IMG/VR virus record: IMGVR_UViG_3300007623_000015
Span: 1 to 33,828 of that record
Source: a virus
Length of the DNA: 33,828 nt
Direction: 5' to 3' (one strand)
In this document: positions 1 through 33,828 of the stretch, one piece after another
Position numbering within the stretch: the first letter of the stretch is position 1
Layout of the letters: each line of letters opens with the position of its first letter
Program-made: the position numbers and the translations under genes
The notes under the pieces: model-generated
Database searches by the model: none
What the model saw: the letters and a program-made list of their open reading frames with translations, nothing else
What the model was told of the DNA's origin: nothing

Positions 1-547
1 CATAATAAACTTAAATTAAGTGAAATAGACCAAAAACTATTTCATTTTACGGTTGTCGAGAGCTCTTTCAATCCCCTCATGCTTAATTGGTTCTATAAGG
101 TACGCATACACTATAGATAATAAACCCAATTACATCACTCCGATGGTTTTATACTGTTCGTTGATTATGGTCCGAACGATAGCGGACACATCTGTCTACA
201 CAATGGTAGATGAGCAAAAAATAGGCACTATTAATAATTAAGTGTAAATCTTTCAAGTTAATGTAGTGACACGACCTTTCACATAGTTACCATTTACTTT
301 TTCACTACACAGCGTAGCTGTGCATTCAAAGTCAATTTCGTCTTAGGCTCTCCGATACTCTGTAATTTTACGGATATCAATAACTCTACACTGACCACGA
401 TTACAGTCTATGGGCAGTGACAAACTATTGTGATAATCTATATTCCGACTGTTTCTTGAATAATTTCGCAACAGACCACTTTACAGAACACAAATTACCT
501 TTTTATTTATAGTAGTATACAATCTTTTTCCTTAAAAGAAACTTAAA
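1..547. other. Gene-poor stretch, possible structured RNA
   Basis: No convincing protein gene. Base composition is visibly richer in G+C than the rest of the window. Several hairpins are visible: GTCCG/CGGAC near 170-195, CACAGC/GCTGTG near 308-324, and an AATTGG/CCAATT pairing near 85-130. One minus-strand frame reads openly for dozens of codons but is cut by TAA and TAG and uses codons unlike the phage genes, so I read it as decayed or non-coding. A late-promoter match lies at 504-511. Confidence 0.4.
504..511 (-). promoter_or_regulatory. Late promoter match TATAAATA
   Basis: Exact TATAAATA on the minus strand, the T4 late-promoter core. It points into the gene-poor left end of the window. 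Confidence 0.4.
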
Positions 548-618
548 TGGAACCCTCTAAGAGAGTCGAACTCTTCCTAACTGGGTCGAAACCAGTCGTC
601 TAATCCAGTAGAGAGGGT
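548..618 (-). tRNA. tRNA-Arg(TCG)
   Basis: Acceptor ACCCTCT/AGAGGGT pairs fully. The anticodon stem ACTGG/CCAGT has loop TTTCGAC, anticodon TCG. T arm AAGAG/CTCTT with loop TTCGACT. CCA is encoded and the discriminator is T. Short D arm. Confidence 0.8.
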
Positions 619-651
619 ATTAGTAGTGATGGGTATAATCGAACTACATCA

Positions 652-774
652 TCAACACGGACATTTACCATACTCATTTCTTTTACAGTTACATTCATTA
701 CTTTTTATTGAAGCAATCATAATGATAAGACCGATAAAAGTAACATAACCAAGTATACCTAAAAGTATTTCCAT
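652..774 (-). CDS. Small membrane protein, 40 aa
   Basis: A short ORF with a strong ribosome-binding site (AAGGAG, 6 bases before the ATG). Residues 2-23 form one hydrophobic segment, followed by a charged tail with four cysteines ending ECNCKRNEYGKCPC. This predicts a single-span membrane peptide with a Cys-rich end. It lies between tRNA-Arg(TCG) and a homing-endonuclease remnant. I do not recognise a family. The good ribosome-binding site and clear membrane helix make it likely real. Confidence 0.55.
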   Translation of the reverse strand: MEILLGILGYVTFIGLIIMIASIKSNECNCKRNEYGKCPC

Positions 775-791
775 TTACTACTCCTTATAAT

Positions 792-885
792 TTAAAATTT
801 CATTTTACGACCTTTCAACCAACCTAATTTTTCATAATTATGAAAATCATTGTTTAATACTTTTAGTTTCATTGATTATACAATT
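792..885 (-). pseudogene. Homing endonuclease C-terminal remnant
   Basis: The last codons encode GWLKGRKMKF and stop, the characteristic tail of phage Seg/HNH-type homing endonucleases. Upstream residues (IINETKSIK) fit the same module but lie in another frame, so the copy is frameshifted and has no N-terminal nuclease domain. It follows tRNA-Ser(GCT) and a structured trailer element, the same arrangement as the remnant at 6641-6818. Confidence 0.55.
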
Positions 886-927
886 ACTCACATCCAACAC
901 CTCGTGACGGTAAGTATTTTGTTGGAC
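861..927 (-). repeat. tRNA-trailer RNA element, copy a
   Basis: Starts directly after the tRNA-Ser(GCT) 3' end. On the minus strand: outer stem TCCAACA/TGTTGGA, inner ACC/GGT hairpin, then the shared word AGTAA, a small hairpin ATTG/CAAT, and the shared word TGAAACTAAAA. Two more copies lie at 6497-6563 and 6830-6896, with different stem sequences but conserved pairing. Confidence 0.55.
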
Positions 928-1014
928 CAGAGAGGAAGGGATTCGAACCCTCGGTGCCCTTACGGACACAACACCTTAGCAGGGTGCCGCCTTAAACCAC
1001 TCGGCCACCTCTCT
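928..1014 (-). tRNA. tRNA-Ser(GCT)
   Basis: Class II tRNA with a long variable arm. Acceptor AGAGAGG/CCTCTCT. Anticodon stem GCACC/GGTGT with loop CTGCTAA gives GCT (AGC/AGU codons). Discriminator G. CCA is not encoded; a structured trailer element begins at the next base. Confidence 0.93.
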
Positions 1015-1056
1015 ATTTAAAAGTTTTATAATAGTAACAACACTATCAAAAACTCT

Positions 1057-1133
1057 TGGTGGGCTGCCTGAGACTCGAACTCAGAATCTCTCCGTTATGA
1101 GCGGAGTGCATTAACCAATTTTGCTAACAGCCC
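1057..1133 (-). tRNA. tRNA-Met(CAT), elongator-like
   Basis: Acceptor GGGCTGT/GCAGCCC, anticodon stem CTCCG/CGGAG with loop CTCATAA, T arm CTGAG/CTCAG, encoded CCA. Position 11:24 is C:G, as in elongators. CAT could also be the tRNA-Ile that is modified to read AUA; sequence alone does not decide. Confidence 0.88.
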
Positions 1134-1155
1134 TTGTTGTTTTAAATATAAGTGT

Positions 1156-1177
1156 ATTATACACTACATTTACTTAA
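1156..1177 (-). promoter_or_regulatory. Promoter TTAAGT-N10-TATAAT
   Basis: Exact TTAAGT box, 10-base spacer and TATAAT on the minus strand, upstream of tRNA-Met at 1057-1133. It matches the phage-wide promoter class found at 16 sites in this window. Confidence 0.65.
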
Positions 1178-1192
1178 AATCTCTTTAAATAG

Positions 1193-1266
1193 TACCACCA
1201 ATATGACTTGAAAATATAACATATCGCTTAGAAGGTGATTGCTCTATCCAGTTGAGCTACAGTGGC
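1193..1266 (-). tRNA. tRNA-Arg(TCT), weakly paired
   Basis: Acceptor GCCACTG/TGGTGGT pairs with three G-U wobbles. The D arm is canonical (GCTC/GAGC). Anticodon loop CTTCTAA gives TCT (AGA). The anticodon stem has one A-C mismatch and the T stem one T-C mismatch. CCA is not encoded. It may be functional or starting to decay. Confidence 0.65.
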
Positions 1267-1357
1267 ATTAAAATCATCTTTCCTGAAGTCTTTCTTAGAC
1301 ATTCCTTTCAATCATTCTTTTACAATAATGACAAAGTAAACATTTCAGAATACTTTG

Positions 1358-1433
1358 CTCAGGTAGTTGGATTCGAACCAACAATCAACCGATTAACAGT
1401 CGGCCGTCTTACCACTGTCGACATCATACCTGA
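1358..1433 (-). tRNA. tRNA-Asn(GTT), copy 1
   Basis: Acceptor TCAGGTA/TACCTGA, anticodon loop CTGTTAA (GTT), T arm GTTGG/CCAAC with loop TTCGAAT, discriminator G. The D arm has extra bases. CCA is incomplete (GCA). Leader and trailer can extend the acceptor stem (TTTG/CAAA after one mismatch). Confidence 0.85.
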
Positions 1434-1451
1434 ACAAAATATTCTTTAAAA

Positions 1452-1526
1452 TGGTCGGGAAGCTGAGAATCGAACTCAGTTTTTCTTCGCCCCAAACGAA
1501 GCGGATACCCATTTTCCTACATCCCG
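1452..1526 (-). tRNA. tRNA-Pro(TGG)
   Basis: Anticodon stem CTTCG/CGAAG with loop TTTGGGG (TGG). T arm CTGAG/CTCAG. Acceptor CGGGATG/CTTCCCG has one T-T mismatch. CCA encoded. Confidence 0.88.
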
Positions 1527-1534
1527 ATATACTA

Positions 1535-1619
1535 TGGTGGGTCTGGAGAGACTTGAACTCTCACTCCTTTCGGACACGGTTTCTAAGACCGTTATGTCTA
1601 CCAATTCCAACACAAACCC
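1535..1619 (-). tRNA. tRNA-Leu(TAG)
   Basis: Class II tRNA. Acceptor GGGTTTG/CAGACCC, anticodon stem ACGGT/ACCGT with loop CTTAGAA (TAG), variable arm present, T loop TTCAAGT, discriminator A, CCA encoded. Confidence 0.93.
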
Positions 1620-1627
1620 AATTTTTT

Positions 1628-1702
1628 TGGAGCGGGTACCGAGAATCCAACTCGGATTTTCTGTTTGGAAGACAGATGTGATAAGCATCATACTATACCC
1701 GC
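1628..1702 (-). tRNA. tRNA-Gly(TCC)
   Basis: Acceptor GCGGGTA/TACCCGC, anticodon stem TCTGT/ACAGA with loop CTTCCAA (TCC), discriminator T, CCA encoded. The T loop reads TTGGATT rather than the usual TTCRANY. Confidence 0.88.
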
Positions 1703-1712
1703 AATTAATAAA

Positions 1713-1786
1713 TGGTTGACCTATCAGGACTCGAACCTGAAATACTTGAGTCAAAGTCAAGGGTGTTACCATTACACTATAGGTCA
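1713..1786 (-). tRNA. tRNA-Gln(TTG), copy 1
   Basis: Acceptor TGACCTA/TAGGTCA, anticodon stem CTTGA/TCAAG with loop CTTTGAC (TTG), T arm TCAGG/CCTGA, CCA encoded. Confidence 0.93.
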
Positions 1787-1794
1787 TTAAATCT

Positions 1795-1869
1795 TGGTAC
1801 TTCGTAGGGGAATTGAACCCCTCTCTACAGGATGAAAACCTGTTGACCTAGCCGATAGTCGAACGAAGC
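1795..1869 (-). tRNA. tRNA-Glu(TTC), copy 1
   Basis: Acceptor GCTTCGT/ACGAAGT, anticodon stem ACAGG/CCTGT with loop TTTTCAT (TTC), T loop TTCAATT, CCA encoded. Confidence 0.93.
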
Positions 1870-1873
1870 ATTT

Positions 1874-1949
1874 TGGTGTGGATACCGAGAATCGAACTCG
1901 GGTACCTCGGACCACAACCGAGTGTACTAACCACTGTACTATATCCACC
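1874..1949 (-). tRNA. tRNA-His(GTG)
   Basis: Acceptor GTGGATA/TATCCAC preceded by an extra G (position -1), as expected for His. Anticodon stem CTCGG/CCGAG with loop TTGTGGT (GTG). CCA encoded. Confidence 0.93.
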
Positions 1950-1985
1950 TATAAACTATAATAAGATATAACTTATAGGTAAATA

Positions 1986-2060
1986 TGGTCGTCTCAGATA
2001 GATTTGAACTATCGACCTTTCCGTTATCAGCGGAATGCTCTACCCCTGAGCTATGAGACG
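1986..2060 (-). tRNA. tRNA-Ile(GAT)
   Basis: Acceptor CGTCTCA/TGAGACG, anticodon stem TTCCG/CGGAA with loop CTGATAA (GAT), T loop TTCAAAT, CCA encoded. Confidence 0.93.
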
Positions 2061-2062
2061 AA

Positions 2063-2148
2063 TGGAGGACGAGGAGGGAGTCGAACCCTCAAGTGTTTGA
2101 CCACCGACGGTTTTCAAAACCGCTCCAATACCATTATGGGACTCGTCC
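2063..2148 (-). tRNA. tRNA-Ser(TGA)
   Basis: Class II tRNA. Acceptor GGACGAG/CTCGTCC, anticodon stem GCGGT/ACCGT with loop TTTGAAA (TGA), long variable arm, CCA encoded. Confidence 0.93.
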
Positions 2149-2206
2149 ATATAAAAATATTAACATTAATATGTTAAATAACAATGAGTTGTAAAGTGAT
2201 TAGTTG

Positions 2207-2230
2207 AAAAAAAATGTCTAGAATTTAGAC
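2207..2230 (-). terminator. Weak intrinsic terminator
   Basis: On the minus strand a 5-bp GTCTA/TAGAC stem is followed by a run of eight T after one A. A stronger 8-bp hairpin (TATCACTT/AAGTGATA, 2245-2271) lies just upstream. It sits after the 52-aa ORF and before tRNA-Ser(TGA). Confidence 0.4.
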
Positions 2231-2291
2231 TTGTAGTTTCTCTCTATCACTTAACTTCTCTGTAAGTGATAAAGATTTTGAAGTTTATCGC

Positions 2292-2450
2292 TTACAGAAG
2301 AGTTTGTTCCCTCTGACTATGTGACATAGGTGAACATTCTATTCCATTGATGTTGTTGTTAGAAATAGGCAGAATCATAGATATAGAACTATTGTGTGAT
2401 ACAATGTCATTGTTTACATTAAGATGACTGTTAATTGATAATGTATTCAT
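2292..2450 (-). CDS. Small protein, 52 aa
   Basis: Short ORF with ribosome-binding site AGGAG nine bases before the ATG. It sits behind two promoters in series: TTAAGT-N10-TATAAT (2496-2517) and late-type TATAAATA (2483-2490). Its N terminus (MNTLSINSHLNVNND) resembles that of the 40-aa ORF at 7751-7873 (LSI, then NVNN). The product is rich in Asn and Ser with no recognised motif. The shared start and identical promoter layout suggest a small gene family, though the leader RNA might be the functional product. Confidence 0.5.
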   Translation of the reverse strand: MNTLSINSHLNVNNDIVSHNSSISMILPISNNNINGIECSPMSHSQREQTLL

Positions 2451-2482
2451 TTCTAAATTCTCCTATTTAATTTCTTTTGTTT

Positions 2483-2490
2483 TATTTATA
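2483..2490 (-). promoter_or_regulatory. Late promoter TATAAATA
   Basis: Exact late-promoter core, about 33 bases upstream of the 52-aa ORF start and downstream of the 2496-2517 promoter. Confidence 0.5.
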
Positions 2491-2495
2491 AGTGT

Positions 2496-2517
2496 ATTAT
2501 AACACAACTTTACTTAA
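2496..2517 (-). promoter_or_regulatory. Promoter TTAAGT-N10-TATAAT
   Basis: Exact match to the class, upstream of the 52-aa ORF at 2292-2450. Confidence 0.65.
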
Positions 2518-2583
2518 TTTTTACTAAATTGAGTAAATTTTTTAAAATTCTTTTTGAACTCTAAAAAATGTACTGTATATTGT

Positions 2584-2658
2584 TGGTAGCGGAGGTCGGA
2601 ATTGAACCGACATATTCTTGGTTATGAGCCAAGTGAGTTACCAGTACTCTACTCCGCA
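2584..2658 (-). tRNA. tRNA-Met(CAT), initiator-like
   Basis: Anticodon stem CTTGG/CCAAG with loop CTCATAA (CAT). The first acceptor pair is a T-T mismatch, the other six pair (GCGGAG/CTCCGC). Position 11:24 is A:T. An unpaired 1:72 and A11:U24 are hallmarks of bacterial initiator tRNA. Two of the three G:C pairs typical of the initiator anticodon stem are present. CCA encoded. Confidence 0.8.
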
Positions 2659-2665
2659 ATCTATA

Positions 2666-2750
2666 TGGTGCCTCGAGACGGACTCGAACCGTCATGCCTA
2701 ACGGCATGAGATTTAAAATCTCACTGGTCTACCAATTCCCACATGAAGGT
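2666..2750 (-). tRNA. Class II tRNA with anticodon TTA (reads UAA)
   Basis: Leu-like class II tRNA with variable arm TGCC-GTTA-GGCA. Anticodon stem TGAGA/TCTCA has loop TTTTAAA, so positions 34-36 are TTA, complementary to the stop codon UAA. Leu(TAA) would need TTTAAAA. Acceptor ACCTTCA/TCGAGGC mismatches at 1:72 and 6:67, which hints at decay. T arm GACGG/CCGTC is intact and CCA is encoded. Either a suppressor tRNA or a decaying tRNA-Leu. Confidence 0.6.
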
Positions 2751-2753
2751 ATC

Positions 2754-2794
2754 ATGGATAGTGACTAACTCTATCCGTTATACTATCAAGGCTG
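2754..2794 (-). pseudogene. tRNA 5' fragment
   Basis: Minus-strand sequence resembles a tRNA 5' part with D-loop-like TAGTATAACGG, then a GGATAG/CTATCC hairpin. No T arm or 3' acceptor follows. Probable tRNA remnant next to the aberrant TTA tRNA. Confidence 0.3.
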
Positions 2795-2879
2795 TATTAA
2801 AACTCTTTTTATCTTTTTCCTTGAACGAAAGTACAGTCAATACTTTTAAAAATACTTTATAAAGTACTCTTAGAAATAT

Positions 2880-2955
2880 TGGTGATGGTGGAGAGGTTCG
2901 AACTCTCGACACCATGATTAAAAGTCATGTGCTCTACCAACTGAGCTACACCATC
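2880..2955 (-). tRNA. tRNA-Lys(TTT), copy 1
   Basis: Acceptor GATGGTG/CACCATC, D stem GCTC/GAGC, anticodon stem CATGA/TCATG with loop CTTTTAA (TTT), T arm GAGAG/CTCTC, CCA encoded. Fully canonical. Confidence 0.95.
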
Positions 2956-2957
2956 AT

Positions 2958-3033
2958 TGGTGTATCGTATAGGATTTGAACCTATGACCTCTGTGTTAAA
3001 AGCGCAATACTCTACCAACTGAGCTAACGATAC
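2958..3033 (-). tRNA. tRNA-Lys(TTT), copy 2
   Basis: Acceptor GTATCGT/ACGATAC, loop CTTTTAA (TTT), CCA encoded. The anticodon stem TTGCG/CACAG has one C-A mismatch and a wobble. Three bases from copy 1, and directly after a complex structured leader (3033-3131). Confidence 0.85.
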
Positions 3034-3103
3034 ATCTCTATAGACTGAACTGCCTTTATTTAGAGATGCATCCTATTAACGTTTAATCAGTCTCGTTAAT
3101 AGG
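3033..3103 (-). promoter_or_regulatory. Pseudoknot leader before tRNA-Lys
   Basis: A 10-bp perfect stem CCTATTAACG/CGTTAATAGG (3072-3081 with 3094-3103) has a 12-base loop that contains, on the minus strand, AGACTGA. This is perfectly complementary to TC AGTCT at 3042-3048, giving a possible H-type pseudoknot. CATCTCTA/TAGAGATG (3061-3068 with 3033-3040) can also pair and would compete with an outer AGATG/CATCT stem. Confidence 0.5.
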
Positions 3104-3131
3104 CAACATCTATGATTTTTGAACTCTTCAT
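3096..3131 (-). CDS. Possible 11-aa leader peptide
   Basis: MKSSKIIDVAY followed by TAA, with AAAGGA 6 bases before the ATG. The stop codon lies inside the 5' arm of the 10-bp pseudoknot stem, so a ribosome ending here would open that stem. Its position suggests a regulatory leader ORF rather than a functional peptide. It is short enough to be chance. Confidence 0.3.
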   Translation of the reverse strand: MKSSKIIDVAY

Positions 3132-3170
3132 AGTGTTTCCTTTTATTTTTATTTTATAATATCACAATTA

Positions 3171-3395
3171 TTATTGCTCTGATTTATTGATAAGTTCTCT
3201 TAAAACTTTACCTAAACCTTGTACTATATCATTTTCATTTTCATCTTTTGGAAAATTAAATGTATAATCTGTTCCATCAAAAACTAATTCACCTGCCATT
3301 TCACTATCAGCAAGAAATTTAGCATTAAAACCTGGAACTCCTTTTGTGTCGTTAATCACAATTGTGATATCACCAAAATTTCTATATCTTTGCAT
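3171..3395 (-). CDS. Hypothetical late protein, 74 aa
   Basis: Small soluble protein with no recognised motif. The start is supported by AAAGGACAG upstream and a late promoter at 3419-3426, whose TATAAATA abuts the 3' CCA of tRNA-Tyr. The sequence has beta-rich character in the first 55 residues and a C-terminal helix. The late promoter suggests virion or late-phase expression. Function unknown. Confidence 0.7.
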   Translation of the reverse strand: MQRYRNFGDITIVINDTKGVPGFNAKFLADSEMAGELVFDGTDYTFNFPKDENENDIVQGLGKVLRELINKSEQ

Positions 3396-3418
3396 TTTAC
3401 TGTCCTTTTGTTTAACAG

Positions 3419-3426
3419 TATTTATA
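3419..3426 (-). promoter_or_regulatory. Late promoter TATAAATA
   Basis: Exact core 24 bases upstream of the 74-aa protein start. It begins at the base after the tRNA-Tyr CCA. Confidence 0.65.
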
Positions 3427-3512
3427 TGGTGGAGCAGGCTGGACTTGAACCAGCAATGCTAAAAAGCGGCGGATTTACAATCCGCTGGGGTTACCAATTT
3501 TCCTACTACTCC
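3427..3512 (-). tRNA. tRNA-Tyr(GTA)
   Basis: Class II tRNA. Acceptor GGAGTAG/CTGCTCC, anticodon stem GCGGA/TCCGC with loop TTGTAAA (GTA), variable arm, T arm GCTGG/CCAGC, CCA encoded. Confidence 0.95.
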
Positions 3513-3518
3513 ATTAAA

Positions 3519-3551
3519 TGGTGGTCTCGAGCAGACTTGAACTGCTGGCAC
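3519..3551 (-). pseudogene. tRNA 3' fragment beside a homing endonuclease
   Basis: T arm AGCAG/CTGCT with loop TTCAAGT, then CGAGACC, A and CCA: a perfect tRNA 3' end. There is no anticodon or D arm. The sequence runs directly into the stop codon of the endonuclease at 3552, and no matching 5' half (GGTCTCG) is seen upstream. It looks like a tRNA destroyed by the endonuclease insertion. Confidence 0.6.
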
Positions 3552-4217
3552 CTACTCATACATTGATATAAAATCTTTCCCATATTTGTCTTCTACATAG
3601 GCTAAATACAATTTTATATCATCTTTGTAAATGACTTTAATTGGTTTATCAAACTGTTTAAGTTTTTGTTCCCATTGTTCTGTCATATAACCTTTTATCT
3701 CTACATACTCATCATTGACTATAAAGTCTGGTATATAGTATCTTTTTTCATTGTTAAAAATATACTTAAATTTTTCTGTATTCCTCTCAAAATCTATGTT
3801 ATGTTCTATATTATATATAACATAAGCAAGTTCCCAAGAACTATCACAGTAATATCCTTTGTATGTACCACTCTTGCCTCTACCAGAACCTTTTCTATAA
3901 CCACCTTGATTTGGGTTATTTTTCATTTGTTCTAATGTTTTTTTAGAGTGAGTTTTACCCTTAAATGAACCTTCTCTGCCAGATAATAATTCAGAATGTT
4001 TTTTTATTCTTTCATCATCTTCTTTAGTTAGCCCTTTATTCCAAGCTTTTCTATTACCTTTTTTGTATCCGTCATTGTTACTAGTAAAATCTTTACCTTC
4101 TCCATGACTTCTCCAAATATGCGTACATATACCTTTTTTTGTATATTCTTTATCACAATGTGGGCATATATACTTCCCAGTGTTCTTATTTAACCAATTT
4201 TCATCTAACTTTATCAT
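3552..4217 (-). CDS. Homing endonuclease, PD-(D/E)XK type with zinc finger
   Basis: 221 aa. The N terminus has a C2H2-like finger (CPHC near residue 18, then an H and SHG near 33-40). The middle has a NUMOD3-like stretch (KAWNKGLTKEDDERIKKHSELL). The C terminus (about 120-200) has SSWELAYVI, YYIPDF and YVEIKGY, the pattern of Hef/Vsr-like PD-(D/E)XK homing nucleases: PDF supplies the acid, E-x-K the rest of the site. It is inserted among tRNA genes and abuts a tRNA 3' fragment. A late promoter lies at 4236-4243. Expected role: cutting an allele lacking the element to spread it. Confidence 0.85.
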   Translation of the reverse strand: MIKLDENWLNKNTGKYICPHCDKEYTKKGICTHIWRSHGEGKDFTSNNDGYKKGNRKAWNKGLTKEDDERIKKHSELLSGREGSFKGKTHSKKTLEQMKNNPNQGGYRKGSGRGKSGTYKGYYCDSSWELAYVIYNIEHNIDFERNTEKFKYIFNNEKRYYIPDFIVNDEYVEIKGYMTEQWEQKLKQFDKPIKVIYKDDIKLYLAYVEDKYGKDFISMYE

Positions 4218-4235
4218 ATAAACAACTTTTATTAG

Positions 4236-4243
4236 TATTTATA
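4236..4243 (-). promoter_or_regulatory. Late promoter TATAAATA
   Basis: Exact core 19 bases before the homing endonuclease start at 4217. A TGATTTA/TAAATCA hairpin (4271-4290) lies between it and tRNA-Phe. Confidence 0.55.
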
Positions 4244-4305
4244 TTAGTTGAATTTGGTAGAACACAAGACTGATTTAATAATATAAATCACTGTTGTATT
4301 CTTTT

Positions 4306-4381
4306 TGGTGTCGGATGCAAGATTCGAACTTGCCCCTTTAGATTTTCAGTCTAACGATGTCACCTTATCATCCAATCCAAC
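4306..4381 (-). tRNA. tRNA-Phe(GAA)
   Basis: Acceptor GTTGGAT/ATCCGAC, D stem GATG/CATC, anticodon stem TTAGA/TCTAA with loop CTGAAAA (GAA), T arm GCAAG/CTTGC with TTCGAAT, CCA encoded. Confidence 0.93.
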
Positions 4382-4389
4382 CAAATTAA

Positions 4390-4465
4390 TGGTCTCAACT
4401 CCGAGTAACGCTCTCGGCTCTTTGGATTTTCAGTCCAACGCTTTCACTTGATTAGCTTAGTTGAG
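4390..4465 (-). tRNA. Aberrant tRNA-Phe(GAA)-like gene
   Basis: Acceptor CTCAACT/AGTTGAG is perfect. Anticodon stem TTGGA/TCCAA with loop CTGAAAA gives GAA. T stem CCGAG/CTCGG is perfect but its loop is AGCGTTA, not TTCRANY. The D arm (GCT/AGC) lacks the GG that normally docks with the T loop, so both partners of the elbow contact are missing together. A-CCA encoded. A 12-bp hairpin (4463-4508) occupies the leader and overlaps the mature 5' end by three bases. Confidence 0.55.
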
Positions 4466-4508
4466 ATACGATAGAATCAAACTTTATATTAATGTCCTAT
4501 CGTATCTC
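4463..4508 (-). repeat. 12-bp perfect inverted repeat in a tRNA leader
   Basis: GAGATACGATAG (4463-4474) and CTATCGTATCTC (4497-4508) pair over 12 bp with a 22-base loop, immediately 5' of the aberrant Phe tRNA-like gene. The last three paired bases are also the first bases of its acceptor stem, so the two structures compete. Confidence 0.6.
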
Positions 4509-4562
4509 TATTCTATCAGTTAGAGTTTACAATAGGACAAACTAAATGTACTAAACATTTTA

Positions 4563-5321
4563 TTATCCTTTTCTATATGTTGAAATAATCTTTCTATGAT
4601 TTGAGATACATTTTTTAATTGCTTTTATAAATTTATCTCCATCAAATACAATCTCACTATTGTCCCCATCTAGACCAAGCATAGAAATAATATTTGTCAC
4701 CCTTGTTCCAGAATAGTCTGATGTTAATGTAACAGAACCATCATCATTCCATTTTGCATTGATTGTAGTAGAGTAAATGTCACCAAAATCATGAGTTCTA
4801 CCCTTACCAACAGTTTTTAATGTTGCACTAAATGTATTACTTACAAATCTTTTATAAACTGACAATTCTGCCCCAGCTACTTTTATATCTTTCATTGTAT
4901 CTGTGACTAATTTTTTTGTTAGTCTTGTAGTGCCTCTTTTAACTTTTGGTTTTACTTCTTTTTCCACTTCTATACCAAACATTTTTGGTTGTTTCTTTAT
5001 TTTATCTACCAATTTACTTGTAAATGTATCTATATCATTTTTAAATCTTAACATAGTCGCTTTTGGGTCAATTGGTTGAAATTTAAAATATGTACCTTGT
5101 CTTTTTCCTAAATAAGAAGCATAAAATGTACCTCTGTTAGTTTCTATTGTTATATTCAAATTACTGCTTTCAGTTGAACCTTTAGTTTGGTAAGAACTTG
5201 CTTTAAAAGAATAACCAGTATCTTTACTTAATTTTTTAAAGTATTTAGACGCCCATTTTTCATCAAACTCATTAACATCAAGATGTAGAGTTTTTTCTAA
5301 TATCAATTCTCTGAATGTCAT
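4563..5321 (-). CDS. Hypothetical late protein with capsid-targeting-like leader
   Basis: 252 aa, no recognised domain. The N terminus MTFRELILEKTLHL resembles the T4 internal-protein capsid-targeting leader (MKTYQEFIAEA) and ends in I-L-E, which fits the L/I-x-E rule of the T4 prohead protease. A similar F-R/K-E start occurs on the proteins at 8948, 14339 and 17554. The body alternates basic helices (about 85-135) with beta-rich stretches. RBS GAGGAA and late promoter at 5343-5350. I infer a possible head-packaged protein; the leader similarity is short and needs testing. Confidence 0.7.
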   Translation of the reverse strand: MTFRELILEKTLHLDVNEFDEKWASKYFKKLSKDTGYSFKASSYQTKGSTESSNLNITIETNRGTFYASYLGKRQGTYFKFQPIDPKATMLRFKNDIDTFTSKLVDKIKKQPKMFGIEVEKEVKPKVKRGTTRLTKKLVTDTMKDIKVAGAELSVYKRFVSNTFSATLKTVGKGRTHDFGDIYSTTINAKWNDDGSVTLTSDYSGTRVTNIISMLGLDGDNSEIVFDGDKFIKAIKKCISNHRKIISTYRKG

Positions 5322-5342
5322 TTTATTTCCTCTATTTTAGAG

Positions 5343-5350
5343 TATTTATA
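5343..5350 (-). promoter_or_regulatory. Late promoter TATAAATA
   Basis: Exact core 22 bases before the 252-aa late protein. It touches the end of the 19-bp inverted repeat around tRNA-Asn copy 2. Confidence 0.65.
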
Positions 5351-5360
5351 TAACACTCTG

Positions 5361-5432
5361 CTCAGCAGGTAGGATTCGAACCTACGACAACCTGATTAAC
5401 AGTCAGGGATTCTACCACTGAACTACTGCTGA
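5361..5432 (-). tRNA. tRNA-Asn(GTT), copy 2, on an extended stem
   Basis: Acceptor TCAGCAG/CTGCTGA, anticodon stem CCTGA/TCAGG with loop CTGTTAA (GTT), T arm GTAGG/CCTAC. The acceptor is prolonged outward by leader-trailer pairing into a 19-bp perfect helix (5350-5368 with 5426-5444). No full CCA (GCA). Confidence 0.88.
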
Positions 5433-5455
5433 GCAGAGTGTTATGAGTGTACAAC

Positions 5456-5597
5456 TCAATAAAAACAGATAAAAACGGTTAAGAGTTAAACTCTTTCGAG
5501 CTCGACGGGACTTGAACCCGCAATATTCAAAACCAAAATTTGATGTCCTACCATTAGACTACGATGTAATCTTAACCTACAATCCTGTTTTTATTGA
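5456..5597 (-). repeat. Tandem tRNA-like unit B
   Basis: A tRNA-like core is enclosed by two outer helices: 13 bp (5456-5468 with 5585-5597) and 7 bp (5477-5483 with 5571-5577). Unit C at 5608-5742 is a diverged tandem copy with the same helices but changed, still complementary, arms. Confidence 0.65.
5498..5568 (-). tRNA. tRNA-Gln(TTG)-like core of unit B
   Basis: Anticodon stem TCAAA/TTTGA with loop TTTTGGT (TTG), T arm GCGGG/CCCGT with TTCAAGT. The presumed acceptor TACATCG/CGAGCTC pairs in only four of seven positions and no CCA is encoded. The 5' sequence GATTACATCGTAG is shared with unit C. Outer helices may replace the acceptor stem in the precursor. Confidence 0.45.
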
Positions 5598-5607
5598 AGT
5601 GTACAAC

Positions 5608-5742
5608 TCAATAAAGAAAGATAAATGCGACTAAGATAGTGGACTATGTCCGAAGGATTTGAACCTTTACTTTTTCTTAGAAGGAAAATGCTTTACCAAT
5701 AAGCTACGATGTAATCTTAGTCTGTAATGCTTTCTTTATTGA
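5608..5742 (-). repeat. Tandem tRNA-like unit C
   Basis: Outer helices of 13 bp (5608-5620 with 5730-5742) and 9 bp (5629-5637 with 5714-5722) enclose a tRNA-like core. Compared with unit B, both arms differ while pairing is kept (AAAAACAG/CTGTTTTT versus AAAGAAAG/CTTTCTTT). Confidence 0.65.
5645..5713 (-). tRNA. tRNA-Arg(TCT)-like core of unit C
   Basis: Anticodon stem TTTTC/GAAAA with loop CTTCTAA (TCT), T loop TTCAAAT. Acceptor TACATCG/GGACATA pairs in about four of seven positions, no CCA. D arm GCTT/AAGC is canonical. Confidence 0.45.
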
Positions 5743-5759
5743 ATTGTACTTTTTTAAAA

Positions 5760-5834
5760 TGGAGCTCCCACTCAGAATCGAACTGAGGTCTACTGATTAC
5801 AAGTCAGTTATAATCGCCACTATACTATGGGAGC
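5760..5834 (-). tRNA. tRNA-Thr(TGT)
   Basis: Acceptor GCTCCCA/TGGGAGC, anticodon stem ACTGA/TCAGT with loop CTTGTAA (TGT), T arm CTCAG/CTGAG, CCA encoded. Leader and trailer can extend the stem (TAAAAT/ATTTTA). Confidence 0.93.
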
Positions 5835-5837
5835 ATT

Positions 5838-6365
5838 TTAATAACTTTTACCTTTTTTGTATCTTTCTCGTCTAATATGTCTACCTGAACCTTTATTTTT
5901 TCCTTTATAAGTATCTGTTTGACTGTGACAATTTGGGCATAAAAAAGTTAAATTTTCTTCTTTATTATTAGATGAATTACCATCTATATGTTCTACTTCT
6001 AATGTTATAGGTGAACCATTCCATTCAGAAATACTACACTTAGAACATTTATAACCAATATTTTCTGTCAAGTATCTTCTAATAGATACACCAAGTGAGT
6101 CTATTTCACCTTGTTTCCATTTAGAGACTTTAACCATATATTCATATTCTTTCTGACACTTGTTATCACAGTAAGTTTTGTTGTTACTTATCTGTTTACC
6201 ACAGTGTAGACAATCTTTAGTTTTCTTCTCTCTTAACTTATTGTTATAAGATGCTGAACAACTACTTGAACAAAATTTGTTATACCTTTTAGAATAAGGT
6301 ATAACTGTTTCACAATTTGGACATTTATTAGGAGTTTCATTATACTTTATTTCAGATTTTGTCAT
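5838..6365 (-). CDS. HNH homing endonuclease with zinc ribbons
   Basis: 175 aa. Two N-terminal Cys-rich ribbons: CPNC...FCSSSC (about 15-36) and CLHC...YCDNKC (about 52-70). An HNH core follows: CSKC near 108-111, LEVEHIDGNSSNN near 122-134 (the VEHIDG signature), then CPNCHSQT. Two CxxC pairs around the HNH motif fit a zinc-stabilised HNH fold. Adjacent to tRNA-Thr with a late promoter at 6387-6394. Typical free-standing phage homing endonuclease. Confidence 0.88.
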   Translation of the reverse strand: MTKSEIKYNETPNKCPNCETVIPYSKRYNKFCSSSCSASYNNKLREKKTKDCLHCGKQISNNKTYCDNKCQKEYEYMVKVSKWKQGEIDSLGVSIRRYLTENIGYKCSKCSISEWNGSPITLEVEHIDGNSSNNKEENLTFLCPNCHSQTDTYKGKNKGSGRHIRRERYKKGKSY

Positions 6366-6386
6366 ATCACTACTCGATTTTTGTAA

Positions 6387-6394
6387 TATTTATA
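6387..6394 (-). promoter_or_regulatory. Late promoter TATAAATA
   Basis: Exact core 22 bases upstream of the HNH endonuclease start. Confidence 0.55.
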
Positions 6395-6464
6395 AAAAAT
6401 AAAATTGGTACATATTTCGACTCTTAAAATGTCATTTATATGTGTTTACTTTTTAAGTTGTGTT

Positions 6465-6486
6465 ATTATAACATAACTTTACTTAA
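6465..6486 (-). promoter_or_regulatory. Promoter TTAAGT-N10-TATAAT
   Basis: Exact match, between trailer element b and the HNH endonuclease; it would transcribe that gene and tRNA-Thr. Confidence 0.65.
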
Positions 6487-6496
6487 CTTTTCGATA

Positions 6497-6563
6497 TTTT
6501 TAGTTTCACTATTTCTAGTTACTTACATCTTTCACCTCGTGAAGGTAAAACATCTTGAAAGAC
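6497..6563 (-). repeat. tRNA-trailer RNA element, copy b
   Basis: Directly after the 3' end of tRNA-Glu copy 2. Outer stem TCTTTCA/TGAAAGA, inner ACC/GGT hairpin, third hairpin ACTA-GAAA-TAGT, shared words AGTAA and TGAAACTAAAA. Here a promoter follows instead of an endonuclease remnant. Confidence 0.55.
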
Positions 6564-6635
6564 TGACCCGACGGAGATTCGAACTCCGGTGGACTGGATG
6601 AAAACCAGCAATCCTAACCACTAGATGACCGGGCC
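6564..6635 (-). tRNA. tRNA-Glu(TTC), copy 2
   Basis: Acceptor GGCCCGG/TCGGGTC, anticodon stem GCTGG/CCAGT with loop TTTTCAT (TTC), T loop TTCGAAT. No CCA; trailer element b starts here. Confidence 0.9.
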
Positions 6636-6640
6636 AAAAA

Positions 6641-6818
6641 TTAAAATTTCATTTTACGACCTTTAAGCCAACCTTGAGTTTCATAATCAGGAAATTCATC
6701 TTTTTTTGATTTTTTTACTTACTTTTTCTGTAAGACTATGTATCCACATAGTACCAAATTGACTGTTTTTAGAACCTGATTGTCTCTTTGGTATGTTTTC
6801 TACCTTTAAATTAAACAT
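6641..6818 (-). pseudogene. Homing endonuclease C-terminal remnant
   Basis: One frame encodes QSGSKNSQFGTMWIHS...SKKIKK, the other, after a one-base slip in a run of A, encodes DEFPDY...GWLKGRKMKF and stop. Together they form the conserved GTMWI...GW-KGRKM module at the C terminus of Seg/HNH homing endonucleases. The nuclease domain is missing. It lies between trailer element c and tRNA-Glu copy 2. Confidence 0.65.
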
Positions 6819-6829
6819 AGTTTGTAACT

Positions 6830-6896
6830 TCCTAGTTTCAGACAAATTGTCTTACTTATATCTCACACCACGAAAAGGTGAGTTACATCGTGAGAT
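6830..6896 (-). repeat. tRNA-trailer RNA element, copy c
   Basis: Directly after tRNA-Asp. Outer stem ATCTCAC/GTGAGAT, inner ACC/GGT-type hairpin, third hairpin AGACA/TGTCT, shared words AGTAA and TGAAACTAGGA. A homing-endonuclease remnant follows, as with copy a. Confidence 0.55.
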
Positions 6897-6897
6897 G

Positions 6898-6971
6898 CGA
6901 AGCAGATGGGACTCGAACCCACGACCACCTCCGTGACAGGGAGGGATTCTAACCAACTGAACTACTGCTCC
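6898..6971 (-). tRNA. tRNA-Asp(GTC)
   Basis: Acceptor GGAGCAG/CTGCTTC, anticodon stem CCTCC/GGAGG with loop CTGTCAC (GTC), T loop TTCGAGT, discriminator G. CCA not encoded; trailer element c follows. Confidence 0.92.
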
Positions 6972-7111
6972 ATATTACAATTCTCAATTTTTCTGTCTAG
7001 CAAGTCAACCGGTATACTACTTGCACTAACTTACAGTGTTTTTGATTTATTGTGAACCTTTAACAGAAAACAATCTCACAATGAAACTCTTTTCTATCAA
7101 AGTTATGTGTA

Positions 7112-7133
7112 ATTATAACTAAACTTTACTTAA
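7112..7133 (-). promoter_or_regulatory. Promoter TTAAGT-N10-TATAAT
   Basis: Exact match, upstream of tRNA-Asp. Confidence 0.65.
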
Positions 7134-7275
7134 AAGTCAAGTCTTTTTTATAAAAAGATTAAAAATTTTTAAAATTTCTTATCTTAATATAATATCATCA
7201 TATAAAGTCACCTTACAATGGTCGGATGATACATCTCGACAGTGCATAAACTTTCAACTTTGTTTATGTTTTGTA

Positions 7276-7297
7276 ATTATAACATACAATTACTTAA
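7276..7297 (-). promoter_or_regulatory. Promoter TTAAGT-N10-TATAAT
   Basis: Exact match, immediately after the 3' end of tRNA-Val; second promoter for the tRNA-Asp transcript. Confidence 0.65.
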
Positions 7298-7302
7298 TTT
7301 TT

Positions 7303-7378
7303 TGGTCGGTCTTGTAGGACTCGAACCTACGACTTCCTCCTTGTAAGGGAGACACTCTACCAACTGAGTTAAAGACCG
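7303..7378 (-). tRNA. tRNA-Val(TAC)
   Basis: Acceptor CGGTCTT/AAGACCG, loop CTTACAA (TAC), T arm GTAGG/CCTAC, CCA encoded. Confidence 0.94.
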
Positions 7379-7380
7379 AA

Positions 7381-7455
7381 TGGATGAGGTAATAGGACTC
7401 GAACCTATAATGGCTGGACCAAAACCAGCAGTGTTGCCAATTACACCATACCTCA
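7381..7455 (-). tRNA. tRNA-Gln(TTG), copy 2
   Basis: Acceptor TGAGGTA/TACCTCA, anticodon stem GCTGG/CCAGC with loop TTTTGGT (TTG), discriminator T, CCA encoded. Confidence 0.93.
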
Positions 7456-7465
7456 ATAAATTTTA

Positions 7466-7541
7466 TGGTGGAGAATACGAGATTCGAACTCGTGACCCCT
7501 ACCTTGCAAGGGTAGTGCTCTCCCAACTGAGCTAATTCCCC
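7466..7541 (-). tRNA. tRNA-Ala(TGC)
   Basis: Acceptor GGGGAAT/ATTCTCC keeps the G3-U70 wobble, the Ala identity element. Loop CTTGCAA (TGC), T loop TTCGAAT, CCA encoded. Leader TTTATG can pair with trailer CATAAA. Confidence 0.95.
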
Positions 7542-7631
7542 ATAAAATGGTATTAACAATAAGTTTTTAAAAAACATATAATTTTCTCAGGACTTTCACC
7601 TTTAAAAACTACTTTGAATTAATATAAGTTT

Positions 7632-7653
7632 ATTATAACCAAAGTTACCTTAA
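7632..7653 (-). promoter_or_regulatory. Promoter TTAAGG-N10-TATAAT
   Basis: One-base variant of the class; the first promoter of the Ala-Gln-Val tRNA set. Confidence 0.55.
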
Positions 7654-7693
7654 ACTCTTATTAACTCAAAGAAATTTTCACAAAAATTTGAGC

Positions 7694-7726
7694 AAAAAAA
7701 AACCTAGATTCTTTCGAACCTAGGTT
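7694..7726 (-). terminator. Intrinsic terminator
   Basis: On the minus strand an 11-bp stem (AACCTAGGTTC/GAATCTAGGTT, one G-U) is closed by a GAAA tetraloop and followed by at least seven more T. Strong rho-independent terminator after the 40-aa ORF. Confidence 0.88.
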
Positions 7727-7750
7727 TTAAAATATTTTTTATATTTTAAC

Positions 7751-7873
7751 CTAGGTCCTGTGTCTATACTCCGTAAATAAAGACTGACCAAATTTAGGAG
7801 CTACAAGACTATCTACCATATTGGCATTAAAATTGTTAACATTAGTATCTATAATATGTTTAATTGATAACAT
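7751..7873 (-). CDS. Small protein, 40 aa, in a promoter-terminator mini-gene
   Basis: Begins MLSIKHIIDTNVNN; AAAGGA is seven bases before the ATG. A TTAAGT-class promoter (7948-7969), a late promoter (7895-7902) and a strong terminator (7694-7726) make a self-contained transcript of about 250 nt. The start resembles that of the 52-aa ORF at 2292. No known motif. It could be a real small protein or a small RNA with an incidental ORF. Confidence 0.5.
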   Translation of the reverse strand: MLSIKHIIDTNVNNFNANMVDSLVAPKFGQSLFTEYRHRT

Positions 7874-7894
7874 CTTGTATTCCTTTTTTATCTT

Positions 7895-7902
7895 TATTTA
7901 TA
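7895..7902 (-). promoter_or_regulatory. Late promoter TATAAATA
   Basis: Exact core 22 bases upstream of the 40-aa ORF. Confidence 0.55.
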
Positions 7903-7947
7903 TAGTATAAAAAATGTATACTATATGTGTTTTTTAATTTATGTATG

Positions 7948-7969
7948 ATTATAACATACATTTACTTAA
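7948..7969 (-). promoter_or_regulatory. Promoter TTAAGT-N10-TATAAT
   Basis: Exact match, upstream of the 40-aa ORF. Confidence 0.65.
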
Positions 7970-8011
7970 TTTTTCTTTAAATATAGGATAAATTTTGTAT
8001 CCTATACCTAT

Positions 8012-8383
8012 TTATACACCTAAACCAAACACTAATGGTTTAGATTGTGGGTCCTTAAAGTTTGTATTACCATTTGTAATAGTAGAAGAAATTCCACCTC
8101 TTGCAGCAGACTTAACTGTAACTGCAATATTGTCATTATCTAGTGTTTCCTCTAAATCTTTAGCAATAAAACTAGCAATATCTTCTAATAAAACAGTTTC
8201 ACTTCTTAAAGATGTAATATATTTCTTAAAAGAAATCATATCTACTGTTATTTTATTAGTAGTATTGTACTGTACATAAAGTGTACCTCTATAAGGTTGT
8301 CCGCTTTCACCTAACCATAATAGTTCAGGTGAAGCCATTTCTACATAATTATCAAATTGTACTTGTTTTGCTTTAATTTTCAT
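8012..8383 (-). CDS. Cysteine-free T-fold (QueF-like) protein
   Basis: 123 aa. The pattern ELLWL-x3-G-x-P-x2-G, then V-x-Y, then SFK-x-Y-x2-SLR, then a helix ending IAKDLEETL, resembles one QueF/T-fold half (type II QueF has WL-x2-KG-x-P and ESKSFKLYL at matching places). It has no Cys and no His, so it lacks the QueF nucleophile and any QueD/FolE zinc site. RBS AAAGGA; the gene follows queF by nine bases in the same operon. It may be a structural partner of QueF, a base-binding subunit, or an enzyme with new chemistry. Family call moderate, function open. Confidence 0.55.
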   Translation of the reverse strand: MKIKAKQVQFDNYVEMASPELLWLGESGQPYRGTLYVQYNTTNKITVDMISFKKYITSLRSETVLLEDIASFIAKDLEETLDNDNIAVTVKSAARGGISSTITNGNTNFKDPQSKPLVFGLGV

Positions 8384-8392
8384 CTTATTCCT

Positions 8393-8893
8393 TTACCCAA
8401 CTCTTTGAGGATTCATATTTCTATTCATAAATCTATGTTTTTCAATCTCAGCATACTTTTCTTCCCCATTGTTATAATAAAATGCAGGGTGTATACTAAC
8501 ATTACCTCTAGGATAAAATAATCCAATCACTTCTAAGTACTTAGGTTCCATTAATGCAACTAAATCTTTACCAATCTTGTTTGTAACATCTTCGTGGAAC
8601 TCACCATTATTCATAAATGAAAATAAGAATAATTTTAATGACTTACTTTCAACCATTTTTTCTGCAGGTATATAATTTATAATTAATGTAGCAAAATCTG
8701 GTTGACTTGTTTTTGGGCACAGTGAAGTAAATTCATCTGCATTTAATGTAACCCAGTAATCCATTTCAGGGTGTACATTTTCAAATGTTTCTAATACTTC
8801 TGGTGCATACTCATACTTGTATTCAGTTTTACCAGAACCTAAGCCAGCAATCTCACTTGCTCTCTGTTCTTGATATTCTTTTAATTCTGACAT
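8393..8893 (-). CDS. queF: NADPH-dependent preQ0 reductase QueF
   Basis: 166 aa, the length of type I (Bacillus-type) QueF. Reduces the nitrile of 7-cyano-7-deazaguanine (preQ0) to the aminomethyl base preQ1. All signature parts are present: EFTSLCPKTSQPDFAT with nucleophile C59 and D66, VESKSLKLFLFSF (81-93), and GEFHED (97-102) with H100/E101. The tail ends in MNRNMNP as in cellular homologues. Own promoter at 8920-8941, RBS AAAGG. With QueE, QueC and DpdA nearby, the product is probably destined for DNA. QueF implies the final base derives from preQ1, not only preQ0. Confidence 0.95.
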   Translation of the reverse strand: MSELKEYQEQRASEIAGLGSGKTEYKYEYAPEVLETFENVHPEMDYWVTLNADEFTSLCPKTSQPDFATLIINYIPAEKMVESKSLKLFLFSFMNNGEFHEDVTNKIGKDLVALMEPKYLEVIGLFYPRGNVSIHPAFYYNNGEEKYAEIEKHRFMNRNMNPQRVG

Positions 8894-8919
8894 TAATAGC
8901 CTTTCGTTTAATTTTATTA

Positions 8920-8941
8920 ATTATAGTATAATTTTACTTAA
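8920..8941 (-). promoter_or_regulatory. Promoter TTAAGT-N10-TATAAT
   Basis: Exact match 27 bases upstream of queF; it separates queF and its T-fold partner from the rest of the cluster. Confidence 0.65.
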
Positions 8942-8947
8942 TTTTTA

Positions 8948-9205
8948 TTAGCTGTCTAACTCTGTATATAAATCGTCGTCATTAACAACTTCAAGTACAT
9001 AGTTAGCAATTTCCATAATCTGTTCTATATCACCAATATCATCTGGAATAAGTCCAAAATTATGGTCGCTTAATTTAACAATTTCATCATCTAAATCGTT
9101 AAGTGCTTTTGCAGCTGCAAGGAACTCTTTTGCTACTTTTACTGCTTTTTTCTTATCTAAACCTTCTGTTAAATTTTCTTCTGAGGCAATTTCTCTAAAT
9201 TTCAT
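8948..9205 (-). CDS. Small late acidic protein with capsid-targeting-like leader
   Basis: 85 aa, begins MKFREIASEENLTEGL: the F-R-E-hydrophobic start shared with the proteins at 4563, 14339 and 17554, with L-T-E as a possible prohead-protease site. The rest is acidic and helical. Late promoter at 9226-9233 and RBS AAGGAA. It sits inside the 7-deazaguanine cluster but is transcribed by its own late promoter, so it is more likely a virion component than an enzyme. Unknown family. Confidence 0.65.
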   Translation of the reverse strand: MKFREIASEENLTEGLDKKKAVKVAKEFLAAAKALNDLDDEIVKLSDHNFGLIPDDIGDIEQIMEIANYVLEVVNDDDLYTELDS

Positions 9206-9225
9206 AATACAATTCCTTTTTGGTG

Positions 9226-9233
9226 TATTTATA
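9226..9233 (-). promoter_or_regulatory. Late promoter TATAAATA
   Basis: Exact core 21 bases upstream of the 85-aa protein; it overlaps the last codons of queE. Confidence 0.65.
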
Positions 9234-10026
9234 CACCTCTAAGGTCGTCGTACACTCTAATGTGTAGTCTATCACTGTATCTTAAACTATGTTTAACAGC
9301 AAACTCATATACTGCTTTAGCATTACTATCAACTTCTGCAGCAGTTTCACCTTGTGGCATAACATATACTACACCAAATGTAGGTACTTGTGAAAGAAAC
9401 TCAAAAATTTCATTTGATTCTTCTTTAATACTTTTTTTACTTAAAACAAATTTAAAGTAACTACCTTCAGTATACTTTAAGTATTCATTTACAACTTCAG
9501 GTTTCCATCTTTTATGAATTTTTTCTCCACTAGCACTCATTTTTACTGACATTGAAAATGATACTTTTTTGTAAATATCATAAGTTTTAAAGTCAATATA
9601 TTGTGTACCATTTGTTTCAAAAAATACTTGATACCCTCTACTTACAAAGTACTCTACAGCACCTAGCATAACATCATCACTGTGATGTAATAGTGGTTCT
9701 CCACCAGTAAAAATAATAATAGGTAATTCAGCATTACCATTTGAAATTGCATTCATATCAGGTGCAACCTCTAAAATATCATTTACTAAATCCATAGCAT
9801 TATCATAATAAGTCCAAGTGTGTTTAAAGTGTTTAGCATTAACTGCATGAATACTATCACATCCTCTAATAACAGTTTCACCGTCTAATGGAGATACAGC
9901 ACTACACCCAAACCCAGAACAAGTTAAGTTACACCCACCTGTTCTAACAAAAATCGAAGGTCTACCCATTTGAGCACCTTCTCCTTGAATTGCATTTCCA
10001 AAAATTTCATCTATTGGTAACGACAT
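9229..10026 (-). CDS. queE: 7-carboxy-7-deazaguanine synthase QueE
   Basis: 265 aa radical SAM enzyme that contracts carboxytetrahydropterin to 7-carboxy-7-deazaguanine. FGNAIQGEGAQMGRPSIFVRTGGCNLTC is split here as QGEG (14-17) and the cluster motif C32-x3-C36-x4-C41; QueE proteins usually have CX3CX2C or CX14CX2C, so the spacing is unusual. TGGEPLLHH (107-115) is the SAM-binding GGEP. It overlaps the queC end region (RBS AAGGA within the last codons of queC). QueD and FolE, needed for the substrate, are not in the window and may come from the host or elsewhere in the genome. Confidence 0.92.
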   Translation of the reverse strand: MSLPIDEIFGNAIQGEGAQMGRPSIFVRTGGCNLTCSGFGCSAVSPLDGETVIRGCDSIHAVNAKHFKHTWTYYDNAMDLVNDILEVAPDMNAISNGNAELPIIIFTGGEPLLHHSDDVMLGAVEYFVSRGYQVFFETNGTQYIDFKTYDIYKKVSFSMSVKMSASGEKIHKRWKPEVVNEYLKYTEGSYFKFVLSKKSIKEESNEIFEFLSQVPTFGVVYVMPQGETAAEVDSNAKAVYEFAVKHSLRYSDRLHIRVYDDLRGV

Positions 10027-10029
10027 CTT

Positions 10030-10836
10030 TTATCCTTCTATTTCTTTTCTATAATCTATTAGTTGTTGCTCTGACTCAACTTCGAATTTATTCATAATTT
10101 CTTCATTAGTAAACCCTGCCATAATGTAACCATTTATCTTTTCTGTACAAGTGTTACATTTACCAACTAAACCACACTCTTTTCCACTAGGCCTTTCACC
10201 ATTATAACATGACCAAGTAGTTTCTAAAATATCATAACCTAACTGTTCACTTAATTCTTTAGAAATTCTTAACTCATCTTCTTTATAAAGTTCAACAAAT
10301 GGTGTTACAAACTGTACAACATTTTGTCTATTCAATTGTAATACATTGTTTACTGCATCTCTAAAAGCAGTTGATGTGTCCCAATACCCGTATTCGTCAA
10401 CAGCATTTAACCCTTGAAAAATATATGCACAATCGTTACTTTCAGCATAAGCAGCCGTTATAGCAGCAAACTGTAAGTTTCTAAAAGGTACATAAGTGTT
10501 GACTTGTGGGTCACCTGCATTTTCTTCAGCAGTCTTTGGCTTTAATTCTGAATCAGCAATCAAAGCACAATTTTCTTTTGATATTTCTTTTAAGTAATCT
10601 AATTTAATCGTATCAAAAGATATACCAATCTTGTCAACTGTTTTTTTGGCCATATCTAATTCAATAGAATGTCTCTGTCCAAAGTCAAAAGATAATGCCT
10701 TCACTTTATCTTTTCCGTATTTTTGTACTAATATATGTACTAGTACTGTTGAATCTAAACCACCACTTAATGCTAAACAAACATTTTTATCAGTGTCTGG
10801 TAAAGTGTCTAATATTTCTTTTAATTTCATACTCAT
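10030..10836 (-). CDS. queC: 7-cyano-7-deazaguanine synthase QueC
   Basis: 268 aa. ATP-dependent conversion of 7-carboxy-7-deazaguanine to preQ0. PP-loop SGGLDS (24-29), SFDFGQRHSIEL (49-60), YVPFRN (115-120). Four zinc-site cysteines C210, C221, C227 and C230, with a looser spacing (C-x10-C-x5-C-x2-C) than the usual CGxCxxC. AAAGGA lies directly against the first ATG, so translation may start at the third codon (Met3, 10830), which has better spacing. Promoter at 10852-10873. Unlike the Gat-QueC fusions reported in some phages, the amidotransferase here is a separate gene. Confidence 0.94.
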   Translation of the reverse strand: MSMKLKEILDTLPDTDKNVCLALSGGLDSTVLVHILVQKYGKDKVKALSFDFGQRHSIELDMAKKTVDKIGISFDTIKLDYLKEISKENCALIADSELKPKTAEENAGDPQVNTYVPFRNLQFAAITAAYAESNDCAYIFQGLNAVDEYGYWDTSTAFRDAVNNVLQLNRQNVVQFVTPFVELYKEDELRISKELSEQLGYDILETTWSCYNGERPSGKECGLVGKCNTCTEKINGYIMAGFTNEEIMNKFEVESEQQLIDYRKEIEG

Positions 10837-10851
10837 TCCTTTAATAACTTT

Positions 10852-10873
10852 ATTATACCGTAAATATACTTAA
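10852..10873 (-). promoter_or_regulatory. Promoter TTAAGT-N10-TATAAT
   Basis: Exact match between the GNAT gene and queC. Confidence 0.65.
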
Positions 10874-10875
10874 TT

Positions 10876-11406
10876 TTATAACCATTCGTCTAGTTTAGGT
10901 TCAACTTCTTTTGGCTTTAAATATCTTTTTTGTGCTTGTGGTAATGTTACTAAATTTCCATATGGGTCACCATAATAAAAAGGCATATTAGTTTTTGAAA
11001 CTCCGTGGAAGTCATTAAACCCTAATTTATTATAAAAACCTAATGCTGGTCTGTTGATAAACATTCTTAGAATGTTAACACCCTTTTCTTTCATAACTTC
11101 TCTCATTTTTTCAATAAGTTGTACACCTGCTCGTTTACCTCTACCCTCTTCAAGTATGAATATGTGTCTAAGTGTACAATGTCTTGGTTCTCTTTTTGTC
11201 ATTGAGATAAACATATATCCTACATCATCAAATGAGTAGACATAAGCAGTTGGATTTTCCCACTGATTTTCTACTCTCCAATCATATAATGCAGACTTTA
11301 AGTGTGACAATGCACTTTCTGGTCCTTTTTTTGTATAATTTGGGTCCTCTACCATACTTTTTTCAAGTTCGTCTAATTTTTTACTGTCTGTTACTTCATA
11401 TATCAT
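10876..11406 (-). CDS. GNAT-family acyltransferase in the 7-deazaguanine cluster
   Basis: 176 aa. Motif A ILEEGRGKRAGVQLIEKM (84-101), with GRGKRAG holding the acetyl-CoA pyrophosphate loop, and motif B NRPALGFYNKLGF (118-130) are clear GNAT hallmarks. Translationally coupled to the amidotransferase gene by an ATGA overlap at 11403-11406. GNATs acylate primary amines. PreQ1, the product of the neighbouring QueF, carries such an amine, so acylated preQ1 DNA bases are an attractive idea, but inferred only. Alternatives are a protein or toxin acetyltransferase. Family assignment secure, substrate unknown. Confidence 0.85.
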   Translation of the reverse strand: MIYEVTDSKKLDELEKSMVEDPNYTKKGPESALSHLKSALYDWRVENQWENPTAYVYSFDDVGYMFISMTKREPRHCTLRHIFILEEGRGKRAGVQLIEKMREVMKEKGVNILRMFINRPALGFYNKLGFNDFHGVSKTNMPFYYGDPYGNLVTLPQAQKRYLKPKEVEPKLDEWL

Positions 11407-12020
11407 AATTCACCTTTCACTACTATATTAAATCTTTTCGTTCTAAATGTGTCTACAGGTTCTAATGTATTGTTTTCAAAATCTATTTTATAGATTGTAT
11501 CATAATTAATACATTTACTATCATCAAATCTTTCTGAAGATATACTTAAATTATCATCAACAAACAATTTTCCGTGTTTTGTTCTAAATATATAATAATT
11601 ACCATTTAAATATAATACACAAGAAAATAAACCTTCAATTTCACTTAATATACCAAATCCGTATTCAACTACTGCTTTATGTAGTAGTAAAGTATCAAAA
11701 CTCTCATCTGTACCTAACTTATTATTAAGATATCTTATACCAGCAGGTCTTAATAATCCATTGTGCCATAATTTAGAATCTTGTACTAAAGTTGGATGGA
11801 TTCTATCTTTATCATATACTAATCCATTTGTAGGTGCTTGTATATGACACATTTTATAACCTTTATTAGTATTTTCTAATACTGTAGTATCAAACTCACC
11901 AAAATCTTTTTCTGTATTGTTATTGCAAGTTATACTCCAAGAAAAAGACCCTCTATGTTTGTTTAATTCAAGCAAATCTTTTACAGTTTCAGAACTAAAA
12001 GAACCCATTATACTACACAT
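11403..12020 (-). CDS. Class II glutamine amidotransferase (Gat-like)
   Basis: 205 aa. Begins MCSIMG: after Met removal Cys2 becomes the N-terminal nucleophile that frees ammonia from glutamine (Ntn fold). NKHRG near 20-25 is the conserved class II segment; NGLL (86-89) and the LLHKAVVEYGFGILSEIEGLFSCVLY stretch (about 110-137) follow GAT-II order. No synthetase domain is attached. In phages a Gat domain joined to QueC has been linked to amidino-type 7-deazaguanine; here it would act in trans with QueC or DpdA. RBS AAGGA, nine bases after dpdA. Confidence 0.85.
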   Translation of the reverse strand: MCSIMGSFSSETVKDLLELNKHRGSFSWSITCNNNTEKDFGEFDTTVLENTNKGYKMCHIQAPTNGLVYDKDRIHPTLVQDSKLWHNGLLRPAGIRYLNNKLGTDESFDTLLLHKAVVEYGFGILSEIEGLFSCVLYLNGNYYIFRTKHGKLFVDDNLSISSERFDDSKCINYDTIYKIDFENNTLEPVDTFRTKRFNIVVKGEL

Positions 12021-12029
12021 TTTTTATCC

Positions 12030-13397
12030 TTACATCCACTCGTCTACAGCAGGTTTAGCATTAATTTTTGCTTCGTACTGTGCTTTTGTATCTACTCTTG
12101 ATACTCTGTTAGAACCTATACCTGCTCTTACAACATTATCTCTCCATACTTTTAATTCATCATATGTTTTAATTTTTAGTAATGTAACTAAAATTTTTGT
12201 ATTTGAATTAGAAGTAAGATATTTTCTAAATGTTTCTTCACTTTCCATATGTTTTAATATATTTTTATTAAAATGGAATATTTGTGAAAGTGTTACAACA
12301 ATATAAATCATAATAGATTGTCTAAAATCTTTACTTTCTTGTATGTCACATTCTTCATTAATATACATAGATTTAAATGATGTATATGTCATTTGGTGGA
12401 ATTTATCATTAAACTCTTGTTTAGTCATACCAATATATTTTTCCCAACCTAATTCATCTACTACTTCCCATATATGGTCAACTATTAGTGTTGCTCTATC
12501 ACATACAACACCTTCTTCAAGTTTATTAAAGTCATATGTCTTCATACCTTTACTTAAGTATCTACCAAACATAATAGCACTTGAATGACTTGAACTATCG
12601 TAAGATATTTGTGTCTTATTACTTAAGTAACCACTTTTAATCATAGCAAGAATAGGTACAAGTCTGTTAAAAGACCCTACTCCTAGTAAGTGTAGTCTTA
12701 ATTTCCAACTTTCAGGACATTTTAAGTCTGGAATAACAGAATACATATCGATTGCTTCAAGTATACCATTTCCTAAACAAGTATCCGCAATAGCAAGACC
12801 AGCAACATAATCATTGTCTTCTTCAAAATCTAATTGTGAAAATACTCCATCAGAAAAGTTCATCCAATCTTCGTAACTGTTACCTTGTAAAATAATAAAT
12901 ACTTTTGTATGTGCATTTAATTCTTTAAATGTTTCAATTTGATTTTTAATATTTCTACCAGTAGCAACACCTTTATCATACACCTCTTCACCAATTAAGT
13001 ATTTTCCACCCATATCAGTTCTTGCACCTGCACCAACTTTAGATTCATCAATATATAAAGGAATCTCATCAAAGCACATAGCATAATCACCTGTCGTTTG
13101 TACTGTATATATTTTTTTCTTTAACTCATCATCTAATTTTTGTTTACCTAGTGTAATAATTTGTAATCCACCAGAGTCAACATAAGTATCAACTCCTAAC
13201 TTAGGTAATACTGTAGAGTGTTGTTTTTCAGTAAATCCATTATAAAGTACTCCTACAGGGTTTTTAGGGAAATATTCATTGAATGTTTTAAAAATATTTT
13301 GTACATCTGACAATAATTTTTCTTCACCTTCACTATATATTTTATCGTGATTAATTTTCCACATACTACAACCAGAAAATACATAATTTAATTTCAT
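12030..13397 (-). CDS. dpdA: DpdA-type guanine transglycosylase
   Basis: 455 aa. Related to tRNA-guanine transglycosylase: VDSGGLQIIT (73-82; TGT has DSGGFQ with the general acid/base Asp), CFDEIPL (108-114), LQGNSYEDW (170-178), VAGLAIAD (198-205), HLLGVGS (236-242), and SYDSSSHS (265-272) with D267 as likely nucleophile. I see no TGT-type zinc CxCxxC cluster near the end. Its place in an operon with QueC, QueE, Gat and GNAT fits DpdA, which swaps guanine in DNA for a 7-deazaguanine after replication. Promoter 13428-13449, RBS AAAAGGA. Confidence 0.88.
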   Translation of the reverse strand: MKLNYVFSGCSMWKINHDKIYSEGEEKLLSDVQNIFKTFNEYFPKNPVGVLYNGFTEKQHSTVLPKLGVDTYVDSGGLQIITLGKQKLDDELKKKIYTVQTTGDYAMCFDEIPLYIDESKVGAGARTDMGGKYLIGEEVYDKGVATGRNIKNQIETFKELNAHTKVFIILQGNSYEDWMNFSDGVFSQLDFEEDNDYVAGLAIADTCLGNGILEAIDMYSVIPDLKCPESWKLRLHLLGVGSFNRLVPILAMIKSGYLSNKTQISYDSSSHSSAIMFGRYLSKGMKTYDFNKLEEGVVCDRATLIVDHIWEVVDELGWEKYIGMTKQEFNDKFHQMTYTSFKSMYINEECDIQESKDFRQSIMIYIVVTLSQIFHFNKNILKHMESEETFRKYLTSNSNTKILVTLLKIKTYDELKVWRDNVVRAGIGSNRVSRVDTKAQYEAKINAKPAVDEWM

Positions 13398-13427
13398 TCT
13401 TGTCCTTTTAATTTAATCGTTTGTATA

Positions 13428-13449
13428 ATTATATACTATTTTTACTTAA
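13428..13449 (-). promoter_or_regulatory. Promoter TTAAGT-N10-TATAAT
   Basis: Exact match 31 bases upstream of dpdA. Two hairpins follow upstream: AATGGTTGA/TCAACCATT (13490-13521) and ACTACC/GGTAGT (13540-13555), separating dpdA from the acidic protein gene. Confidence 0.65.
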
Positions 13450-13568
13450 TATTTATCGAAAAGTGTTGTTGGATTGGTTGTTTTGAAAGAATGGTTGATT
13501 TGCTACGCTAGTTCAACCATTAAAACTTCTATAGAGTCAACTACCGATGGGTAGTGGCTTAAATATTT

Positions 13569-14336
13569 TTAGTTAGTTCTGTAAATATAGAATCCGTCTA
13601 CTTCGTATTCATTACCATCATAACCTGCTAAAGCGTGTGAAACTCCGTCTGTTCTAACACAAAATTCTGCGTATGCTCTAACATCAATTAAATTGTTTTC
13701 TTTAACTACAGTGTTAAACTCTTCATCACCAAATTCGCTTATGTAATATTGTACTGCGTCACCTTGGTCTTCTGACATTTTTTCAGCAAGTTCAGAAATC
13801 ATGTTAGCTGCTTCATCTTCTACTCTACTTTTTGTATCATAAGAGTTTGCTTCCCATTCTTCATATGCATCATCATACTCTTCAGTTGTATCATACTCAC
13901 CTTGTGTTGGCTCTTCATCAAGATTAAGTGGTTCCATTAATCCAAAGTCACATAATTCTTCATGCAATCTATTAACATATAAATCTTCATCTGAACTATT
14001 ATCATCTTTAATTTCTTCTGCGTAAGATTCGTTCATTTCTCTCTGAATATCCTCAAACCATCCAGATTCAACATAATCTTCCCAAAAGTTACCAGGTCCA
14101 CATTCTTCTGTTACACTTTCGTTCCATTGAATTGCACCCTCTTCTGCTTCACTATAATCATCAGTAACAGCAAATTCCATTCCATCTACTTCATATGCAG
14201 GTACACCATAGTGGTCATAACTAGACTCTTCAATCATATCATCCGCTGCATCTTCTAATGTTTCATACTCTTCTGTATCAAACTCTTCTGTTTCGTATAC
14301 AAACTTGTATAATGCTACTTTTGCTTCAATACTCAT
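13569..14336 (-). CDS. Highly acidic protein, possible DNA mimic
   Basis: 255 aa with about 30 percent Asp+Glu and only about a dozen Lys/Arg, so strongly negative throughout. The last 60 residues (SHALAGYDGNEYEVDGFYIYRTN region) look like a folded domain. It ends 173 bases before dpdA and starts two bases after the very basic 60-aa protein gene. Such charge is typical of DNA-mimic antirestriction proteins, but I recognise no known mimic family, and acidic proteins have many other roles. RBS evidence is weak (GGTGGAAAATAATT before ATG). Confidence 0.7.
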   Translation of the reverse strand: MSIEAKVALYKFVYETEEFDTEEYETLEDAADDMIEESSYDHYGVPAYEVDGMEFAVTDDYSEAEEGAIQWNESVTEECGPGNFWEDYVESGWFEDIQREMNESYAEEIKDDNSSDEDLYVNRLHEELCDFGLMEPLNLDEEPTQGEYDTTEEYDDAYEEWEANSYDTKSRVEDEAANMISELAEKMSEDQGDAVQYYISEFGDEEFNTVVKENNLIDVRAYAEFCVRTDGVSHALAGYDGNEYEVDGFYIYRTN

Positions 14337-14338
14337 AA

Positions 14339-14521
14339 TTATTTTCCACCTTTTTGTGATTTTCTAAATTTGTTAATTTGAGCCTTAGACCAAGTTTTGA
14401 ACTCAACTTGCTTTGGTTTCATTTTTCTAGCCTTTAATTTAAGACCGTTTTTCTTGTTACCTTTTTTTCTAAGTTTTTTCTTAGACTCAACTAACATTTC
14501 TCTAAATGATAATTCTTCCAT
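14339..14521 (-). CDS. Small basic late protein, internal-head-protein-like
   Basis: 60 aa. Starts MEELSFREMLVESKKKLRKK: the F-R-E-hydrophobic leader with L-V-E as a possible prohead-protease site. After that more than a third of residues are Lys/Arg. Late promoter at 14555-14562 and RBS AAGGAT. A short basic protein with an internal-protein-like leader fits a DNA-binding protein packaged in the head, like T4 IPs. Inference only; no homologue recognised. Confidence 0.7.
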   Translation of the reverse strand: MEELSFREMLVESKKKLRKKGNKKNGLKLKARKMKPKQVEFKTWSKAQINKFRKSQKGGK

Positions 14522-14554
14522 TTATGTATCCTTATTATATAGTTTTATTTCTTA

Positions 14555-14562
14555 TATTTATA
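14555..14562 (-). promoter_or_regulatory. Late promoter TATAAATA
   Basis: Exact core 34 bases upstream of the basic 60-aa protein. Confidence 0.6.
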
Positions 14563-14570
14563 TTAAAAGA

Positions 14571-15248
14571 TTAAGCTGACTTTGTTTTTGGCATAGCACT
14601 GTAATAAGCATTTAATGCTTTGTATAACTCATCAAACATATTTTCAGATACATCAATGTCTTCTGCTAATTTCCAAGCAACAACATTATCCTCTACAATA
14701 TTTCCTTCATAAAACCACATTTTAACATATTCACCCGTTTTATACCCATTATCTTGTCTTGTCTTATTAAGAGCATTTTTGATAACATATTCTCTATATA
14801 AATCATTAACTGAATACCCAATTTTTGCCCACATATTTAAGAAAATAAATGTAAGGAATTGTTTGTCAGCTGCAGTTTCTTCTGTTTCTTTTTCAAGTAA
14901 TAATCCTACAAAATCATCAAACATATCTTTTAAATCTATATCAGATGGTACTTCTTTTACTTCAAATAAATGTGGGAAATTTTCCGGATTTTCTGCTATT
15001 GGTGGCATTCTAACAATATTGTATGACATTAAAAAGTGCCAAATATCAACTAATTCAACCTTTAAGTTATCTAAGTCATCTGTTCCATGTTTCCACCATT
15101 TCCAATCTAGTGATTCAACTGCTTCTGCACATTCTAACCATATTGCTCTATGCCATGGTAAGTTTGCTTCTTTCCAATTTGTAACTGTGTATTCGTTGAA
15201 AGTGTCCTGTAATTTGAACATTTCTTTAATAAGTGTGTAATCAACCAT
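14571..15248 (-). CDS. Dimeric dUTPase (all-alpha NTP pyrophosphatase)
   Basis: 225 aa. Hydrolyses dUTP (in T4-like phages sometimes dCTP too) to the monophosphate. WHRAIWLECAEAVESLDWKWWK (32-53) with the E-x2-EA-x-ES helix and NLKVELVDIWHF (60-72) with E-x3-D supply the magnesium-binding acids; ALNKTRQDNGY (158-168) and EDNVVAWKLAEDI match the dimeric dUTPase end as in T4 gp56 and Campylobacter dUTPase. A leader hairpin (AAGAGGAC/GTCCTCTT, 15267-15288) lies between its promoter (15300-15321) and RBS (AAAAGG). Confidence 0.9.
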   Translation of the reverse strand: MVDYTLIKEMFKLQDTFNEYTVTNWKEANLPWHRAIWLECAEAVESLDWKWWKHGTDDLDNLKVELVDIWHFLMSYNIVRMPPIAENPENFPHLFEVKEVPSDIDLKDMFDDFVGLLLEKETEETAADKQFLTFIFLNMWAKIGYSVNDLYREYVIKNALNKTRQDNGYKTGEYVKMWFYEGNIVEDNVVAWKLAEDIDVSENMFDELYKALNAYYSAMPKTKSA

Positions 15249-15299
15249 TATAAACCTTTTTGTGATAAGAGGACCTAGTAGTCCTCTTTATTTTGATTT

Positions 15300-15321
15300 A
15301 TTATACTATAATTTTAGTTAA
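15300..15321 (-). promoter_or_regulatory. Promoter TTAACT-N10-TATAAT
   Basis: One-base variant upstream of the dUTPase, adjoining the capsid-paralogue stop codon. Confidence 0.55.
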
Positions 15322-16182
15322 TTATATGAATATTATTTTAGTTTTTACGAAGAATTTTGATTTGCCACTACCTAAAGTGTCGATAGGGTTTTGTTGAAAT
15401 GCATATCTGTTGTTTAATCTAACAACTTTAGCACCATCTGAATATCTTTCAGTATAATTTGTAGCAATATTATATGGACAGAATGTAATACCTCTTAGTG
15501 TATCGTCACCATTAACACCTACAGTAATGTAGTCTTCAGTTGCATTAAAGTCAACAAATAAATCTCTACTACCTAACGAACCAGCGTATGAATACATTTT
15601 TTCTTGCTTTCTAGTTAATTCGTTATCATCTTTTACAAGTAAACCTATTACTTTAGGAGACCCAATAATAACTGTACTAGTAGTTGCTTTAACATCAGCA
15701 GCAACTTTCATACCAACTTCGTCCATATAACCTTGTAAAGCAACTAGTTGTGCTTCAAAGTCACCTGCAGATAATTCCATATCAGTTTTTTTAGTTGCAA
15801 TGTCATTAATAAAGTTAAATAGTTGAATATCTTGCTCAATTGCAATGTCTCTTTTTATTAAGTCGGCTAATAATTTAGGTGCATCTTCCCCGAATTGACT
15901 ATAAACATCGTCTATAACTTCGTTAGTAATTTCAGTTACAGTAGTGTGGTCTAGTGCATCTACTTTACTTCTTTTAATTTTTAATACATCACCCTCTTTA
16001 ACTGCACCATATACAAACCCTGATGGACCTGTCATAGGAACAGTATAGCAGATTTCTTTAACAGATGACTTAATATTACCTTCTTTAATAAGTTCACCTA
16101 AAAATACATCAACATTATCAATACTGATAGATTCGTTAAGTGAGTTCTCTTTAATTTTATTTAAGGTATTTTCTAATTTCAT
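15322..16182 (-). CDS. Short T4 gp23/gp24-like capsid paralogue
   Basis: 286 aa against about 520 for gp23 and 427 for gp24. VPMTGPSGFVYGAV (49-62) resembles the gp23 PMTGPTG segment. The C-terminal half keeps gp23 order: STVIIGSP, then SYAGSLGSRDLFVDF, EDYITVGVNGDD, ITFCPYNI and LNNRYAFQQNPI. The N terminus (MKLENTLNKIKENSLNES) is a short helical leader. Late promoter 16212-16219, RBS AAGGAA. It lies far from the expected structural block, among nucleotide-metabolism genes. Possible minor or vertex capsid protein, or a decoration derived from gp23. Confidence 0.75.
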   Translation of the reverse strand: MKLENTLNKIKENSLNESISIDNVDVFLGELIKEGNIKSSVKEICYTVPMTGPSGFVYGAVKEGDVLKIKRSKVDALDHTTVTEITNEVIDDVYSQFGEDAPKLLADLIKRDIAIEQDIQLFNFINDIATKKTDMELSAGDFEAQLVALQGYMDEVGMKVAADVKATTSTVIIGSPKVIGLLVKDDNELTRKQEKMYSYAGSLGSRDLFVDFNATEDYITVGVNGDDTLRGITFCPYNIATNYTERYSDGAKVVRLNNRYAFQQNPIDTLGSGKSKFFVKTKIIFI

Positions 16183-16211
16183 TTAGTGTTCCTTACTGTT
16201 TTAATTTACAG

Positions 16212-16219
16212 TATTTATA
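16212..16219 (-). promoter_or_regulatory. Late promoter TATAAATA
   Basis: Exact core 30 bases before the capsid paralogue. Confidence 0.7.
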
Positions 16220-16240
16220 TAGTAAGGAAACTGGGGTAAA

Positions 16241-16714
16241 TTAGTACCAAGTTAAGAATGTATTTTTATCAATTTGTTTGAATTGTTTTTTGTTAATAAT
16301 ATCTTTCATAAAAGGTTGTTCAATTTCACTTTTATCTATAGGGTATATAACTAATTTAGGATTTGAAAAAATAGGAATTAAATCTTCTGAAAGTCTAACA
16401 AATTTTTTGTCACCAACATCTATAATATCCCCAATTCTTTTAATTTTACTCAATTCTAAGTAATATTCATCTTTTAGTTCATTTAGTATAATTAAACCTT
16501 CAAGATTTGTATACTCATGTTTATTTGCTAATTCTCTAATGTAGTTAGGTAACAGTACTGAATTTTTGTTTATAACCGTAGTAGCACCAAATTTAATAAC
16601 TGTATCAGTTTCTGTTAAATTAATATCATTTGCTAATGGACTAAAGTTACTCATTGCAATACCTTCTTTTTTACATATCTCGTTTACTAATACATACTCG
16701 TTTGTTAAAATCAT
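16241..16714 (-). CDS. Hypothetical protein, 157 aa
   Basis: No recognised domain. RBS AAGGAAAG eight bases before ATG supports the start at 16714. Hydrophobic residues alternate as in a small alpha/beta soluble protein; the middle holds SVLLPNYIRELANKHEYTNLEGLIILNELKDEYY split by acidic turns. A TTAAGT-N10-TATAAT promoter (16756-16777) overlaps the start of the divergent endonuclease VII gene, so the two genes share the control region. Confidence 0.7.
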   Translation of the reverse strand: MILTNEYVLVNEICKKEGIAMSNFSPLANDINLTETDTVIKFGATTVINKNSVLLPNYIRELANKHEYTNLEGLIILNELKDEYYLELSKIKRIGDIIDVGDKKFVRLSEDLIPIFSNPKLVIYPIDKSEIEQPFMKDIINKKQFKQIDKNTFLTWY

Positions 16715-16736
16715 AATCTTTCCTTTTATCTTTTAA

Positions 16737-16744
16737 TATAAATA
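16737..16744 (+). promoter_or_regulatory. Late promoter TATAAATA (plus strand)
   Basis: Exact core 33 bases before the endonuclease VII start, as expected for a late-expressed gp49. Confidence 0.65.
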
Positions 16745-16755
16745 ATTATAACTAA

Positions 16756-16777
16756 ATTATAATTAAAGGTAACTTAA
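16756..16777 (-). promoter_or_regulatory. Promoter TTAAGT-N10-TATAAT
   Basis: Exact match for the 157-aa gene. Its TTAAGT box overlaps the ribosome-binding site and ATG of the divergent endonuclease VII gene. Confidence 0.55.
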
Positions 16778-17289
16778 TGTTAATACCAATGAAGTCAAAT
16801 GACATCAAAATCTTAAAAGAAAAACTACACCAAGAAAATGGTGGTAAATGTCCTCTATTAGAAATTGAAGTGCCGTCTGACAAAATGGCACTAGACCATA
16901 TTCACAAATTGAAGTCTGAACAACCATCTGAGCAAAAAGGTACAGTTCGAAATGCTATTGAATTTAGAGCCAACGCAATGGAAGGAAAAATCACTAACAA
17001 TTGGAAACGATACTTTGGTGCAGATGAGTCTAAACACCCAATCAGTCTACCAGACTATTTAAGAAACCTAGCAGATTACCTTGAAAAAGGTGCATACTGT
17101 GATAGTGATGGTCACTATTATATACACCCGACAGAAGTCCCTAAAGAACCAAAACTCGGAAAAAGAGAGTTTAATAAGATAGCAAAACTTTTTAAAGAAA
17201 AGTATCCTAAAAGAAAACCTCTAGAGTTTCCAAAGAGTGGTAAGTGGACTAAACAGTTAACTGAACTTAAAGAAGAGTTTGAGGTTTAA
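16777..17289 (+). CDS. Endonuclease VII (gp49-like) without zinc cysteines
   Basis: 170 aa, close to T4 gp49 (157). Cleaves Holliday junctions and branched DNA before packaging. GGKCPLLEIEV...ALDHIHKL (22-45) matches gp49 NGKC..C...LDHDH; RNAIEFRANAMEGK (58-71) matches the gp49 RGLLCNLCNAAEG stretch with the catalytic Asn. DH and N are kept, but three of the four zinc-binding cysteines are gone (only C25 remains). The C-terminal part (117-170) is the basic dimer/resolution region. RBS AAAGG and late promoter 16737-16744. Plus-strand gene among minus-strand neighbours. Confidence 0.82.
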   Translation: MLIPMKSNDIKILKEKLHQENGGKCPLLEIEVPSDKMALDHIHKLKSEQPSEQKGTVRNAIEFRANAMEGKITNNWKRYFGADESKHPISLPDYLRNLADYLEKGAYCDSDGHYYIHPTEVPKEPKLGKREFNKIAKLFKEKYPKRKPLEFPKSGKWTKQLTELKEEFEV

Positions 17290-17349
17290 ACCACCACAAA
17301 CTTTACATATTATTCCTTTTTAAATTATAATATTATAACTAAATTAATC

Positions 17350-17512
17350 TTAAAGTTTACTTATAATTACTCCATATTTAATTAATTCTTCATAAAGTGA
17401 ATGGTTTATGTTAAATATAGTACAACTATAAGGATTATGATACATTACATCGTATTTTGTGAGTATTTTTCTCACTATCATCTATTAAATCTTCAAAATT
17501 CAATCGAAACAT
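17350..17512 (-). pseudogene. Small ORF split by a frameshift
   Basis: MFRLNFEDLIDDSEK continues sensibly as ILTKYDVMYHNPYS...LIKYGVIISKL only if one base is dropped in a run of five A near 17455. The joined product would be about 54 aa. No good ribosome-binding site. It follows the AP2/HNH gene. Either a sequencing slip, a pseudogene or programmed frameshifting. Confidence 0.3.
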
Positions 17513-17553
17513 ACTGTATACACTTGTTTATTTTACACTACCTTAGACTAAAC

Positions 17554-18006
17554 TTAAAGTTCAGACTTAATTTGTTCCTTAGTCCAGTCTTCAAATGCAT
17601 TAGATGCTTCTTCTTTAGTATTAAAGGTAAAGATGTTTACATCTTTACCTTTAATTTTAGACTTTGCTTGCCACTTCCCATTGTTATTTGTAACACCTCT
17701 ATAACCAGAAGTGTTTGTTGCCATCTTATCTTTGTTTCTTTGTTGAACTGATTTACTAACCCATCTACAATTAGAAGGTGTGTAACCTTTTGTTACATCT
17801 ATTCTATCTAACTCTAAACCTTTCTTATATCCTGACTTAGCCCACTTATAGAATCCTTCAAACTCTTCCCATTCTTTACTGTAACTTAAACCTTTGTAAT
17901 CTTTATGAGTTTTAGTAGGGTGGTTTATTCTCTTCTTCATGTTTGCCCAAACACTATATAGTTGTTCATTGTTAAGTTCTGTCTCTATTAACTCTTTGAA
18001 CTTCAT
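17554..18006 (-). CDS. HNH-AP2 homing endonuclease with capsid-targeting-like start
   Basis: 150 aa. LELDRIDVTKGYTPSNCRWVSKSVQQRNK (66-94) is the HNH_3-type core (D-R-I-D, N, C-R-W-V, Q-R-N). SGYRGVTNNNGKWQAK...FNTKEEASNAF (99-142) is an AP2 DNA-binding domain; this fusion is common in phage homing nucleases. Unusually, it starts MKFKELIETELNNEQ, like the late proteins at 4563, 8948 and 14339. Overlaps the upstream endonuclease by ATGA, so the two are co-translated. Presumed function is homing; packaging in the virion is speculative. Confidence 0.87.
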   Translation of the reverse strand: MKFKELIETELNNEQLYSVWANMKKRINHPTKTHKDYKGLSYSKEWEEFEGFYKWAKSGYKKGLELDRIDVTKGYTPSNCRWVSKSVQQRNKDKMATNTSGYRGVTNNNGKWQAKSKIKGKDVNIFTFNTKEEASNAFEDWTKEQIKSEL

Positions 18007-18872
18007 TTTTTCTCCTTACAATTATCGAAATGATGTACTGTCATCTGGGAACCTTTTCCAATAAGACCACAATGAGGACATTCTTTAGTCTTATACTCTC
18101 TCTTTTTCTTGTGTTTTCTGTTATCTAAAATAGCAGGGTCTATATTAGGATTTTCTTTACAATTGTCGAAATGATATCTTTTCATTGGGGAAATATATCC
18201 TACTAATTTACAATGTGGACATTGAACTTCTGTTTTTACAAATTTTTTCTTTTTTGACTCTGAAAGGTTTTTCTTATGTTCATCGGACATAGGACCCGTT
18301 TTAATGCCTTTCCTTTTACTGTGTGCTGCTCTTAAGTTTTCTAAATGGTCCTCTGTTAATTTCTTACCTTTTTGTATATCACTCAAATATTTTTTCATTT
18401 CATCAGTTGTTTTATAATCTAGTTCGTTAATTCTTTTTTTGATTTTATCTTTGTGTTCTTGTGATAATTGTTTACCTTTATGTGCATTGGATATCTTCTC
18501 TTTTGTTTTGTCTGACATAGGGTTTCTTTTTAGTGCCGATTCTCTCATTTTTTCTAATGTACTGTCTGTATGTTTATATCCTATAGGTAACCCAGAAGCA
18601 AATGAACATCCTGTTTCAGGTACTTGATTTGCCCACTTATCACTTTCTACTATATTATTTTCCTTACTAAACTCTACAGCCTTGTTATATAGTTCATCAC
18701 ATTCATTTTCAGTCTCATAATATATTTCAGTAGTAACATCATAACCATATTTTTTTATGTGTTTCTTCCATTCTACACCTGACCCTTTATATGTATATGG
18801 GTTTTCTTTGATTGTTTTACAGAAATACTTATGTCCTGTGATATTGTGAGTTTTGATTAATAATCTTATCAT
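18003..18872 (-). CDS. GIY-YIG-like homing endonuclease with NUMOD3 repeats and zinc fingers
   Basis: 289 aa. N-terminal region (8-45: TGHKYFCKT...YKGSGVEWKKHIKKYG) matches divergent phage GIY-YIG nucleases. The middle has repeated NUMOD3-like segments (MSDKTKEKISNAHKGK, LSQEHKDKIKK, LTEDHLENLR, MSDEHKKNLSESKKK) that bind DNA in extended form. Two similar C-terminal fingers, CPHC-x-LVG...MKRYHFDNC (about 220-241) and CPHC-x-LIG...MTVHHFDNC (about 265-286), look like C2HC zinc modules. Its leader carries the bistable hairpin 18900-18982 and a late promoter at 18993-19000. Confidence 0.82.
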   Translation of the reverse strand: MIRLLIKTHNITGHKYFCKTIKENPYTYKGSGVEWKKHIKKYGYDVTTEIYYETENECDELYNKAVEFSKENNIVESDKWANQVPETGCSFASGLPIGYKHTDSTLEKMRESALKRNPMSDKTKEKISNAHKGKQLSQEHKDKIKKRINELDYKTTDEMKKYLSDIQKGKKLTEDHLENLRAAHSKRKGIKTGPMSDEHKKNLSESKKKKFVKTEVQCPHCKLVGYISPMKRYHFDNCKENPNIDPAILDNRKHKKKREYKTKECPHCGLIGKGSQMTVHHFDNCKEKK

Positions 18873-18899
18873 TTTGTACTCTTTTTGTGTTTAGATAAC

Positions 18900-18982
18900 A
18901 TAAGAGTGTGAAGTTAGCGGGTTCACATTAAGTAAGTAGATTAGAACCCGCTAGAGTAATCTACTTACTTAATATCTCTTAT
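18900..18982 (-). promoter_or_regulatory. Bistable interleaved hairpin leader
   Basis: Two perfect inverted repeats interleave: A/A' 10 bp (18915-18924 with 18944-18953, core TAGCGGGTTC) and B/B' 17 bp (18927-18943 with 18957-18973). Connecting segments are only 0-3 bases, so both helices cannot form together. An outer 7-bp stem ATAAGAG/CTCTTAT (18900-18906, 18976-18982) encloses them. It lies between a late promoter and the endonuclease start codon. B contains the promoter box word TTAAGT. Confidence 0.7.
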
Positions 18983-18992
18983 ATTTCACTAG

Positions 18993-19000
18993 TATTTATA
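18993..19000 (-). promoter_or_regulatory. Late promoter TATAAATA
   Basis: Exact core upstream of the bistable leader. A 9-bp hairpin AGGTGAAAG/CTTTCACCT (19003-19030) separates it from the gene upstream. Confidence 0.55.
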
Positions 19001-19045
19001 ATAGGTGAAAGTCCACCTTATCTTTCACCTTAAAACTAACTTAAA

Positions 19046-19582
19046 TTATTTTATTTTGTCTATAAATTCTTTAAATTCTTCGTTCCAACTGTATTCATCC
19101 AAATACTCTTCAAGTGACTTAACACCATACATATATGTGTTTGCTTGAGTATCCCTATGTATGTTGTCATCCAACCACCATTTAAGTACTTTACTATCAC
19201 TTGAACCTCCAACCAGTTCACAAAACTTATCTACTGCTCTATCATAAATCTCTTGTATTTCTTTTAGAGGTTCGTTTGTTTGTCTTTTTTGTTCGGTCAT
19301 ATAACCAATAATATTATTATCTTTATCAGTTTCTTCTCTTAGTGAAACTACACCTGAATATGACATATATCCATTTGAGTCTCTTTTATACCTTTCATAT
19401 CCTTCTCTAGTGTCACCATATTTTTTATTTTTTTCATCGTCCCAAATGATTTCTTTGATGTATCTATGAGTAGTGTTATAAATTGCTTCACCTCTATGTT
19501 CTTCAATTTCTTGTAAGAAACTTCCAAGAGGTGTATTTCTAGGTTTTCTATTTTTACCCATTGCTTTTAATAAGTCTTTCAT
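19046..19582 (-). CDS. Hypothetical protein, 178 aa
   Basis: Start chosen at 19582 (MKDLLKAMGKNRKPRN), since AAAAGG sits there and a longer reading would overlap the upstream gene by 71 bases. Charged, helical and Tyr/Trp-rich, with YDRAVDKFCELVGGSS and VLKWWLDDN near the C terminus. No recognised domain. The 3' end runs into a 9-bp hairpin (19003-19030). Confidence 0.7.
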   Translation of the reverse strand: MKDLLKAMGKNRKPRNTPLGSFLQEIEEHRGEAIYNTTHRYIKEIIWDDEKNKKYGDTREGYERYKRDSNGYMSYSGVVSLREETDKDNNIIGYMTEQKRQTNEPLKEIQEIYDRAVDKFCELVGGSSDSKVLKWWLDDNIHRDTQANTYMYGVKSLEEYLDEYSWNEEFKEFIDKIK

Positions 19583-19583
19583 G

Positions 19584-19838
19584 TTAAACCTTTTTAGGTC
19601 TTCCACCTTTGTTTTTCTTAGGTCTTTGTAACATAATTTTACTTTTGCCTTCATTTGCTATAATAGGTGTAATAATTACATCATAAAACATATCTTTTCT
19701 ACTTGTGATATTATTATACAGTGCTTCGATAGCATCTTCTATTTTCATACCTGAGATGAAATTTATACCTCTAAGATACACTATTTCTTCATTTGTTAAA
19801 CCCATTGTAATCATTGAGTTGTTTACTACTTCATACAT
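19584..19838 (-). CDS. Hypothetical protein, 84 aa
   Basis: Its start overlaps the end of the phosphoesterase gene by one base (19838). Tail PKKNKGGRPKKV has an AT-hook-like GRP core flanked by lysines, which may contact AT-rich DNA minor grooves. The N-terminal part (EEIVYLRGINFISGMKIEDA) looks helical. No family recognised. It is part of a tight cluster running from 20886 to 19046. Confidence 0.7.
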   Translation of the reverse strand: MYEVVNNSMITMGLTNEEIVYLRGINFISGMKIEDAIEALYNNITSRKDMFYDVIITPIIANEGKSKIMLQRPKKNKGGRPKKV

Positions 19839-20722
19839 TATTCTACATCCTTTATTTCAAATCTTTTTATAACATTATATGTATTTTCACCAGGATATCC
19901 GAGTGGATTACATAAAAAGTTACAACCATTTTCCGTCTCATCTACTCTATCGTGAGTATGCCCATAAACCCAATATTTTGGTTTTAATCTTTCAACATAT
20001 TCACTTCCATCAAAATAGTAAAATGAACTTGCTAAATCCTCTTTATATCTTTGTCTCATATTGTCAGGTATTCTAGGAGCATAGTGTGTAATCATTACAT
20101 CTACAGCATCTATTTTATCTAACTTTTCTTTTTGACTCTTAAAGAAATCTAAAGGTTTAAATGATGGAACTGAATAACTACCACCATAAGCAGTTGGAAC
20201 CTTAATATGGTCTTTACCTTCCCAATATATAAGATTTGCATCATTCATAACATTTTCCCAATGACCTAACAATTCACCATCCGTCATATCTGAACATAAT
20301 GTCTTAGCAAATGAACCATCCCAGTGCATTCCAGCACCACCAAAGTTGATACCATTAATGTTAACAACATTACCATCTAAATAGTGAAACCCTTCATTTT
20401 CTCTACAAAATGCTTTCATTTCAAGTACTCTACTCCAAGAGTTCAACCCATATTTTTTTCTACTACCATTTGAAAGAAGGTACATATCATGGTTCCCTGG
20501 TACTAAAAATATATGTTTGTAGTACTCTTTAAGTCTCTTTAAGAATGTTATGTCTTGACTGTAGTAGTGACCTAAGTCTCCTGCAATGATTAATACATCA
20601 CCCTCTTTTGGTAGGATGTAACTGAAAAGTTGGTCTATTTGTTTTTGTAATTTTGGTGATTGACCATTTACTTCTCTACACCAGAAGTCGATATGTGTGT
20701 CACTGATGTAATCTATTGTCAT
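19838..20722 (-). CDS. Calcineurin-like metallophosphoesterase
   Basis: 294 aa. Metal-binding motifs are all present in order: D-x-H (SDTH, residues 7-10), GDLGH (about 48-52), GNHDMY (about 76-81), THYAPR (about 212-217) and YGHTHD (about 253-258). The enzyme would be a dinuclear metal phosphatase or nuclease; the substrate is not evident. It lies between small unknown genes and is translationally coupled to the 55-aa gene upstream (ATGA overlap at 20719-20722). Confidence 0.9.
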   Translation of the reverse strand: MTIDYISDTHIDFWCREVNGQSPKLQKQIDQLFSYILPKEGDVLIIAGDLGHYYSQDITFLKRLKEYYKHIFLVPGNHDMYLLSNGSRKKYGLNSWSRVLEMKAFCRENEGFHYLDGNVVNINGINFGGAGMHWDGSFAKTLCSDMTDGELLGHWENVMNDANLIYWEGKDHIKVPTAYGGSYSVPSFKPLDFFKSQKEKLDKIDAVDVMITHYAPRIPDNMRQRYKEDLASSFYYFDGSEYVERLKPKYWVYGHTHDRVDETENGCNFLCNPLGYPGENTYNVIKRFEIKDVE

Positions 20723-20886
20723 CGTACTCTCTCCAATTGGTACAACTCATACTCATAATAATCCCAACCTTTTTCTTTGATACATAACATAGCAAATTGT
20801 ACTGCATCATCATCTGTTTGTGATATTACTTCTGTTTGAAATTTGTGTCCATCTTTTGATTGTAGTGTTACTTTATATTCTTTCAT
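20719..20886 (-). CDS. Small protein, 55 aa, coupled to phosphoesterase
   Basis: MKEYKVTLQSKDGHKFQTEV...DDDAVQFAMLCIKEKGWDYYEYELYQLERVR. RBS AAAGG 5 bases before ATG; the stop overlaps the phosphoesterase start as ATGA. Predicted beta-beta-alpha-beta small soluble fold, similar in style to short phage hypothetical proteins. Function unknown. Confidence 0.75.
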   Translation of the reverse strand: MKEYKVTLQSKDGHKFQTEVISQTDDDAVQFAMLCIKEKGWDYYEYELYQLERVR

Positions 20887-20895
20887 AATTAACCT

Positions 20896-21180
20896 TTATA
20901 AGTATCTTTCTGTTTTAAAGCAATATGCTTTCCAATGTTTATATAGTCTGTTATATTTGTAACCAAAATTATGAGTATCGTTTTTTACAAAATCACCTTT
21001 AATATCTTTAAATTCTTCTATATCTTTAGATGTTCCTATAACATTACCATCTTTAATAATAGACCAAATGCCACCTACTTTACTAAATTTATAATATTTA
21101 GGAAATGTGAGCTTTGGTGTTGGTATATAGTCAGTTTCTTCATTTCTATAGTATTTTGGTCTAGTGCTATTAAAGTACAA
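20896..21180 (-). CDS. Hypothetical protein, 94 aa
   Basis: Aromatic- and Lys-rich (many Tyr, Phe, Trp); residues 36-52 (GGIWSIIKDGNVIGTSK) suggest a beta hairpin. First gene of the cluster 21180 to 19046, with a CTAAGT-N10-TATAAT promoter at 21206-21227. No family recognised. Confidence 0.7.
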   Translation of the reverse strand: MYFNSTRPKYYRNEETDYIPTPKLTFPKYYKFSKVGGIWSIIKDGNVIGTSKDIEEFKDIKGDFVKNDTHNFGYKYNRLYKHWKAYCFKTERYL

Positions 21181-21205
21181 ATTTACTCCTTGTTCTAATA
21201 TAATA

Positions 21206-21227
21206 ATTATACTATATCAAAACTTAG
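21206..21227 (-). promoter_or_regulatory. Promoter CTAAGT-N10-TATAAT
   Basis: One-base variant, upstream of the 94-aa gene and just after nrdA. Confidence 0.5.
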
Positions 21228-21238
21228 AGTTTACTTAA

Positions 21239-23605
21239 TTATGTACAACTTTCACAAACTTCTTCGTCTGCACCATTTTTAATCTGTTTTAAGTAGTAGA
21301 ATGTTTTCATACCATATGAGAACCCTTCAATATGTATGTCCATTAATTCTTCTAATGAATCTGGGTACTTAACATATAAGTTAACAGATTGACTTTGGTC
21401 TAACCATTTTTGTCTAACTGCAGCTGCTCTAACTAACATTAATTGGTCACAATCAAATGCTTTTTTGTAGTACTGATTGTTTTTTCTAAAGTTAGGTACC
21501 ACAGTAGGAATGTTAATTGTTCCTTCTTCTTTATAAAAGAAATCTGAAATTGGTTCAATACTTTCAACTGCATTAATTGCTTTACCACTTGTAGCAGTAG
21601 GAGCAATAGCCATAAGAGTAGCATTTCTAATACCATAAGTAATAATGTTATCTCTTAAATCGTCCCATCTTGTCATATCAGGTTCATAACTTGTTAACGC
21701 ATCAACATTTGGATGTCTTCTGTCAAATGGAATTTGACCTTCTGACCAAGCAGTCTCATAAAACTTCTCAAATCTACCTTTTTCTTTTGCTAGTTCACAA
21801 CTTGCAGAAATAGTGTAGTATGATAAATCATCAAATAGCTTATCTGTTTCCTCTAATGCATCTTGACTATCAAATTCAAGTTGATTTAAAGCTAAGTAGT
21901 TAGCATAGTTAAGAACTCCAATACCTTCATATCTGTACTGTAAGTTAGAATTTTTACCTTCTTTAACTGGGTACACTGCTAAATCAACTGTGTTATCAAT
22001 TGCTCTTACAACGATATTAGCAAGAACTTGTTTTTCTTCATCTGTCATAGAGTGCCATTTTTCAAGGTTATAAGAACTTAAGTTACAAAGTGCAATTTCA
22101 CCAGCTTCATATCTCTTAACAATTCTTCTTTCACCATTTTCCATTGTAAATAACTCTTCGTTAACAAGTTTACTAGGTCTAGATGGTAATGTAATTTCTT
22201 GACATAAATTTGATGAATTTACATATCTGTTTAACATACCTTGATAATTTACATTTTCCTCGTGGAATAAGTAAATGTTACCTGTTTCAGTTCTTTCTTT
22301 CATAAGTTTAAACCAAAAGTCTCTAGCATTCATTGTTTTTCTTTTAACACTAGGTTTGTTTTCTAAATCTGTATATGCCTTAATAAATTCTTCACCTACA
22401 ACCCCTTGTAAACTTTCTGCTTCTTTTGGGTCAAAGAATGAAATATCTTCATCTTTAATGTATCTATCAATTAAAATTTCATTTACTTTTACCGAGTACT
22501 TAAGTCCTCTTGCTCTATTTTCATCAGTACCACCATTTGATTTTAATACAATTAAGTCATTAAAGTCAATGTGCCACCATGGATAAGTAACAACACAAGA
22601 ACCTGGTCTTTTACCACCTTGATTAAATGCTTTCATAGTACTTTCAACAATCTTAATAAATGGAACTGGTCCACTTGAATACCCTTGGTTACCTAAGATA
22701 TATGAACCTTTTGCTCTTAATCTAGAAATGTCTAAAGCAGTTCCACCTTTGTATTTAGAGTATATCCCTAAATTCTTGTTACTGTCAAGAATTGAATGTG
22801 TATCATCATCTAACTGATTTAATACACACGAACTTAATTGTTGTTCTGGTGTACCTGCATTCAACATAATAGGTGTAGCAAGTGTTGCTTGATGTTTAGA
22901 AATTACATCATATAATTCTTTAACTCTATGTGTTCTGTGTTTTTCATTAACATTAAGTGCCATAGCAACTCTCATATAAGTATGTTGTGGTAACTCTAAT
23001 TTTTTTGTTTTAGAGTAATTCATACAATACTTATCCCAAAAAGTAGTAATACCTTTATAATTAAATAAATAATCTCTTTGAGGGTCTAAATACTCATTTA
23101 ATTCATTTATTTCTTCTTCTGTATAACTTCTATAAGTATCTTTATCATAAATTTTATGTGAAATACCTTTTTCTAAAACATCATTTAAATGTGGATATGT
23201 TCTATCTTTAATATTCCATGATTCTTTATACATTTCTAAAAGTGTAAGCTTTGCAGCAACATCTTCCCAACCTGGAAATAATAATGAAATTTTGTTTACT
23301 GCTGTTACAACAAGTTGCTTAAACATATCTTTAACATGAATTTCATTATGTAACTTAATTTGTGTGTCATTTAATAATTCATCTGCTAATGTCTCATTAC
23401 CATCACACGCCCACATAGCAACTTTTCTCATTTTTTGTGGCATATAAACTTCTTTATCACCACTTCTTTTAATTACTATAATTTTGTCTGCTTGGGCAAC
23501 ATCGTTTTCAATGTTTGATATTTCTAATTCAGATTTTTCCCTTGCAGCAGTGTTTAATGTTTTAAGGTCTATTTTATTATATCTTTTTCTATTATTTTTT
23601 TTCAT
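21239..23605 (-). CDS. nrdA: Ribonucleotide reductase class I alpha subunit NrdA
   Basis: 788 aa, full length. Reduces ribonucleoside diphosphates to deoxy forms. N-terminal ATP-cone (about 43-130: IVIKRSGDKEVYMPQKMRKVA...). Active-site landmarks: QQLSSCVLNQLDD (first redox Cys), NLCQEITLP (radical Cys and Glu), ALCNLSSYNL (second redox Cys), APTATSG and VNLYVKYP. The end CESCT carries the CxxC shuttle cysteines that pass electrons from thioredoxin/glutaredoxin. Directly follows nrdB by one base; shares the promoter at 24821-24842. Confidence 0.96.
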   Translation of the reverse strand: MKKNNRKRYNKIDLKTLNTAAREKSELEISNIENDVAQADKIIVIKRSGDKEVYMPQKMRKVAMWACDGNETLADELLNDTQIKLHNEIHVKDMFKQLVVTAVNKISLLFPGWEDVAAKLTLLEMYKESWNIKDRTYPHLNDVLEKGISHKIYDKDTYRSYTEEEINELNEYLDPQRDYLFNYKGITTFWDKYCMNYSKTKKLELPQHTYMRVAMALNVNEKHRTHRVKELYDVISKHQATLATPIMLNAGTPEQQLSSCVLNQLDDDTHSILDSNKNLGIYSKYKGGTALDISRLRAKGSYILGNQGYSSGPVPFIKIVESTMKAFNQGGKRPGSCVVTYPWWHIDFNDLIVLKSNGGTDENRARGLKYSVKVNEILIDRYIKDEDISFFDPKEAESLQGVVGEEFIKAYTDLENKPSVKRKTMNARDFWFKLMKERTETGNIYLFHEENVNYQGMLNRYVNSSNLCQEITLPSRPSKLVNEELFTMENGERRIVKRYEAGEIALCNLSSYNLEKWHSMTDEEKQVLANIVVRAIDNTVDLAVYPVKEGKNSNLQYRYEGIGVLNYANYLALNQLEFDSQDALEETDKLFDDLSYYTISASCELAKEKGRFEKFYETAWSEGQIPFDRRHPNVDALTSYEPDMTRWDDLRDNIITYGIRNATLMAIAPTATSGKAINAVESIEPISDFFYKEEGTINIPTVVPNFRKNNQYYKKAFDCDQLMLVRAAAVRQKWLDQSQSVNLYVKYPDSLEELMDIHIEGFSYGMKTFYYLKQIKNGADEEVCESCT

Positions 23606-23606
23606 A

Positions 23607-24770
23607 TTATGCCTTTTTCATTTTAAATGATTGTCTTTGAGTACTAAAATTATATTCATCTTTATATAAATCTTTATATTTAACAGTTTCTCCGTCAGTG
23701 ACATCATTTACTAAAATACCAATATTATAATTTGTTGCTTCTGCTTCTTGTTGTGCAGTGTTATCTTTATTAATGTCTTTATATGATTCAAACCAATCAA
23801 CTACATCACTTTTAACTGCATCAGGATAAATAGTTTCGCCTGATATTGTCTTAACTCTATTATTTGCATAATATTTAATAAAATTGTCCATTACAGGTAA
23901 TGTTAATGTAGGAATATTTCCAAACGATAATAAGTGTTCACCCCAAGAAACTTCATCTTCTACAACTTCTTTAAATACATTTATTACCATTTCTTTATAC
24001 CATCCAGATTCAAACAGTTCTGAGAATCCTTCACTTGGTTCTTTTTTAAGAATGTTAATAGTACCTGCCATAACAGCAACATGCATATCTTCATCAAAGT
24101 TAATAAGTTTAACTATTCTAGAAATACCTTGAATTTTATTGTTATATGAATTGTTAATAACATATGTTACTAAGAATGAAATATAAAACTTAAGTGATTC
24201 TAGTGCATAAATTCTAACAACTAATTCCAAAACAAGTTTTTTATTTTCAATTGTTGGTTCATTAGTCATTTGTTTTACTTTATTAAAACACTCAACTTCT
24301 TTATTGATTCTATCATGAATCTCTTTTCTATCTTTAAGCGAGTCAAAAACAGCAGTAGCATCAGGAAATACTTCTCTTAAAATATGTGAATAAGAGAATG
24401 AATGTATTAATTCAAAATATGCGTGCGTTTTAAACATCGCTTCAAATTCTGGTGAAGTTGTTATTGTAGCAAGTACTTCATCAATACCTCTGTTATTTCC
24501 ACTATCCATAAGTGTTTGGAATAAAAGTATTTCAGTTTCAATTTCTTGAATAAACTCTGGTAAATCAGGGAACTTAATTCTAGTTGAAACTAGTGATACT
24601 TCTTTTGGATTCCAAAACGCATTTCTCATTTTCTCTTCGATATTAACAGCAAATGAGTATTTTGGTTGGTCATAACGCTGAAAACCTGAATATTCTCCAA
24701 AGAATATTCTTTGTTTGTCTATACCAGGAACTAAGTTCTCAGTACATACAATACTTTTACAGTCTTTCAT
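23607..24770 (-). CDS. nrdB: Ribonucleotide reductase class I beta subunit NrdB
   Basis: 387 aa. Houses the diiron-tyrosyl radical cofactor. Aligning by eye to E. coli R2: FQTLMDS gives the Asp ligand, ELIHSFSYSHI gives Glu, His and the radical Tyr, ALESLKFYISF gives the next Glu, and DEDMHVAV the last Glu and His, so all ligands are kept. The C-terminal tail that docks on NrdA (SFKMKKA) differs from E. coli. Own promoter at 24821-24842, RBS AAGGAAAC. Confidence 0.96.
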   Translation of the reverse strand: MKDCKSIVCTENLVPGIDKQRIFFGEYSGFQRYDQPKYSFAVNIEEKMRNAFWNPKEVSLVSTRIKFPDLPEFIQEIETEILLFQTLMDSGNNRGIDEVLATITTSPEFEAMFKTHAYFELIHSFSYSHILREVFPDATAVFDSLKDRKEIHDRINKEVECFNKVKQMTNEPTIENKKLVLELVVRIYALESLKFYISFLVTYVINNSYNNKIQGISRIVKLINFDEDMHVAVMAGTINILKKEPSEGFSELFESGWYKEMVINVFKEVVEDEVSWGEHLLSFGNIPTLTLPVMDNFIKYYANNRVKTISGETIYPDAVKSDVVDWFESYKDINKDNTAQQEAEATNYNIGILVNDVTDGETVKYKDLYKDEYNFSTQRQSFKMKKA

Positions 24771-24820
24771 TTGTTTCCTTTAATATGATTTAAATAGGTA
24801 TTTTATTTATTAATTGAATT

Positions 24821-24842
24821 ATTATACCATAATTTTTGTTAA
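24821..24842 (-). promoter_or_regulatory. Promoter TTAACA-N10-TATAAT
   Basis: Variant box (TTAACA) with the exact 10-base spacer, upstream of nrdB-nrdA and directly after the receiver-protein gene. Confidence 0.5.
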
Positions 24843-24850
24843 TAAATTTG

Positions 24851-25282
24851 CTAAATTTGCTTTTTTTTGTTTTTTATATGAGTACTTAATTCTCTTACTG
24901 TGTGTATATAGTTTAGAGGTTTTTCTATGTATGATACAGCTCCATTATTAATACAATGAGTAACAATATCGTAATCAGTTAACTCATCTACTAAAATAAA
25001 CACCATAGCGTCAGTTTTAGTAGTTATATCTTCTATATACTTATCAGTTTCTATAAATGTTTTAGGAATATCAGTCAGTAGAATATCTGGGTTGTATTTG
25101 ATAATTGTATCAATACTAAGATTTCCACTAGAGTATGTTCTTATGTTTAGTTTATGCATAAGTTCTGTAAACTCTTTTATAATTGAATCATTATAACTTA
25201 TAATCATTATAGTATGCTTATTAAGAATTTCTATATTTTTTCTAGTATCAGGCATTATTCTTAATTTCCTTGTATAATTCAT
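24851..25282 (-). CDS. Degenerate response-regulator receiver protein
   Basis: 143 aa, stand-alone receiver fold. HTIMIISYNDSI opens the domain, ILLTDIP carries the presumed phospho-acceptor D71, and SYIEKPL gives K121-P122. The acidic pocket reads Y-N-D instead of D-D, and the Thr/Ser switch residue is V98, so phosphorylation or switching may be altered. Start could be Met10 (25255) with AAGGAA further upstream; the longer reading overlaps the previous gene by 35 bases. No output domain. Last gene of the phosphorelay block. Confidence 0.75.
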   Translation of the reverse strand: MNYTRKLRIMPDTRKNIEILNKHTIMIISYNDSIIKEFTELMHKLNIRTYSSGNLSIDTIIKYNPDILLTDIPKTFIETDKYIEDITTKTDAMVFILVDELTDYDIVTHCINNGAVSYIEKPLNYIHTVRELSTHIKNKKKQI

Positions 25283-25655
25283 ATATACCTAAAATAAGTT
25301 CTATAAAATCTACTGGTTTCTGTATATACATATCAGCACCTGCCATTAAACTAGTAATTTTATACTCCTTTTCTATGAACCTTGATAACACTATAAATTT
25401 AACATTCTCAACAGAACTTATAAATTTAAAAATATCTAATACAGGGTCAACAAGGTCAATTACAATTATATCATAATGGTTACTATTGTTTAGTTTTTCT
25501 GCATCTTTAGTGTTTGTAACAATATCAATTACATTTATACCAATATCACTAAATGTACCCTTTATCAACTTAGACAATTGACAATCCTCTAGTACTAATA
25601 GTATATGGCAATCTTTTACAAAATTTGCTTTTTCTATGATATTGTATGTTTTCAT
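25248..25655 (-). CDS. Single-domain response regulator (receiver)
   Basis: 135 aa, CheY-like. Key residues are present: E23-D24 acidic pocket (LVLEDC), phospho-acceptor D67 (IIVIDLVDP), switch S91 (FIVLS), and K113-P114 (MYIQKP). No DNA-binding or enzymatic output domain. Lies 13 bases after the histidine-kinase stop. Likely target or phosphate carrier of that kinase, or a competitor for a host kinase. Confidence 0.87.
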   Translation of the reverse strand: MKTYNIIEKANFVKDCHILLVLEDCQLSKLIKGTFSDIGINVIDIVTNTKDAEKLNNSNHYDIIVIDLVDPVLDIFKFISSVENVKFIVLSRFIEKEYKITSLMAGADMYIQKPVDFIELILGIYELYKEIKNNA

Positions 25656-25668
25656 TAGACACTCACAT

Positions 25669-27075
25669 TTATCCTAATACTTTTTTTAATAACTCTTTTT
25701 GACTTATAAGAGTATCACTTTCTTTTGCAGGTACAGTTATATCAAAAACTGTTCCTTTTTCACTAGTTTCTTTTAAAAATAAATTTCCGCCATTTTCTAA
25801 AAGCATTTGTTTGTTTAAATATAATCCAATTCCTCTAATTTCATTGTTGCTTTCGTCACTATCAAAATATGATTTAATGTGTAACCATATCTTTTTTAAA
25901 CCTTTTTCATTTTTTATGCTTTTCTTTGAGTTACCATCACAATCTTTTGTACTGTAATAAGGTTGAAATACTTGATTTAAATTTTTCTTCGAAAGTGGTA
26001 ACCCAGTTCTTCTATCTCTTATACCAGTACCATTGTCAATAATGTATATGTGAAGTACACCGTAATGTGGTTTTTTACCTTCAACAAATTTACACTGAAC
26101 TATAATAGTATCACTACCAGCTTCTAAAGAGTTTTTAAGATGATTACTAACAATGTTCATAAGGTCTCCATTACCTAAGTCCCCTGTTAAATTATAGTTG
26201 TTTAATTCGTCACTTAATTCGACTTTAAAATTACTTCTCTTGTATATATTCATGCTATTTGCTGAGTATTTTACAATATTACTTATAGTTTTATTACCGT
26301 TACTGTACTTAATTTGCTTAAAGTTACTCATTCTTTGTAGTACTGTGTCTACTTGGTCTAGTGCATAATACATTTGTGAAAAGTCATTACTAGTACCTTG
26401 ACAACCACCGCAACTATTTGAATCTCTTTTTTTAGTGATACTTTCTAATTCGATTTTTTTGAGTGTACCTCTGATAATTGCTACAGGTGTATTTAATTCA
26501 TGGTGAATGTTTTCTGTGAGAATTCTCATATTTCTTTCTCTAAGAGAACCTTCTGTACCCATTAGCATAAGCATTTGCTTCTTTTTTTCTTTATATTTTG
26601 TCTTAAAGTATATAATAGTAAATAATATAAAAAATAATAAATTTATTATAAAATAGTTAAAAGTTACACCTTGAATTACTCGGTTAGAATAAGTTTCAAT
26701 TATAATACTTTTAGATGGTATATCAAATACTATGTTTAAATCATTAGAAATTTTGTAACTATTAAATTCAATTAAATATTCTCTTTTTGTATTTAATATA
26801 CTATAAGTCTTATTATTATTGTCCCACTTTTCATTTGTATGAATATTATATATTGTTTTGCAATTACTCATTTCACAAATTTGTTTTAGTGGAATATTAT
26901 TGTTTTTACTTATTATATTTTGTACAATCTCTCTATTAGAGTTTACATGATGATTTGCTAAATCATAAAACGACCACATTAAAATGGAGTTTATAATTAT
27001 TCCATATGTAAGTACTTGAAGAGTATAGTCTTTTATAGTTTCTTTACTTAAAAGACTCTTTAAATTTATTGTCAT
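25669..27075 (-). CDS. Membrane sensor histidine kinase
   Basis: 468 aa. TM1 about 17-37, a periplasmic sensor loop of about 100 residues (38-137), TM2 about 138-157. DHp helix with HHELNTP (191-197; phospho-His H192). Catalytic domain: N box IVSNHLKNSLEAG (308-320), G1 DNGTGI (347-352), F box FQPYYSTK (370-377), G2 RGIGLYL (414-420). A CGGC motif (222-225) interrupts the DHp region, possibly for metal or redox sensing. All motifs needed for autophosphorylation are present. Adjacent receiver genes on both sides make it the core of a phage phosphorelay. Confidence 0.92.
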   Translation of the reverse strand: MTINLKSLLSKETIKDYTLQVLTYGIIINSILMWSFYDLANHHVNSNREIVQNIISKNNNIPLKQICEMSNCKTIYNIHTNEKWDNNNKTYSILNTKREYLIEFNSYKISNDLNIVFDIPSKSIIIETYSNRVIQGVTFNYFIINLLFFILFTIIYFKTKYKEKKKQMLMLMGTEGSLRERNMRILTENIHHELNTPVAIIRGTLKKIELESITKKRDSNSCGGCQGTSNDFSQMYYALDQVDTVLQRMSNFKQIKYSNGNKTISNIVKYSANSMNIYKRSNFKVELSDELNNYNLTGDLGNGDLMNIVSNHLKNSLEAGSDTIIVQCKFVEGKKPHYGVLHIYIIDNGTGIRDRRTGLPLSKKNLNQVFQPYYSTKDCDGNSKKSIKNEKGLKKIWLHIKSYFDSDESNNEIRGIGLYLNKQMLLENGGNLFLKETSEKGTVFDITVPAKESDTLISQKELLKKVLG

Positions 27076-27077
27076 AA

Positions 27078-27728
27078 TTAATTACTCTTTTCATTATATT
27101 CTAATATTGCCCTTTCCATTAGTAGAACTCTATCAGAATTTTTTTGAATTATATGTTTATATATGTTCTCTGTTCCTTGATTTGTTTGTACTTCGTAAGT
27201 ATCTTCTATATTAGTATTAAAATGCTCTTCAAATTTTTTAATAAACTGAAATATTTCAGGATTTTTTCGATTTAATGTATGACCAGTAACAAACTTAACA
27301 AGTGAGTCTGGATACTTATCTTTAATCATAATAGCAACATCAACACCATCATATTCAACATTATTAACTACACCACCCAGTGTGATGTCTAGAAATGCAA
27401 CATCAACTTTTAAACCTTCTGATAGAGCTTTTTCTACAATAAACGCTGCATAATCCCCTGTAGCAACGGCAACATTATAGTTACTATATATGTCACAACA
27501 TTCTACTCTTTTTAATTCATCACATAGTAAAGTTGTCATTCCTTTAAAATCGTCCATTAATAATATAGTAGGTACATTTTTATCTCTGTTATCTACTACA
27601 AATTCTATATCAGGAATATCTATTTCTACTATTTCTTGATTAATATCCTCTGGTCTTTTATAATCGAACTCAATTTCTTCTACTTTTTTCTTTTCTTTCT
27701 TTTTAGTAAAAAAGTCAAATAAACCCAT
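27078..27728 (-). CDS. Receiver protein with amphipathic N-terminal anchor
   Basis: 216 aa. Begins MGLFDFFTKKKEKKK, a hydrophobic-then-basic segment that could lie on the membrane. Receiver domain from about 53: ILLMDD (D59-D60 pocket), AFLDITLGG (phospho-acceptor D114), FVTGHT (T148). The usual K-P is not evident, and the segment after D114 has an insertion (GVVNNVEYDG). No DNA-binding domain. Two-base gaps to both neighbours indicate co-expression with the kinase. Confidence 0.82.
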   Translation of the reverse strand: MGLFDFFTKKKEKKKVEEIEFDYKRPEDINQEIVEIDIPDIEFVVDNRDKNVPTILLMDDFKGMTTLLCDELKRVECCDIYSNYNVAVATGDYAAFIVEKALSEGLKVDVAFLDITLGGVVNNVEYDGVDVAIMIKDKYPDSLVKFVTGHTLNRKNPEIFQFIKKFEEHFNTNIEDTYEVQTNQGTENIYKHIIQKNSDRVLLMERAILEYNEKSN

Positions 27729-27730
27729 AA

Positions 27731-28204
27731 TTATTCCCCTTTTATAGATGACTGTGTCTTTTCAATTAGTTTAAAGCCGTCACCTGTGACTTTATTATAT
27801 GCTTCAGAGTTTATACTATATAGTGTAAATAGTAAAACTATAATTCCAGCAATCAAAGTTACACCTTTCATTATATTTTTAAATGTCAAATGTGTTAACA
27901 CCCATTCTTGTACTGTTGCAGGAGTATTTTTTTTATCTCCGTCTGATATAAGTTTATCTATTGTTTTAATTTTAACCCCTATTTCTTTATTCAGTAAGGT
28001 AGTTAATTTCTTTTTATTCATTTTTTGGAGTGTTTTGAATTCTTGATATATAAGCATAAGTAGTTCGTAAGTTGCCAAATCTGACTCTCTTACAAGTATA
28101 AATTTTTCTGTTAAGTCTTGACCTTCATCTTGTGTAGATATATAATCTATCAGTTCTTGTCTAAGGTCTTCTAATTCTTCTTTAATTTTCTTATATTCGT
28201 CCAC
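27731..28204 (-). CDS. Membrane coiled-coil protein, first gene of phosphorelay block
   Basis: 157 aa. N-terminal half is highly charged and helical (EELEDLRQELIDYI...) consistent with a coiled coil. One transmembrane segment near 117-135 (LIAGIIVLLFTLYSI), then a short tail. Only two bases separate its stop from the next gene. It may assemble or tune the kinase at the membrane. No family recognised; membership in the block is inferred from spacing. Confidence 0.7.
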   Translation of the reverse strand: MDEYKKIKEELEDLRQELIDYISTQDEGQDLTEKFILVRESDLATYELLMLIYQEFKTLQKMNKKKLTTLLNKEIGVKIKTIDKLISDGDKKNTPATVQEWVLTHLTFKNIMKGVTLIAGIIVLLFTLYSINSEAYNKVTGDGFKLIEKTQSSIKGE

Positions 28205-28209
28205 AATCC

Positions 28210-28246
28210 AAGTCCTAAATGAATTTACTTTATTTATTTAGGGCTT
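28210..28246. repeat. 11-bp hairpin between phoH and phosphorelay block
   Basis: AAGTCCTAAAT (28210-28220) and ATTTAGGGCTT (28236-28246) pair over 11 bp with one G-T wobble. No T run follows on the minus strand, so it may be an RNA-processing or pausing hairpin rather than a classical terminator. Confidence 0.5.
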
Positions 28247-28258
28247 AGAATTGTTTTA

Positions 28259-29629
28259 TTATTTCTTTTTAGTAAATAATCTTTCTGTCCATTCAGTAAT
28301 TCTACCTCTAACTACTTTATCTAGCTTAGTAGCAAACATATTAACTTCTTCGTGACTATCAGATGTTGCTTCTAATAGGACACTTAAACCGTTTGTATGT
28401 TTATTAATCCATTGATTATCAATTTGTGCATTTGACCCAATACCAACAACTTTACATTCATCATCTAACCTTGAAAGAATTGTTTGAACAGTCTTTCTAG
28501 ACATATTTTGAATTTCATCAACAATAACAAATGCGTTTGAAAGAGTTCTACCTCTCATCTCACCTACCCAAGTAGTTTCAATTTGATATTTAGAAGTTAA
28601 CTCTGTAATTTTTGCTTCAATTGCTTCAGGATTCTCTTTACTTTCACTTTTCTTAAAAGATTGTCTAGCAATAAACTCTAGTGTATCATAAAGCGGCATA
28701 TTATAAATTCTAAACTTTTCATCATTACCACTTAAGTAACCAACATCTTCACCTTTGTCTAGTGATTCAATTGAGTTTCTAATATATATGATTTTAGTGT
28801 AATTCCCTAAATCAACATTTCTCATACCTGCTGCAAGTGCAAGTAATGTTTTACCAGAACCTGCTAATGCTTCAATTAAACAAACATTAAAGTTTGGTTG
28901 TAACATTCCAGCCATAGCATATTGTTGTCCTAAGTTTTTAGGTTTAATAAGATTTTTTCTTAACTCACCTTCATCCATTATATGTATTCGTTCATTAACA
29001 ATAATTGCAGGTACATTATGACCAGTTTCTGCTTCAAACATATAACAGTAATTTTCAGGTAAATAATCTGGGTCATACTCTTTAATATCTTTTAAGTTCA
29101 TACCATTTAACTTATTACTATCAACTGGTAAATGTTTGATAAACTCATAAGTTTTATCTTTTTTCTTATAGTCAAGGGCTTCTGTTCTGACACCTTCTGC
29201 TATTGCTCTAGTTCTACACATTACATCAAGTGATAACAATACAGTTTCACTGCCTTCATAATGTTTAGTAGAATATTCACCAACTTTAATAATTTTTCTA
29301 TCGTTAGCAATACTTCTATCAACACCGTCTAAATCATAATCGTTTAATGATATAATGTCAATTCTCATAGAGTCGTTTACTAGTATACACATAATAGTAG
29401 CGTTTTCATCTCTAATTGTATCCACTACTTCTGCATTAGATAACATTCTAGCAAATTCTCTTGCTTGAAAATTTATTTCGTCGAAACCTGTCTTTTTTGT
29501 GTCGATTTCGTCAATAACAGTTTCTGGTAGAACTATTAAGTTACTACCACCTTGTGAGATACCCTCTAAATTGTGAGCATCATTCAAAATAATGTTTGTG
29601 TCTAAAACATAAATTCTATCATATTTCAT
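28259..29629 (-). CDS. phoH: PIN-PhoH fusion ATPase
   Basis: 456 aa. PIN ribonuclease-like domain at 1-130 (VLDTNIIL with D10, ETVIDEID) followed by a PhoH P-loop domain: Walker A AGSGKT (256-261), Walker B VIVDEIQNM (368-376), and an Arg/Lys-rich end. PIN-PhoH proteins are thought to couple RNA cleavage to ATP-driven unwinding; PhoH-like genes are widespread in marine phages. SD AAGGGA eight bases before ATG is complementary to a hairpin loop upstream (29658-29687), so translation may be controlled by a pseudoknot. Confidence 0.92.
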   Translation of the reverse strand: MKYDRIYVLDTNIILNDAHNLEGISQGGSNLIVLPETVIDEIDTKKTGFDEINFQAREFARMLSNAEVVDTIRDENATIMCILVNDSMRIDIISLNDYDLDGVDRSIANDRKIIKVGEYSTKHYEGSETVLLSLDVMCRTRAIAEGVRTEALDYKKKDKTYEFIKHLPVDSNKLNGMNLKDIKEYDPDYLPENYCYMFEAETGHNVPAIIVNERIHIMDEGELRKNLIKPKNLGQQYAMAGMLQPNFNVCLIEALAGSGKTLLALAAGMRNVDLGNYTKIIYIRNSIESLDKGEDVGYLSGNDEKFRIYNMPLYDTLEFIARQSFKKSESKENPEAIEAKITELTSKYQIETTWVGEMRGRTLSNAFVIVDEIQNMSRKTVQTILSRLDDECKVVGIGSNAQIDNQWINKHTNGLSVLLEATSDSHEEVNMFATKLDKVVRGRITEWTERLFTKKK

Positions 29630-29638
29630 TATTAGTTT

Positions 29639-29702
29639 CCCTTATAACTTTGAATGTATCAAGATAGTCATAAGGGACTATCCTGATATTTCTATCATTC
29701 AA
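29639..29702 (-). promoter_or_regulatory. Leader pseudoknot over the phoH ribosome-binding site
   Basis: A stem of 12 bp (29658-29669 with 29676-29687, one G-U on the minus strand) presents the loop CCCTTAT. This is perfectly complementary to ATAAGGG at 29639-29645, which includes the phoH Shine-Dalgarno. An outer TTGAATG/CATTCAA stem (29650-29656, 29696-29702) encloses the hairpin. Pairing of loop and SD would block initiation. Confidence 0.65.
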
Positions 29703-29731
29703 GTCCTTTTAAGTTTATTTTAAGTTTATTT

Positions 29732-30175
29732 TTACACTAACTCAAAGTGCGGTAAATCATCAAAGTTTTGGTCAGTGTATACATCGTCACCATCCCAATC
29801 ACCACCCCATCTAATAGAGTGAGATATTTTACCCTCTTGTTTTAATCTCTCTGCTGTTGCTTTAACAAGACCTGCTAAGTAATAAAATCTTCTTTGGTCT
29901 TTTTCTTGTCCACTGAAAGCATTTGTACCTTTTTTATAAGGCATAATATCAATTGCTCTAGATTTACCAGAACCATCATCTTGATGTTTAGATTTTTTAT
30001 TAATCCCATCAAGTTTACTTCTACCTGTTTCATAGTACTCTTGTTGTTTTTCAAGTGGTCTTAATCCTTCAAGCACTGAAAAATCATAAAGTTTGATAAC
30101 CTCTTCCATGATTAAAATCATATCTGGATGGCAAGTATCAAGTCTACTTCTACTTCTGTTTCCAAATTTATACAT
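29732..30175 (-). CDS. Endolysin, L-alanyl-D-glutamate peptidase type (M15)
   Basis: 147 aa. Zinc-binding residues of the VanY/M15 fold: H64 and D76 in KSKHQ...RAIDIMP and H143 in LPHFEL. VLEGLRPLEKQQEYY (34-48) and IRWGGDW (121-127) are typical of the T5-type endolysin, which cuts the L-Ala-D-Glu bond in peptidoglycan. No signal peptide, so it needs a holin. Late promoter at 30203-30210 and RBS AAGGAG. Confidence 0.92.
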   Translation of the reverse strand: MYKFGNRSRSRLDTCHPDMILIMEEVIKLYDFSVLEGLRPLEKQQEYYETGRSKLDGINKKSKHQDDGSGKSRAIDIMPYKKGTNAFSGQEKDQRRFYYLAGLVKATAERLKQEGKISHSIRWGGDWDGDDVYTDQNFDDLPHFELV

Positions 30176-30202
30176 ATAAATCTCCTTTTAATGTATTTGA
30201 AA

Positions 30203-30210
30203 TATTTATA
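30203..30210 (-). promoter_or_regulatory. Late promoter TATAAATA
   Basis: Exact core 28 bases upstream of the endolysin; lies just before the smpB stop. Confidence 0.65.
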
Positions 30211-30213
30211 TGT

Positions 30214-30660
30214 TTAGTAATCCTTTTGTTGAAGTTTTCTTTTTATATCTTTTTCTTTTTGGTCGTTTCTTTTATCATATAGTTTTTTACCTTTACATAA
30301 GGCAACTTTTAGTTTTACTCTATTATCTGTGTTAAAATATATAACAAGCGGAATAACTGTTAGATGTTGTTCCTTTTCAAGTCTACCCATCCATTTGTTA
30401 AGTTCCTTTCTATTAAGTAACAATTTTCTAGTTCTTGTTTCCTCTATATTTGAAAATCTGTCAGAATTTTCATAACGACTGATATGCGCGTCAAATAACC
30501 ATAATTCTCCTTTCATAAATCTACAAAATGAACCTTTAAGATTACACTTACCATTTCTAAGTGATTTTACTTCTGGTCCTTGTAGTACTATACCTGTTTC
30601 TAATTCTTCAAGAATTTCATAATCGTGATATTCTTTTTTGTTTTTTGATATTGTTTTCAT
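30214..30660 (-). CDS. smpB: SsrA-binding protein SmpB
   Basis: 148 aa, full length for the family. Binds tmRNA and lets it enter stalled ribosomes for trans-translation. Conserved blocks in order: NKKEYHDYEIL (7-17), ETGIVLQGPEVKSLR (21-35), GELWLFDAHISRYE (51-64), TRKLLLNRKEL (77-87), KGKKLYDKRND (124-134) and a lysine-rich tail. Promoter TTAAGT-N10-TACAAT at 30667-30688. No tmRNA gene was found in this window, so it would work with host tmRNA or one elsewhere. A phage-encoded SmpB is unusual. Confidence 0.93.
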   Translation of the reverse strand: MKTISKNKKEYHDYEILEELETGIVLQGPEVKSLRNGKCNLKGSFCRFMKGELWLFDAHISRYENSDRFSNIEETRTRKLLLNRKELNKWMGRLEKEQHLTVIPLVIYFNTDNRVKLKVALCKGKKLYDKRNDQKEKDIKRKLQQKDY

Positions 30661-30666
30661 AGTATA

Positions 30667-30688
30667 ATTGTACTATAAAAGTACTTAA
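30667..30688 (-). promoter_or_regulatory. Promoter TTAAGT-N10-TACAAT
   Basis: TTAAGT box with one-base variant -10, upstream of smpB. Confidence 0.5.
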
Positions 30689-30690
30689 TA

Positions 30691-30903
30691 CTATGATGAT
30701 TTTTTAATAGGGATATATTTTCCGTTTATAACATACGGAGTTTGAAAGTTTTTTGTGTGTATCTTGTCTGCCTTGATAACATTCCAATTAATGTATGCTT
30801 CAAGTTCTTCTATTTTTCTTGTAACAGATGGGTTATACTCACTGTATAATACATAATCTGATATAATGTGACCTTCTATAAACTTGTTAGTAGTCACTGC
30901 CAT
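30691..30903 (-). CDS. Hypothetical protein, 70 aa
   Basis: MAVTTNKFIEGHIISDYV... ends IPIKKSS. No recognised motif. GAGGGTGG upstream of the ATG (30904-30915) acts as a possible ribosome-binding site. Lies between the smpB promoter and a 124-aa gene. Confidence 0.6.
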   Translation of the reverse strand: MAVTTNKFIEGHIISDYVLYSEYNPSVTRKIEELEAYINWNVIKADKIHTKNFQTPYVINGKYIPIKKSS

Positions 30904-30968
30904 ATTCCACCCTCTAATTTTACCAAGTAGATAAATTTTAGTGTCTCTTAGTTCAGGTACAGTTCTTG

Positions 30969-31343
30969 TTAAATCTTTAACTCTTGTCTATTTTTATATC
31001 TAAATAGTGTTATACCCGTTTTCTCTTGTACTTCTGTTAAGTAATCGTTTCTAACAAATTTAGTAAATTTGTTAGGACTATCAGTTTCTCTTCTTAATAG
31101 TAAATACTCGTCAGCGTGTACTAGTGGGTCAATTTTTTTAATTAGATGCTTTTCTTGCTGTGAAGTTGCAATTTCAAAGTCTAAGAATCTTGGTAAATCT
31201 TTTGGGTCAATCTCTAAATACCAATTGTATGGAGGTCTAGTACTAATCCATTCTCTAATTTCAACACCATTATTTTTAGCGGCATTAATGAATGAGTTGT
31301 ATTCATTAACACCGTAAAATTCGTCAAATGTAATATAAAACAT
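30969..31343 (-). CDS. Hypothetical protein, 124 aa
   Basis: Mixed alpha/beta soluble protein with an aromatic-rich centre (PPYNWYLEIDPKDLPRFLDF, about 38-57). RBS AAAGG 6 bases before ATG. No family recognised. Eleven bases after the 75-aa gene. Confidence 0.7.
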   Translation of the reverse strand: MFYITFDEFYGVNEYNSFINAAKNNGVEIREWISTRPPYNWYLEIDPKDLPRFLDFEIATSQQEKHLIKKIDPLVHADEYLLLRRETDSPNKFTKFVRNDYLTEVQEKTGITLFRYKNRQELKI

Positions 31344-31354
31344 TTATACCTTTC

Positions 31355-31582
31355 TTATTTTTTTACTTCAGCTTTAGCTGATTCTACTAATTCTTTTAAA
31401 CCGTTTTTGATTTTATCATCGATTTTTTGATTTGTTAAACCAATTTCAATAATATCAACAATTGTGTCATCAACAGTATTACTTGTTTTAGCAACTAATT
31501 TTCTAAGTGCTTCAATAAACAAGTTTCTTAATACACCACTTTCTAATGAACTTGCAATGTATCCAATGATTAATGATTTCAT
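31355..31582 (-). CDS. Hypothetical late protein, 75 aa
   Basis: Predicted all-helical (MKSLIIGYIASSLESGVLRNLFIEALRK then a Thr/Asp loop then two helices). RBS AAAGGAG and a late promoter at 31619-31626 shared head-to-head with the plus-strand late gene at 31637. The first 20 residues are mildly hydrophobic, but no clear membrane segment. Function unknown; late timing fits a virion or lysis role. Confidence 0.65.
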   Translation of the reverse strand: MKSLIIGYIASSLESGVLRNLFIEALRKLVAKTSNTVDDTIVDIIEIGLTNQKIDDKIKNGLKELVESAKAEVKK

Positions 31583-31594
31583 TTTTCTCTCCTT

Positions 31595-31602
31595 TCATAA
31601 AT
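31595..31602 (+). promoter_or_regulatory. Late promoter CATAAATA (plus strand)
   Basis: One-base variant of the late core, 35 bases before the start at 31637. It is a near mirror of the minus-strand promoter at 31619-31626 (ATAAATAGT/ACTATTTAT inverted repeat). Confidence 0.5.
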
Positions 31603-31618
31603 AGTTATAATAACACTA

Positions 31619-31626
31619 CTATTTAT
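31619..31626 (-). promoter_or_regulatory. Late promoter TATAAATA
   Basis: Exact core 37 bases upstream of the 75-aa gene; overlaps the region upstream of the divergent plus-strand gene. Confidence 0.55.
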
Positions 31627-31636
31627 AGGACAAATA

Positions 31637-32158
31637 ATGGCAGATGAAAAGCAATTAGACTCATTAAAAATGTTTAGAACATTAGCAAAAAAGAAAGTTA
31701 AATCACTGACAAATACTGATTTTGTATCAGGTAATATGGTGTCTTTCTCATATATAGCTAAAGATAAATCACAAGTATGGGACAAAACTCCACTTATTAT
31801 CTCTTTGTGGAGAACTAAAGGTTACACACTTGGTATGAACTTTCACTGGGTACCTAAAAAAGTTAGATATATTATACTAGATTTTATCTTAAAAAAGAAC
31901 AAAAACAATATAAAAAAAGGTAAACCTTTAGAAATATCTTATAGAGAACTTAAACCTATAATTAGTAAACTAAGGTTAAGGTCTGTAATAAGGTTATATA
32001 TAAACAGTAGAATAAGTAAAAAAGGTATAGTAATACCTCAAGAACATATGAGAAAAGCTATAGATTTACCAGCAGAAAACTTTATTGGTATGAGTGCTGA
32101 AAAAGCATACGCACTTGTAACTAGACAAGCAAGAAAAAAGAATAAAAAAGGTAGATGA
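31637..32158 (+). CDS. T4-like late protein with GMNFHW motif
   Basis: 173 aa. VSFSYIAKDKSQVWDKTPLII (35-55) and YTLGMNFHWVPKKVRYIILDFI (63-84) resemble a conserved T4-type marine-phage protein family (W-D-x-x-P then G-x-N-x-H), function unknown to me. Basic C-terminal half (net positive) ending RQARKKNKKGR. Translationally coupled to the gp4 gene (overlap 32155-32158), so a head or DNA-end role is plausible, in the way T4 genes 2 and 4 are paired; I do not claim homology to gp2. Confidence 0.65.
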   Translation: MADEKQLDSLKMFRTLAKKKVKSLTNTDFVSGNMVSFSYIAKDKSQVWDKTPLIISLWRTKGYTLGMNFHWVPKKVRYIILDFILKKNKNNIKKGKPLEISYRELKPIISKLRLRSVIRLYINSRISKKGIVIPQEHMRKAIDLPAENFIGMSAEKAYALVTRQARKKNKKGR

Positions 32159-32652
32159 TGTCTCAACAAAAATGGCAAAAAAAAGGTAAACCAAAGCAAG
32201 GTTTCTTTGTTCCTACAAATCCTAAAAAAGTTGTCTTGGTTGAGAATGCTCAAAATAATGGTATGATAGTATATAGAAGTTCATGGGAAAGACAATTTAT
32301 GGTATGGTTAGATGTAACTCCAAGTGTTAAAAGATGGGCAAGTGAACCGTTTCCAATACCATACATTAAACCTACAGATTTCAGGGAACACAAATATTAC
32401 ATAGATTTTTATTTTGAAGCAGTAGGGAAAGATGGTAATATAGTAAAGTATATGATAGAGATAAAACCAAAGCATGAAACTGAACCACCAAAGCAACCCA
32501 AAAAGAAAACTGAAAAAAGTATGATGAATTATCAAAAAAGAATTGAAACATACCAAATAAATCAAGCTAAATGGGAAAGTGCTAGGGCATTTGCTAAGGC
32601 AAACAAACTACAGTTTATGATTATAACTGAAGAAGAGTTAGGAATTAACTAA
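32155..32652 (+). CDS. Head completion protein gp4-like
   Basis: 165 aa (T4 gp4 150). IVYRSSWERQFMVWLDVTPSVKRWASEPFPIPY (38-70 region) followed by YYIDFYFE and YMIEIKPKHE matches T4 gp4/gp50-type head-completion protein with a PD-(D/E)XK-like core (E in SSWE, D in YIDF, E-x-K in EIKP). Probably a nuclease-fold protein that finishes packaged heads before tail joining. Extra lysine-rich insertion near 103-125. Its end overlaps the convergent gene at 32638 by 15 bases. Confidence 0.87.
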   Translation: MMSQQKWQKKGKPKQGFFVPTNPKKVVLVENAQNNGMIVYRSSWERQFMVWLDVTPSVKRWASEPFPIPYIKPTDFREHKYYIDFYFEAVGKDGNIVKYMIEIKPKHETEPPKQPKKKTEKSMMNYQKRIETYQINQAKWESARAFAKANKLQFMIITEEELGIN

Positions 32653-33000
32653 CTCTTTTATTAACTTATTAAATATTACTATATTAAGTAATAACATATA
32701 ATATTTCTTTCTTAATTTAAGTTTAAGTTTTTTGTAAGTTTTTTGTATTTTAGTATTGTACTTAATGTACAGTCCTTTACACGATTGATTATATGTAGTA
32801 CAATCGTACTCATTTGATACTAATTCTGTTAAAGTTGCTCTACTAAGCGATGATTCACAAATAGCATCTTTTTTGGATAATTCTTCAAACTTAAAATGTA
32901 CCGGATATACTTTTTTACAAAATGTACATCTATATGACAATATTTTTTCGTTGCCGCTAGAGTAACTTCTATCATAAGGTACAAATAAGTGTTTGTACAT
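32638..33000 (-). CDS. Hypothetical protein with CxxC, 120 aa
   Basis: YRCTFCKKVYPVHFKFEEL (about 23-41) has a C-x2-C knuckle; two more Cys later (C66, C74) could complete a zinc site. The C-terminal 45 residues are Lys/Leu-rich with a hydrophobic end (MLLLNIVIFNKLIKELVNS). Convergent with and overlapping the gp4 gene. Function unknown. Confidence 0.6.
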   Translation of the reverse strand: MYKHLFVPYDRSYSSGNEKILSYRCTFCKKVYPVHFKFEELSKKDAICESSLSRATLTELVSNEYDCTTYNQSCKGLYIKYNTKIQKTYKKLKLKLRKKYYMLLLNIVIFNKLIKELVNS

Positions 33001-33005
33001 TTATA

Positions 33006-33332
33006 CTACTTTGATAAAAGTGATTCAATTTTGAAAATAATATCACTATCTTCAACTAATAAATCATACAAGTTCTCTGTTTCTCTTTTTTCAAGTTCAT
33101 CAGTTTTAATTTCTTGTTTAAGTGTTTTAACTGCTTTCATTACTTGTTGTACCATAATACCATTTTCTTTGGCTTCGCTTTTAATTTCCTTAATATCTTC
33201 ACCAATCTCTTTCTTTTGTAACTCACAATCTAATATAGCTTTAGCAAATTGTAGTGTCAATTCCTCTTCGTGAGTTTTTTTTGTCTCAATAAAATCCTCA
33301 ATCATTTCTTCTTCTGATTTTTTAATTTCCAT
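33006..33332 (-). CDS. GapR/DUF2312-like DNA-binding protein
   Basis: 108 aa. The central stretch (LQKKEIGEDIKEIKSEAKENGIMVQQVMKAVKTLKQE, about 38-75) resembles the GapR/DUF2312 pattern (E-I-K-E-x-x-x-E-A-K-x-N-G), a small coiled-coil protein that binds AT-rich or overtwisted DNA. The N-terminal extension is acidic and helical. Family match is by eye. Promoter at 33363-33384, RBS GAAGGAA. Confidence 0.6.
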   Translation of the reverse strand: MEIKKSEEEMIEDFIETKKTHEEELTLQFAKAILDCELQKKEIGEDIKEIKSEAKENGIMVQQVMKAVKTLKQEIKTDELEKRETENLYDLLVEDSDIIFKIESLLSK

Positions 33333-33362
33333 TGTTATTCCTTCTTTTTTATTGTTGTTATT

Positions 33363-33384
33363 ATTATATAGTATATTTACTTAA
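33363..33384 (-). promoter_or_regulatory. Promoter TTAAGT-N10-TATAAT
   Basis: Exact match between the primase end and the GapR-like gene. Confidence 0.6.
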
Positions 33385-33393
33385 GAATAGTAT

Positions 33394-33828
33394 TTATTCT
33401 ACCTTTAATTTAACTTCTGCAGTTAATCCTTCATCTATGTTCCGTTTAATGAACTCTGATATTTTTTCTCTTGTTCCTCCGCTTTTTAATATTTCATTAA
33501 AGTCTTTAAACTTAATTTTATTCGGGGGCCATATCATTACTTTGTGACCTTTTTTAGCGTACTTGATACTTTCAACTTTAGCAGTTGGGTCAACTCTTTG
33601 ATTGTCTAATACAAAAACAATATCATTAACTTCATTTAATCTATCTTCACTTAATGTTGCCCCTAACTGTGCAACAACATTATCTAAACCAGAACTAAGA
33701 GCATCAAAATAACTTTCAAACACATATATTGTTTCATCTACATTGACATTAAACCAATTCCATACTTTATACCCGTGATTTTCTTCAGGTACAAAGGTAT
33801 AAAACATCTTATCTTTTATACTTCTTGC
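33394..33828 (-). CDS. DNA primase C-terminal part (gp61-like), truncated by window end
   Basis: The frame stays open to the right edge, so the 5' part is outside the window. TOPRIM-like features: YVFESYFDALSSGL (E and D of the first motif), GATLSEDRLNEV, IVFVLDNQRVDPTAK (second acidic motif), and WPPNKIKFKDFNEILKSGG near the end. This fits a T4 gp61/DnaG-type primase that makes primers for the lagging strand with the gp41 helicase. The ATG at 33807 is probably internal. Confidence 0.78.
   Translation of the reverse strand, partial: ARSIKDKMFYTFVPEENHGYKVWNWFNVNVDETIYVFESYFDALSSGLDNVVAQLGATLSEDRLNEVNDIVFVLDNQRVDPTAKVESIKYAKKGHKVMIWPPNKIKFKDFNEILKSGGTREKISEFIKRNIDEGLTAEVKLKVE

Follow-up and report, generated by a model that had tools for sequence, protein, structure and literature searches.

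A putative phage-specific two-component system: a membrane histidine kinase, its receiver and a tail-anchored coiled-coil partner

Phages are known to time lysis or lysogeny with peptides, quorum signals of the host and antiholins in the periplasm. A cluster of five genes in a linear virus record of 33.8 kb from IMG/VR (to be referred to as the window) raises the question of whether some phages may also have a histidine kinase pathway of their own, and what such a pathway would control. In a preliminary description, the cluster was regarded as a phosphorelay, with a membrane histidine kinase and three receivers, located directly upstream of nrdBA.

The gene cluster and its phage surroundings

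The five genes (Table 1) are bounded by the genes for PhoH (28259–29629) and nrdB (23607–24770). They had been described as tightly packed, and all five open reading frames are indeed present and intact, with gaps of 2, 2, 13 and −35 nt. The overlap between rec2 and rec3 drops to a few bases with a later ATG for rec3, at 25255, which corresponds to residue 10 of the open reading frame described earlier. This is the likelier start, with an SD-like site (AAGGAA) before the ATG. The location next to nrdB is correct for the window, but this position is not conserved among the relatives of the cluster.

Table 1. Positions of the five genes of the cluster in the window
Gene	Position	Strand	Description
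CC	27731–28204	−	157 aa coiled-coil protein, GTG start, single predicted C-terminal TM helix
rec1	27078–27728	−	216 aa predicted receiver, conserved kinase partner
HK	25669–27075	−	468 aa predicted membrane sensor histidine kinase
rec2	25248–25655	−	135 aa putative stand-alone receiver
rec3	24851–25255	−	Putative pseudo-receiver; open reading frame in the preliminary description, 24851–25282

The PhoH of the window shares 49% sequence identity with that of a Vibrio Va1-like phage and 46% with that of a Campylobacter Firehammervirus, and its NrdB is 57% identical to the Va1-like NrdB. As PhoH and NrdB are closest to phage relatives and a Gp23-like protein is also encoded in the window, the contig can be assigned by sequence to a T4-like phage. 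The relatives suggest a host in the Campylobacterota.

The GC content of the cluster is slightly lower (25–28%, versus about 30%), which might be expected for an assembly chimera or for host cargo with no function. On the other hand, the third-codon GC (GC3) equals that of the neighboring phage genes, the cluster is flanked by PhoH and NrdB, and the conserved part of the cluster is found with invariant catalytic residues in 24 other viral contigs (see below). The flanking genes and these contigs contradict a host–phage chimera, a possibility raised in the preliminary description itself, and we give this explanation next to no credence.

The kinase and the receivers

Pfam searches with the five proteins, suggested earlier as a check, gave good matches of HK to HATPase_c (6.3e-9, above the Pfam cut-off) and of rec2 to Response_reg (2.1e-9), but only weak ones for HisKA in HK (0.0025, below the cut-off) and for Response_reg in rec1 (0.024) and rec3 (8.8e-5, below the cut-off). 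CC had no convincing match.

The DHp motif of HK, HELNTP, contains the phospho-acceptor H192, followed by E193-L-N-T196. The residues H192, E193, P197, N315, S316, A319 and D347 are found in all 25 members of the kinase family (see below), and the position of T196 is a Thr in 21 of them. The CA domain is complete, with the N, G1, F and G2 boxes all present, and the box residues N315, D347, G349/G351, F370 and G415/G417 are kept in 23–25 of the 25 members. The sequence identities among these kinases fall to 17%, yet the catalytic residues are invariant or nearly so. The family also has a signature motif, [KR]YSNGN, which follows the second helix of the DHp domain.

The second TM helix of HK is clear from hydropathy, while the first is indicated only by a helix in the AlphaFold model (residues 11–57). 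This model is weak (pLDDT 66), and its core matches WalK, HK853, ZraS and CpxA in a Foldseek search. The predicted periplasmic sensor domain has no recognized fold. It bears a C67-x4-C72 pair, and the two Cys residues are near-invariant (22 and 21 of the 25 members). A CxxC motif in the DHp hairpin, seen in five sequences, was considered as a redox site and rejected, as it is not conserved across the full family. Overall, the sequence identifies HK as a complete, probably membrane-bound sensor kinase of the HisKA type, in agreement with its earlier description from H192 and the N, G1, F and G2 boxes.

Despite its weak Pfam score, rec1 can be identified as a receiver with a full active site on a receiver fold, from the conservation of residues in its family and from its AlphaFold model. 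D59, D60, D114 and K196 are present in all 23 members (window included) and T148 in 22 of them. The model (pLDDT 82) has receivers as its best matches in the PDB (best E value 2e-5, Foldseek). The β4-α4 region is divergent, and the N terminus is hydrophobic/basic. The poor recognition by Pfam might also be explained if rec1 were no phospho-receiver but a divergent enzyme of the cREC type that acts on cyclic nucleotides, like those of jumbo phages. The cREC domains of jumbo phages are linked to NAD+/ADP-ribose enzymes, and are stated never to occur with histidine kinases (PMC7824862). In comparison, rec1 is located beside a kinase in 22 loci, no NAD+/ADP-ribose enzyme family is among the most frequent neighbors of the module, and Foldseek groups rec1 with ordinary receivers. 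Such an enzyme is therefore very improbable.

Family-wide, amphipathicity is higher at the N termini of rec1 than in stretches from the interior of these proteins (p = 4e-7). The measure can give high scores to surface helices too, and the N terminus of the window's own rec1 fails the helical-moment test when taken alone (p = 0.76). The receiver appears to be located at the inner membrane through this N terminus.

For rec2, a receiver in the PDB is also matched (6ont, 4e-13). The Asp, Ser and Lys positions are present, while the acidic pair is ED or LE depending on an ambiguous register, and rec2 is a plausible receiver. In rec3, the Asp and Lys are retained in the alignment. The acidic pair and the Thr/Ser are lost, and rec3 is therefore regarded as a degenerate pseudo-receiver. 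Thus, the three receivers described earlier become one with a full active site, one plausible receiver and one probable pseudo-receiver, and only rec1 belongs to the conserved module.

Domain searches found no DNA-binding or other effector domain in rec1, rec2 or rec3, as the preliminary description had stated for DNA-binding output. They also found no HPt domain or hybrid kinase among the five proteins of the window. Because there is no HPt domain, the proteins are more consistent with a two-component pathway than with a strict phosphorelay, and the earlier term is abandoned here, with rec3 being degenerate as well.

The TM helix of CC is at about residues 111–135 of 157, and the protein is predicted to be tail-anchored. 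CC is the conserved first gene of the module, with 29–34% identity to its nearest homologs. The helix agrees with the earlier proposal of a membrane coiled-coil protein, and homologs are present in 20 of 24 related loci.

A conserved module in other viral contigs

Single-sequence scans of viral and genome contigs with the kinase and rec1 of the window found no relative. The family was reached instead from CheY-carrying phage contigs whose PhoH is close to that of the window, through a HATPase_c search that gave one relative, followed by stepwise profile scans. The first relative is from a 167 kb phage, and its kinase, rec1 and CC are 40%, 44% and 29% identical to those of the window, in the same order. 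In another contig (L062), in Campylobacter phage F379 and in the Vibrio Va1-like phage SRILMA, the HATPase matches belong to topoisomerases rather than kinases. The kinase is present in at least 24 further IMG/VR contigs, with sizes up to 252 kb; this number is a lower bound, as the profile scans depend on short motifs.

Iterated HMMs place rec1 next to the kinase in 22 of the 24 loci and CC in 20. The module continues with a small secreted protein in 14 loci and with an outer-membrane barrel in 12, and a few of the missing parts are due to contig ends (for example in L200 and L201). The genes follow the order CC, rec1, HK, secreted protein and barrel, and neighboring genes usually lie no more than 20 nt apart, often with overlaps. 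No two kinases of the family are more than 77% identical. The identity matrices of the kinase and rec1 are correlated (r = 0.85, Mantel p ≤ 0.0005), which indicates co-inheritance and not binding, as vertical inheritance alone can produce such a value.

HMMs built from the other phages, with the window left out, recover HK (1e-113), rec1 (1e-51) and CC (3.8e-22) in the window. Membership of the window in this family is therefore, at the sequence level, far beyond chance. The same HMMs found no secreted protein or barrel in the window, for which reason it is considered a variant with rec2 and rec3 in their place. The five-gene order that had been suggested for a search in other phages is thus conserved in part: CC-rec1-HK is the module that recurs, and rec2 and rec3 are an addition specific to the window.

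The barrels of the relatives end in Phe or Tyr in 12 of 12 cases. Their family profile matches the '50 kDa outer membrane protein' of PDB entry 10aw (8.6e-10). Two of 11 members also match Pfam DUF3373, at best with 5.1e-10. By these profile matches, they are classified as Omp50/DUF3373-like outer-membrane proteins. The secreted proteins have a Lys-then-hydrophobic N terminus and a common S.GW.R motif. Neither they nor CC have a convincing relative in Pfam or the PDB.

The phage contigs with a PhoH close to that of the window carry a stand-alone CheY, which is found in ten viral contigs. One of these proteins (from L010) is nearest to the CheY homolog in PDB entry 3gwg (6.5e-41), which we take to be from Helicobacter pylori, and, among cellular genomes, to a Sulfurimonas CheY. 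These observations bear on a second explanation, that the kinase and receivers of the window rewire the two-component or chemotaxis signaling of the host, by phosphorylating host regulators, or draining them through the phosphatase activity of the kinase, with the receivers as decoys or CheY mimics. The similarity of the CheY proteins of related T4-like phages to those of Campylobacterota would fit with it, as would rec2, which is CheY-sized and matches only phage CheY proteins among nearby phage sequences, and rec3, which resembles a binding-only pseudo-receiver. However, in 22 of the 24 relatives the kinase is encoded with a conserved receiver of its own, and their co-inheritance points to a dedicated pair, while rec2 and rec3 are outside the conserved module. 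Host rewiring is an unlikely explanation of the module, though the strongest of the alternatives.

No member of the family was found by tblastn in 50,697 phage records (with the kinases of the window, L189 and L188, the rec1 of L189 and the barrel of L172 as queries), in keeping with the earlier remark that no well-described phage system is like this one. With E. coli PhoR as the query, there were 205 matches in phage records, and those listed look mostly like host sequences deposited under phage names, together with faecal contigs that lack annotation. The cellular search covered 796 sampled genomes from two phyla. For rec1, only short generic receiver matches were found, both in 397 genomes drawn around Sulfurimonas (Campylobacterota) and in 399 drawn around a gammaproteobacterium (Pseudomonadota). 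Matches to a YSNGNK DNA pattern in cellular genomes are not kinases. A cellular ancestor of the module may exist. A search limited to open papers found no earlier description of a phage kinase-receiver module.

Possible function and relation to known systems

The neighbors of the module are phage genes, for head, tail assembly, clamp loader, DNA polymerase and helicase. In two loci (L194 and L195), the genes for a GH108 endolysin and a three-TM holin are located directly before CC, and in two others (L185 and L193) an M15 endolysin is just upstream of the module. The window also encodes an M15-type endolysin (phrog_465, 4.7e-34), with only PhoH between it and CC. These neighbors are suggestive of lysis control, but are not decisive. 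Together with the parts of the module, they may lend indirect support to periplasmic sensing or control of lysis timing, two roles put forward in the preliminary description. Firm lysis-gene neighbors are present in only 4 of the 24 loci and the remaining loci adjoin structural or replication genes, and the function therefore does not follow from the location in the genome. Two further loci (L183 and L201) encode a lipoprotein and small membrane proteins that resemble holin-spanin genes by eye, without support from Pfam.

The gene content of the module, its intact catalytic residues, the fold, the conservation and the co-inheritance are established. All the parts point to the envelope (TM kinase, and the predicted tail-anchored CC, barrels and secreted proteins) and none to transcription. 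For this reason, we propose, with modest confidence, that the module is a phage-specific, membrane-tethered two-component system that senses the state of the envelope and gates an envelope event without transcription. The extracytoplasmic domain of the kinase would read a periplasmic cue, and HK would autophosphorylate on His192 and transfer the phosphate to Asp114 of rec1. As rec1 has no effector domain and an apparent location at the inner membrane, its output would be through protein-protein interactions, most simply with the tail-anchored CC encoded just upstream. In many relatives, the circuit could extend outward through the secreted protein and the outer-membrane barrel. The window's rec2 and its degenerate rec3 would probably serve as a phosphate sink or a binding modulator. 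The likeliest use would be envelope sensing during infection, to time lysis, to inhibit it or to respond to superinfection.

A more elaborate form of this proposal is tentative. In a widespread family of large phages, the barrel, the periplasmic protein, the kinase, the membrane receiver and CC may form a trans-envelope complex. Cues from outside or from superinfection would be read by His-Asp transfer, and the complex would gate lysis or exclusion directly, with no transcriptional step.

The module might instead be an auxiliary environmental sensor of the physiology of the infected cell (redox, or nutrient entry via a phage porin), with no role in lysis. The near-invariant Cys pair in the sensor is consistent with this, together with the match of the barrel profile to a solved outer membrane protein and the location among structural or replication genes in many phages. 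The Cys pair may simply be a structural disulfide, however, and a metabolic regulator usually needs a transcriptional output domain, which the module does not have. We consider such a sensor distinctly unlikely, more so than host rewiring.

If the envelope-sensing proposal is true, virulent phages carry real-time phosphosignaling of the envelope state, and superinfection sensing by non-T-even phages becomes directly testable. The infected cell would appear to gain a virus-made envelope-sensing circuit that is not found in sequenced phage isolates (among the 50,697 phage records), its carriers being large, mostly uncultured bacterial viruses. The [KR]YSNGN kinases are a marker for a group of uncultured phages that probably infect Campylobacterota.

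The components are, by sequence, ordinary parts of two-component systems, of a known kind, and it is their assembly that differs. The module shares with bacterial HisKA systems (PhoR/WalK/HK853-type) the kinase architecture, with the H, N, G1, F and G2 boxes and ExxT after the His, as well as the receiver active site and adjacent, often overlapping genes. In contrast, the phage receiver has no effector domain, CC is added and is often joined by a secreted protein and a barrel in the outer membrane, the kinase has the [KR]-Y-S-N-G-N motif, and the module is found only in viral contigs within the searched data. The barrels resemble Omp50/DUF3373 proteins by profile match, but are phage-encoded, shorter and located inside a signaling operon.

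Among phages, the AgrC kinase of Clostridioides difficile phage phiCDHM1 is also a phage-borne histidine kinase. That phage genome is reported to have no associated response regulator and to carry host-derived agr genes (PMC3901668), whereas a complete kinase-receiver pair from a phage-specific family is present here. The cREC domains of jumbo phages have a Rec-like fold as well, while rec1 is joined to a kinase. In the lysis inhibition of phage T4 (RI, RIII and holin T), phage proteins of the periplasm and membrane, among them an antiholin in the periplasm, are believed to sense superinfection and set the lysis time (PMC8385771). The analogy to T4 is functional only, with no homology claimed, and no phosphosignaling has been described there. 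The family differs from these systems in pairing a kinase and a receiver that are both specific to phages within the searched data, together with the predicted tail-anchored CC and, in many loci, a barrel in the outer membrane.

tRNA genes and SmpB in the window

The tRNA genes of the window are tightly grouped (Table). Judged from its loop, the Leu-like tRNA has a putative UUA anticodon, and a tRNA of this kind would decode UAA, a stop codon. Despite this apparent capacity, TAA serves as the stop codon in 22 of the 27 window genes checked. The phage also encodes SmpB, and ARAGORN detected no tmRNA in the window.

Nucleic acid-related genes

The proximity of the QueC and radical-SAM genes suggests 7-deazaguanine modification of DNA or tRNA. 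The gene for the small protein with the TnsA-like domain is kept close to PhoH in relatives.

Module variants and stand-alone CheY

Two viral contigs carrying the kinase family (L191 and L173) have modules that appear altered. The additional membrane protein in L191 is possibly a duplicated sensor part. In L173, the barrel gene seems to have shrunk to a remnant, and the kinase, rec1 receiver, coiled-coil protein and secreted protein are all intact.

Host motility could possibly be under phage control via the stand-alone CheY of other contigs. Some of these genes lie close to PhoH or a holin/M15 endolysin cluster. The listed CheY proteins are nearest to the CheY of Campylobacterota.

Table. Positions of the features discussed
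Feature	Location	Strand	Remarks
26 tRNA genes	window 548-7541	(-)	within 7 kb
Leu-like tRNA	window 2666-2750	(-)	anticodon loop TTTTAAA
QueC and radical-SAM (Fer4_12) protein	window 9229-10836	(-)	adjoining genes
SmpB	window 30214-30660	(-)	Pfam 2e-51
Small protein	window 32155-32652	(+)	TnsA-like endonuclease N-terminal domain (9.7e-19)
Small membrane protein	L191:8978-9574		between rec1 and kinase
Outer-membrane barrel gene	L173:11760-12116		apparent remnant
Stand-alone CheY	L010:7131-7502		T4-like phage contig
Stand-alone CheY	L011:6688-7056		T4-like phage contig
Stand-alone CheY	loci L151-L160		T4-like phage contigs
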